From Lachnospiraceae bacterium (lineage in GTDB: Bacteria > Bacillota > Clostridia > Lachnospirales > Lachnospiraceae), in the NCBI GenBank assembly GCA_017962225.1, contig JAGCVT010000088.1, positions 1 to 44,324 of the forward strand: a stretch of DNA of 44,324 nt, written 5' to 3'. Positions 1-44,324 of this stretch are shown piece by piece. Position 1 is the first letter of the stretch, and every line of letters starts with the position of its first letter. Both the position numbers and the translations under genes were made by a program. The notes beneath the pieces are model-generated. The model worked only from the letters and a program-made list of their open reading frames with translations. It was not told the origin of the DNA and did no database searches.

Positions 1-2
1 AA

Positions 3-128
3 CCCGATGAAAAGTGCGATTTAAACTATATTCCTAACAAATCCCTTAATTCCGACATAACCCTTGCACTTTCTAATTCACTTGGATTCGGGGGTCATAA
101 TGCATGTCTCGCATTCAGAAAGGCCTGA
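3..128 (+). CDS. fabF: Beta-ketoacyl-ACP synthase II (FabF-type), C-terminal end only
   Basis: This is the last 41 codons of a gene entering from the left edge. Reading from position 3, the frame stays open to a TGA at 126-128. It contains [15 protein letters not shown], the C-terminal hallmark of FabF/KAS II condensing enzymes (usually NSFGFGGHNA), preceded by a [12 protein letters not shown] segment that also fits the family. These enzymes extend an acyl-ACP by two carbons using malonyl-ACP. The catalytic Cys-His-His residues lie outside the window, so activity cannot be judged. The next gene, a FabZ-type dehydratase, starts two bases after the stop, which indicates one operon. It could be the housekeeping fabF or a paralogue in a dedicated lipid or polyketide-like cluster; the following acyl-CoA ligase favours the second reading. 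Confidence 0.85.
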
Positions 129-130
129 AT

Positions 131-547
131 ATGAACAAACTAGAAATAATGCAAATTCTGCCACACCGAGACAATATGCTCCTTATTGAAGATTCGGAGG
201 ATATTAACGGAACCGCTGTCGGACACTATCATGTGCGCGGGGACGAATTTTTCTTAAAAGGTCATTTCCCGGGAAACCCTATTGTTCCCGGAGTCATCCT
301 TTGTGAAATGATGGCACAGAACGCCTGTGTACTGATGCAGGATAAAATAACCGAGAACTGTATTCCGGTTTATACGGGACTTAACAATGTGAAGTTCCGC
401 TCTCCCGTCAAACCCGGAGACACGGTTGAACTTAAATGTGAAATCACACGTTCAAAGCATCCGTTTTATTTCGGGAAAGGAAGTGCCTCGGTAGATAATA
501 AACTTTGCATGTCAGCCGAATTTTCATTCGCCGTAACAGGAGCATAA
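131..547 (+). CDS. fabZ: 3-hydroxyacyl-ACP dehydratase, FabZ type
   Basis: A 138-residue hot-dog-fold dehydratase that removes water from 3-hydroxyacyl-ACP to give trans-2-enoyl-ACP. Seen: the N-terminal LPHRDNMLLIE motif (family form LPHRYPFLLVD), the catalytic His in HFPGNPIVPGV and the acidic partner in CEMMAQ. The length is normal for FabZ (about 140). I chose ATG 131 because AGAAAGG lies about 8 bases upstream, inside the end of the preceding fabF, and because the protein then begins like its relatives. An in-frame ATG at 104 would add nine residues and overlap fabF. Position between a condensing enzyme and an acyl-CoA synthetase supports a fatty-acyl or polyketide-type pathway rather than an isolated gene. 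Confidence 0.9.
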   Translation: MNKLEIMQILPHRDNMLLIEDSEDINGTAVGHYHVRGDEFFLKGHFPGNPIVPGVILCEMMAQNACVLMQDKITENCIPVYTGLNNVKFRSPVKPGDTVELKCEITRSKHPFYFGKGSASVDNKLCMSAEFSFAVTGA

Positions 548-552
548 CTAAC

Positions 553-2181
553 ATGAGTCTGACCCAACTATACTGTCGCGAGATTACTGACGCTAACGGT
601 GCATTAACCGATTTTATTTTAGACTATCCTTATGATTTTAATTTTGGCTATGATGTTGTAGACCTTCAGGCAAAAACGGAGCCTGACAAACGCGCTCTCG
701 TCTGGTGCAATGTTGAAGGTGAGGAACACATATTTACCTTTTCGGACATAAAAAAATATTCAAACAAAATGGCAAATGTATTTTTGTCAAACGGTATTAA
801 AAAAGGCTCACGCGTAATGCTTGTTTTAAAAAGACATTACGAGTACTGGTTTGCAGTTATCGCACTTCATAAAATCGGTGCGCTTGCAATACCCGCATCA
901 CACATGCTGACGGTAAATGATTTTTCATACCGTATAAGCACAGCAAAGGTCGATGCCGTTATTGTCACGCCGCATGACGAAGTACCCGAAAAGATAAAGG
1001 AAGCCGTATCACAAAACAACTTGAATATTAAGCTCTGGTGTATCAAAGAAGACACCACGGGCTTTGAAAATTTATCAAAGCAGACGGATGAGGCAGGCGA
1101 TGAATTAAAAAGAATTCCTACTCTCGCAAGCGATCCGATGCTTATGTATTTCACTTCCGGAACTACCGGCTATCCAAAGGGCGTCATACACAATTACACC
1201 TACCCTTTGGCTCATATAATAACTGCCAGATACTGGCAGCAAACCGAGAATAACGGTTTGCATTTTACTGTTGCAGAGACAGGATGGGCGAAAGCCTCCT
1301 GGGGCAAATTGTATGGACAATGGCTCACAGGCTGCGCCGTGATGGTTTATGATTTCGACAATTTTGAACCCAGACAGCTTAGTAATGTCATAAACAAGTA
1401 CGGTGTGACATCCTTTTGTGCTCCACCCACAGTTTACCGTTATCTCGTTCGTAAAGGGATTCCAGAGATGCCTTCATTAAAGCATGCAACTACGGCCGGA
1501 GAAATGCTTTCTCCCGATGTATTCCGTAAATTCTTTGAAGCAACGGGTCTTACGCTTGCTGAAGGATACGGCCAGACCGAAACTACTTTACTAATCGCTA
1601 ACTTTAAGGGAGTCAAAGCAACCGAAGGCTCTATTGGAATCCCCTCTCCTTTGTATAATATCGAGCTTCATAAAAAGGACGGCAAAAAAGCGCTCCCCGG
1701 AGAAATCGGAGAAGTCGTAATAGTCCCTAAAAAGAATGCTCCCAGAATAGGAATTTTTTCTGCTTATCTTGATAACGAAAAGCAGTATGAACTTGTATGG
1801 AGAGACGGCGTTTATCACACGGGCGATGCAGCATATATAAACGAGGAAGGACGCTTCTGTTTCCACGGCCGTTTTGACGACATCATAAAAACAGGAGGTT
1901 TCCGCGTAGGACCTTATGAAGTTGAAAATGTTCTGATAGAACATCCCGCCGTTGCAGAGTGCAGCGTCATAGGCGTTCCCGACACTTTAAGAGGCCAGGC
2001 CATAAAAGCCGTGGTGGTACTTGACCGCGGATATGTTCCTTCGGGAAAACTTGAAAAAGATATCAAAGAATTCTGCAATAAAAAGCTTGCCGAATACAAA
2101 TGGATCCGTCTCGTGGAATTCGTAAAAGAAATGCCGAAAACCATCAGCGGAAAGATTGTAAAACCGGCTCTCAGAGGATAA
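553..2181 (+). CDS. AMP-forming acyl-CoA synthetase (acetyl/medium-chain acyl-CoA synthetase-like)
   Basis: A 542-residue ANL-superfamily adenylating enzyme that activates a carboxylic acid with ATP and joins it to CoA or a related thiol. Seen: phosphate-binding motif TSGTTGYPKG near residue 200, GYGQTE, the YHTGDA and GRFDDIIKTGGFRVGPYE hinge region, and a C-terminal PKTISGKI with the catalytic Lys. The segment ETGWAKASWGKLYGQWLTG resembles the medium-chain ACSM branch rather than long-chain FadD. Start ATG 553 follows an AGGAG about 10 bases upstream and lies just after the fabZ stop; a TTG at 505 would overlap fabZ and lacks such a site. Substrate chain length cannot be read from the sequence. 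It probably supplies or scavenges an acyl group for the fabF-fabZ operon. Confidence 0.85.
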   Translation: MSLTQLYCREITDANGALTDFILDYPYDFNFGYDVVDLQAKTEPDKRALVWCNVEGEEHIFTFSDIKKYSNKMANVFLSNGIKKGSRVMLVLKRHYEYWFAVIALHKIGALAIPASHMLTVNDFSYRISTAKVDAVIVTPHDEVPEKIKEAVSQNNLNIKLWCIKEDTTGFENLSKQTDEAGDELKRIPTLASDPMLMYFTSGTTGYPKGVIHNYTYPLAHIITARYWQQTENNGLHFTVAETGWAKASWGKLYGQWLTGCAVMVYDFDNFEPRQLSNVINKYGVTSFCAPPTVYRYLVRKGIPEMPSLKHATTAGEMLSPDVFRKFFEATGLTLAEGYGQTETTLLIANFKGVKATEGSIGIPSPLYNIELHKKDGKKALPGEIGEVVIVPKKNAPRIGIFSAYLDNEKQYELVWRDGVYHTGDAAYINEEGRFCFHGRFDDIIKTGGFRVGPYEVENVLIEHPAVAECSVIGVPDTLRGQAIKAVVVLDRGYVPSGKLEKDIKEFCNKKLAEYKWIRLVEFVKEMPKTISGKIVKPALRG

Positions 2182-2212
2182 TAAATTTCCTTTGAAAAAA
2201 TGACTGTGAAAG

Positions 2213-2241
2213 TTGAAAAGAATATTTATCTCTGATAAAAT
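2213..2241 (+). promoter_or_regulatory. Likely sigma-A promoter for the PAS regulator
   Basis: TTGAAA at 2213-2218 and TAAAAT at 2236-2241 are separated by 17 bases, close to the vegetative consensus. It lies in the 104-base gap between the acyl-CoA synthetase stop and the regulator ATG at 2286. No hairpin terminator is visible in the gap, so read-through from the upstream operon is also possible. Confidence 0.55.
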
Positions 2242-2285
2242 TTTCATGTACGTTTACTTCTAAGTCTTTGCTAAAAGGAAAACAA

Positions 2286-4280
2286 ATGAACAATATACCG
2301 AAAAGAGCCGACGACATACTTAATTTTCAAATTAACGGCTTTCATCAATATATCTTCGACGGCACCGTGCATGTAACGTTTGTAAGCAAAAACTTCGAAC
2401 GCTTAACCGGTTTCAAAGAAGACGAACTTTTTGATGAAAGCAGGGATTTGTACTCTCTTCTTGTTCATCCCGAAGATCTTAAAACTTACTCCGACTTAAT
2501 TAAAAAAGCATGCGCCTCGGAAACTACCGAAAGCGCTAAATATCATTTAATCAAAAAAGACGGCAGCATCATTTTTGTCTGCGATACTTTAACCAGTATC
2601 AAATCAGAAAACAATACGATGATTCTTTCGTCTTATCTTACAGATATTTCCGAATTTGAAATTGACAATAAAAACTTACGTTTCTTAGACGAAACCTCTC
2701 CATGCGGTTTCCTTAAATACACCTGCGAAAAGAATCCCAGAGTTACTTTTGTAAATAAAAAACTGGTTGATTTCCTGCGCATTCCGAATGTCGACTCTCC
2801 CGAGTTTGATCTTCCCGAGATGTACAAAGAGAATATATTTCTTTTCATTCCTCCCGAAGAAAGAAGACGTTTTTCTATATTCTTAAACAGAGTAAACACA
2901 GCGGGCAAACCCATTGCGGGCGAGATGTCTCTTTTACGATTGGACGGAACCAGAATCCGTGTATTCGGCTGGGTGACCAAAATTAAAAACGAAGACGGAA
3001 GCGAGGAATTCCAGAGTGCATTAATGGATATCAGCGACCGGTTTGAAGAAAACGAAATCGCAGAAGCAAACAGATACATTAAAGCTTTAAGCGAAGTATA
3101 TGACAAGATTTTCGAATTCGATTCATTAAACAATACGGTCAAATGTCTTTACTGCAACAACTCGTCCATGTTTAAGCATTTTGAGCACATTGCGATGCCG
3201 CTCGATGAAGCGCTTAAGAAATTTATCACCGATTCGGTGGATAAAAAAGACTCCGAAATGGTTCGTATTTTCTTCGATGATTTCAGTACCAAGAAATTCT
3301 TTGAGCCCGATGCGAAGCCGCCTACAATCACATATAAAGCCATATCATCGGACAATGTTTTAAGGCAGTATAACGGCGTCTTTATTAAAGTGACCGAATC
3401 CATCGGATACTTCTGTTTAAGAAGAATCCACGAGTCTGAAGAAGTATCGGATTTAAAGAATGAGAATCTTCAGTTAAAAGAAAAAATGAACGACCTTATC
3501 ATGAAATTCTCCGACGGAATTGCCGCCTTCGAAGTAACTCCCGAAGAATACATGAAGCCTTTGTACGCAAGTGAAAACGTTTGCGAATTTTTCGGTTACA
3601 CTAATGAAGAATGGATTCCTCTGACCAAGAAATTTACTCCCTGGAAAACCTTCGTTGCTAAGAGTGAAGCTGCCAACGAAGACTTCTTAAACTTCCTTAA
3701 AAACGGCGAGGCTGAATTCACATACTTTGATTACAAAGCTGAATGCGAAAAGAAAATCCGTGCGGTATGCACGCAGAAAGACATGTATACAAACTCGCCC
3801 AGATATGTAGTGCTCTACTCTGTGGACGATGATAAAGAAAATAAAAAAGAAATACCCGAAAACCGTAACGTAACAATTCGTACTTTCGGATATTTCGATG
3901 TATTTGTGGGCGATAAACCCATTGCTTTCAGAAACAAAAAATCCAAGGAATTACTGGCTCTTCTTATAGACAGAAGAGGCGGTTTTGTTACCTCCGAAGA
4001 AGCCATAGGGTTCCTCTGGGAAGACGAACCTGCCAGCACTCTCACGCTTTCAAGATACAGAAAGGTTGCTCTTCGTCTTAAAAATACTCTCGAAGAATAC
4101 GGTGTATCAGACATAGTCGAAAGCGTTGACGGCAAAAGACGCATTGTAACCGAAAAGGTTAAATGCGATCTCTTTGATTACCTCTCAGGCAAAGAAGAAT
4201 ATGCCAAAGACTTTAAGGGAAGTTATTTAAATAACTACAGCTGGGCAGAAACCACTTTGGGAGAACTGATTAATTCATAA
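2286..4280 (+). CDS. PAS-repeat sensor protein with C-terminal winged-helix DNA-binding domain
   Basis: A 664-residue soluble protein that looks like a one-component transcription regulator. Seen: a PAS domain at about residues 10-125 (FERLTGFKEDELF, VHPEDLKTYSDL), a second at about 130-255 with FVNKKLVDFL, a middle region ending in a short coiled coil near 375-405, a third PAS-like block at about 405-515 (YASENVCEFFGYTNEEW), and a last domain at about 529-630 beginning VTIRTFGYFDVFVGDKPI. That last domain matches OmpR/SARP-type winged helices, as in activators that carry such a domain beside sensory repeats. No kinase, GGDEF or receiver domain is seen. Start ATG 2286 is preceded by AAAAGGAAAAC. 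Its stop overlaps the tail of the convergent gene by 11 bases. The bound ligand and target genes are unknown; control of the adjacent fatty-acyl operon is inference. Confidence 0.75.
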   Translation: MNNIPKRADDILNFQINGFHQYIFDGTVHVTFVSKNFERLTGFKEDELFDESRDLYSLLVHPEDLKTYSDLIKKACASETTESAKYHLIKKDGSIIFVCDTLTSIKSENNTMILSSYLTDISEFEIDNKNLRFLDETSPCGFLKYTCEKNPRVTFVNKKLVDFLRIPNVDSPEFDLPEMYKENIFLFIPPEERRRFSIFLNRVNTAGKPIAGEMSLLRLDGTRIRVFGWVTKIKNEDGSEEFQSALMDISDRFEENEIAEANRYIKALSEVYDKIFEFDSLNNTVKCLYCNNSSMFKHFEHIAMPLDEALKKFITDSVDKKDSEMVRIFFDDFSTKKFFEPDAKPPTITYKAISSDNVLRQYNGVFIKVTESIGYFCLRRIHESEEVSDLKNENLQLKEKMNDLIMKFSDGIAAFEVTPEEYMKPLYASENVCEFFGYTNEEWIPLTKKFTPWKTFVAKSEAANEDFLNFLKNGEAEFTYFDYKAECEKKIRAVCTQKDMYTNSPRYVVLYSVDDDKENKKEIPENRNVTIRTFGYFDVFVGDKPIAFRNKKSKELLALLIDRRGGFVTSEEAIGFLWEDEPASTLTLSRYRKVALRLKNTLEEYGVSDIVESVDGKRRIVTEKVKCDLFDYLSGKEEYAKDFKGSYLNNYSWAETTLGELINS

Positions 4281-4869
4281 CTTTTTCTCTGATAATTTCC
4301 CAGTTTAAACACCTGGTGTAATTATCTCCCGGAAACTCCGCTTCCCTGTTCCAGGGTCTGTCAAAAACAAGTACTTTCAAGTCAGGCATATGATCGAAAA
4401 ACTTAAATGCCGAAGGCGAATCTTCTATCGCAAAATCAAATTTCATTTTGTAATAATCTTCCAGTTTGAGAGAAAAATCCGAGTTCTTCATAAAATTTTC
4501 CCTGCCGTATTTATCCAGACAGTACAGAGGTACGTTTTTTAGTCCGTGTGTATCAAGCCAGGTTCTCGAAGGCTCATATGAGTTGAAAGGACGTCCCGTA
4601 ATAATCGAAACATTATGCCCGTTTTCAATCCATTCGTTTAATACTTTTACCGCGCCCGGTGTTTCTTCAAATGCAAGCAGCACCTCAGGCTCATGGCCTT
4701 TTTTGAGCAGTGCGTTATACTGTTCGTCATTTAAATCAAACGCCATCTGAAGATTAAAATATCTTACCTTTTCATAAGGCACATCAATTCCGAACATCTC
4801 AAGCGCAAGTCCAGAAAATGCCCTCGCAGTCTCGCAGAGGCAGTCATCAAAATCAACATATATATTCAT
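4270..4869 (-). CDS. HAD-superfamily 5'(3')-deoxyribonucleotidase-like phosphatase
   Basis: A 199-residue HAD hydrolase. Seen: nucleophile motif DFDDCLCE at the N-terminus (first Asp catalytic), TGRPFNSY as motif II, and EDSPSAFKFF as the distal acidic motif. The arrangement resembles the NT5C-type family of short deoxyribonucleotidases and related proteins, in which the nucleophile and acid Asp flank an aromatic. An N-terminal cap helix region with FNLQMAFDLNDEQY is present. Start ATG 4869 has AGAGGAAAAAAG upstream. It follows the metallo-hydrolase gene by 10 bases and is probably cotranscribed with it. Its 3' end overlaps that of the PAS regulator on the other strand by 11 bases. Substrate is not certain: a nucleoside monophosphate or another small phosphate ester. 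Confidence 0.75.
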   Translation of the reverse strand: MNIYVDFDDCLCETARAFSGLALEMFGIDVPYEKVRYFNLQMAFDLNDEQYNALLKKGHEPEVLLAFEETPGAVKVLNEWIENGHNVSIITGRPFNSYEPSRTWLDTHGLKNVPLYCLDKYGRENFMKNSDFSLKLEDYYKMKFDFAIEDSPSAFKFFDHMPDLKVLVFDRPWNREAEFPGDNYTRCLNWEIIREKVMN

Positions 4870-4879
4870 CTTTTTTCCT

Positions 4880-5713
4880 CTAAAAATTTATTTCTTCGCC
4901 CGAATGAACATATTCAAGCTGTCCGCCTAAAACAGGCTTCATTATTTCGTATGCCGGAACACTTGTACAGTGGCATGTTACAAATCTCGAAGAGTATTTT
5001 TTTAACTCTTTTGCTATACCTTTTATCTCTTCGATTTCGCTCTCGTTATACTCTGTCTTTTTCATCAGATGAAATCCGCTTACAACAAGGTCGGGGGCTT
5101 CTTTAAACTTATCAATATATGCATCGAGAATGCTTAATATTCCGTTGTGTGCGCAGCCTGATAAAAGAACCGATTTAGAGTTTTCTCTAATTACAAGAAA
5201 ATGCTCGTGACCGAAATCATCGTGCTTTAATTCACCGTCTTTTTTTATTAAGAGGTTTTTGTTGGTCGAAGGAAGTTTGCGGCTTCTTTCTTTTATGGTG
5301 AAGACTTCAATATCGTCATCTATTTTTGCATCGCCGTTAAGGATTTTTGCCTGAGGCAGAGCAACGATATTTTTGTCGATACCGATATATCTGTATCTCT
5401 CTTTTGCTTCCAAACCGTCATCCGCATAATAATCTTCTTTTGCGGATTCCTGGAAATAGATTTTTGCCGTGTCATTAATCATCGTAAAAGGAATAATTCC
5501 GCCCGAATGATCGTAATGACCGTGGCTTAAAACCACCGTTTCAATTTCAGTTAAATTTATTCCGAGTGCTTTTGCATTATCTATTGTCTGCGAGGAAGGA
5601 CCAAGGTCCAAAAGAAGTTTATGTTTCTCTGTTTCCACATAAAAAGAAAGTCCGTGTGCAGCCACGCATTCATCTCTGCCTTTTGTGTCTTCGATAAGAT
5701 TAATTATTTTCAT
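4880..5713 (-). CDS. Metallo-beta-lactamase-fold hydrolase (COG1237-like)
   Basis: A 277-residue metal-dependent hydrolase-fold protein. Seen: the SHGHYDHSGG metal motif (His64, His66, Asp68, His69), GCAHNG further on as the next metal His, and VSGFHLMK near the C-terminus. This layout matches the COG1237 group, whose archaeal members are annotated as dihydropterin beta-RFAP-type synthases; bacterial members mostly have no proven substrate. Start ATG 5713 has AAAAGGAAA upstream. A possible extended -10 (TGGTAAAAT, -10 at 5749-5754) lies between the terminator of the upstream ZIP gene and this start, with no good -35. It probably forms a two-gene unit with the nucleotidase-like gene. The specific reaction cannot be assigned from sequence. 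Confidence 0.75.
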   Translation of the reverse strand: MKIINLIEDTKGRDECVAAHGLSFYVETEKHKLLLDLGPSSQTIDNAKALGINLTEIETVVLSHGHYDHSGGIIPFTMINDTAKIYFQESAKEDYYADDGLEAKERYRYIGIDKNIVALPQAKILNGDAKIDDDIEVFTIKERSRKLPSTNKNLLIKKDGELKHDDFGHEHFLVIRENSKSVLLSGCAHNGILSILDAYIDKFKEAPDLVVSGFHLMKKTEYNESEIEEIKGIAKELKKYSSRFVTCHCTSVPAYEIMKPVLGGQLEYVHSGEEINF

Positions 5714-5766
5714 TCTGAATTTTCCTTTTCAAATCAGTCACGCATATTATTTTACCATAAATCATT

Positions 5767-5796
5767 AAAAAAGACCGCTTATTTTCAAGCGGTCTT
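5767..5796 (-). terminator. Rho-independent terminator after the ZIP transporter gene
   Basis: AAGACCGCTT (5771-5780) and AAGCGGTCTT (5787-5796) form a perfect 10-bp stem with a 6-base loop. On the minus strand the stem is followed by a run of Ts (5767-5772). It lies 20 bases beyond the stop of the ZIP gene. Confidence 0.9.
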
Positions 5797-5815
5797 AAAA
5801 GAAATAATATTAAGT

Positions 5816-6598
5816 TTATCCGAGCGCCACATCCAGTGCCATCATCAGTATAAAACCTATCGAGAATGATATTACGCCGACATTGGAATGCTCTCCCGAA
5901 GACATTTCGGGGATTAATTCTTCAACTACAACATAGAGCATAGCTCCCGCGGCAAAGCTTAAAAGATAAGGCATTGCGGGAACTATAAACGAAACGGCAA
6001 GTATAGTAAGCAGTGCTGCTACCGGTTCAACCGCACTGGATAACACTCCGGATAGAAAGGCTTTTCCTTTATTCTTTCCTTCCGCACAAAGTGGCATTGA
6101 AATGATGGCTCCTTCAGGGAAGTTCTGGATTGCAATACCGATTGCAAGTGCGAGTGCCCCGCTTGCGGTAATCGCAGTCTGACCGGATATTAATCCCGCA
6201 TATACAACACCTACCGCCATTCCTTCGGGAATGTTGTGAAGCGTAACCGCAAGAACCATCATTGTGGTTTTCTTTAATTTACTCTTCGGTCCCTCAGCTT
6301 TATCTGTATTTAGATGCAAATGCGGTATAACCGAGTCTAAGATTAACAGAAATACTATTCCCAAAGAAAATCCGATCGCCGACGGAATAAACGAAAGACT
6401 TCCCATATCCGATGACTGCTCTATCGCAGGGATTATAAGGCTGAAGAATGAAGCCGCAACCATAACGCCGCTCGCAAAGCCCGTAAGTCCTCTCTGGACC
6501 TTATCTCCCATCTTATCTTTCATAAAAAATACGCAGGCTGCTCCTGCAGCGGTTCCGAAGAAAGGAATCAAAAGTCCGAGTACTGTATTTAAATTCAT
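5816..6598 (-). CDS. ZIP-family divalent metal transporter
   Basis: A 260-residue integral membrane protein with about eight hydrophobic segments. Seen: the paired metal-site motifs HNIPEGMAVG in the fourth segment and NFPEGAIISMP in the fifth, plus EELIPEMSSGEHSN near the C-terminus, all typical of ZIP carriers of the ZupT/GufA branch that import Zn, Mn or Fe. Start ATG 6598 has AAAGGAG upstream at good spacing. The gene has its own strong promoter (6694-6721), a transcribed hairpin and two imperfect 16-base palindromes, and is closed by a terminator. It is thus a monocistronic, probably metal-regulated unit. Metal specificity cannot be settled from sequence. Confidence 0.88.
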   Translation of the reverse strand: MNLNTVLGLLIPFFGTAAGAACVFFMKDKMGDKVQRGLTGFASGVMVAASFFSLIIPAIEQSSDMGSLSFIPSAIGFSLGIVFLLILDSVIPHLHLNTDKAEGPKSKLKKTTMMVLAVTLHNIPEGMAVGVVYAGLISGQTAITASGALALAIGIAIQNFPEGAIISMPLCAEGKNKGKAFLSGVLSSAVEPVAALLTILAVSFIVPAMPYLLSFAAGAMLYVVVEELIPEMSSGEHSNVGVISFSIGFILMMALDVALG

Positions 6599-6626
6599 AA
6601 TCTTTCTCCTTTCGTTATATTCAAAA

Positions 6627-6642
6627 GTTAGTTAAAACAAAC
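6627..6642. promoter_or_regulatory. Candidate metalloregulator operator, downstream copy
   Basis: GTTAGTTAAAACAAAC is palindromic at 12 of 16 positions and fits the pattern GTTAsTTnnAAsTAAC shared with a second copy at 6678-6693. It is flanked by an AAAGTT/AACTTT inverted repeat (6624-6645). GTTAG-CTAAC cores are typical of DtxR/MntR/IdeR-family operators. Assignment to such a regulator is inference. Confidence 0.35.
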
Positions 6643-6658
6643 TTTATTGTCTTTTTAC

Positions 6659-6680
6659 AACCGGCAGTTTCCTGCCGGTT
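6659..6680 (-). other. Hairpin in the ZIP transporter 5' leader
   Basis: AACCGGCAG (6659-6667) and CTGCCGGTT (6672-6680) form a perfect 9-bp stem. On the minus strand the loop is GAAA, a GNRA tetraloop. It would lie about 6 bases from the 5' end of an RNA started from the promoter at 6694-6721. No T-run follows on either strand, so it is not a standard terminator. It may stabilise the mRNA or take part in regulation. Confidence 0.6.
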
Positions 6681-6693
6681 ACTTTCAACTAAC
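6678..6693. promoter_or_regulatory. Candidate metalloregulator operator at the ZIP transcription start
   Basis: GTTACTTTCAACTAAC is palindromic at 12 of 16 positions and shares the pattern of the 6627-6642 site. It lies immediately after the -10 box and covers the expected start site, as a repressor operator would. Confidence 0.4.
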
Positions 6694-6721
6694 ATTATAT
6701 TCCGTTAATCTTAATTGTCAA
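6694..6721 (-). promoter_or_regulatory. Strong sigma-A promoter for the ZIP transporter
   Basis: On the minus strand TTGACA (6716-6721) and TATAAT (6694-6699) are both perfect consensus hexamers, 16 bases apart. The -35 box begins directly after the nifU stop codon. This separates the transporter from the Fe-S operon. Confidence 0.75.
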
Positions 6722-7105
6722 TTACTGCTGCTCTTCGCATCTTTTATGATAGTCATCAAGCGCATTTTTAATAGCTTCTTCCGCAAGTACCGAACAGTGC
6801 ATCTTGTAATCGGGAAGACCGTCTAAAGCCTCTGCTACAGCCTCGTTGGTTAATTTCATTGCGTCTGCAACAGGCTTGCCTTTAATAAGTTCCGTAGCCA
6901 TTGAGCTTGACGCTATGGCACTGCCGCAGCCGAAGGTTTCGAATTTTACATCTTTTATGATGTCGTCTTCAATCTTTAAATACATCTTCATGATGTCGCC
7001 GCACTTTGCATTGCCGACTTCACCGATTCCGTTAGCGTCCTCTATAACTCCGACATTTCTCGGATTTCTGAAATGATCCATTACCTTTTCACTGTATAAA
7101 GCCAT
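6722..7105 (-). CDS. nifU: Fe-S cluster assembly scaffold, NifU/IscU type
   Basis: A 127-residue scaffold on which 2Fe-2S and 4Fe-4S clusters are built before transfer to target proteins. Seen: the start YSEKVMDHFRNPRN and three conserved cysteines, in NAKCGD (Cys35, with Asp37), FGCGSAIASSS (Cys60) and KMHCS (Cys104). It has only the N-terminal IscU-like domain, without the C-terminal NifU domain of nitrogen fixers; this short form is usual in Clostridia. Start ATG 7105 is preceded by GGAGG. It lies 25 bases downstream of the cysteine desulfurase gene, its partner that supplies sulfur. The pair is the minimal clostridial Fe-S machinery. Confidence 0.93.
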   Translation of the reverse strand: MALYSEKVMDHFRNPRNVGVIEDANGIGEVGNAKCGDIMKMYLKIEDDIIKDVKFETFGCGSAIASSSMATELIKGKPVADAMKLTNEAVAEALDGLPDYKMHCSVLAEEAIKNALDDYHKRCEEQQ

Positions 7106-7130
7106 TTTGTTTTCCTCCGTTTAAACCAGT

Positions 7131-8315
7131 CTATAAAATGAATTCTCTTTTGCCCGAAATCAAATCTCTCCATACAGGAGAAAAACCTCTTAAATATTCT
7201 ACCACTTCTTTTACCGAAGTGATAATAGTTTCTACTTCTTCGTCCGTAGTTCTTTCATCAATTGTGAGTCTTAAAGAACCGTGTGCAACATCATGCACTC
7301 TGCCGATTGCCAAAAGCACGTGGCTTGGATCAAGCGAGCCCGATGTACATGCACTGCCTGAAGAGGCAGCGATTCCCTTATCGTCTAAAAGAAGCAGAAT
7401 GGATTCGCCCTCGATTCCTTCGAAGCAGAAATTAACATTGCCCGGAAGGCGCTTCACCGCATCACCGTTTAATGCGGAATGTGAAATCTCAGAGATGCCT
7501 TCTATTAAACGATTTCTCTTTGCTGTAACCGCTTTACCGTAAGTATCAAGATTTGCAACCGCATCCTCCAAGGCAACTGCCATTGCTGCAATTCCAGGAA
7601 CATTTTCGGTACCTGCTCTCTTACCCTTTTCCTGAGCGCCGCCTTCAATGAGGTTGAATAATCTAACACCTTTTCTTACATACAAAAATCCTACACCCTT
7701 GGGACCGTGGAATTTATGCGCCGACGCGGAAAGCATATCGATATTGTCATCAACCACATTTACGGGAATATGTCCGATTGCCTGGACAGCATCCGTATGA
7801 AAGGGTATGCCGTGCTTCTTACAGACTTCGCCGATTTCACGAATGGGCTCGATTGTACCGATTTCGTTATTTGCAAACATAATGGTTACAAGGCATGTAT
7901 CTTCTCTTATCGCATCCTCTACTTCCTTAGGATCGATAAGTCCGTTTTCATGTACATCAAGAAGCGTTATTTCAAAGCCTTCTTTTTTTAGTTTGTTTAA
8001 TGTATGAAGTACTGCATGATGTTCAAACGCCGATGAAATGATATGTTTCTTTCCCGCCAGAGCACCTGCCTTTGCAGCACTGTTAATTGCCTGATTGTCC
8101 GACTCGCTTCCGCCGGATGTAAAATATATCTCTTTGGGATTTGCTCCGATTGCGTTTGCAACCTTGGCCCTTGCCTCCTCCAATACTTCTTTGGACTTCT
8201 GTCCGAACTCGTAAAGGCTCGACGGATTTCCGTAATTTTCTTTCATAAGCGAAACCATTGTTTCAATGGCTTTGTCACTCATCTTTGTTGTGGCTGCATT
8301 GTCTGCATATATCAT
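7131..8315 (-). CDS. nifS: Cysteine desulfurase, NifS/IscS type
   Basis: A 394-residue PLP enzyme that takes sulfur from cysteine, giving alanine and an enzyme persulfide passed to NifU. Seen: start MIYADNAATTKMS, FTSGGSESDN, the PLP lysine in SASAHKFHGPKGVGF, and the sulfur-accepting cysteine in SGSACTSGSLDPSHVL. The pattern around that Cys and the length fit the class I NifS/IscS group. Start ATG 8315 is preceded by GAAAGGAG. A well-formed promoter lies at 8369-8397 and an inverted repeat overlaps its -10. The gene is first in a two-gene operon with nifU. No IscR-type regulator gene is visible nearby. Confidence 0.94.
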   Translation of the reverse strand: MIYADNAATTKMSDKAIETMVSLMKENYGNPSSLYEFGQKSKEVLEEARAKVANAIGANPKEIYFTSGGSESDNQAINSAAKAGALAGKKHIISSAFEHHAVLHTLNKLKKEGFEITLLDVHENGLIDPKEVEDAIREDTCLVTIMFANNEIGTIEPIREIGEVCKKHGIPFHTDAVQAIGHIPVNVVDDNIDMLSASAHKFHGPKGVGFLYVRKGVRLFNLIEGGAQEKGKRAGTENVPGIAAMAVALEDAVANLDTYGKAVTAKRNRLIEGISEISHSALNGDAVKRLPGNVNFCFEGIEGESILLLLDDKGIAASSGSACTSGSLDPSHVLLAIGRVHDVAHGSLRLTIDERTTDEEVETIITSVKEVVEYLRGFSPVWRDLISGKREFIL

Positions 8316-8368
8316 GAACTGAATCTCCTTTCAGGCTTATGAAAATCTTATTTTCCCTTGCCAAAAAG

Positions 8369-8397
8369 ATTTTATTCCTATTCGCCTACTGTGTCAA
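8369..8397 (-). promoter_or_regulatory. Promoter of the nifS-nifU operon with overlapping inverted repeat
   Basis: On the minus strand TTGACA (8392-8397) and TAAAAT (8369-8374) are 17 bases apart. An 8-bp inverted repeat, AAAATCTT (8342-8349) with AAGATTTT (8366-8373), overlaps the -10 and runs into the leader. It could be an operator; no regulator is known. Confidence 0.65.
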
Positions 8398-8413
8398 TAG
8401 GTTTTAACCCGAA

Positions 8414-8440
8414 ATAAAAAGCCCTCTTCGGACTTTTTAT
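8414..8440 (-). terminator. Rho-independent terminator after the LytTR/DUF3021 operon
   Basis: On the minus strand an 11-bp stem with one G-U pair (8414-8424 with 8430-8440) encloses the 5-base loop GAAGA. The distal arm ends in CTTTTTAT. It lies 13 bases past the stop of the DUF3021 gene and upstream of the nifS promoter. Confidence 0.75.
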
Positions 8441-8453
8441 GATTTTTATGCAA

Positions 8454-8897
8454 TTATCCGGCAGATTTTGCGTTATATTCAAGCACTTTCTTCGTGTAAT
8501 CCGCCCCGCGTTTTTTGAGGATAAAAAACTCGATTACAAGGCAGATTAAATATGTTACAACCACTATCGCTAGGAAAATGCTCCATACAATTATGTTTCC
8601 CTTGGTTGAGAACAATCCCATGAAATAAAACATTGCTACTTCAGCAGGAATAAACAGTATGTAAAACACTGTCAGGGAAAAGATAAAACCTTTCTTCTGC
8701 ATCATTTTTGTCAAAAAGCAGAACCCGAAGGTAAGCACTCCCCAAAGGCATAAAACAAAGAGTTTTAGAATATACGCAATTGAGATATCTTTTCCTCCCA
8801 GCGCCAGTATTAAAACAACCGAGCATATCACAAGCCAGGAAAATACAAACGATAATGCATTTCTTAAATATATTAAAAAATCTTTCATACTTCTCAT
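8454..8897 (-). CDS. DUF3021-type membrane protein paired with LytTR regulator
   Basis: A 147-residue membrane protein with four hydrophobic helices (about residues 15-35, 41-63, 70-92 and 102-127) and a basic C-terminal tail (KKRGADYTKKVLEYN). Size, topology and position directly after a small LytTR protein match the DUF3021 family. These proteins are commonly encoded beside LytTR regulators and are thought to restrain them at the membrane. The first ATG (8897) lies one base after the LytTR stop; a second at 8888 is possible, and the choice changes only three residues. It is the last gene before the terminator at 8414-8440. Molecular activity is not known. Confidence 0.75.
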   Translation of the reverse strand: MRSMKDFLIYLRNALSFVFSWLVICSVVLILALGGKDISIAYILKLFVLCLWGVLTFGFCFLTKMMQKKGFIFSLTVFYILFIPAEVAMFYFMGLFSTKGNIIVWSIFLAIVVVTYLICLVIEFFILKKRGADYTKKVLEYNAKSAG

Positions 8898-8898
8898 A

Positions 8899-9342
8899 TC
8901 AGTTCCTTATTCCGAGCAGTTTCTTTAGATCCGTCGCGTATCGCCTTGAAATAACCACCACTTCTCCGTTAGACAATGTGGCAAGAATGTTTCTGGTTAT
9001 TTCAGGCTTAAGCTTTACCACTTTGTTGATATTGATAATCACCGATTTAGAGCATCTGAAATAATCTCTGTTATCCAGTATTTCTTCGAGCTCATAGAGT
9101 CTTTTATCCGTGCTTAAAACCTTATCTTTGGTATAAATAAATGTTTTTTTATCCACGGATTCAATGTAGAAAATATCATTTGGCGAAACAATATATGTAT
9201 TACCGTCTTCCGAGCCGGAAATACCGGTCTCGAAATTATCTATATGTCTCTTAAGCCTGTTAACTTCATTGGTAATATCTTTACAATGAATTTCGACATT
9301 GATTGATTCACTTTTCCGATCGTTAATTATCTCAACTCTCAA
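8899..9342 (-). CDS. LytTR-domain transcriptional regulator
   Basis: A 147-residue regulator with a short N-terminal region and a LytTR DNA-binding domain at about residues 45-145. Seen: DIFYIESVDKKTFIYTKD, YFRCSKSVIININKVVKL and GEVVVISRRYATDLKKLLG, which match the beta-strand pattern of LytTR (AlgR/AgrA/LytR) domains. It has no receiver domain, as usual for LytTR genes paired with DUF3021. The best start is TTG 9342, which overlaps the upstream TGA stop as TTGA; AAAGGAAAA lies somewhat far upstream, so translation is probably coupled. It likely controls its own operon: direct repeats sit above the promoter at 9945-9973. The signal is unknown. Confidence 0.85.
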   Translation of the reverse strand: MRVEIINDRKSESINVEIHCKDITNEVNRLKRHIDNFETGISGSEDGNTYIVSPNDIFYIESVDKKTFIYTKDKVLSTDKRLYELEEILDNRDYFRCSKSVIININKVVKLKPEITRNILATLSNGEVVVISRRYATDLKKLLGIRN

Positions 9343-9911
9343 TTAAGTATTTTTTCCTTTCGGGCGTTGATAAAGAGTAATACTACAAGTATTATCTGCA
9401 TGATTATTATAAAAGCAGCAATTCCGACATTTCCGAATAAAATTGATGCAAACATTGCGCCGACTGCCTCGATTATTGAAATTACCGTATAAGCCTTGCA
9501 GTTAAATACCCAGGCGAACGGCAGAAGGTGTGCTCCGAAGATGATGGCATACATCAGAAGCATTGCCTGAGGTAAGAATGTACATGCAAGCATTGCTATC
9601 GGAAGATAAAGGTTCTGATTCATCGTGCATAAGAAACCGAGCTTGCTGACAGGGTTTTTCGTTTTCTTAAAGATCTTAGCTTTAAGTACGAGCGAGAAAA
9701 GAATCGCTATCGGCATCATAAAAGCAGAACTTATAAATGTTAAAAGATTTGCGTTCTGATAAGATGTGGCAAAAATCTGTACTCCTAAAACAAGGCCCCA
9801 GACTATAACCGATGACATCATGTAAGGCAGACCGTTTTTCTGTAAATCCTTTGCCTCTCTTCTTAATTCATCAATGTTGTTAACGTTACCTGAAAGTCTT
9901 AATGTATCCAT
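9339..9911 (-). CDS. DUF7010-like integral membrane protein
   Basis: A 190-residue protein with about five to six hydrophobic segments after a cytoplasmic N-terminus (NIDELRREAKDLQKNGLPY). The conserved-looking parts are SKLGFLCTMNQNLYLPIAM and FGAHLLPFAWVFNCKAYTV, which I recognise from the DUF7010 group of small membrane proteins; no function is established. Start ATG 9911 is preceded by GGAGG at good spacing; an upstream in-frame start near 9944 would run into the -10 box and is rejected. It is the first gene of the LytTR operon and its stop overlaps the LytTR TTG start. It may be the target or a sensor partner of that regulator. Confidence 0.65.
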   Translation of the reverse strand: MDTLRLSGNVNNIDELRREAKDLQKNGLPYMMSSVIVWGLVLGVQIFATSYQNANLLTFISSAFMMPIAILFSLVLKAKIFKKTKNPVSKLGFLCTMNQNLYLPIAMLACTFLPQAMLLMYAIIFGAHLLPFAWVFNCKAYTVISIIEAVGAMFASILFGNVGIAAFIIIMQIILVVLLFINARKEKILN

Positions 9912-9944
9912 GTTGAATCCTCCTTCGATGTTCTGTATGAGCAC

Positions 9945-9973
9945 ATCTTACAGGGGGATAAAAAGGATATCAA
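9945..9973 (-). promoter_or_regulatory. Promoter of the DUF7010-LytTR-DUF3021 operon
   Basis: On the minus strand TTGATA (9968-9973) and TAAGAT (9945-9950) are 17 bases apart. The start site would fall about 25 bases upstream of the first ATG (9911). Confidence 0.65.
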
Positions 9974-9983
9974 TACTTCAGAT

Positions 9984-10011
9984 ACCAAGCGGTACAAAGG
10001 GTATAACCAAG
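9984..10011 (-). promoter_or_regulatory. Direct repeats above the -35, candidate LytTR binding sites
   Basis: On the minus strand CTTGGT occurs at 10006-10011 and again at 9984-9989, starts 22 bases apart, about two helical turns. The nearer copy ends 10 bases above the -35. LytTR regulators bind pairs of 9-base direct repeats with about this spacing upstream of -35. Autoregulation is inference. Confidence 0.4.
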
Positions 10012-10026
10012 ATGCCAAAATCCGTC

Positions 10027-10677
10027 TTAAAGAAGGATTTTCAGGAGATCTTCGGGCGTATCGGCGATGGTTTTTACACCATATTCTTCTAACTTTTTTC
10101 TGCCTCTGAAGCCCCAGGACACGCCTATAAAATCCATCTCGGAATTAATTGCCGTTTCCATATCGACATTGGAATCACCGATGTATACGGCATCCTCTGT
10201 TTTTATTCCCATACGGTTTAAGATTTCATCCACCATGTCTCTTTCGGGCTTTAAAGCAAAACCCTTTGTTTCACCCATGGCACAGTCAAAGCAGTCCGTA
10301 AAATACTTCTCCGCCAGCTTCTGTACGCCTATATCTGCTTTGTTTGATACAACGGCTGTTTTAATGCCTTCTGCTTTCAGTTTCTTAATAACATCTGTTA
10401 TTCCGTCGTACGGTCTGGTCTTAATTTCATTATGGTCTTTATAGTATGTAAAAAGATCGTTGTATACAGCCATAACGGTTTCTTCATCCGTACCTTCGGG
10501 AGTGGCTCTTTTAGCTTCCATGTAAAGGCCGTTACCGACAATGTTTCTGACATAATCCAAAGTCAGTTCGGAAAATCCGTTCTTCCTTAAAGCATAATTT
10601 GTCGAATCGGTTAAATCTCCCAAAGTATCAAGGATTGTACCGTCCATATCGAATATTGCAAGTTTATATTTTTTCAC
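10027..10677 (-). CDS. HAD-family phosphatase, phosphoglycolate phosphatase-like
   Basis: A 216-residue HAD subfamily IA hydrolase. Seen: nucleophile motif FDMDGTILDTLGDL, motif II VVSNKAD, and motif IV YIGDSNVDMETA, with a helical cap between residues of about 15 and 85. This is the layout of Gph-like phosphatases acting on phosphoglycolate or other sugar phosphates. The start is GTG 10677, preceded by CGGAG. It lies 18 bases after the nitroreductase gene and appears to be the last gene in a long codirectional series; the LytTR operon promoter begins beyond its stop. Substrate is not determinable from sequence. Confidence 0.8.
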   Translation of the reverse strand: MKKYKLAIFDMDGTILDTLGDLTDSTNYALRKNGFSELTLDYVRNIVGNGLYMEAKRATPEGTDEETVMAVYNDLFTYYKDHNEIKTRPYDGITDVIKKLKAEGIKTAVVSNKADIGVQKLAEKYFTDCFDCAMGETKGFALKPERDMVDEILNRMGIKTEDAVYIGDSNVDMETAINSEMDFIGVSWGFRGRKKLEEYGVKTIADTPEDLLKILL

Positions 10678-10695
10678 GTCTTTTCTCCGTTTCGA

Positions 10696-11358
10696 TTAAA
10701 GAACTTTTCTTCCCGAAGCTGCCTCGAAATTGTATTTTACAATTCCGAGATCGATCTTTGTCATGGCTCCGCCTTTGGAAGTAATCTTTGCATTATCGCC
10801 GTCAAGCGTAATCACAAACTTCTGCTGATTAAGAGCCGTAGGAGCTTTTAAGGCACCGTCAACTCCTTCCTTAAACCATTCGGGTGCCGTGCTTAAATCA
10901 GCCTTGCAAAGCTTCTCAACAGGTTTTGATTTGTGCGCCTGACCCTGATTCTCGCCGTATCCTACTGCTATTACGCATAAAAGTTTCTCGTCTTTTCCGA
11001 CCTGGGCTTTGCATTTTTTCTTACTGAAAGTTCCCGCAACCCAGCATGTGTTAAGGCCCATAGTCTGCGCCTTAAGAACTATTTCTTCTCCGAAATAACC
11101 AATTGCTTCATCAAGATTCGGATATTGTTTGTTTCTGACCATGGCTATATAGTTTTGAACATTGGTAAATTTTCCGTAATGCGCCAGAAACGAATCAAAG
11201 CATTCCGGATCGTTTACTATAAACTGCAGATCCAGACCGTTTTCATCACCTATATTTTCGATATATTCTCTTAATTCTTTTTCCGTTTCCTTTTCAATCG
11301 GTATATTTTTATACTGTCTGACAGAATGTCTTTCGTTAACTGCTTCTTTTATGGTCAT
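10696..11358 (-). CDS. Nitroreductase-family flavoprotein (TM1586-like)
   Basis: A 220-residue protein of the nitroreductase fold. Seen: the N-terminal ERHSVRQYKNIPIE, the FMN-phosphate-contacting RHSVR signature of the family, then a long second half with LNTCWVAGTF and CVIAVGYGENQ. The lack of a typical C-terminal FMN motif and the EGVDGALKAPTALNQQ segment fit the putative TM nitroreductase group, in which two half-domains occur in one chain. Such enzymes reduce nitro compounds, quinones or flavins with NAD(P)H, but the physiological substrate is unknown. Start ATG 11358 has AAGGAG upstream. It is 23 bases after the lipoprotein gene and 18 before the HAD gene. Confidence 0.75.
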   Translation of the reverse strand: MTIKEAVNERHSVRQYKNIPIEKETEKELREYIENIGDENGLDLQFIVNDPECFDSFLAHYGKFTNVQNYIAMVRNKQYPNLDEAIGYFGEEIVLKAQTMGLNTCWVAGTFSKKKCKAQVGKDEKLLCVIAVGYGENQGQAHKSKPVEKLCKADLSTAPEWFKEGVDGALKAPTALNQQKFVITLDGDNAKITSKGGAMTKIDLGIVKYNFEAASGRKVL

Positions 11359-11381
11359 ATCATTTTCTCCTTTTAAAATAA

Positions 11382-12830
11382 TCAGGGACCGTAAGTACTT
11401 AATACATCATTATAATGCTTTATAACACTTTTCGAATCTTTATCCGTATACATATCATCAACCGAAATATCGGTAAATGTGTAACTCTCCCATCTTGTGT
11501 TGAATTCCTCGTATCTGTTCCGATATATCAGACAATCATTTAAATAAAACTTATTATCTTTGGTGCAAAAATATCTTTGCATCGGATAAACTTCATATCT
11601 GCTGTAAAGATAATAATCTTCGGCCTGACCGCCTGTTCCTTCATTCTTCTCACAGATTATCCTGTTGTATGCGGCGTAGGATATATCTCCCTCAAATCCG
11701 GAATGGTTTACCTCATAAGCATACTTTGAAATGCCGATTTCCGAATCCATGTAAACACTGGCTTTATATATAAATATTTTGTCCTTCTGTCTTATAAGCA
11801 TTTCCGGCATATTGTCACCGTCAAGAAATACAAAGGTATACATTACTTCCGATTTCTTCATATCCAGCGTTTCAACAAATGCCTCCGAAGCCGCTTTGAG
11901 ATATTCGTCATCATATTCCCTGAAATAATCCTCATAATCGTATTCATCGTATATGATTTCATAATTTCCTTCCATCGGAATCAAAGCGTTAAGCGTGTAA
12001 ACATCAAGTTCTTTTCTGTTATTAAACATAAAATCAAAACAGCTGAGATAATCCTCAAGAGTACCAAAATCAGTTTCAACATGATTCACATAGCACTCAG
12101 AATCATCATCGTATTCCGAAATGTTTCTCGCAAAAGAGGCAACCAGTTCAAACTTATTATCTTTATTGATTGTCACATAATAGTTGTAATAAAAAGGATC
12201 GTCTAATTTCCATTCGGAATAACTTAAGAGATTATCTTTTTCGGAATAAAAAAGTGTTGTTCCGTACTGCGAATAAAAACTACCGATTTCAACCACTTCT
12301 TCCGTTTCAAAATCATATGTGCAGAAATGAAATTCGATTGAATAACTCTGGTAAGGATCTCCCGAATATGCCACATAAACCAGTTCCGGCAGATTATCAT
12401 TGTTAAGACTCATAAAAGAAAATTTTACAAACCAGCCCATATCGGATAATTCTTCCATAGACGAAAAATATGCTTCGGAAGCAGTGAGCAGTTCTTCATC
12501 CGAATAGATTATTTCCTTATTTTTTTCGTTAAAATCTTTCCTTGAGAAATATTCGAGTTTTTCAAAATCATTCGGAACAACAAAGTTCATCAAAGAAGAC
12601 TCATATGTCTCTGAATACCCGGGATCGATGATTTCTACCGGCGGTTCTTCAGGTACCTGTACGGGTTCCGGAATATGCGAATAATAGGTTCCGCCTTCTT
12701 TCCCATCATAGTTAATCTCCACACTTCCCGGCAGTTCGCAGGCGCAGAATGCAAATGCCGCGCCTGCTGCCAGTAACCCCGCCAATAATCTTTTTAATAC
12801 AGTTTTTTGTTTTAATCCGTTTTTAATCAT
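11382..12830 (-). CDS. Putative secreted or lipid-anchored protein with FG-GAP-like calcium motifs
   Basis: A 482-residue exported protein. Seen: a basic start (MIKNGLKQKTVLKRLL), a hydrophobic stretch and AFCACELPG, which could serve as a loose lipobox, giving a lipoprotein. The mature part is acidic and tyrosine-rich (for example YDEYDYEDYFREYDDEY) and has two FG-GAP/VCBS-like loops, LNNDNLPELVYV and LDGDNMPEMLI, about 170 residues apart. Such loops bind Ca and are common in clostridial surface lipoproteins of unknown role. ATG 12830 is chosen since AAGAG lies upstream; a GTG at 12848, immediately after the stop of the GH120 gene, would add six residues. Its position after a xylosidase hints at a surface role in sugar use, but this is weak. 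Confidence 0.65.
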   Translation of the reverse strand: MIKNGLKQKTVLKRLLAGLLAAGAAFAFCACELPGSVEINYDGKEGGTYYSHIPEPVQVPEEPPVEIIDPGYSETYESSLMNFVVPNDFEKLEYFSRKDFNEKNKEIIYSDEELLTASEAYFSSMEELSDMGWFVKFSFMSLNNDNLPELVYVAYSGDPYQSYSIEFHFCTYDFETEEVVEIGSFYSQYGTTLFYSEKDNLLSYSEWKLDDPFYYNYYVTINKDNKFELVASFARNISEYDDDSECYVNHVETDFGTLEDYLSCFDFMFNNRKELDVYTLNALIPMEGNYEIIYDEYDYEDYFREYDDEYLKAASEAFVETLDMKKSEVMYTFVFLDGDNMPEMLIRQKDKIFIYKASVYMDSEIGISKYAYEVNHSGFEGDISYAAYNRIICEKNEGTGGQAEDYYLYSRYEVYPMQRYFCTKDNKFYLNDCLIYRNRYEEFNTRWESYTFTDISVDDMYTDKDSKSVIKHYNDVLSTYGP

Positions 12831-12848
12831 GTTTTTTATTCTCTTCAC

Positions 12849-14840
12849 TTATTTTGCGAAAGGTCCCGCACTGATTGTGCCCTCACGTTTGTTTCCGTAG
12901 ATATCGGTATCAAACACTATTTCGCTGCCGTCAGGATTTTCATAATACTGTTCGGGCTCAAATGCCATGCCGAGTGTTTCGGTATTAATCATACTGCAGT
13001 TTTTGGGAAGATAGTCAAAAAGATTTGTATCAAGCTTCCAGTCTTTTCCGTCTGTAGTTAACTCAATTTTAATCTCATGTTCGGTATCTTCGTAAAAGTC
13101 TTTTTCCTTGCTTATGGGTTTTGCGCCGTTAAAATAAACATTTCCGCCTGTCCATACAGGAAGAGGAATATAGTATCTGTCGCTTGGCATGCTGCCCATT
13201 CCGCAATAGCCTTCGAATTCTTTTTCCCATTCTTCCTCTGTCATATACTTATCGTAAGGAATGGTTCCCGCAATCAGATTACCGTCGTCCCACTCATCGT
13301 TTTCAAATATCTTACAGATATCAATCAGTTTTTCTCTTACCTTACTCTGAACGAAAATATTGTTATAGAAACGCATATCTCCGTGAAGAATGGTCATAAA
13401 ACCTGCTATCTCTGTTCTGTGAGGCACATGGTAAGGAGTATATCTCGGTGATTTTAAGGTCTTTGCTCCGTTATCCACGCCTCTGCCGACTGCTGTTAAA
13501 GAACCCGCAATCAGATTGTGCACAAATGCCACACCCTGTGTGGGAAGTTTAAATGCTCTGTCCGATAAAAGAATATTATTGTCAATAAGTGTGGGACCGT
13601 GGCTTACTTCGATGAAGATATCTTCGCCGAGTCCCAAATTAGCCAGATTTTCCAATCGTAAAAGATACTCATGAGGCAGTGCGTTGTCATGGAAAAGATT
13701 TCCTGTAACTCTGGTTCCCTGTGCCTGCCAGTCAAGCCATAAGCCTCTCGTGCAGTGATGGAAATGATTGTTTTTTATGATAACGTCTATCGCAGCATGC
13801 ATCTTAATGCCGCCGATTTCCGCACCTGCAAGGTTCTGCTTGTTGTTAATATGATGTATGTGGTTGTTTTCGATAATTGAAAATACACCGCCCAAATGAC
13901 CTACAATACCTGTCTGTCCGCAGTCGTGGATATTGTTGTTTCTTACAATATGCGAACCGATATTTTCTTTGGTCCAGCCTTCGGTCTGTGCCTGACAGAT
14001 ACAGTCTCTCTCTGTCTGTGTACCGTCTTTGTATTTCCATTTAAGCCACTTGTTGTCGTTATTAGGCTGTAAGTATTTGCCGAGTGAAATACCCGAACAT
14101 TTTGATTCGTAGATATCGCAGTTTTCGATTATCCATCCTTTTGACCAGTGAGGGCCTACCATACCGTCCTGATAAGCCGTGGGAGGAGCCCAATGAGTTG
14201 CTGCCTTACAAACGGTAAAGCCGTCAAGAGTAATATATCCTATACCTTCTTCGAGAGGATAAAAACAGTTCTGTCTGACGCTTATTTCTACAAGTGCATC
14301 CTTGGGATTTATATCCTGGAAATTTGCATATATGACAGTCTTGTCTCCGTCAGCTTCCGTGTACCAGGTATAAATCGTAAAATCCTTATCCCATGAGGAA
14401 AGATTTTCCTTGGGATTATATACGCCCTCGATATCGGTCACTTCATACATTGATTTGCCGTTTAAGAAAACATCTCCCGTATGAGCGGTGAAATTAGAAT
14501 CAAACCAGTCACCTTCAACCTGTGTTTTAAACGGATTATAATCACCGAAGAATGAATTGTCGATTACGGTCTTCCATACATGGGGCTTTACTTCGCTCCA
14601 GTCAGTAATAATCTCTGCACCCGTAATAACAGCTTTTAATTTATTCTTTGCACGATAAGTAATTCTTGCTTCTTCCTTACCTGCATTTTTAGGATTTACA
14701 TGTTCTCTGTAAATACCGTCGTCTACAATTACTTCATCTCCGGGAAGCGCAATATTCGCTGCCTCCGTAATTGTTTTAAAAGGCGCCGACTCACTACCGT
14801 TACCTGGATTTGTTACCCCGCAATTTACATAGTATTTCAT
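12849..14840 (-). CDS. GH120-family beta-xylosidase, right-handed beta-helix
   Basis: A 663-residue protein with no signal peptide, so probably cytoplasmic, that should cut xylose from xylo-oligosaccharides. The sequence follows the GH120 enzyme of Thermoanaerobacterium over its length as I remember it: SFFGDYNPFK, GDVFLNGKSMYEV, WAPPTAYQDGMVGPHWSKGW, IVGHLGGVFS, GLWLDWQAQGTRV and FIEVSHGP. By that comparison Asp370 is the nucleophile and Glu411 the acid/base. They are 41 residues apart here but about 23 in the remembered reference, because of an insertion around ALPHEYLLRLENLANLG. Start ATG 14840 follows AGGAGG by 7 bases; an ATG six bases earlier is too close to it. The gene lies downstream of the oxidoreductase and isomerase genes in the same run. 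Confidence 0.85.
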   Translation of the reverse strand: MKYYVNCGVTNPGNGSESAPFKTITEAANIALPGDEVIVDDGIYREHVNPKNAGKEEARITYRAKNKLKAVITGAEIITDWSEVKPHVWKTVIDNSFFGDYNPFKTQVEGDWFDSNFTAHTGDVFLNGKSMYEVTDIEGVYNPKENLSSWDKDFTIYTWYTEADGDKTVIYANFQDINPKDALVEISVRQNCFYPLEEGIGYITLDGFTVCKAATHWAPPTAYQDGMVGPHWSKGWIIENCDIYESKCSGISLGKYLQPNNDNKWLKWKYKDGTQTERDCICQAQTEGWTKENIGSHIVRNNNIHDCGQTGIVGHLGGVFSIIENNHIHHINNKQNLAGAEIGGIKMHAAIDVIIKNNHFHHCTRGLWLDWQAQGTRVTGNLFHDNALPHEYLLRLENLANLGLGEDIFIEVSHGPTLIDNNILLSDRAFKLPTQGVAFVHNLIAGSLTAVGRGVDNGAKTLKSPRYTPYHVPHRTEIAGFMTILHGDMRFYNNIFVQSKVREKLIDICKIFENDEWDDGNLIAGTIPYDKYMTEEEWEKEFEGYCGMGSMPSDRYYIPLPVWTGGNVYFNGAKPISKEKDFYEDTEHEIKIELTTDGKDWKLDTNLFDYLPKNCSMINTETLGMAFEPEQYYENPDGSEIVFDTDIYGNKREGTISAGPFAK

Positions 14841-14868
14841 ATGCATACCTCCTCTTTCATTTATCCAT

Positions 14869-15765
14869 TTAAAGTTCATAAAGAACCGATTCGTCTATTT
14901 CGGAAACCTTTGAAAAGCCTGTCGCGCTCATCACAAAGCGAAGTTCCTTGCAAACGCTTTCGATATATTCCTTTACGCCGGATACTCCGTCTTTTTCAAG
15001 GAAAGGAATCATGGACCTGCCGACTGCTGCCGCATCAGCACCTAAAGCAAGGGCTTTAAACACATCAGAACCGCTCGTAATGCCGCAGTCTACTATTATG
15101 GCGATGTCCTTTCCCTTAAGTTCTTCTTTTATGTCCTGAAGCACCATCATGGGCGGTACGGCATAAGGAAGTCTTCCGTGATGATGACTTACGATAATTC
15201 CCTTTGCCCCAATCTGTGCACATTTGATTGCATCTGCAACGCTTAATACTCCTTTTACGATAAAAGGTATCTTAACCGATTCAACATACGAACGAAGCAT
15301 GTCGGATGTCTGAGCAGCCATCTCTTCGCCCATAACGATATCGTAACCCGTGGTACCGAAGATATGGTCGATATCCATTCCGACACCGAATGCGCCATTG
15401 CTTTCGGCGTACTGAAGCTGGTCTCTTACTTTGCCGTTATCCGCATAGGGTTTTACGATTCTTACGGTCTTTGCTCCTGTATCAATAATCTTCTGGAACA
15501 AATCGTTTTCCATCATTCCGCAGAAATTAAGTATATTGCATTCTTTTGCAGCAATTGAATATTCTTCGAGCCCTGTCAGTTCCCTTCCGTTAAACGCGCC
15601 TAAATGCGAAAATGCAGGCGTCATAACGGGCATCGAAAACTTCTCGCCGAAAATCGTAGTACTTATATCTGCATTTACGGAATCAATCAGCCTCTGTTCA
15701 AAGAGGATTGAATCCATGTATCTTTCGTTTATTTCATTTGCATCAGACAGTCTTGTATAAGCCAT
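14869..15765 (-). CDS. FMN-dependent alpha-hydroxy-acid oxidoreductase family protein
   Basis: A 298-residue TIM-barrel flavoprotein related to lactate and glycolate oxidases and type 2 isopentenyl isomerase. Seen: start region with FSMPVMTPAFSHLG, a substrate/FMN lysine in PFIVKGVLSVADA, and the C-terminal IIVDCGITSGSDVFKALALGADAAAVGR, an FMN-phosphate site. Where classic members have SNHGGRQ, with the catalytic His and substrate Arg, this protein has VSHHHGRLPYAVPP. It is also shorter than the usual 350-380 residues. It therefore probably acts on a different substrate; I recall similar motifs in uncharacterised Firmicutes homologues. Start ATG 15765 has AAAGGAGGAG and overlaps the end of the isomerase gene by 23 bases. 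Role in sugar catabolism is inferred from neighbours. Confidence 0.75.
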   Translation of the reverse strand: MAYTRLSDANEINERYMDSILFEQRLIDSVNADISTTIFGEKFSMPVMTPAFSHLGAFNGRELTGLEEYSIAAKECNILNFCGMMENDLFQKIIDTGAKTVRIVKPYADNGKVRDQLQYAESNGAFGVGMDIDHIFGTTGYDIVMGEEMAAQTSDMLRSYVESVKIPFIVKGVLSVADAIKCAQIGAKGIIVSHHHGRLPYAVPPMMVLQDIKEELKGKDIAIIVDCGITSGSDVFKALALGADAAAVGRSMIPFLEKDGVSGVKEYIESVCKELRFVMSATGFSKVSEIDESVLYEL

Positions 15766-16576
15766 GTAACTCCTCCTTTAAATACCCCATATATTTGTAA
15801 TACTCTTCGTCCGAATTAAGATGCTCCAAAATCATAGGCATATCCGGATTGATTTCATTCATTTTCGATACATAATAGCGGATAGGGTATTCGCCCTCGC
15901 TCGGAGCGCATTCCTCTACCTGAAATGTGTACTTCGGTATAAAATGAATGTCTTTTATGTGGCAGCTTCGAATTTTATCTCCTAAAAGAGTAGCACACTC
16001 ATCAATAAATTCTTCAGGCCTGAAATACCTGTCAGCCGAATTGGTCATATTGATGATATCCATGTGAACCGCAAATCTGTCACGCTCTACTTCATCAATG
16101 AGTTTAAGATATTCCTTCGGTCCCGTGGGAAACATCCAGGGCATCGGTTCAAGCGTAAAATAAGTATTCTTTACATCAGCTCTGTCAATTATTTCCTGAA
16201 CCATTTTTACGACCTGTTTCCATGCATCCTTCGTAAGGTTTTCCTTATAACCGCCGTCCCATACGGGGCCTAATGCGCCTGCCACATTTACCACACATCT
16301 TGCATTTAAGAAGTCCGCAAGACGTAACTGATTAATGCAGTAATCAATATTGCGCTTTCTCTCATCGGGATCTAAGGACATTGCATTTCTCCAGATTCCG
16401 ACTTCCGCAATCATAAGGCCATACTTTTTGGCTGCGTTTTTGTATTCGATTATTTTTTCCTCAGGGTCGTTACAGGACAGCGGAAAAACAACTGCGCTGC
16501 AGCCTAAAGCTGCCTGATTCCTTGCCCATTCATCCGCATTACTGTGCGCCAGCGGTGAAGAAGTTCCAAGTCTCAT
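15743..16576 (-). CDS. Sugar phosphate isomerase/epimerase family (xylose isomerase-like TIM barrel)
   Basis: A 277-residue TIM-barrel protein of the AP-endonuclease-2/xylose isomerase-like group. Seen: metal-ligand positions in YFTLEPMPW (Glu), FAVHMDIINM (His, Asp), CHIKDIHFI (His, Asp) and MPMILEHLNS (Glu), which match the usual metal site in strands 4 to 8. Members isomerise or epimerise sugars or act as inosose dehydratases. Start ATG 16576 has AAAGAGGGGGG upstream. It lies 25 bases after the last radical SAM gene and overlaps the FMN oxidoreductase start, so the three sugar genes (isomerase, oxidoreductase, xylosidase) are probably translated together. The exact substrate is unknown. 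Confidence 0.75.
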   Translation of the reverse strand: MRLGTSSPLAHSNADEWARNQAALGCSAVVFPLSCNDPEEKIIEYKNAAKKYGLMIAEVGIWRNAMSLDPDERKRNIDYCINQLRLADFLNARCVVNVAGALGPVWDGGYKENLTKDAWKQVVKMVQEIIDRADVKNTYFTLEPMPWMFPTGPKEYLKLIDEVERDRFAVHMDIINMTNSADRYFRPEEFIDECATLLGDKIRSCHIKDIHFIPKYTFQVEECAPSEGEYPIRYYVSKMNEINPDMPMILEHLNSDEEYYKYMGYLKEELHGLYKTV

Positions 16577-16601
16577 TTTATCCCCCCTCTTTATTCATTT
16601 T

Positions 16602-17921
16602 CTAAACTATGTTAGGTACTATTCCGTGCTTAATATGATATCTGTAAAAAAGATTTACTCCCAGGTAAAATACCGCATTGTAAGGCCTCTTTATCAGACA
16701 GTCACTGAAGATGGTTCTCTTTAAAATACATTTGATTGAATATACATCGTTATAAAGATCCCAGTACGCTTTCGTCAGTTCCTCGGGTGTCATGTTTTTG
16801 GGAACATGAACCGCTTCGCAGGCGTTGTAGGAATACATGTCCGTATTGTATATTCTGTCCTGATCCTTCATCTCGTCGTAATACTGAGTGCCGGGAATCG
16901 GTGTTAAAATATAAAATCTCGGTACGGCTATTTTGTTATCCTCTATAAACTTTTTGGTAGCCTTAATTGATTCAAGCGTATCCCCTTCCGCTCCGACTAC
17001 CATCTCCGTGGATATGTCTATACCGTGCTTACGGATTATTTTAAGCTGTTTTGAATATTCGTCCGGATGAGCCCAGGCTTTCTGCATACCTACAAGGCTC
17101 TCACGGCTTATACTTTCAAGGCCGAAGCTTAACGCGTAACAACCGCTCTTTGCAACTGCGGTTAAAAGCTCATCGTCCTTTGCAATATCTATCGAGCACT
17201 GAGTCATCCAGTGCATTTTCATTTTCTTTATTTCTTTGCAGAGCTCAAGCGCATAATTTCTGTCGGAGAAAAGATTGTCGTCCAATAAAAGAAACTGCTT
17301 AAAGCCCAGTTCTTTTATGCGCTTAATATCTCTCATTACGTCAGGTATGCTTCGCTTTAAATATTGTCCGCGGTACAGACAATAAATTGAACAGAAACTG
17401 CAGGTTTTGGGACACCCTCTTCCGGCCTGAACCGGCAAGAAATTGCCTATCTTTTTGTTTAATACAAGCTCGTATTTGGGAAGCGGTGTTTCAAGCTTGG
17501 TCAGTTTCTTTTTGTAATAATCTTTTAGGGTGCCGTTTAAATAATCATTGATCATTTCACCCCAGGTTTCCTCGGCATCACCTATCATAACGGCATCGCC
17601 GTATTTCTTTGCCTCCTCGGGCATTAATGAAACCATGTATCCGCCTAGAATTACTGTCTTACCGAGTTCCTTAAACTTCTTAGCAATATCTATGGTACGC
17701 ATTACCGCGTGACCCATACTGCTTATACCGATTAGCTCGGCATCGGTATCAAACGGTACATCTTCTATCGTTTCGTAGCAAAGCTCCACCTCAAAATCAT
17801 CGGGCGTTAAGGCTGCAAGCAAAGGAAGCGCAAGGCCTACAAAATATAATTTTTTCTTTTTTACCAGGTTTCCGTACTGATCGTAGGGAGTGGGCTGGAT
17901 AAGTAAAAGTTTCTTTTTCAT
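16602..17921 (-). CDS. B12-binding-type radical SAM protein (divergent member of the cluster)
   Basis: A 439-residue protein with an N-terminal cobalamin-binding-like Rossmann domain (about residues 1-135, GISSMGHAVMRTIDIAKK and VILGGYMVSL) and a radical SAM core. The 4Fe-4S motif is CPKTCSFC (Cys170, Cys174, Cys177); LLLDDNLFSDRNYA and SFGLESIS follow in the barrel. No DxHxxG motif is seen, so cobalamin, if bound, would not use the classical His ligand. Such enzymes do radical methylations, ring closures and other C-C chemistry. It is the least similar of five consecutive radical SAM proteins. Its ATG overlaps the upstream TGA as ATGA, so it is coupled to the previous gene. It is last of the set, 25 bases before the isomerase. 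Substrate unknown. Confidence 0.85.
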   Translation of the reverse strand: MKKKLLLIQPTPYDQYGNLVKKKKLYFVGLALPLLAALTPDDFEVELCYETIEDVPFDTDAELIGISSMGHAVMRTIDIAKKFKELGKTVILGGYMVSLMPEEAKKYGDAVMIGDAEETWGEMINDYLNGTLKDYYKKKLTKLETPLPKYELVLNKKIGNFLPVQAGRGCPKTCSFCSIYCLYRGQYLKRSIPDVMRDIKRIKELGFKQFLLLDDNLFSDRNYALELCKEIKKMKMHWMTQCSIDIAKDDELLTAVAKSGCYALSFGLESISRESLVGMQKAWAHPDEYSKQLKIIRKHGIDISTEMVVGAEGDTLESIKATKKFIEDNKIAVPRFYILTPIPGTQYYDEMKDQDRIYNTDMYSYNACEAVHVPKNMTPEELTKAYWDLYNDVYSIKCILKRTIFSDCLIKRPYNAVFYLGVNLFYRYHIKHGIVPNIV

Positions 17922-19276
17922 AAAACAATCAGTCTTTTAACTTTCATAAAGAGCACGCGGATAATATGAAGCATGCCTTTGAAATATTCGTTATCCGCAT
18001 ATAGCGGTGATTTTCTGTTTTTAAAAGCAAGTCCCATTGAAAGCTTGTAATATTCAAACGTAAAACGTCTTACGCTCATATGCTCGGGCTTTAATAGACA
18101 GTGGAACAAATCCTGCTTGGTCACGTCTTTTGTAATCAGCTTATCTTCGTACTCCTTGTACATCGCGGAGCCCTGCATCGGCGTAAATACCGATACTGTC
18201 GGAATAATATCCCTTGAAGCAATCCATTTGTAAAGCTTCTTGAAATCCTCTTTCGTCATAGCCTGATGCACGATAAATAATCCTGCACAGAAAATATGAT
18301 TCTCGGATAAAATTCTGATGCACTCTTCGTTCTCATGCAAAGACACATGCTTGTTGTATGAATCGAGTTCTTCGTCGTTGGTGGCTTCAAGTCCTACCAT
18401 TACAAGTGCGAGTCCGATTTCGGCCAGTTCTTTTATGATGTCTTCGTTATTTGCGATAAAATCAGCACGGCCGTAAATTAAATACTTCTTATGGATGTCT
18501 TTTTCTTTTACGAGCCTTATGAATTCCTTTAAATACTCTCTGTTTACAAGGAAATTGTCGTCCGTAATATGAACCGCGGGAACATCCAAGGACGCGATTT
18601 CATCTACGAGCTTGTCGACACTCCTGCATGCATATCTTCCACCGTTACGGTTGGTGCAGAAACAGAAATTACAGTTTCTCTGGCAGCTGTATGAATTCTT
18701 TACAAGCGCCAGCGGTTTAAAGCAGAGGTATCTGAAACGGAATTTGTTTTTGTAAAAATGTGTTCTGTCGGGAACGGGCAAATCTTCGGGAGTTTCAAAA
18801 ATCTTTGGATTCGAAACCCACTCACCGTTTTTCTTATAGCAGATACCGGGTATTTCTTCGATATCCGCATTATCCTTTTTCTCTATGTCTTTTACAAGCC
18901 TGCACATGTTATCGAGGCCCGAAAGAAGATAAAGGTAATCCGCTTTGGAATCATAAAAGTTCTCGTAGTTGATTTCCACATGCGAACCGCCCAAAATTAC
19001 CGCCGTCTCGGGTCTGTGCTTTTTTATTACTTCACAGAGTTTTTTTATGCGCTTCTCCTGCGTGATATAACCCGTGATGCACACAACGTCAGGCTTTTCC
19101 TTATTCAGTTTCTTTCTTAAGGATATCGCTTCGTACCTTCTGTCGTAGATAACCGCATCATGACCGTCTTTCGTAAAAACCGTATAAAGGTATTCCATCT
19201 CCAAGGGTTCGTGATCGACAAGGTAAGTAAAACTGAATATCCCGACCGTTTCCGGCTTGATAAGGAGTATTTTCAT
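17918..19276 (-). CDS. B12-binding-type radical SAM protein, paralogue 4 of the set
   Basis: A 452-residue protein with a cobalamin-binding-like N-terminus (HEPLEMEYLYTVFTKDGHDA, VVCITGYI, AVILGGSHVEINYE) and a radical SAM core. The cluster motif is CQRNCNFC (Cys198, Cys202, Cys205), followed at once by FC. Other landmarks shared with its three upstream paralogues are ITDDNFLVNREY, IYGRADFIANNE, VMVGLEATNDEELDSYNKH and FTPMQGS, where related proteins have a (F/L)TP(L/M)(K/R)G-like loop. The C-terminal 80 residues are basic and hydrophobic (PEHMSVRRFTFEYYKLSMG) and may touch a membrane or carrier-bound substrate. Its ATG overlaps the preceding stop by four bases (ATGA). The reaction is unknown. 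Confidence 0.86.
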   Translation of the reverse strand: MKILLIKPETVGIFSFTYLVDHEPLEMEYLYTVFTKDGHDAVIYDRRYEAISLRKKLNKEKPDVVCITGYITQEKRIKKLCEVIKKHRPETAVILGGSHVEINYENFYDSKADYLYLLSGLDNMCRLVKDIEKKDNADIEEIPGICYKKNGEWVSNPKIFETPEDLPVPDRTHFYKNKFRFRYLCFKPLALVKNSYSCQRNCNFCFCTNRNGGRYACRSVDKLVDEIASLDVPAVHITDDNFLVNREYLKEFIRLVKEKDIHKKYLIYGRADFIANNEDIIKELAEIGLALVMVGLEATNDEELDSYNKHVSLHENEECIRILSENHIFCAGLFIVHQAMTKEDFKKLYKWIASRDIIPTVSVFTPMQGSAMYKEYEDKLITKDVTKQDLFHCLLKPEHMSVRRFTFEYYKLSMGLAFKNRKSPLYADNEYFKGMLHIIRVLFMKVKRLIVL

Positions 19277-20586
19277 TTGTTTTTATATTTCTTGTTAAAC
19301 ATATGCGTTACACCGGCCCAGTAAATGCGCGGATAATTTACATAATAAAGAAAATGAAACTCTAATTTAAACAAAAGCATCGGCATGTTCGAGGGCTTCA
19401 TCAGAACGCTTGTACCGCCCGTTCTTCTGTATTTGTAATGATAGAGTCGGTCTTTGTTTTCCTCGTATACTGGGGTTCCCTTGAAAGGAATAAGTATACT
19501 GAACAAAACCCAGATAAGCTTTTCTTTTTTGATGAACTTATTGATGTTCATAAAATCCCTGTGCTTGAAATCATAGTTGATAACGAAAAGCCCGACGCAG
19601 ACCATCTCGTAATCGCGCAGGATTTTAACCGCGCGCATATTAAGTTCGACACTCGAATTTTTGTTGTATTTTTCAAGCGTGGTATCTTCAACCGCTTCAA
19701 GACCGACTAACATATCACGGAAACCCGCTTTGTAGATAATCGGGAAAATATCTTCACACCTGCAGATACTGTCAGCTCTCGCAAAGATCATAAAAGTCTT
19801 CTTTAAATCAAGTTCTATAAGCTTCTCGCAGATTTCAAGAACACGGTCTCTGTTTACAAGGAAATCGTCGTCTATAATAAAGATTTTGTCATTGTCGATT
19901 GAAATGATTTCATTGATTACGTCTTCCACGGTTCTTTCCCTGTAAGTGCAGCTGTTAAACTGCCTTGAAATACAGAATTTACAGTTCTGAGGACAGGAAA
20001 ACGCGGTTTTCATCATTGAAAAACAGCCCTTTGCAAGCACGCGGAATTTGGATCTGTTCTCATAAAAGAAACTCCTGTCGGGAAGTAAACCGTAATCGCT
20101 TATCGGCTCGCCCTTTTTGTTTAAAAACCACTCTCCGTTTATCTTTCCCGCAAAGCCCGAGCAGGTCTTTAAGACTTCATCGTCAAATTCGTTTCTTAAT
20201 GCGAGTCTGAACGAATCAAGACCGTTGTCAAAAGAAACATAATCCACATCGTCTATCATAAAATCTTCAAAGTTTACGACGACTTCGGGACCGCCGACCA
20301 TAATCTTTACATTAGGTCTGGCTTTCTTTAATTTGTGTATAAGCTTAAGCACATACCATGCGGTATTTGACATTATAGAAAAGCCGACAATCGTAATGCC
20401 GTTATCGTCTACTTTTTTTAAGAGTCTTGCGAATCGTCCGAATGAGCTTTCAATGCTTTCATCATGAATAAGCCCGAACTTTCCTTCAGCCTTAACCGCA
20501 GCCATAAGATACTCAAGTCCAAGCGGTTCGAGGCTTGCAACTCTTTTATCGTAATGTACTCTGACAAACATATATTTCTGAGTCAT
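19273..20586 (-). CDS. B12-binding-type radical SAM protein, paralogue 3 of the set
   Basis: A 437-residue protein of the same design as its neighbours: N-terminal cobalamin-binding-like domain with SLEPLGLEYLMAAVKAEGKF and IMVGGPEVVVNFED, then radical SAM motif CPQNCKFC (Cys198, Cys202, Cys205). The motifs IIDDDFLVNRDR, MIFARADSI and MLVGLEAVEDTTLEKYNKN are conserved with the paralogues. I chose ATG 20586, not 20595: AAAAGG lies about 9 bases upstream of it, while it abuts the earlier ATG directly, and the stop of the preceding gene then overlaps as TAATG. The C-terminus (FHFLYYVNYPRIYWAGVTHM) closely parallels that of the next paralogue upstream. This suggests recent duplication with functional splitting. 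Substrate unknown. Confidence 0.86.
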   Translation of the reverse strand: MTQKYMFVRVHYDKRVASLEPLGLEYLMAAVKAEGKFGLIHDESIESSFGRFARLLKKVDDNGITIVGFSIMSNTAWYVLKLIHKLKKARPNVKIMVGGPEVVVNFEDFMIDDVDYVSFDNGLDSFRLALRNEFDDEVLKTCSGFAGKINGEWFLNKKGEPISDYGLLPDRSFFYENRSKFRVLAKGCFSMMKTAFSCPQNCKFCISRQFNSCTYRERTVEDVINEIISIDNDKIFIIDDDFLVNRDRVLEICEKLIELDLKKTFMIFARADSICRCEDIFPIIYKAGFRDMLVGLEAVEDTTLEKYNKNSSVELNMRAVKILRDYEMVCVGLFVINYDFKHRDFMNINKFIKKEKLIWVLFSILIPFKGTPVYEENKDRLYHYKYRRTGGTSVLMKPSNMPMLLFKLEFHFLYYVNYPRIYWAGVTHMFNKKYKNK

Positions 20587-21911
20587 TAAAACCATCCTTT
20601 TCTCTTCGTGTCGTACGAAGTACCGAACAGGGTTCGAACCATAATTTTAGGATATGTCAAAACATGTATCCAGTAGTACCTGAGCATATATTCAAAAGAC
20701 GACATGTTGGTGGGTTTAAGCGTAATATGCGTACCGTCCAGTCTCCAGGATTTAAAGTTAATTACCTTATCCTGATACTCCGCATACGCATCGGTGCCCT
20801 TGTAAGGCGTAAATATACCGAATACAACCCATAAAAGATTGTTATCCTTGATAAACTTTAAAAGCTTTCTGTAATCGTCTCTTGTGGCCGTATAATTGAT
20901 TACAAAGAGGCCGTTGCAGACAATGCCCGCATCATGAAGATTCTTAATTGCCATTTCGTTATCGTTCTTCGAAGTCTGCTTGTTGTATTCATCAAGCGTT
21001 TCGTCGCTTATCGCTTCAAGACCGACTAAAATATCCCTGAAGCCTGCCTCATAGGCAAGGGGTAATATATCGGGATTTGCGGCTAAAAAATCGGCTCTGG
21101 CATATGCCATAAAATTCTTCTTGATACCGCGCTTTATTATTTCGTTACAGAAAGTTTTTACTCTGTCTCTGTGGAAGAAAAACGTATCGTCCACAAACCA
21201 GATTTTATCGTGTTTGATTTCCTCGATTTCATCGATTACTTCCATGATGTCACGCTCTGTGTAAACACCGCTGTTCATCTTCGTGCAGTAACAGAAAGAA
21301 CATGCGAAAGGACAGGAAAAAGATGCTTTTGAAAGTGCATATTTTCCCTTCATGAAAATATAATTTTTCTTAAGTCCCCTGTAAAAAGCCGTTCTGTCGG
21401 GTTTGGTGATAAAGCCGCATACAGGCTCGCCTTTTTCTTTTATGATCCACTCACCGTCTTTTTTAAACGCAATACCGGTTAATTCATCCAGAGCTTCGGG
21501 CGTAAAATCGCTCTCCCACATTTTCTTTAATGTCGAAAGACCGTTGTCGTAGTAAACATAGTCCACATCGTCGACGCAGAATTCCTTATAATTCATCTCC
21601 GCTTCGGGACCGCCGACCTGGATTGTAATGTCGGGGAATTTTTTCTTAAGCTGCTTCGCCCTTTTGTTAATGTAATCAACGGTATTGGCATTGGCATTTA
21701 AACCTATGTAATTGTAATTACCTTTTTTGATGACACGGCACATTCTTGAAAAGCGGAAAGTCCACGGATGATCGAATTCATCATGAATTTCACACTTTAT
21801 TCCCATATCCTTTGCCAGACCTGCAATATATTCAAGGCCCAAAGGCTCCAGATGGGCTACAAGCGATGTGTATTTGGGACGTATCAGCAAAACCCTTAAT
21901 TCTTTTTGCAT
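20586..21911 (-). CDS. B12-binding-type radical SAM protein, paralogue 2 of the set
   Basis: A 441-residue protein with the cobalamin-binding-like N-terminus (HLEPLGLEYIAGLAKDMGIK, IQVGGPEAEMNYKE) and radical SAM motif CPFACSFC (Cys200, Cys204, Cys207), followed by YC. Shared landmarks are WFVDDTFFFHRDR, MAYARADFLAANP, ILVGLEAISDETLDEYNKQ and IFTPYKGTDAY. It pairs most closely with the 19273-20586 protein, including a YYDNGL/SFDNGL segment and near-identical C-terminal logic (THITLKPTNMSSFEY against TSVLMKPSNMPMLLF). The ATG at 21911 has GAGGG upstream and overlaps the preceding gene by 16 bases. Four such enzymes in a row suggests successive reactions on one substrate or different positions on a long chain; this is inference. 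Confidence 0.87.
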   Translation of the reverse strand: MQKELRVLLIRPKYTSLVAHLEPLGLEYIAGLAKDMGIKCEIHDEFDHPWTFRFSRMCRVIKKGNYNYIGLNANANTVDYINKRAKQLKKKFPDITIQVGGPEAEMNYKEFCVDDVDYVYYDNGLSTLKKMWESDFTPEALDELTGIAFKKDGEWIIKEKGEPVCGFITKPDRTAFYRGLKKNYIFMKGKYALSKASFSCPFACSFCYCTKMNSGVYTERDIMEVIDEIEEIKHDKIWFVDDTFFFHRDRVKTFCNEIIKRGIKKNFMAYARADFLAANPDILPLAYEAGFRDILVGLEAISDETLDEYNKQTSKNDNEMAIKNLHDAGIVCNGLFVINYTATRDDYRKLLKFIKDNNLLWVVFGIFTPYKGTDAYAEYQDKVINFKSWRLDGTHITLKPTNMSSFEYMLRYYWIHVLTYPKIMVRTLFGTSYDTKRKGWF

Positions 21912-23332
21912 TTTTCACCCTCAATGAGTTTCTTCCAATACTGGTTGTTAACGGCTACTGCGCCGAAGCTTAATTTAAGCGTATCGTGAAGTCCGTATTT
22001 TTTTACCATATACCATCCGCTGACAGGATTGGCTGTGATTTTATAATATAAAACCATCGTGTACCAGTAATATTTTCTGACCGAAATATTGTCGGGACGA
22101 ACGACTAAATGAGCCAGATCCCACTTCTCGTATTCATCCTCTCTTACTATGAATCTGGGCTTATATTTCTCGTAAATATCCGTTCCGCGAAGAGGCGTTA
22201 AAGGCTGAAGATTAACGAATACAAGACCGAGCTTTTTAATCCATTTATGGAGCGCGTTAAAGTCTTCTTTGGTCCAATCGAGTCCTAATATAAACGTACC
22301 GTAGCATTCGACATCGTATTTCTTTAAAATACCTACTGCTTTTTCGTTTATCTCAACGTTGGTTCTCTTGTTGTAGTCGTCAAGCTGCATACTGTCGCAG
22401 GATTCAAGACCGACAATAACGGCTCTTAAACCGACTTCCTTGAAACGCTTTATAACGTCTTCATTTGCTGCAACGTAATCCGCACGGCCGTATATAAGGT
22501 ATTTCTTTTCGATGCCCTTCTGCTTAAGTAAATCGCAGAATTTAAGGATTCTATCCCTTCCTACAAGGAAATCGTCATCCACGATATAAATCTCTGTCTC
22601 GGGAATTGTTTCAAGTTCCGCTACAATGTCTTCGAGATCCCTTGCAAAATACTGGTCGTCCATTATCTGACGGCAGAAACAGAATTTGCAGTTATAGGGA
22701 CAGCCGAACGATGTTTTTATGAGCGTGCAGTTCCTGTGGAACATGTAATAATATTTCGATCGGTATTTGTTTACCTTGTCTCTGTCGGGATAAAGATAAT
22801 TAAAGGTCGTATCTTTTTTAGGAGGTTTTTTGCCCGGTACGTAGATACATTCTATCTCGTCTTCTTCACCGATTATTTCGGACGATTCTTTGCCGGCTTT
22901 TTTTATCTCACCGTTATTTTTCTCTTTGTCTTTTTCGAGTTTGTTTAAAATATCGATAAAGGTTCTTATACCGTTCGCGCGGATAATGTAATCAACGTAG
23001 GGCGATTCGAAATCTCCGGGATTAACCTCCGCATGAACACCGCCTATTATCGTTACTATATTTTCGTTTACTTCCTTGGCCTCTTTCGCATATCTTTTCA
23101 TAATGTTTACATGCGAAATATACCCTGTGATTCCTACCACATCAGGGTTATAAAGCTTTACAAAGTAAGGCACGTTCTTCTTTTCGATTATCATATCCAC
23201 GATCGTGCATGTATGTCCCAGCGCTTCAATATTCGCCGAAATATACTCGAGTTCCAGCGGCTCGCAGATCATTACGTTCTGAAGGCCTATGGTCTCTTTG
23301 TCAGGCCGCGGTCTGAATAAAAGTACGTTCAA
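21896..23332 (-). CDS. B12-binding-type radical SAM protein, paralogue 1 of the set
   Basis: A 478-residue protein, first of the radical SAM run. N-terminal cobalamin-binding-like domain: CEPLELEYISANIEALGH, VVGITGYISHVN, VTIIGGVHAEVNPG. The cluster motif is CPYNCKFC (Cys211, Cys215, Cys218), followed by FCRQ. Landmarks: IYIVDDDFLVGRDR, IYGRADYVAANE, VIVGLESCDSMQLDDYNKR, LQPLTPLRGTDIY. It carries an extra lysine- and glutamate-rich insertion at about 132-175 (KDKEKNNGEIKKAGKES) that the paralogues lack. The start is TTG 23332, with a perfect AAGGAG five bases upstream embedded in the last codons of the previous gene, so it is coupled to it. No DxHxxG motif is present. The reaction is unknown; BchE-type chemistry is the closest general parallel. 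Confidence 0.86.
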   Translation of the reverse strand: MNVLLFRPRPDKETIGLQNVMICEPLELEYISANIEALGHTCTIVDMIIEKKNVPYFVKLYNPDVVGITGYISHVNIMKRYAKEAKEVNENIVTIIGGVHAEVNPGDFESPYVDYIIRANGIRTFIDILNKLEKDKEKNNGEIKKAGKESSEIIGEEDEIECIYVPGKKPPKKDTTFNYLYPDRDKVNKYRSKYYYMFHRNCTLIKTSFGCPYNCKFCFCRQIMDDQYFARDLEDIVAELETIPETEIYIVDDDFLVGRDRILKFCDLLKQKGIEKKYLIYGRADYVAANEDVIKRFKEVGLRAVIVGLESCDSMQLDDYNKRTNVEINEKAVGILKKYDVECYGTFILGLDWTKEDFNALHKWIKKLGLVFVNLQPLTPLRGTDIYEKYKPRFIVREDEYEKWDLAHLVVRPDNISVRKYYWYTMVLYYKITANPVSGWYMVKKYGLHDTLKLSFGAVAVNNQYWKKLIEGEKCKKN

Positions 23333-23334
23333 TT

Positions 23335-24372
23335 TTACTCCTTAAATACATGGAATTCGGGAAAATCATATTTGTATTCAAGCATATGTTTTCCGACCAT
23401 GGCAAATATATTTAAAAAAGGATTTGAATGATGCGCATAAAAATATTTTTTCTTAAGGTTTGCTCCGAATTTAAGTTTGGTCTTTTCAGAGGTCTGACCA
23501 AAATCTATTACTCTGCATCCTTTTTCAAACGCATATTCAACTATCTTTAAAAGCATGTAAAAATACAAATCGGCGTTATCTTTCTCAGGCTCATAATCCA
23601 TACCGCAGAGCATGAATATAAGTTCATCGCCGTCTGCTTTTAAAAGTACAAATCCGACAGGTTTTTCACCTCGTAAAAAAATCAGTTTTTCGCCTTCGGT
23701 TTTATCAAAAAACTCTTTGTTTAAACATTCGAGTTTGTAATCGGATTTCTCATAAGTCTGTAAATACAGAGGATGTACATCAATTGAATCATCCGAGGTC
23801 CTTACAACTTCTATATCGCTGCAGTTTTTAAGAGCGATATTTATTCTTCTTCTGTACGGACTCCTTAATGAATCCATATATGTTTTTATGTCTTTTATGC
23901 CTTCCGGAATTTTAAATTCGCATGTCGGAAGCGTTTCTCCGAAGGACATTCCTTTTATGTCTGTTTTTTCATCCAGGTTTAGTACAAGCTTGCAGCCTTT
24001 AATGGTCTTAATGTATGTAAGCATCCAGGCAACGTTGTTTGTAATAAATCCGTTGTTTGAAAGCGAACAGGGGAAAGCCACGGTGTGAATATTCATAAAC
24101 CATTCGGCTTTTCCGTAGGTAAAAAGATTCATACGGTTCTCATAAACGACAAAAAAAGCGTAATTTGAATCATCTTCGATGTAGTAATACTTCTGCTCCA
24201 AAGGATTTGCGGTTTTTAAAAGAGTTAACATGTTAAGCGTAAAAGGAAAAGGCAGATCGTTTTCCGGATTAAATATAATCCCGGCAAAACGAGCATTCTT
24301 CATCTGCTCAAAAATCTCCGTGGGATCTTCGCTTATATATTTTTTAAAATTTTCATCATATCTCTTTTTCAT
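23335..24372 (-). CDS. FemAB/GNAT-like acyltransferase
   Basis: A 345-residue soluble protein with a C-terminal GNAT-like fold. Seen: SLRSPYRRRINIALKN at about residues 185-200, matching the basic loop of FemAB/BioF2-type acyltransferases, then LIFLRGEKPVGFVLLKADGDEL (motif A strand) and LKIVEYAFEKGCRVIDFGQTSEKTK, a typical FemAB-like end. These families transfer acyl or aminoacyl groups from CoA, tRNA or carrier proteins. ATG 24372 is used; it overlaps the preceding stop by 17 bases and has only a weak site upstream. The in-frame start at 24462 would overlap the previous gene by over 100 bases. Context beside an acyl carrier protein points to transfer of the carrier-bound acyl group. Donor and acceptor are not known. 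Confidence 0.7.
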   Translation of the reverse strand: MKKRYDENFKKYISEDPTEIFEQMKNARFAGIIFNPENDLPFPFTLNMLTLLKTANPLEQKYYYIEDDSNYAFFVVYENRMNLFTYGKAEWFMNIHTVAFPCSLSNNGFITNNVAWMLTYIKTIKGCKLVLNLDEKTDIKGMSFGETLPTCEFKIPEGIKDIKTYMDSLRSPYRRRINIALKNCSDIEVVRTSDDSIDVHPLYLQTYEKSDYKLECLNKEFFDKTEGEKLIFLRGEKPVGFVLLKADGDELIFMLCGMDYEPEKDNADLYFYMLLKIVEYAFEKGCRVIDFGQTSEKTKLKFGANLKKKYFYAHHSNPFLNIFAMVGKHMLEYKYDFPEFHVFKE

Positions 24373-25441
24373 AAACCACATATTCTTTGTAAAGCTCATC
24401 ACAGAAAGCTTTACAAAAACTGTTAGAGTCTTCGTTATCCGCCAGTATCCATGAGGATTCAACCCGGCTTACGCCGTAATTCGAAAGGATAGAATAAACA
24501 TGTGCAATCAGTGCAAAAGGAAGACCCACTCCCCTGTATTCATCGAGCACTCCGTATTCCATAACCTTGGCAGTTTTAATTTTTTTATTTGCAAAAATAT
24601 TCTTAAAATAATGCTTGGTTCCGAACGCTTCTCCGGGCTTTGCAAGCTCGTTATAATCGGGGTACCAGAGGATAAAGCCCGCAGGTTTGCCGTCCTTAAA
24701 AGCAAAAATCAAAGAATCTTCCTTCATGAAAAGAAAGAGTTCTTTTAACATTTCCTCATCGTCCTTATAATCACGCACATAATAATATTTGTGGTCGGTA
24801 AAGCATTTATTGTTTAAATCCGTATACATTTTCGAATATTCTTCGAAATGCTTTTTGTCGAATTTTTTGAATTCATATTCCCTGTTAAGCTTCTCGAGTA
24901 TCTTTTCATAGCGCATTAATCTTCCGTCGAGAGAATGCGTAAAATAAGAATTAAGCTTAACTTCCTCAAAGTCCATAGCGCGGAAATAATCGTTGTAAAA
25001 CGAAGGGTTTCCTGCCGACGAAAAAGAATTGACTTTGTCAAAATGCGAATCAAGAAATCCGAGGCCGTAATTCACATGACCGTAGAGACCTATTACAAGC
25101 CTTTTACAGCCTTTGCTTTTACCAATCTTAACCGCTTCGTCCACAAGCAGATTTACGGCTTCAGCCACGCCTTCAAGCGCTTCAAAAAAACAAAGCTGCA
25201 CATATTCGGGCAAATCGTTTGCTACCGCAATTATCCCCTCGCAGAGTATATTTCCTTCATCATCTTCAACCATCAAAGGTGTAATGCTTAAGCTCTTCGT
25301 AAAATGAAGCTTGTCCGAGAAAATCTCTTTTAGCATAAAATAACTGTTGTCGACATAAAGCTTCTTCCCGCCGTAGATTTTCTTACGGAAAGATAAGAAT
25401 TTATTCTGAAGTTTTTTACTTTCGGCTGTCTCAGTCTTCAT
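24356..25441 (-). CDS. GNAT-family acyltransferase-like protein
   Basis: A 361-residue protein with a long N-terminal region and a C-terminal acyl-CoA N-acyltransferase fold. Seen in the second half: EYSKMYTDLNNKCFTDHKYY, SLIFAFKDGKPAGFILWYPDYNE, and VMEYGVLDEYRGVGLPFALIAH, which has the RGxG-type acyl-donor loop of GNAT motif A. The first half (RKKIYGGKKLYVDN, LVIGLYGHVNYGLGFLD, NPSFYNDYFRAMDFEE) resembles the YghO-type group of poorly known acyltransferases. ATG 25441 has GGAG 6 bases upstream; a TTG at 25462 is less likely. The start overlaps the carrier-protein stop by 11 bases, so the two are likely coupled and may interact. Substrate not known. Confidence 0.72.
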   Translation of the reverse strand: MKTETAESKKLQNKFLSFRKKIYGGKKLYVDNSYFMLKEIFSDKLHFTKSLSITPLMVEDDEGNILCEGIIAVANDLPEYVQLCFFEALEGVAEAVNLLVDEAVKIGKSKGCKRLVIGLYGHVNYGLGFLDSHFDKVNSFSSAGNPSFYNDYFRAMDFEEVKLNSYFTHSLDGRLMRYEKILEKLNREYEFKKFDKKHFEEYSKMYTDLNNKCFTDHKYYYVRDYKDDEEMLKELFLFMKEDSLIFAFKDGKPAGFILWYPDYNELAKPGEAFGTKHYFKNIFANKKIKTAKVMEYGVLDEYRGVGLPFALIAHVYSILSNYGVSRVESSWILADNEDSNSFCKAFCDELYKEYVVYEKEI

Positions 25442-25664
25442 TGCGCGCTCCAAGCGTTTCAAGATAATCGCAGATATCTTTTATGGTTTCCGCCTTACGG
25501 TATTTATCTTCTTCCATTTCAACGCCGAGGATTTCTTCTGCAACGAATGCAAGCTCCATCAAATCAAAAGAATTAAGTCCAAGATCCTTTTTGAAATTCG
25601 ATTCGGGTGTTACATTATCAATACCGTATTTGTCTTTTAAAATCGTTACTATTTTTTCGTACAT
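25431..25664 (-). CDS. Stand-alone acyl carrier protein
   Basis: A 77-residue acidic protein of acyl/peptidyl carrier type. Seen: the phosphopantetheine site KDLGLNSFDLMELAFVAEE, with Ser32 as attachment residue, and the four-helix pattern with a late VEMEEDKYRKAETIKDICDYL. The site is LGLNSFDLM rather than the LGADSLDTVE of housekeeping AcpP, so it is more likely a dedicated carrier. It lies between an AMP-forming ligase (stop 15 bases upstream) and a GNAT protein whose start overlaps its stop. The simple reading is that the ligase loads it and the downstream enzymes act on its thioester. A phosphopantetheinyl transferase is not visible in the window and would be supplied elsewhere. Confidence 0.9.
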   Translation of the reverse strand: MYEKIVTILKDKYGIDNVTPESNFKKDLGLNSFDLMELAFVAEEILGVEMEEDKYRKAETIKDICDYLETLGARNED

Positions 25665-25679
25665 TTAAATATCTCTCAT

Positions 25680-27293
25680 TTATTCATTTTCTGCATATTT
25701 GCTTCTTATAATTTTTTTCGAGCTGTTTTTCTCAAGCTCGTCTTTGCTGACCTCATAATCGGTTATCTGCATGTATGAAGGCAAATCAGCGTTAACGGAA
25801 GCAATATCGTCTTTTAGGAATTCTTCCTTATCCTCATCGTGAAGAACAATTATCGCATGAAGTATGTTGCTTCTCTCGGACACTTTCCTTGATACCACGA
25901 TGCTTTCCTTTACGTAAGGAATCGAATTGATTTTGCTCTCCAAGAGTTCGGGCGGTACGTTTTTGCCGTTCTCAAGGATGATAAGGTTTTTCTTTCTGCC
26001 TGTGACGAATATAACCTTTCCGTCCGTTCGACCTATATCCCCCGTAGCAAGATATCCATCTCTCATAATGGCTTTGGTGGCTTCTTCGTTCTTGTAATAT
26101 CCGAGCATTACGCAGGGACCTTTTACGAGGATTTCACCGTCTTCCGCTATTTTGACGTCAATATTTTTCATAATGGTTCCGGCGCTTCCGACCACATTGT
26201 TGCCCGTTCTTGAAACCGCTATTGTAGGCGAGCATTCCGTTAAGCCGTAACCGTTTAAAATCGTAATTCCGATCTCATCGAATTTATTCACGTAATCAGC
26301 ATTAAGTGCCGCTCCTCCGTTAACCACTAGGCGAAGGTTTTTGCAGATAAGCTTTCCGAAAAATACATGTCTTAAATCAATTCCGAATTTTCTGAAAAAC
26401 TTACAAATCCTGATTGCCCTGTTAAAAGTCTTTTCCTTGTTCTGCTTTTTGACTTCCCTTATGATTCCGTCATACATTCCTTCGATTACCATCGGTACGG
26501 CACCGAAGAAGAACGGATTAAAGGTTCTTAAATCGCGAAGCAGATATTTTGTTTTAAGGTTTAAACACAAGGTCGTGCCGTTATATATCGTAGCTAAAAT
26601 ACAGGGGTTGAATCCGTATGTGTGATTCATGGGTAAGAATGCAAATGTCGGATTTTTTAAAACATTGTTTTCAAGCGTACCGCGGATGTTCGTGATGACA
26701 TTGTACTGGCTTAACATTACGCCCTTCATCTGACCGTCCGTGCCTGATGTGGATGCCAGAACGGCAAATCTGTCTTTGTCGGTATCTTTTACGTATTCGA
26801 AAAAGTCCTGTATGCACTTTTTTTCATCAGCCGATTCGTTCTTAAATACTGTCTTTAAAGCCTCGTCATCAATGTTATAAACTTTCAGATTATCAGGCTT
26901 TGAAAACTCATCGCTTTCGATTTTCTTACTTGTTTCATCGGTTACAAAGAGAAAATCGACATCAAAATTCTTTACGCAGTCCGAAAGATTTTTTGAAGTC
27001 ATCTCCTTATCGAGAGGTACGATAACATTCTTCATAACCGCTGCCATATATATGGTTATATATTCATAACGGTTTTCCGAGAAAATTCCGATATGCTTTC
27101 CCTCAATCCCCTGCTCTTTGAAAAACAGTCCGATAAGGGAAGTTTCTTTTATCATCTCTGCATACGATATATCAATTATCTGCTCTTTATCCATGAAACG
27201 AATGGCTGTCGTTTTGGCCTTTGTTTCATATCTTCCTTTAAGCATTTCATAGAAGTTATCGTATATAACCGTATCAAGATACGGATAATCCAT
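25680..27293 (-). CDS. AMP-forming acyl-CoA/acyl-ACP ligase
   Basis: A 537-residue ANL-superfamily enzyme with long-chain acyl synthetase features. Seen: phosphate-loop STSGTDGQMKGVMLS, where the usual TGxPKG is altered to DGQMKG with the Lys kept; HTYGFNPCILATIYNGTT; the NGYGLTECSP motif; GYLATGDIG; VTGRKKNLIILENGKNV; and a C-terminal NSSKKIIRSKY with the catalytic Lys region. It would adenylate a carboxylic acid, and the adjacent carrier protein is the likely acceptor. ATG 27293 follows AAAGGCAGGATATAAAA; this spacing and the MDYPYLD start echo the junctions of the TIR genes upstream. It lies 34 bases after the last TIR gene and begins the biosynthetic block. Chain length of the substrate is unknown. 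Confidence 0.85.
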   Translation of the reverse strand: MDYPYLDTVIYDNFYEMLKGRYETKAKTTAIRFMDKEQIIDISYAEMIKETSLIGLFFKEQGIEGKHIGIFSENRYEYITIYMAAVMKNVIVPLDKEMTSKNLSDCVKNFDVDFLFVTDETSKKIESDEFSKPDNLKVYNIDDEALKTVFKNESADEKKCIQDFFEYVKDTDKDRFAVLASTSGTDGQMKGVMLSQYNVITNIRGTLENNVLKNPTFAFLPMNHTYGFNPCILATIYNGTTLCLNLKTKYLLRDLRTFNPFFFGAVPMVIEGMYDGIIREVKKQNKEKTFNRAIRICKFFRKFGIDLRHVFFGKLICKNLRLVVNGGAALNADYVNKFDEIGITILNGYGLTECSPTIAVSRTGNNVVGSAGTIMKNIDVKIAEDGEILVKGPCVMLGYYKNEEATKAIMRDGYLATGDIGRTDGKVIFVTGRKKNLIILENGKNVPPELLESKINSIPYVKESIVVSRKVSERSNILHAIIVLHDEDKEEFLKDDIASVNADLPSYMQITDYEVSKDELEKNSSKKIIRSKYAENE

Positions 27294-27327
27294 TTTTATA
27301 TCCTGCCTTTAATAAATATCTTTTAAA

Positions 27328-29529
27328 CTAATACACGAGATTCGAAGTAATAACCAAAGCCAAAGCCATTATGTTTGACGCCAGTATTGCAAAATATGAA
27401 AACTTGTGTAAATCGAGACTGTATTTATCATTTAACAGATCTATAACCGCCATCAGAGTGCCCACGACAGGAACTGGTGACAGTAATAATGCTGCTATAC
27501 TTAATGCGGAATCTCTTTTCGGGAACCTTTCATATGTTTCCTGAGGCGGGAACATAACTTCGACATATTTCATATAACGGCCTTTGGCTGATTCATATAT
27601 GTCATTAAGTTTTTCCAGTTCCGGGTTATAATTTTCTTCTTTGATTTCTACAAGAGTACTTATGTTATTTTCTTCTTTGTACTGCTCTAAAAGTATTTCG
27701 GCTTTCTTGTACATTTCAGCGCCTGCATCACTGCTTAACGCATTATGCAGTTCTTCAAGATCGTTTCTCATCGAAATACTTGCCTGCGTCATCTGATCCC
27801 TGTATTTATTTACCATTTTTTTCGTCGGGGTAAATACGGCATTTTTGTTAAAAATATAAACCACGGGCGGTAACGCAATTGCCAAAACATACAAAGCACC
27901 GCCAAAGTGCGTGATTGCAGGAATCATCATAAATATGGCAATTATTGAAGTTGTAACAATATCCAGAACAAGGTTATATGAAAGCAATATGCCAGTTCCT
28001 GCTAAAATAAACGGAACCGAAACAAGAATTCTGAATGTAAGGAAACGCTTCGGTTCTTCTGTTCTTAAAAATGTATATGTATACTGCAGTTCGCTTATTG
28101 CAAGATCTGCTATTGCAAAAACATAGGCTCCCACAATAATAAGCATATATCCGATTGCGGCCGTCCATCTGCTCCTTTTGAAGAAATAATTAAATACTTC
28201 CTCACTTCCTATAAGATTATCAATAATCTCATTCTTCTTTCCGGCGGACTCGCTTTCTTCAAAATTTTCAACATAATCAACCGCTTTTTCACGAAGCAGT
28301 TTATTATAATCTCTCTGAGTAATTAATCTGTTAAGGCAGATTTCGGCTGTTTTCTTATATTCTTCTTTCAAATCCCCTTCGGCCAGGCTGACTGCCATGT
28401 TATAATCGGGATCCTGAGTAATATCCAGCAGCATTTCGGTTATATTTGAGGGTTTTGCATTATTGTTATAAAGCATTCTTAACCAGTAACCTTTGGCATA
28501 ATTCGGAAAATGGTCTATAAGGTTGTTTATGGCATTTAAGGTTTCGAATTTATCCCCCGAATTAAGATAAGAAACTGCCTTGTCGTACAGTTTATCCCTG
28601 TCATAAACATATGAACTTCCGCGTTTTTCTGTCAGAAATCTTTCTACGTTATTCGCAAGATTGTTCAAAGCATTTTTGTCACCGAGAAGCTGTGCCTGTT
28701 TTGTTGCAAAAGCTCTGGGAAGTTCTTCGGGATCGTCACATGCAAAAAACAATTGTTTATTCTCATCATTCTGCATGAGCTTTAAAAATCTGCCCCATTC
28801 GTTCTTAACCCATACGGACATAAAGTACTCGGGTTTTGTGCCGAGAACAACCATTGCCTTTGAACTCTTTAAAGCCGCAAAGATATAGGGTTCGTAATCT
28901 ATGCTTAACTTTGTTTTAAGCGTTTCTTTTGCAAAGAAAACCTTAAATCCCCTGTTTGATAAATCTTTATAAAGCTGCTCGGCGAGCGCAACGTCTTCGG
29001 TCTGCTCACCCGTTTCCTCGTCGGTTTCCTTGTAACAGATAAAAACATCATAAGGTGCTTCGTTTTCCGCTATATGAAGATATTCATTCTGCACTTTATA
29101 GATATATTCTGCTTCTTCCTTAAGCAGGTTTTTCTGTTCTTCGTCAGCCAGAGAAAGCGCATCGGTATACAGTTGATACGATAAAATACTCTCGTCATTT
29201 ATTCTGTGAAGTGTGGGAATATATTTGTCGGATACGGGATCGGGAACATATTCTATGCCGTATTCGCAGAGCGTACGAAGCCAGAGAATATCCGACGAGG
29301 GACCGTTCTCCGCTAAAATAACATCGTATATTCTTGCAGCATTGTCGAATTCACGCTCCTGTCTTAATTTATTTGCACGATTTAACTGATTGGTATATTT
29401 GGATGCAGCAATAGAAATAAAGTTGGTTGCGCCACAGTAATCACACACGCAAAGACTCGATTTAACTTTTAAAACACCGCCGCAGCACCTGCAGTTCAGC
29501 TCCTCGTTTTCAAAATACGAATAATCCAT
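27328..29529 (-). CDS. Zinc-ribbon, TIR-domain membrane protein (copy C)
   Basis: A 733-residue protein. Order of parts: zinc ribbon (Cys13-x2-Cys16 and Cys29-x2-Cys32 in CRCCGG and CDYCG), helical TPR-like stretch to about 155, TIR domain at about 158-300 (YDVFICYKETD, GFKVFFAKETL, MVVLGTKPEYFMSVWVKNEW), a helical region, membrane helices at about 455-475, 497-518, 520-538, 542-561, then a coiled segment and two more near 675-697 and 709-731. The Glu in WVKNEW (Glu244) matches the NADase catalytic Glu of active TIR domains (SARM1 WVHKEI), so NAD cleavage is possible. Seen in many Clostridia as unassigned TIR proteins. Third in transcription order, 34 bases before the ligase. Role in phage defence or signalling is unproven. 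Confidence 0.85.
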   Translation of the reverse strand: MDYSYFENEELNCRCCGGVLKVKSSLCVCDYCGATNFISIAASKYTNQLNRANKLRQEREFDNAARIYDVILAENGPSSDILWLRTLCEYGIEYVPDPVSDKYIPTLHRINDESILSYQLYTDALSLADEEQKNLLKEEAEYIYKVQNEYLHIAENEAPYDVFICYKETDEETGEQTEDVALAEQLYKDLSNRGFKVFFAKETLKTKLSIDYEPYIFAALKSSKAMVVLGTKPEYFMSVWVKNEWGRFLKLMQNDENKQLFFACDDPEELPRAFATKQAQLLGDKNALNNLANNVERFLTEKRGSSYVYDRDKLYDKAVSYLNSGDKFETLNAINNLIDHFPNYAKGYWLRMLYNNNAKPSNITEMLLDITQDPDYNMAVSLAEGDLKEEYKKTAEICLNRLITQRDYNKLLREKAVDYVENFEESESAGKKNEIIDNLIGSEEVFNYFFKRSRWTAAIGYMLIIVGAYVFAIADLAISELQYTYTFLRTEEPKRFLTFRILVSVPFILAGTGILLSYNLVLDIVTTSIIAIFMMIPAITHFGGALYVLAIALPPVVYIFNKNAVFTPTKKMVNKYRDQMTQASISMRNDLEELHNALSSDAGAEMYKKAEILLEQYKEENNISTLVEIKEENYNPELEKLNDIYESAKGRYMKYVEVMFPPQETYERFPKRDSALSIAALLLSPVPVVGTLMAVIDLLNDKYSLDLHKFSYFAILASNIMALALVITSNLVY

Positions 29530-29556
29530 TTTCCCCTGCCTTTTTTTCAGGCTTTA

Positions 29557-31734
29557 TTATCCTCTTAGGACTGCAAAAAATATTCCAAGAGGTATAATTA
29601 CCTGTAACGTATCAATTCCTATTGCCGTAATGGCCAATATATGCTTACTCTCTCTGTATTTATCACGCGCTATATCTGTAACTGCCAAAATAAACGAAAG
29701 CAAACCAAGAAGCGGTATCACGGATAAAACCATGGCCGATATTCCAAGTTCCGATTCGTTTTTCTTATAGACATCACTTACCAAGTCTTCGGAAACATAG
29801 ACATATTTCATATACTTATTTTTGGCAGTTTCAAACATATTATTGAAATTTTTCTGTGCCTTGATAAAATCATCATCTCTGATTTCAATTATAGAAATAA
29901 TGTTTTTTTCTTCTTTGTACTGTTTTACCAGTTTTGAAGCAAGCACCTGAAATTCTTCACATACATCGCCTGTTAATTTTTTAAGTTCTACGAGTCCGCT
30001 TTCTATTTCACTGCTTGCCATTCTCCTTCTTTTTTTGTATTTGTTTAAATAATCAATCCTTGAAGTAGTAAGATATATCACTATAGGAGTGCTGATGGCA
30101 AGAAAACGCAGCAATACCGGGTAAGCATCCGTTGCTGCCGGAATAATCAAAAGCAATAAAACCGTAATTGCCGTCAGGATATCTATAACTTTGTTATATG
30201 AAAGCAATACTATGGATCCGCCCAAAAGCAAAGGCAGACTGACAAGAGTTGCCATGAGGCCGCTGTCCGTTCTGTAATAAATACTGTTAAAAGGATCTAC
30301 CCAAAGTATAAGAAAAAGAAATACTCCTACTATAAGAACCGGAAATCCGATACCGAACGTCAATCTTATTTTATTGTTATAAATATCAACGGTTGTCGCA
30401 TTTCTGCTGATATTATCCATGATCTCTTTTTTCTTCTGACCAAGTTTGGTTTTACGGAAGTTTGTGACATACTCAATTGATTTTTCTTCAAGAATTTTGT
30501 CAAACTCTTCCTGCTCAGCAAGATTCTTTTTACAGAGAGCCGCAATTTCAATATATTCCTGTTTCAAATCCCCTACGGCAAGACTGACTGCTTTCTGATA
30601 ATCCGGATTCGAATAAATGTTAAGCGGCATGCGGATTAATATCTGATCGTTAGCCTTATATGTATTAAGCATTCTTAACCAGTATCCGGGCGCATATTCG
30701 GGAAATCTTTCTATCAGTCTTTCTATATACGGTCCGGCGCTGAACTCATTTCTTGAACGAACATACGAAAGTGCCCTGTTATACAGTATTTCCAGTTCGG
30801 AATCCGTAGTCTCGGGAGAACGTCCCTTTTTTTCTTTTAGAAATCTTTCTACGTTATCCGCTATATTTTTTAAAGCATTGTCTTCTCCGAGAAGCTGTGC
30901 CTGTTTTGTTGCAAAGGCTCTGGGCAGTTCATCGGGATCGTCACATGCAAAGAACATCTGTTTATTCTCGTCATTCTGCATGAGCTTTAAAAATCTGCCC
31001 CATTCGTTCTTTACCCATACGGATAAAAAATATTCGGACTTTGTGCCGATAATAACCATTGCTTTGGAGCTTTTTAATGCCGCAAAGATATAGGGTTCGT
31101 AGTCTATGCTTAACTTTGTTTTAAGCGTTTCTTTTGCAAAGAAAACTTTAAATCCCCTGCCTGTCAGATCGTTGTACAGCTGTTCCGCAAGCACGACATC
31201 TTCGGTTTTCTCGCCCGTATCTTCATCTGTTTCCTTGTAACAGATAAAAACATCATAAGGTGCTTCATTCTCCGCTATATGAAGATATTCATTCTGGATT
31301 GTGTTGATGTATTCCGCTTCTTTTTGAAGGGATTCCTTCTCCGCTTTGTCAGCCAGGGAAAGCGCATCAATATAAGAATGATACGATAAAATACTCTCGT
31401 CGTTTATTCTGTGAAGCGTGGGAATATATTTGTCGGATACAGGATCGGGAACGTATTCTATGCCGTATTCGCAGAGCGTACGAAGCCAGAGAATATCCGA
31501 CGAGGGACCGTTCTCTTCCAGAATAATGTCGTAAATTCTGGCAGCATTGTCGAATTCACGCTCCTGTCTTAATTTATTTGCCCGGTTTAACTGATTGACG
31601 TATTTGGATGCAACATCTGAGATAAAGTTGGTTGCACCGCAGTAATCGCACACGCAAAGACTCGATTTAACTTTTAAAACTCCGCCGCAGCACCTGCAGT
31701 TTAACGCCTCAATATCTGAATACGAGTAACTCAT
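29557..31734 (-). CDS. Zinc-ribbon, TIR-domain membrane protein (copy B)
   Basis: A 725-residue paralogue of its two neighbours. Zinc ribbon with Cys13, Cys16, Cys29, Cys32; TPR-like helices; TIR domain at about 158-300 with YDVFICYKETDEDTG, MVIIGTKSEYFLSVWVKNEW and Glu244 as the probable catalytic residue. Membrane helices lie in the second half (for example FGIGFPVLIVGVFLFLIL, LVSLPLLLGGSIVLLSYN, LRFLAISTPIVIYL) and at the end (VLSVIPLLGLLSFILAVTD). Compared with copy C the first 300 residues are nearly the same, while the membrane and linker segments differ by many substitutions. ATG 31734 has GAAGGCAGGGC upstream. Gaps to both neighbours are 27 bases, so all three are likely cotranscribed. 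Confidence 0.85.
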   Translation of the reverse strand: MSYSYSDIEALNCRCCGGVLKVKSSLCVCDYCGATNFISDVASKYVNQLNRANKLRQEREFDNAARIYDIILEENGPSSDILWLRTLCEYGIEYVPDPVSDKYIPTLHRINDESILSYHSYIDALSLADKAEKESLQKEAEYINTIQNEYLHIAENEAPYDVFICYKETDEDTGEKTEDVVLAEQLYNDLTGRGFKVFFAKETLKTKLSIDYEPYIFAALKSSKAMVIIGTKSEYFLSVWVKNEWGRFLKLMQNDENKQMFFACDDPDELPRAFATKQAQLLGEDNALKNIADNVERFLKEKKGRSPETTDSELEILYNRALSYVRSRNEFSAGPYIERLIERFPEYAPGYWLRMLNTYKANDQILIRMPLNIYSNPDYQKAVSLAVGDLKQEYIEIAALCKKNLAEQEEFDKILEEKSIEYVTNFRKTKLGQKKKEIMDNISRNATTVDIYNNKIRLTFGIGFPVLIVGVFLFLILWVDPFNSIYYRTDSGLMATLVSLPLLLGGSIVLLSYNKVIDILTAITVLLLLIIPAATDAYPVLLRFLAISTPIVIYLTTSRIDYLNKYKKRRRMASSEIESGLVELKKLTGDVCEEFQVLASKLVKQYKEEKNIISIIEIRDDDFIKAQKNFNNMFETAKNKYMKYVYVSEDLVSDVYKKNESELGISAMVLSVIPLLGLLSFILAVTDIARDKYRESKHILAITAIGIDTLQVIIPLGIFFAVLRG

Positions 31735-31761
31735 TTTTATGCCCTGCCTTCGTTAATAATC

Positions 31762-33912
31762 CTACAGCTTGCTTATAATAAAAAGCAGAACAAGAATCGT
31801 GCCTAAATTAATCACCAGTGACAGTATCGAAAGAAAATGTCTGTGCTCCTTGTATTTGTCACTCGCCAGATCGATGATTGCCAAAATACAGGAAAAGGCA
31901 CTGATTGGGGGAACCATGGAAAGCGCCATAGAACCGATGCTTAGTCCCGATTCACTTTTCTGATACGAAGCTCTTACCGCGGGGATGGAAACACCGACAT
32001 ATTTCAAATAATCTTTTTTAGCCTGTTCATATATGTTTTTAATTTTTTTAAGTCCTTTGAGATAATTTTTTTCTTTTATTTCCAGTACAGTACTTATATT
32101 ATTTTTCTCTTTGTACTCTTTTAGGATTTTAGCGGCAAATTTGTTCATATCATCGCCGGCATTTTCCACGGTGGTCCTGAGTTCTTTGAGATCCTTTTCT
32201 ATTTCAAGACTTGCCTTTACCCTTTTGATTCTGAATTTGTTGATTGTATGCGACTGACTGGTAAATATGTATACCGCAACAGTTACCACAATCGCAAGAA
32301 TATGCATAAAAACATGTTCCGATGACCGCGTGAACACAGACAGTATCAAAAACAGACTGACTAATGCGGTTACAATCAGATCTGCCACCAGATTATATGA
32401 AAACAGCAAAGCAACTCCCATTAAAATTACAGGTGCGGTGAGAAGTGTCAACCATAAAAGATTGTCTACGTATCCTCTTGAAAAGCCGGTTATTGTCGAA
32501 AGAAGAAAATAAAGAATATTTCCGACTACGAAAAATACAGCTCCGATTGCGCCCGACAGTCTTATTTTGTCGTTGTAAATATCAACCGTGGAAGCATTTC
32601 TTACTATTCTTTCCATAATTTCGTTTTTCTTCTGCCCTGTAGGGGTGTTTTCAAAGGAATTGATATAATTAACGGTTTTTGCTTCCAGAACCTTGTCAAA
32701 TTTCTCCTGCTCTTCCAGATTGTTTTTGCAGAGTTCTGCAGTTTTGATGTAATCTTCTTTTATCTTCCCTTCAGCATACTTTACAGCCATTCGGTAATCG
32801 CGTTTTGAAAACATATCAACCTGCATATGCTCTACGTTTGAAGGATTGGTTTTGTAAGAACTGAGCATTCTTAACCAGTATCCGGGAGCATATTCGGGAT
32901 TTTCAAATATAAGCTTTTCTATGACCATATCGGCGTTGGTAAAATCTCTTGCACGAAGGTAATTGACAGCTTTAATATACAGACTGTCTCTTCCGAAATC
33001 AGGAATCGTCCGGGGAGTAACTTCCTTAAGCAGAAACTTCTCAATATTGTTTGCCAGATTCCTTAAGGCATTTTCTTCACCGAGAAGCTGTGCCTGTTTG
33101 GTCGCAAAAGCCCTGGGCAGTTCTTCGGGATCGTCACATGCAAAAAACATTTGTTTAGAACTGTCTTCCTGCATGAGTTTTAAAAATCTTCCCCACTCAT
33201 TCTTAACCCATACGGACATGAAATATTCAGCCTTTGTACCGAGAACAACCATCGCTCTCGCACTCTTTAAAGCCGCAAAAATATATGGCTCGTAATCAAT
33301 GCTTAATTTAGTTTTAAGAGTTTCTTTTGCAAAGAAAACCTTAAATCCTCTTAATGTAAGATCTCCGTACAGTCTTTCCGCGAGTTCAACATCTTCGGTT
33401 TTCTCGCCAGTATCTTCATCGGTTTCCTTGTAGCAGATAAAAACATCATACGGCTGTTCATTCGCTGCTATATTAAGATATTCGGTCTGAACGTTATTGA
33501 TATATTCAGCTTCATTTTTAAGCGTTTCTTTCTGTTCTTCGTCAGCCAAAGCAAGCGCATCAATATAGGAATGATACGCTAAAATACTCTGATCGTTTAC
33601 TCTGTGAAGTGTGGGAATATATTTGTCGGTAACGGGGTCGGGAACATACTCGATACCGTATTCGCAGAGAGTACGAAGCCAGAGAATATCGGCAGTGGGT
33701 GCATTTTCCTGTAAGATGTTATCGTAAATTCTGGCAGCATTGTCGAATTCACGCTCCTGTCTTAATTTATTTGCACGGTTAAGCTGATTGACGTATTTTG
33801 ACGCAATGTCAGAAATAAAGTTGGTCGCTCCGCAGTATTCGCACTCGCATAGACTTGATTTTACTTTTAAAACACCGCCGCAGCACCGGCAGTTTAACGC
33901 CTCGATTTCCAT
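31762..33912 (-). CDS. Zinc-ribbon, TIR-domain membrane protein (copy A)
   Basis: A 716-residue protein, first of the three in transcription order. The N-terminus is five residues shorter (MEIEALNCRCCGG). Zinc ribbon Cys8, Cys11, Cys24, Cys27; the second pair is CECEYCG instead of CVCDYCG. The TIR domain at about 153-295 contains YDVFICYKETDEDTG, RGFKVFFAKETL and FMSVWVKNEW, with Glu239 as the expected catalytic residue. Membrane segments include GAIGAVFFVVGNILYFLLS, LIVTALVSLFLILSVF and the C-terminal LVINLGTILVLLFII. ATG 33912 has AAAGGAAGAAC upstream. It begins only 28 bases after the ArsR gene stop with no terminator between, so transcripts from the arsR promoter may run into it. Confidence 0.85.
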   Translation of the reverse strand: MEIEALNCRCCGGVLKVKSSLCECEYCGATNFISDIASKYVNQLNRANKLRQEREFDNAARIYDNILQENAPTADILWLRTLCEYGIEYVPDPVTDKYIPTLHRVNDQSILAYHSYIDALALADEEQKETLKNEAEYINNVQTEYLNIAANEQPYDVFICYKETDEDTGEKTEDVELAERLYGDLTLRGFKVFFAKETLKTKLSIDYEPYIFAALKSARAMVVLGTKAEYFMSVWVKNEWGRFLKLMQEDSSKQMFFACDDPEELPRAFATKQAQLLGEENALRNLANNIEKFLLKEVTPRTIPDFGRDSLYIKAVNYLRARDFTNADMVIEKLIFENPEYAPGYWLRMLSSYKTNPSNVEHMQVDMFSKRDYRMAVKYAEGKIKEDYIKTAELCKNNLEEQEKFDKVLEAKTVNYINSFENTPTGQKKNEIMERIVRNASTVDIYNDKIRLSGAIGAVFFVVGNILYFLLSTITGFSRGYVDNLLWLTLLTAPVILMGVALLFSYNLVADLIVTALVSLFLILSVFTRSSEHVFMHILAIVVTVAVYIFTSQSHTINKFRIKRVKASLEIEKDLKELRTTVENAGDDMNKFAAKILKEYKEKNNISTVLEIKEKNYLKGLKKIKNIYEQAKKDYLKYVGVSIPAVRASYQKSESGLSIGSMALSMVPPISAFSCILAIIDLASDKYKEHRHFLSILSLVINLGTILVLLFIISKL

Positions 33913-33940
33913 TACAGTTCTTCCTTTAAAAACCCCTCTT

Positions 33941-34306
33941 TTAGTTAGGACACTTAATTTCCATAACCTCTTCTATCATTTTATGCAGCAGTCTGCACTC
34001 TTTGGTATCGGCCGCTCTGTAATAAACTTCCTTGCCCTCTCTTCTTGAGACAATCAGTCCGCTGTTTTTTAAGGGACGTAAATGATGCGAAACTGCAGGC
34101 GATGACATATCAAGTATTGCGGAAATGTTGATAACGCATTCCTCGTAATGACACAAAAGCCAGAAAATCCTTATTCTGGTCGGATCCGAGAGCTGCTGGA
34201 AAATCTCTGCCACAGTCTCGAAACTGGACTCGTTTGAAAGATTGTTTTTCAGTTTTTCAATGCCTTTTTCTTCTCCGTGTTCATGCGGTAAAACAAACTC
34301 AGCCAT
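33941..34306 (-). CDS. ArsR/SmtB-family metal-responsive repressor
   Basis: A 121-residue winged-helix repressor. Seen: FQQLSDPTRIRIFWLLCHYEECVINISAILDMSSPAVSHHLRPLKNSGLIVSRREGK in overlapping order, the typical ArsR core with recognition helix SSPAVSHHL, then EVYYRAADTKECRLLHKMIEEV. Candidate metal ligands are Cys in EECVINI, His-rich PHEHGEE at the N-terminus, and Asp/Cys/His in DTKECRLLH. This resembles CadC/CzrA-type sensors of Zn, Cd or Co. ATG 34306 has AGGAG 7 bases upstream; longer in-frame extensions to 34453 run through the promoter and are rejected. It is divergent from the metal-export genes, and a perfect inverted repeat lies downstream of their promoter. Binding of metal should release it. 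Confidence 0.88.
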   Translation of the reverse strand: MAEFVLPHEHGEEKGIEKLKNNLSNESSFETVAEIFQQLSDPTRIRIFWLLCHYEECVINISAILDMSSPAVSHHLRPLKNSGLIVSRREGKEVYYRAADTKECRLLHKMIEEVMEIKCPN

Positions 34307-34348
34307 GTATTTTCTCCTAATGAAAAATAAAAGTCCACAGTTAATAAA

Positions 34349-34377
34349 ATAGTACCACGAAAAGCCCAATAAATCAA
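34349..34377 (-). promoter_or_regulatory. Promoter of the arsR gene
   Basis: On the minus strand TTGATT (34372-34377) and TACTAT (34349-34354) are 17 bases apart. The start ATG follows about 43 bases later. Confidence 0.6.
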
Positions 34378-34446
34378 TTAAACCGCTCTCTTTAAAGCAC
34401 CCTTTCGATTTCAGAAAAATACGTGAAAAAATATTGATTTTTCTTA

Positions 34447-34475
34447 TTGACAAGAAAAAATTTTTACACTATTAT
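34447..34475 (+). promoter_or_regulatory. Promoter of the metal-export operon
   Basis: TTGACA (34447-34452, perfect) and TATTAT (34470-34475) are 17 bases apart. The start site would fall near 34482, just ahead of the candidate operator at 34490-34507. Confidence 0.75.
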
Positions 34476-34489
34476 TAAATCATCAATTA

Positions 34490-34507
34490 AACGATTGCTT
34501 AATCGTT
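34490..34507. promoter_or_regulatory. Candidate ArsR-family operator
   Basis: AACGATT, four bases, AATCGTT: a perfect 7-4-7 inverted repeat with further partial symmetry (TTAA outside). It lies just downstream of the expected start site of the metal-export operon, where a bound repressor would block transcription. ArsR/CadC operators are commonly AT-rich inverted repeats of this size. Confidence 0.6.
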
Positions 34508-34526
34508 AAATCAAGGGAGATGTAAA

Positions 34527-34745
34527 ATGAAAAAATCATATGTAATTGAAGTTGACTGCGCAAACTGTGCTAACCTTATGGAAGATGCGGCAAATAAAAC
34601 CGAAGGCATTAAAAGTGCTGCCGTTAATTTTATGACTCAGAAAATGCTCGTTGAATTTGAAGAAGGCGCTGATGAGAAAGCCACAATGAAAAAGGTTCTT
34701 AAGAACTGCAGAAAAGTTGAAGATGACTGCAATATTGAATTCTAA
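34527..34745 (+). CDS. Small heavy-metal-associated (HMA) domain protein
   Basis: A 72-residue ferredoxin-like metal-binding protein. Seen: the CxxC site in VDCANCANLMEDAA, and the beta-strand KMLVEFEEGADEKAT. It resembles CopZ-type chaperones and the N-terminal HMA domain of P-type ATPases. Two more cysteines (KNCRKVEDDCNIEF) near the end could add ligands. The start ATG follows GGGAG. It lies nine bases before the ATPase gene, which lacks its own N-terminal HMA domain, so this protein probably does that domain's job in trans. The presence of a Met/Thr-free CANC site suggests Zn or Cd rather than Cu, but that is weak evidence. Confidence 0.85.
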   Translation: MKKSYVIEVDCANCANLMEDAANKTEGIKSAAVNFMTQKMLVEFEEGADEKATMKKVLKNCRKVEDDCNIEF

Positions 34746-34754
34746 AGGTGAACT

Positions 34755-36683
34755 ATGAATAAAAAGCAGAAAAAAATGTTAATCCGAATAATTATATCGT
34801 CCGTTCTGATGGTACTGCTCTTCTTTGCATACAGAATCCTCGGTCCGGCTGATAAGCCCTATTCCTTAGGCTTCATAAAAGAGCCTTTCTGGTTTATCCT
34901 TTATATGATACCTTACATCATAATCGGATATGACATTTTTAAGAAAGCTTTTAAAGGAATCATAAAATTAAGACCGTTCGATGAAAACTTCCTTATGGCC
35001 GTTGCCACAATAGGTGCCATCGTTCTGGCACTCATAAAGAAAAGCGGCGATTATACCGATGCAATCGCCGTAATGCTCTTTTACCAGGTAGGCGAACTCT
35101 TCCAGAGCTACGCAGTAGGAAAAAGCAGAAAAAACATCAGCAGTCTGATGGATATCAGACCTGACTATGCCAATGTCGAGAGAGACGGACGAATAGAAAA
35201 GGTTTCACCCGATGAAGTATCCGTATCGGATGTAATAACCGTTTACCCCGGAGAAAAAATACCTATCGACGGAATCATCGAGGAAGGTAATTCCACGCTT
35301 AACACTTCCGCCCTCACAGGCGAAAGCTTACCTAAAGATGTATCCGCAGGTGATGAAGTAATAAGCGGCTGTATCAATCTTACGGGCGTTCTTAAGATAA
35401 GAACCACCAAAGAATTCGGAGAATCCACGGTATCTAAAATACTTGAACTTGTAGAATCATCATCTTCAAATAAATCAAGGTCCGAAGCTTTTATTTCTAA
35501 ATTCGCAAAAATCTATACTCCTGCAGTAGTAATAAGTGCCCTCTGTCTTGCTATTTTACCTCCTCTCTTTATGCTTGTAATCGGAAAAACTCCAGAGTGG
35601 CCCGAGTGGATTTACAGAGCACTCACATTCCTTGTAATAAGCTGTCCCTGCGCCCTGGTTATAAGCATTCCGCTTTCCTTCTTCGCAGGTCTTGGCGGCG
35701 CAAGCAAGGAAGGCATCCTCATAAAAGGATCGAATTACCTTGAATCGCTTTCTAAGACAAAATATGTGGTATTCGACAAAACAGGTACCCTTACAAAAGG
35801 CGTATTTAACGTAAACTGCGTTCATCACAATACCATTGATGAAGAAAAACTCCTCGAATATGCGGCTCACTGCGAAAGTGCTTCCTCACATCCCATCAGC
35901 ATATCTCTTAAAAATGCATACGGAAAAGAAATAGACGAATCAAGAGTTAGTGAGATAAAAGAAATATCCGGCCACGGAATTACCGCAAAAGTCGACGAAA
36001 TAAAAATCGCGGCAGGCAACGAAAAACTGATGGAAAGCTTAGGGCTTGAATATAAATCCTGTCATAAAAACGGAACCATCGTTCACATGGCTGTAGGCGA
36101 TGAATATGCAGGCCATATAGTTATTTCGGATGAAGTAAAACCTGACTCGAAAGAAGCCATAGAAAAGCTTAAAAAAGTCGGTGTTAAGAAAACCGTAATG
36201 TTAACGGGTGACCTTGAAAAAGTCGGAAAAGTAGTTGCGGACTCGCTCGGCGTGGATGAAGTATACGGAAATCTTCTTCCGGCAGACAAGGTTGCTAAAG
36301 TTGAAGATCTTATAAACAATAAAGGCAGAAAAGAAGTACTTGCATTTGCAGGCGACGGAATAAACGATGCTCCTGTTCTGGCAAGAGCCGATATCGGTAT
36401 CGCAATGGGTGCTCTCGGTTCCGATGCTGCCATTGAAGCCGCTGATGTCGTTTTAATGGACGATAACCCCGTAAAAATCGCTCAGGCGATAAAAATATCA
36501 AGAAAGTGTATAAGAATCGTATACGAGAACATCTGCTTCGCTTTAATCATAAAATTTGCATGTTTAATCCTCGGAGCATTCGGCATCGCAAATATGTGGG
36601 TTGCGATATTCGCAGACGTAGGCGTAATGGTTATAGCGGTATTAAATGCAATAAGAGCGTTAAATACAAAAAATACGCTTTAA
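34755..36683 (+). CDS. cadA: Heavy-metal P1B-type ATPase, Zn/Cd/Co-type
   Basis: A 642-residue membrane pump that exports divalent metal ions using ATP. Seen: transmembrane metal site SCPCALVISIPLSFFAG, actuator loop TGESLPKD, phosphorylation site FDKTGTLTKG, the SHPI nucleotide-binding motif, and hinge GDGINDAPVLARADIGIAMG. The CPC site followed by ALVIS and the ArsR partner fit the CadA/ZntA group rather than the copper group. N-terminal hydrophobic helices begin right away; no HMA domain is fused, and the preceding small gene supplies one. It starts nine bases after that gene (AGGTGAACT ATG). The operon ends at the terminator at 36706. Exact metal preference cannot be told from sequence. 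Confidence 0.9.
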   Translation: MNKKQKKMLIRIIISSVLMVLLFFAYRILGPADKPYSLGFIKEPFWFILYMIPYIIIGYDIFKKAFKGIIKLRPFDENFLMAVATIGAIVLALIKKSGDYTDAIAVMLFYQVGELFQSYAVGKSRKNISSLMDIRPDYANVERDGRIEKVSPDEVSVSDVITVYPGEKIPIDGIIEEGNSTLNTSALTGESLPKDVSAGDEVISGCINLTGVLKIRTTKEFGESTVSKILELVESSSSNKSRSEAFISKFAKIYTPAVVISALCLAILPPLFMLVIGKTPEWPEWIYRALTFLVISCPCALVISIPLSFFAGLGGASKEGILIKGSNYLESLSKTKYVVFDKTGTLTKGVFNVNCVHHNTIDEEKLLEYAAHCESASSHPISISLKNAYGKEIDESRVSEIKEISGHGITAKVDEIKIAAGNEKLMESLGLEYKSCHKNGTIVHMAVGDEYAGHIVISDEVKPDSKEAIEKLKKVGVKKTVMLTGDLEKVGKVVADSLGVDEVYGNLLPADKVAKVEDLINNKGRKEVLAFAGDGINDAPVLARADIGIAMGALGSDAAIEAADVVLMDDNPVKIAQAIKISRKCIRIVYENICFALIIKFACLILGAFGIANMWVAIFADVGVMVIAVLNAIRALNTKNTL

Positions 36684-36705
36684 TACTCCTTCTACTCATA
36701 CAAAA

Positions 36706-36736
36706 GCCGGGCATCATAAGATGTCCGGCGCTTTTT
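36706..36736 (+). terminator. Bidirectional terminator between metal ATPase and Cof-type HAD
   Basis: GCCGGGCATC (36706-36715) pairs with GATGTCCGGC (36720-36729), with one G-U and an ATAA loop. The + strand continues GCTTTTT; on the minus strand the stem is followed by TTTTG. It serves the convergent genes on both sides. Confidence 0.85.
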
Positions 36737-37535
36737 ATATTATTTCTTTTAGGTATTTTGCGACACCGTCGTTATCGTTAGTGTCTATTACGATATCGGC
36801 GTTTTCTTTTACCCTTTCGATTGCATTGCCCATCGCGATACCGAAGCCGATATTTTTAATGCTTTCGACATCATCGTTATCGTCTCCGAAATATATTGCC
36901 TTATCTTTGGTAAATCCGTAGGTTTCAAGCACTTCTTTTACGGCGTTCCACTTCGTGTCGTTCTTGGCCATTATCTGATAAATCCAGTTTTCGGAAATAC
37001 TGAAATAAGTGTCATCATCCACAGCATTTATGACATCTTCTTTTATATCCTTAAAAAGAATCAGTTCGCCGCTTCTTTCATATTCAACGAATTTATTGTC
37101 TTTTCCGATGACAAGGATTTTGAAGACTTTTATTTTTTTATCAAGCTTTGTAAGATCGGTAACATTCGTGATATTCCATTCGGGGATTATCGTATCGGAA
37201 AAGATACCGTCTCCGGTCTCAAGAACGATTATTTTATTCTTGTCACGGCTGAGCTTTGTAATAATGCCGTGGCTCGTTTCATAAGACATTCCGTTATCGA
37301 TGGTTTTATCGTTTAAACATACTCTCGCGCCGTTTAAACTGATAACCGCGTCAAAAGGAATCGCATCGCAGAACTCTTTTATGGCTCTCTTCGGTCTCGC
37401 GGTACAGGCAACAAATACAATGCCTTTTTTCTGACATTCAATGACTGCATCTCTGTTTGCTTCTGAAACATGTCTCTCCGTGTTAAGTAAAGTTCCGTCC
37501 AGGTCTGAAAAAATAATTTTGATGTTTCTGTTCAC
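36735..37535 (-). CDS. Cof-type HAD-IIB phosphatase
   Basis: A 266-residue HAD hydrolase of the Cof/IIB class. Seen: FSDLDGTLLNTERHVSE (nucleophile Asp and acid Asp), ACTARPKRAI as motif II with substitution around Thr, and FGDDNDDVESIKNIGFGIAMGNA, the typical Cof C-terminal motif. The alpha-beta cap lies between. Members remove phosphate from sugar phosphates, pyridoxal phosphate or flavin mononucleotide. The start is GTG 37535, preceded by AAGGAG at 9 bases. It lies just past the terminator of rpe, so it depends on read-through or a nearby promoter I cannot pinpoint. The stop overlaps the terminator it shares with the ATPase gene. Substrate not known. Confidence 0.85.
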   Translation of the reverse strand: MNRNIKIIFSDLDGTLLNTERHVSEANRDAVIECQKKGIVFVACTARPKRAIKEFCDAIPFDAVISLNGARVCLNDKTIDNGMSYETSHGIITKLSRDKNKIIVLETGDGIFSDTIIPEWNITNVTDLTKLDKKIKVFKILVIGKDNKFVEYERSGELILFKDIKEDVINAVDDDTYFSISENWIYQIMAKNDTKWNAVKEVLETYGFTKDKAIYFGDDNDDVESIKNIGFGIAMGNAIERVKENADIVIDTNDNDGVAKYLKEII

Positions 37536-37553
37536 TTTTCAAGTCTCCTTAAC

Positions 37554-37587
37554 AAAAAAGCAAAGAAGTATGTTTACCTCTTTGCTT
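37554..37587 (-). terminator. Rho-independent terminator after rpe
   Basis: On the minus strand AAGCAAAGA (plus 37579-37587) pairs with TCTTTGCTT (plus 37559-37567), 9 bp, followed by a T-run (37554-37560). It closes the housekeeping rsmB to rpe operon. Confidence 0.85.
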
Positions 37588-37593
37588 AGTATG

Positions 37594-38247
37594 CTATTTT
37601 AAAATATCAAGATATTTCTTAACCGATTCCGCAGGTTCGTGATTAAAAATCGATGAGCCCATGACAAAAACATTTGCACCTGCTTCTTTTGCGGTAAGAA
37701 TCGTTTTTTCGTTTATTCCGCCGTCCACCTCGACATCGACATCAAGGCCTCTTTTAGATATTTCTGCGCGGATTGCCTTAATTTTGTCCGTACACTTATC
37801 AATGTAAGGCTGAGCTCCCGCACCGGGATTAACCGTCATAACAAGCACCTGTTTTACGAGCTCAAGATAAGGGAACACGCTTTCTGCAGGAGTGTCGGGG
37901 CTTAATGTGATTGAAGGAATCATTCCGAGTTCTTTGATTTTCTTTAAATCCGCCGCGGGATCTTTCATGGCTTCCACATGCACGGTAAGAATCTGTGCGC
38001 CGGCTTCTTTGAATTTCTCAAAATAACGGTTCGGATCCACAATCATAAGATGAACATCCAGGGTTAAATCCGTATGTCCCTTGATGCATTCAAGAACCGG
38101 AATTCCAAAAGAAATATTCGGAACAAACAATCCGTCCATAACATCAAAGTGTAAATACTTTGCGCCGGAATCTTCCACCTCTTTAATCTGACTTCTTAAA
38201 TCAAGAAAGTCCGCCGAAAGAATGGACGGAGCCAAAATGTAATTCAT
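37594..38247 (-). CDS. rpe: Ribulose-phosphate 3-epimerase
   Basis: A 217-residue TIM-barrel enzyme interconverting ribulose 5-phosphate and xylulose 5-phosphate in the pentose phosphate pathway. Seen: APSILSADFLDL at the start, YLHFDVMDGLFVPNISFG with the metal His and Asp, LDVHLMI, MTVNPGAGAQPYI (usually NPGFGGQ) and VDGGIN with the last metal Asp. Length is normal (about 215-225). The start has GAGAGG upstream. It follows rsgA by 14 bases, the standard Firmicutes order, and ends at a terminator. A small oddity is GAGAQ in place of GFGGQ in the phosphate loop; this varies in the family. Confidence 0.93.
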   Translation of the reverse strand: MNYILAPSILSADFLDLRSQIKEVEDSGAKYLHFDVMDGLFVPNISFGIPVLECIKGHTDLTLDVHLMIVDPNRYFEKFKEAGAQILTVHVEAMKDPAADLKKIKELGMIPSITLSPDTPAESVFPYLELVKQVLVMTVNPGAGAQPYIDKCTDKIKAIRAEISKRGLDVDVEVDGGINEKTILTAKEAGANVFVMGSSIFNHEPAESVKKYLDILK

Positions 38248-38261
38248 GTATAAACCTCTCG

Positions 38262-39152
38262 TCAGTATCTGTAATTTTTTTTGATTTCGGATAAAATCTT
38301 TAAATAGTTTTCGTATCTCTCTTTAGAGATAAGTCCTTCTTCCACCGCCTTTTTTACGCTGCAGTCCGGCTCCCTGTCATGAAGGCAGGCGTTGAATCTG
38401 CATCCCCGTGTGTAAGGAAGGAATTCGGGATAATAATCCGAAGCTCTCTCCTGCTTAAGAAGAGTGGGAAGATAAAATGATGAAAATCCGGGCGTATCAA
38501 GTATAAAAGATTCGGTACCGTCCACATCAAATTCAAACATTTCCGTATGTCTCGTGGTGTGTTTGCCTCGAAGCGTCTTCTTTGATATATCGCCGGTTTC
38601 CATTATTTCACTGCCGACAACGGCATTGATTAAAGTGGATTTGCCGACACCGCTCGGACCTGCAACCGCGGTTGTCTTTCCGCGCAGGAGTTCTTTTACG
38701 GCATCTATGTTTATCTTTTCTTTGGCACTCGTAAAAATTAGAGGTGCATCAAAGCCTTTATATATTCTTTCAACTTCCTCTTTGTCGGAGGAGTCCAAAT
38801 CTTCTTTGTTAAAAATCAGTATCGGTTTTAATCTTTCATGCATGATGAAAAAGAGAAATTTGTCGAGGAGATAAAAATTGGGCTTCGGATTGCTTAAAGC
38901 AAAAATGACCATCATCTGATCCACATTGCTTACAGCGGGACGAATAAGCTCATTGTCTCTCGGAAGAATGTCAAGCACGCTTCCTTCTTTTTTCTCTTCA
39001 TCCGATACTTCTATTTTGCAATTGTCACCGACAAGGGGCTTTATCTTTTTATCCCTTAACTTTCCCTGTCCTCTGCAGGTATAAACGCACGCGTTTTCGT
39101 AAGAATAAACGTAGTAAAACCCGGATATTCCTTTAATTATCTTACCGGTCAT
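38262..39152 (-). CDS. rsgA: Ribosome small subunit-dependent GTPase A
   Basis: A 296-residue circularly permuted GTPase that acts in the late maturation of the 30S subunit. Seen: N-terminal OB-fold with GDNCKIEV, G4-like NKEDL before the P-loop GPSGVGKSTLIN, ending with DTPGF, and a C-terminal zinc site CRFNACLHDREPDC with Cys-Cys-His-Cys ligands. That order (G4, then G1, then G3) is the hallmark of the family. The ATG overlaps the prkC stop as TAATG, so translation is coupled. Location between prkC and rpe is conserved across Firmicutes. Confidence 0.94.
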   Translation of the reverse strand: MTGKIIKGISGFYYVYSYENACVYTCRGQGKLRDKKIKPLVGDNCKIEVSDEEKKEGSVLDILPRDNELIRPAVSNVDQMMVIFALSNPKPNFYLLDKFLFFIMHERLKPILIFNKEDLDSSDKEEVERIYKGFDAPLIFTSAKEKINIDAVKELLRGKTTAVAGPSGVGKSTLINAVVGSEIMETGDISKKTLRGKHTTRHTEMFEFDVDGTESFILDTPGFSSFYLPTLLKQERASDYYPEFLPYTRGCRFNACLHDREPDCSVKKAVEEGLISKERYENYLKILSEIKKNYRY

Positions 39153-41389
39153 TAATCAAATTCCACTTCGTAGCTGACAACATCGGGTTTGGGAACGTTC
39201 TGAACTACAACGTTTCCGTTTTCATCAACGGTCTCTTCCGTAGTCATAACGGTATAGTTAATTTCGACAATGCCTCTCGACTGGGCATAAATCTGCGAAA
39301 TGTTGATGTTAAGAGGGAATATGGGAGCATCGTTATGATAAAGCTTCTCTCCGTCGAGAGTTTTTAAAATAACGCTTACCGCTCCGCCCGAATATTTTTC
39401 GGGAGCCTGAACCATAATATTACATGAATAATATCTGGGTTCGGGACCGATACTCTTCTTTAATGTAACTTCGGAACCTTCCTTAACCGTGGAACCCGAA
39501 GTATAACTCTGTCCGCAGATAAGTCCTGCTTCTACGGAATCGGAATATATTTCATTAATCGCGGAAACTTTCATTCCCACGCTTTCAACCAGTTCAATGG
39601 CTTCCTGCTCGGTCTTGCCTGTAAGATCGGGCATTTTATTCTTCTCTTTACCCGAACCGTCACTTATAACAAGTGTTACAGTACTCTCAAAGCTTCCGGG
39701 GCTGCCTGCCACGGGATCCTGTGAAATAACTTTTCCCTTGGCTACGGAATCACTCTTTTCAGAGGTCTTTGTAACCTTGAATCCGTCATTTTCAAGCTTG
39801 GCAGTAGCTTCGGCTTCGGTCATATTTGTAACATCGGGGATCTTAACTCCGGTATCCTTTACTGCGGAAATAACCATGGTAACCTTGCTGCCTTCTTCCA
39901 CATTGCTGCCTGCCGAAGGCTCTGTTCTGATTACTCTGTTTGAAGGAACGGTTGAAGAATCCTCGTATACCGTTTCTACCGTAAATTTATGATTCTCAAG
40001 ATATTTCTGTGCTTCTGACGAAACCATATTGTTTACAACCGGAACTGTTGTAAACTGTACCTTTGCATCCCTGTCTGAGAATATGCCGAGTGCTTTTCCG
40101 AGAAGTACCAAAAGCAGTACACCGATTGTTACGGCTACTGCAGCAATAACAACCGTCTTAATCTTTTCGGATGCATCGGACTTTTTCTTGCCGGGCTTTT
40201 TGCCGGTGTTTCCTTTATATGAGGAAACAGGCTTACTCTGTACCTGTGAAGGCTTCGGTTTATTCTGTGCCTGTGCGGGCTTGTTTGCAGTCTGAGGCTT
40301 AGGCTGAGGCTGCTTGGGCTTATTTGCGGTCTGAGGCTTAGGCTGAGGCTTTCTAGCAGCACTCTGGCCTGCAGCATCATCGGTATTTTTAACGTTCTTC
40401 GGAAGAACCAGTGATTCGCGCTTTCTGTTGTTCATACGCGAAACATCTTCTTTTACGGGGTTTGTAACATCCGCAGGCTCTTCTTTGCCGCGTGTCCTGT
40501 ACATAGGATTAAGATTGGTCTTGGTAACGGAGTTCTGCTCGTAAGCATCAATCTTAACGAAGTTTTCGTTCGGTGAAATATAGGCCTTCTTTAAGTCCTC
40601 TATTACCTCGCTCATCTTCTGATATCTTCTGTCAGGGCTCTTCTGCGTACATTTTAAGATGATCTGTTCTATACTGATGGGAACGTCTTCGACATAGATT
40701 CTCGGAGACGGCATTTCTTCCTGGATATGCTTGATTGCGATTGCAACCGTGGTATCTCCGTTAAAAGGCACTCTGCCGGTAACCATTTCAAAAAGTGTGA
40801 TACCCAAAGAATAAATATCACTCTTTTCATCGGAAAAACCGCCTCTGGCCTGTTCGGGAGAAGTATAATGAACGCTTCCCATTACATTGCTGGAAATCGT
40901 ATTTGATGTCGTAGTCTTGGCGATACCGAAGTCGGTCACCTTAACTTTACCGTCTTTTGAAATAATAACATTCTGGGGCTTGATATCCCTGTGAATGATA
41001 CCGTTGTTGTGAGCAGCTTCAATACCCGAAGCAATGGGCAGGGCAATACTGATGCATTCACTGATGGTCAGACGGCTCTTCTTTTCGATATACTGCTTTA
41101 GGGTATAGCCGTCCACAAGTTCCATAACGATATAAGAGATACCGTTTTCCTCTCCTACATCGTATACGGTAACAATATTCGGATGCATAAGATTAGCCGC
41201 AGCTTCGGCTTCCTTGCGGAATTTGGCCACAAAATCCCTGTTCTCGGAAAATTCCTGCTTTAAAACCTTAACTGCAACGTTTCTATTCAGTTTATTGTCT
41301 TTAGCTCTGTAAACATCAGACATTCCACCGGTGCCTATTAATTCCTGTATTTCATACCGGCCACCGATGACCATACCAATCTTTACCAT
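39152..41389 (-). CDS. prkC: PASTA-domain serine/threonine protein kinase
   Basis: A 745-residue membrane kinase that senses muropeptides or lipid II and controls cell wall growth. Seen: kinase domain at about 1-270 (GTGGMSDVYRAKD, AVKVLK, HRDIKPQN, DFGIAK), a proline/lysine/glutamine-rich linker with repeats, one transmembrane helix (VVIAAVAVTIGVLLLVLLG), and three PASTA repeats (beginning near VPVVNN, IPDVTN and MPDLTG), then a final non-PASTA domain. ATG 41389 has AGGAG 9 bases upstream; a TTG two codons earlier is possible. It follows the PP2C phosphatase gene by 12 bases, forming the usual kinase-phosphatase pair. Confidence 0.93.
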   Translation of the reverse strand: MVKIGMVIGGRYEIQELIGTGGMSDVYRAKDNKLNRNVAVKVLKQEFSENRDFVAKFRKEAEAAANLMHPNIVTVYDVGEENGISYIVMELVDGYTLKQYIEKKSRLTISECISIALPIASGIEAAHNNGIIHRDIKPQNVIISKDGKVKVTDFGIAKTTTSNTISSNVMGSVHYTSPEQARGGFSDEKSDIYSLGITLFEMVTGRVPFNGDTTVAIAIKHIQEEMPSPRIYVEDVPISIEQIILKCTQKSPDRRYQKMSEVIEDLKKAYISPNENFVKIDAYEQNSVTKTNLNPMYRTRGKEEPADVTNPVKEDVSRMNNRKRESLVLPKNVKNTDDAAGQSAARKPQPKPQTANKPKQPQPKPQTANKPAQAQNKPKPSQVQSKPVSSYKGNTGKKPGKKKSDASEKIKTVVIAAVAVTIGVLLLVLLGKALGIFSDRDAKVQFTTVPVVNNMVSSEAQKYLENHKFTVETVYEDSSTVPSNRVIRTEPSAGSNVEEGSKVTMVISAVKDTGVKIPDVTNMTEAEATAKLENDGFKVTKTSEKSDSVAKGKVISQDPVAGSPGSFESTVTLVISDGSGKEKNKMPDLTGKTEQEAIELVESVGMKVSAINEIYSDSVEAGLICGQSYTSGSTVKEGSEVTLKKSIGPEPRYYSCNIMVQAPEKYSGGAVSVILKTLDGEKLYHNDAPIFPLNINISQIYAQSRGIVEINYTVMTTEETVDENGNVVVQNVPKPDVVSYEVEFD
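40281..40350 (-). repeat. 39-bp-period tandem repeat in the prkC linker
   Basis: A 31-base stretch at 40281-40311 recurs at 40320-40350 with two mismatches, period 39. It encodes the juxtamembrane linker repeat QPKPQTANKP. In-frame repeats of this kind can expand or contract between strains without frameshift. Confidence 0.8.
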
Positions 41390-41401
41390 AAACAAACGCT
41401 C

Positions 41402-42136
41402 CTACTGCTCGTATGCGATTAAAACCACCGAAATATTGTCGCTTCCGCCGTTTTCGTTGGCGGTGGAAATAAGACCTGCTGCTTTTGATTCAAGACTCTC
41501 TTCGGAGGTTACTATTTTCAGAATTTCACTGTCTTCTATCATATTGGAAAGTCCGTCCGAGCACATGAGAATAATATCTCCGTCACGAAGCGGAACCTCA
41601 AAAAAGTCTATATTAACATTACCCGTAGCACCAATTGCTCTGGTTATAATATTTTTATCGGGATGATTGCGCGCACTGACTCTGTCGATTCCGCCCATTC
41701 TGACCATTTCTTCAACTAAAGAATGATCTCTTGTGATCTGGGTGATGGTCTTGTCTGCGGATATTACATAGAGTCTAGAATCTCCGACATTCGCAACGGT
41801 AAGCGTGTCATTTGAAATGGTAGCAAGAACGGCTGTTGTGCCCATTCCTACCATATTAACGTCTTCCATTGCTTTTCTTCTGATTCTTGTATTTGCCTCA
41901 TTTATTGCATCGGAAATTGCAGTGACCATTTTCTTGCCCCTGCTCTTTGAACACATTTCCGTAATTGTTTCGACCGCACACTTGGAAGCATAATCGCCTG
42001 CCTTGTGTCCGCCCATTCCGTCTGCAACCAGAAAAAGATTATCCAGTGCACCCAGAGGATAAATCGAAGTAAATACAAAATCCTGATTCAGTTGTCTGAG
42101 TTTTCCTATATCTGTTTTAGATACAGCCTTTATCAC
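41402..42136 (-). CDS. prpC: PP2C-family serine/threonine phosphatase
   Basis: A 244-residue metal-dependent phosphatase that reverses phosphorylation by PrkC. Seen: DFVFTSIYPLGALDNLFLVADGMGGHKAGDYAS in successive parts, VANVGDSRLYVI, ILMCSDGLSNMI and ENGGSDNISVVLI, which hold the metal-binding Asp residues. Length is typical. The start is GTG 42136, with a G-rich site upstream, and lies inside the end of rlmN (20-base overlap). The rlmN-prpC-prkC order is standard. Confidence 0.93.
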   Translation of the reverse strand: MIKAVSKTDIGKLRQLNQDFVFTSIYPLGALDNLFLVADGMGGHKAGDYASKCAVETITEMCSKSRGKKMVTAISDAINEANTRIRRKAMEDVNMVGMGTTAVLATISNDTLTVANVGDSRLYVISADKTITQITRDHSLVEEMVRMGGIDRVSARNHPDKNIITRAIGATGNVNIDFFEVPLRDGDIILMCSDGLSNMIEDSEILKIVTSEESLESKAAGLISTANENGGSDNISVVLIAYEQ

Positions 42137-43187
42137 TATCTAACCCCCGGGCTTCTTCATTGTGCCGGCGTCTTAACTGTCCGCAGGCACCGTCTATGTC
42201 TCTGCCCATTTCTCTTCTTATAGTAACATTTATCCCGTTTTTTTCAAGTTTATTTTGAAACGCGTAAATCCTCGTTTTGTCCGATCTTTTGAAATCCCTT
42301 TCTTTTATGGGATTTACGGGAATCAGATTAACGTGGCCGTTATGACCTCGTAAAAGAGCCGACAGTTCCTCGGCTTCTTCGTCATTGTCATTTACGCCTG
42401 CAACCAGAGAATATTCAAAGCTTACCCTTCTCTTGGTCTTTTCAAAATAATAATCACATGCTTCGAGGCATTCGCTGATGCTGTAACTGTTGGCTATGGG
42501 CATCAGTTCCTTCCTTTTTTCGTCGTTCGGAGCATGGAGGGAAAGCGCTAAAGTTATCGGCAGATTTTCCTCTGCCAGTTCTTTTATTTTAGGTACAATC
42601 CCACAAGTTGATACTGTAACATTTCTTGCGGAAATATTCAACCCTTCCGGGCAAGTTAAAAGTTTCACAAACTTTACGAGATTGTCGTAATTATCCATGG
42701 GCTCGCCCATTCCCATAACTACCACATTTGACACTCTCTCGCCCGTAATTCGGGTGATTTCATAAACTTGCTCAAGCATTTCCGCAGCACTTAAGCTTCT
42801 GACCAAACCGTCAATCGTTGACGCACAGAATCTGCAGCCCATTCTGCAGCCAATCTGTGAGGAAATACATACCGAATTGCCGTGATGATACTGCATCCAC
42901 ACGCTCTCGATGTAATTTCCGTCCTTTGTTTCGAATAGAAACTTTTTCGTCGAATCAATCTTTGATTCGCTGACTCTGACCGTCGTCAGCTTTGTAAACT
43001 CAAAGTTTTCCTTGAGTTTGTTTCGTAAAGCTACAGAGATATTACTCATATCGTCAAAGTCTCTTGCAAGCTTTACATGAAGCCACTCATAAATCTGCTT
43101 TGCTCTGTAGGAAGCTTCGCCTAAGGCTTTTATCTCATCCGTTAATTCAGTTAAGGTTAAATTCTTAATCTCTTTCATAATGACCAT
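42117..43187 (-). CDS. rlmN: 23S rRNA/tRNA (adenine-C2)-methyltransferase RlmN
   Basis: A 356-residue radical SAM methyltransferase that puts a methyl group on C2 of A2503 in 23S rRNA and A37 in some tRNAs. Seen: CRMGCRFC (Cys114, Cys118, Cys121) as the 4Fe-4S site, GMGEPMDNYDNL, VSTCGIVPKI, and the C-terminal DIDGACGQL with a conserved resolving Cys. The N-terminal accessory domain (YRAKQIYEWLH) is present. It is not related to the B12-type radical SAM cluster. Neither of two nearby ATGs has a strong ribosome site; 43187 is chosen for length. A short hairpin (43198-43213) lies just upstream. It is 71 bases after rsmB. Confidence 0.94.
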   Translation of the reverse strand: MVIMKEIKNLTLTELTDEIKALGEASYRAKQIYEWLHVKLARDFDDMSNISVALRNKLKENFEFTKLTTVRVSESKIDSTKKFLFETKDGNYIESVWMQYHHGNSVCISSQIGCRMGCRFCASTIDGLVRSLSAAEMLEQVYEITRITGERVSNVVVMGMGEPMDNYDNLVKFVKLLTCPEGLNISARNVTVSTCGIVPKIKELAEENLPITLALSLHAPNDEKRKELMPIANSYSISECLEACDYYFEKTKRRVSFEYSLVAGVNDNDEEAEELSALLRGHNGHVNLIPVNPIKERDFKRSDKTRIYAFQNKLEKNGINVTIRREMGRDIDGACGQLRRRHNEEARGLDSDKGCI

Positions 43188-43258
43188 TTGGGGACACTTC
43201 TCTTACCAGAGAATGGTCGTTGCGTTGAGAAATTCAATTTTTCCGTCAGGTTTTTTTC

Positions 43259-44324
43259 TCATACTCTATTTTTCAAAACCGATATAAAAAATCCGTCCGA
43301 ATCATCAATACCCTGCATCAGCGAAAGACATCCGTTATTTACTTTGTCTTTCATATTTTCGGGAACGAAGGAAAGATCTGCGTACTCAAAATTATTTTCA
43401 GCCAAGAATCTTTCTATCTGTTCTTCGTTCTCTTTTTTATTTACAGTACATGTCGAGTAACAAAGATATCCGCCCTTTTTAACGTACTTTGAAACATTAT
43501 TTAGAATGTTCTTCTGAAGTTCGTACAGGCTTTCAAGGCTTTCATCCGTGAGTCTGTATTTGATATCCTGTTTCTTACCTATTACACCAAGACCCGAACA
43601 CGGAACATCGGCAACTACAACATCGAATGCCTCTTCAAATTCGGGGTTAAATACCGTGGCATCACAAATCTGTACATAAATATTAGCGGCTTTGCATCTT
43701 TCGATGTTTTCTTTTATTCTTGAAATCTTATCTTCCGAAATATCGCAGGCCGTAATCTTTGCATCGGGATATCTTTCCGATAAAAAGATACTTTTACCGC
43801 CCGGAGCCGAGCATGTATCAAGAATTCTTTCACCGAAAGGTACATTCTTTACAAGCATGTAACTTCCGACATCCTGGATATAAATCTTTCCGCTCATAAA
43901 AGATTTAAATTCGCCGATATTTCCCATGCCTTTTATGTTAAAAAGATTATCAAATCCGTTAACAGGTATTATCTCGGCGCCTTTTTTCTTAAAATCCTCT
44001 ATGATTTCTTCTTTTTCCGAAGCGCTTATTTTTTCGCTTATTCTGATACGGACGAAATCGCTTTCAAGAGAAGCTTTAAGCATCTTCTCGATTCGTTCTT
44101 CCCCGTACTGCGAAACAAGTAATTTCACCAGATTCAAAGGCATTGAATACTTTACCGAAAGATAGTTATCATCACCTTTTTCAGGATATTTTATATTGTC
44201 TTTGTTTTTCGAAATATTTCGAAGGACTGCGTTTACAAAACCTGCTAGTGTGGAAAAGCCTTTTTTTCTTGCAAGTTCCACGCTCGAATTAACAGCCAGC
44301 GTATCGTAGGAATTCATGTAAAGA
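43259..44324 (-). CDS. rsmB: 16S rRNA (cytosine-967 C5)-methyltransferase RsmB, 5' end cut by window
   Basis: At least 354 residues of a SAM-dependent methyltransferase that modifies C967 of 16S rRNA. Seen: the NusB-like domain end (NSSVELARKKGFSTLAGFVN, AVLRNI), SAM loop CSAPGGKSIFLSE, VVADVPCSGLGVIGKKQDIKY with catalytic Cys, and YSTCTVNKKENEEQIERF with the second Cys. Full-length RsmB is about 430-450 residues, and the frame stays open to the right edge, so the real start is beyond 44324; the ATG at 44317 is internal. It is followed by rlmN, as usual in Firmicutes. Confidence 0.9.
   Translation of the reverse strand, partial: LYMNSYDTLAVNSSVELARKKGFSTLAGFVNAVLRNISKNKDNIKYPEKGDDNYLSVKYSMPLNLVKLLVSQYGEERIEKMLKASLESDFVRIRISEKISASEKEEIIEDFKKKGAEIIPVNGFDNLFNIKGMGNIGEFKSFMSGKIYIQDVGSYMLVKNVPFGERILDTCSAPGGKSIFLSERYPDAKITACDISEDKISRIKENIERCKAANIYVQICDATVFNPEFEEAFDVVVADVPCSGLGVIGKKQDIKYRLTDESLESLYELQKNILNNVSKYVKKGGYLCYSTCTVNKKENEEQIERFLAENNFEYADLSFVPENMKDKVNNGCLSLMQGIDDSDGFFISVLKNRV

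Follow-up and report, generated by a model that had tools for sequence, protein, structure and literature searches.

A modular operon of an acyl-AMP ligase, a carrier protein, two acyltransferases and five B12-binding radical SAM proteins in Lachnospiraceae, with a smaller core in distant Clostridia

The bacterial ceramide genes (aasR, acpR, spt, epi and aca) resemble the locus described here in that genes of the same kinds, for an acyl-ACP ligase, an acyl carrier protein (ACP) and a YghO-type N-acyltransferase, lie in one block. We take aca to be the bCerS gene and the same gene as yghO, and we presume bCerS to be the product of CC_1154. PMC9386255 assigns CC_1154 and E. coli yghO to the acyl-CoA N-acyltransferase step of dihydroceramide synthesis, the function of E. 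coli YghO being only presumptive, and shows that in Caulobacter AasR loads palmitate onto a dedicated ACP, AcpR. PMC11087976 describes bCerS as a peripheral membrane protein of the cytoplasm. In BL21, the genes for the ligase, epimerase, ACP, serine palmitoyltransferase (SPT) and YghO stand side by side. In contrast to the ceramide genes, the cassette reported here is without SPT or an epimerase/reductase, adds a FemAB-like gene and five radical SAM genes, and encodes a ligase and ACP that are only distantly alike to their ceramide counterparts.

Several other described systems share single components with the cassette. HpnR and BchE-like enzymes have the B12-binding domain and the CX3CX2C motif and are the best matches of four of the five radical SAM proteins (rS1-rS4); however, the best score is 154 of 650 bits, five distinct paralogues are encoded in one operon, and rS5 is nearer to PhpK. 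The N-acyl amino acid synthase FeeM has a relative in three distant cassettes and none in the cassette of the window. A plasmid block of Citrobacter portucalensis (L125) combines five radical SAM genes with genes for a fatty acid desaturase, a PAP2 phosphatase, a GH3-type enzyme and an N-acetyltransferase. It is a parallel, different cassette: similarity of the radical SAM genes to rS5 does not exceed 30-34%, and the N-acetyltransferase is missed by the GNAT profile as well as by the FemAB profile (E = 0.54 for the latter). No description of the gene set was found in the openly licensed PMC literature, in agreement with a first-pass annotation of this DNA that did not recognize the set as a described pathway.

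The window, by which we mean the whole stretch of DNA analyzed, is the entire contig G000:C3 (44,324 bases) from a source genome of 2.27 Mb that is 85% complete. Nine minus-strand genes, from 27293 down to 16602, were present exactly where the first-pass annotation had placed them (Table 1), and coordinates and Pfam domains bear out its description of an operon running from ligase, ACP, GNAT and FemAB into five radical SAM genes. The listed open reading frames of GNAT (24356-25462) and FemAB (23335-24462) open at upstream TTG codons; relatives share starts that are 7 codons (GNAT) and 30 codons (FemAB) further downstream, making ATG 25441 and ATG 24372 the likely starts. A gap of 15 bp separates the ligase and ACP. 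From ACP to the last radical SAM gene, the junctions overlap by 4-17 bp or are separated by 2 bp, as had likewise been claimed. Specifically, GNAT overlaps ACP by 11 bp and FemAB overlaps GNAT by 17 bp (both from the likely ATG), rS1 starts at a TTG 2 bp past FemAB with AAGGAG in front, and rS2, rS3, rS4 and rS5 overlap their preceding genes by 16, 10, 4 and 4 bp, respectively.

Table 1. Genes of the cassette in the window, in order of transcription.
Feature	Coordinates	Strand	Length and motif	Domain support
Acyl-AMP ligase (LIG), possibly acyl-ACP synthetase	25680..27293	-	537 aa	Pfam AMP-binding
Acyl carrier protein (ACP)	25431..25664	-	77 aa, serine in GLNSFD	Pfam PP-binding
Two-domain GNAT, YghO-type N-acyltransferase homologue	24356..25441	-		Acetyltransf_1, full-length YghO match
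FemAB-like / Acetyltransf_6 transferase	23335..24372	-		Pfam Acetyltransf_6
rS1, B12-binding radical SAM protein, core	21896..23332	-		Pfam Radical_SAM + B12-binding
rS2, B12-binding radical SAM protein, observed solely with LIG/ACP	20586..21911	-		Pfam Radical_SAM + B12-binding
rS3, B12-binding radical SAM protein, observed solely with LIG/ACP	19273..20595	-		Pfam Radical_SAM + B12-binding
rS4, B12-binding radical SAM protein, core type, missing in L018	17918..19276	-		Pfam Radical_SAM + B12-binding
rS5, B12-binding radical SAM protein, core, most conserved	16602..17921	-		Pfam Radical_SAM + B12-binding

Values of dN/dS across the nine genes were low (0.013-0.230; NG86, against L026, L024 and L028), with the GNAT and FemAB frames including their TTG extensions and the L028 ligase represented by a 136-codon piece; comparisons with L032 were saturated and were dropped. 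No PKS, NRPS or RiPP model scored above its Pfam cut-off among the 38 window proteins scanned, and no cobalamin riboswitch or other Rfam family was detected at gathering score in six sources. PKS_DH_N touched the protein at 104-547 at 17.1 of 27 bits, which is under the cut-off. The source genome encodes CobS and a match to phosphopantetheinyl transferase.

A scan of genome contigs with GNAT, which is sensitive to close relatives only, yielded nine loci. When 299 genomes of the family were searched, eight, the source genome among them, had a GNAT match; the surroundings of the match in the seven others hold the cassette in G112 only. Counting the window, 11 cassette loci were identified, the ten others being from Lachnospiraceae/Oscillospiraceae. 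All nine genes are complete and in the same order in six of these (window, L024, L025, L026, L027 and L032), and nine are present in L028, where the contig end truncates the ligase. In L018 (G112), eight genes are present and rS4 is missing. Contig ends truncate L029, L030 and L031, in which all visible genes keep the same order; the rS4 frame of L030, near a contig end, is short (410 aa). The gene set, for which a search for co-conservation in related genomes had been proposed earlier, is thus not scattered but recurs in the same visible order in ten loci. The record of L032 is titled Ruminococcus.

The flanks of the cassette vary and include a histidine kinase and ABC transporter, HAD and tRNA-editing proteins, GGDEF, PfkB and GH97. 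Because the upstream TIR genes and the genes downstream of rS5 lie near only some cassettes, we delimit the unit as ligase to rS5. The TIR genes, GH120, XI and an FMN dehydrogenase were rejected as candidate cassette members, as they are missing beside other cassettes. A genome of the window's own genus (G120) yielded no rS5 match at 1e-60 and a GNAT match of just 24%, making the distribution patchy. Among 397 genomes of the family searched with rS5, only the source genome and G112 (81%) exceeded 35% identity. A GNAT that is 58-60% identical to that of the window lies deep inside a contig of G039, with no cassette around it.

Among 398 genomes from the phylum, rS5 was identified in the source genome and in seven others at 59-66% identity, with all other listed matches at 38% or less; up to four candidates for rS5, and five for the profiles in most genomes, were scored per genome, and misses are possible. 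Near the seven distant rS5 genes are homologs of GNAT (29-36% identity to that of the window), FemAB (32-36%) and rS1 (44-55%), together with an rS4-type gene, which in L064 was assigned by best hit alone and is left open by the tree. Gene order differs in L068. The same components occur in Acetoanaerobium noterae DSL2 (L124) in the order GNAT-FemAB-rS4-MT-rS1-rS5-rSx, such that GNAT, FemAB, rS1, rS5 and an rS4-type gene comprise a core shared by the seven genomes and A. noterae. The occurrence of this smaller core in a few distant Clostridia makes it look like a real pathway.

No ACP was detected by profile search in the examined stretches of the eight distant loci (L064-L070 and L124), with a profile that does recover the ACPs of L018, L031, L032 and BL21. 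Neither rS2 nor rS3 was detected in these stretches, of which that of L064 stops just past rS5, where further genes could lie beyond. An AMP ligase was identified only in L069 and L070, at 23-24% identity to LIG; these two loci are from one genus and are nearly identical, and therefore represent fewer independent cases. LIG, ACP, rS2 and rS3 occur together, and rS2 and rS3 were unseen outside of the form with LIG and ACP. A class I methyltransferase is present in all eight distant loci (Pfam-checked in four and identified by similarity in the rest), an extra radical SAM gene (rSx) in six, and a FeeM-like acyltransferase with a phosphatidylserine (PS)-decarboxylase homolog in three. Retention of GNAT, FemAB, rS1 and rS5 in eight loci with no ACP found in the stretches examined suggests that this carrier is dispensable for the core chemistry.

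The GNAT profile, which like the FemAB profile was built with rows from the seven distant genomes, scored above 400 bits in the source genome and in those seven. It reached 324 bits in G772, and another 29 genomes gave 58-146 bits. The GNAT gene of G772 is 1.9 kb into a 21-kb contig and its neighbors were unmatched. The cassette-free GNATs of G039 and G772 count against an obligate link between GNAT and the cassette. FemAB, in turn, matched Pfam Acetyltransf_6, which we take to be the FemAB-like family, above the cut-off (2.5e-5). Its profile (A2) matched the source genome and the same seven core genomes, and 0 of 390 others at 1e-8; as the profile contains rows from the seven positive genomes, the new information is the 0 of 390 elsewhere, the identity of the seven neighbors as FemAB having been established from the protein of the window alone. 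Among 398 genomes, this type of FemAB was found only alongside the core. Comparison with solved structures returned nothing useful for FemAB (best E = 0.66), and no NCBIfam family name was obtained for GNAT or FemAB.

The ligase matched Pfam AMP-binding (6.6e-51), with long-chain-fatty-acid CoA ligase as the best NCBIfam model (196 of 476 bits), and the motifs TSGTDGQMKG, NGYGLTE and TGD are all present. Its match to the BL21 fatty acyl-AMP ligase AasR (21% identity, E = 1.6e-15) is at the level of the superfamily, and AasR was also matched by the other ligase of the window (505-2181; 8e-12) and by the ligase of L069 (2e-26). ACP matched Pfam PP-binding (7e-10) and has the serine in NSFD; a profile of its relatives matched BL21 AcpR at 28.6 bits, and blastp aligned the two at 37% over 27 residues. 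Judged by these alignments, the likeness of LIG and ACP to AasR and AcpR is distant, and LIG is equaled or surpassed by other ligases in its match to AasR.

The match between GNAT and YghO extends over both domains. GNAT itself matched Pfam Acetyltransf_1 (2.4e-8), and its profile gave an alignment of 353 columns to YghO of E. coli K-12 (probability 98.9) and matched BL21 YghO at 2.8e-26 (84.5 bits), with the next of 74 ORFs in two BL21 stretches at E = 1.6. In hhalign, GNAT and YghO aligned with a probability of 99.0 over 357 columns, with the next of 64 proteins at 4.1, and the N- and C-terminal halves of GNAT aligned to YghO separately (93.6 and 97.7). As controls, a reversed YghO and three shuffles scored 0.1-0.4, and alignments made with the 12 closer rows alone or the seven distant rows alone scored 98.2 and 98.1, respectively. 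The Citrobacter N-acetyltransferase was unmatched by the GNAT profile (E = 1.3), which argues that the signal is not one of GNAT proteins in general. By these profile comparisons, GNAT is a full-length, two-domain homolog of YghO in both halves. Against solved structures, it yielded weak GNAT-domain matches only (best E = 0.036). Lone Clostridial proteins without a cassette (L113, L114 and L115) are 29-31% identical to YghO, versus 22% for the GNAT of the cassette. These nearer relatives, along with the cassette-free GNATs, indicate that a protein may belong to the family without taking part in ceramide-like chemistry.

All five radical SAM proteins scored above the curated cut-offs for Radical_SAM and B12-binding, the latter barely so in rS2 (32.2 versus 32.1 bits), and CX3CX2C is intact in each. 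The nearest NCBIfam models were HpnR for rS1, rS3 and rS4, BchE for rS2 and PhpK for rS5, all far under their cut-offs. Matches of rS1-rS4 to HpnR or BchE had E-values of 2e-33 to 6e-45 and covered most of the profile; the best score against the hopanoid C-3 methylase HpnR (153.8 of 650 bits) does not reach its cut-off. The ladderane-associated TIGR04072 is also among the relatives, far under the family cut-off. Within the radical SAM set, solved structures were compared for rS1 and rS5. Matches to rS1 were the apramycin biosynthetic oxidoreductase, which is presumably AprD4, TokK and CysS, and rS5 matched that oxidoreductase too, along with RimO, TM_1862 and an unnamed radical SAM protein; since methylases and non-methylases are both among them, the type of reaction is not callable. 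A tree built from 86 radical SAM proteins, some of its deep joins being unsure, grouped the cassette orthologues by gene position rather than by genome, indicating that the five paralogues are distinct.

We tentatively favor, at somewhat less than even confidence, a specialized anaerobic pathway to an N-acylated amine (lipid amide) in which the ligase and ACP feed GNAT. From the gene set, gene order, conservation, modules and GNAT-YghO homology that are observed, we infer the N-acylation, acyl supply by LIG and ACP, the radical reactions, the role of FemAB and the product. LIG would adenylate a fatty acid and load it onto the dedicated ACP, and GNAT would transfer the acyl chain to a free amine. 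The core radical SAM proteins rS1, rS5 and usually rS4 would make or decorate the amine scaffold through methylation or C-C/C-H remodeling, FemAB, which would also help to form the scaffold, would add a second acyl or aminoacyl group, and rS2 and rS3 may act on the carrier-bound acyl chain. That GNAT is a YghO-type homolog suggests that the ligase and ACP feed N-acyl transfer rather than carry the substrates of all radical SAM proteins. The FeeM-like acyltransferase and PS-decarboxylase homolog in three distant cassettes are acylating and amine-freeing kinds of enzyme, and count in favor of an N-acyl amine. The CobS gene and the phosphopantetheinyl transferase match of the source genome likewise count in favor of the pathway, and the lack of a cobalamin riboswitch in the six sources counts against it. 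On a broader reading, which we consider doubtful, some rumen Lachnospiraceae and scattered Clostridia would make undescribed anaerobic N-acyl lipids, with a backbone from B12-radical SAM chemistry replacing that from serine palmitoyltransferase and a relative of ceramide synthase acylating it.

The first-pass annotation had proposed a linear route in which an acid is activated, loaded, altered on the carrier and transferred. This fits the variant of the cassette that has LIG and ACP but does not describe the core, given eight loci in whose examined stretches no ACP was found. A route of this kind, with the substrate held by LIG and ACP, the carrier-bound acyl chain altered by each of the five radical SAM proteins and then transferred by GNAT and FemAB, is conceivable though not likely. 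It accords with the tight junctions from ACP to rS5, with rS2 and rS3 being seen only with LIG and ACP, and with rS1-rS4 matching BchE or the hydrocarbon-lipid enzyme HpnR over most of the profile, but rS1, rS5 and rS4-type genes persist in the eight loci with no ACP found in the examined stretches, where a general ACP could still serve. Of the five proteins, rS2 and rS3 are those for which such a route is most conceivable. It is rather unlikely that the product is a tRNA-dependent, lipopeptide-like compound, in which FemAB would add amino acids, the radical SAM proteins would methylate or crosslink them and GNAT would add a fatty-acid cap. The Acetyltransf_6 match and the restriction of this FemAB type to the core across 398 genomes point in this direction, but Acetyltransf_6 is broad, use of aminoacyl-tRNA is unreadable from sequence, and the structural comparison of FemAB gave no match better than that cited above.

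Two lipid classes that are already described also bear on the product. Mss/Tes is a membrane-spanning lipid synthase and is linked with diabolic-acid lipids. The term 'radical SAM' does not occur in PMC8241843. Diabolic-acid-type membrane-spanning or branched lipids, with the radical SAM proteins coupling or methylating hydrocarbon tails, would accord with the lipid-pathway B12-radical SAM families (HpnR and TIGR04072) among the relatives and with several carriers being named as rumen bacteria, but with every family match far under its cut-off and nothing linking five such enzymes and FemAB to tail coupling, we regard them as improbable. Even less credible is a variant of the sphingolipid (ceramide) pathway, despite LIG, ACP and GNAT being the same kinds of genes as AasR, AcpR and YghO. 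The BL21 SPT query had no match at 1e-15 in the source genome (85% complete), and the matches that it found in two of nine genomes (33-35%) are on contigs other than that of the cassette; the sphingolipid reading was set aside for want of an SPT match. PF00155, a broad aminotransferase family, is matched 12 times in the source genome, and the absence of SPT consequently rests on one query. The kinds of genes for acyl supply and N-acylation thus appear to be present without the known backbone-forming enzyme.

One specific step of the proposed N-acyl amine pathway, the YghO-like N-acylation that would draw on a dedicated ACP, lends itself to testing and would provide a handle for finding the product. 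The cassette holds a dense set of uncharacterized cobalamin radical SAM enzymes and allows one to ask how several paralogous enzymes of this type split the chemistry. It is also defined as a conserved, modular biosynthetic unit with named carriers, Lachnospiraceae bacterium G41 and A. noterae DSL2. The word G41 does not occur in the text of the Hungate1000 paper (PMC6118326). The block of nine genes is found in some bacteria of the rumen and gut, and several carriers are named as rumen bacteria. Lachnospiraceae bacterium G41 (L025) is titled as a strain assembly rather than as a MAG, and the A. noterae DSL2 record names a cell culture and is labeled as a 2.63-Mb plasmid.

The cassette of the window is bordered by genes that recur to differing degrees beside related cassettes in which the ligase and ACP are present. 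Two copies of the TIR gene lie beside the cassettes of L024, L026 and L027, and four beside that of L025. In the window, the TIR trio, all with Cys-rich N-termini, sits between the cassette and an ArsR-type regulator. All three genes that follow rS5, the last radical SAM gene of the cassette, are present at L026, and only the xylose-isomerase-like barrel and FMN dehydrogenase at L027; none of the three is shown at L024, L025, L028 or L032. At the contig end, the second AMP ligase gene overlaps that of the FabA-like dehydratase.

Features flanking the cassette, other radical SAM blocks and features at distant cassettes
Feature	Location	Position	Strand	Remark
Xylose-isomerase-like barrel, FMN dehydrogenase, GH120 protein	window	12849-16576	-	directly follow rS5
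FabA-like dehydratase, second AMP ligase	window	104-2181	+	contig end
Three tandem TIR-domain proteins	window	27328-33912	-	~720 aa each
Five-radical-SAM block	L125, Citrobacter portucalensis plasmid NZ_CP134684.1	about 52126-63512
Five radical SAM genes	L072 (G184)	7465-15265		31-33% like rS5
Three radical SAM genes	L073 (G101)	6980-12164		31-33% like rS5
Serpin gene	L065	17073-18296
Serpin gene	L068	10300-11559
rS5	L051 / L070 (G407)	7823-9082		one in-frame TGA

The L125 block, carried by a plasmid with the typing IncFIB,IncFII, forms a lipid-type parallel to the cassette: its radical SAM genes are accompanied by a GH3-type enzyme, an N-acetyltransferase, a PAP2 phosphatase and a fatty acid desaturase. 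Further runs were identified in two other Lachnospiraceae genomes (G184 and G101), and a GNAT gene comes after that of G184.

Serpin genes lie near two of the distant cassettes. G407 shares its genus with G493, whose rS5 has no in-frame TGA.
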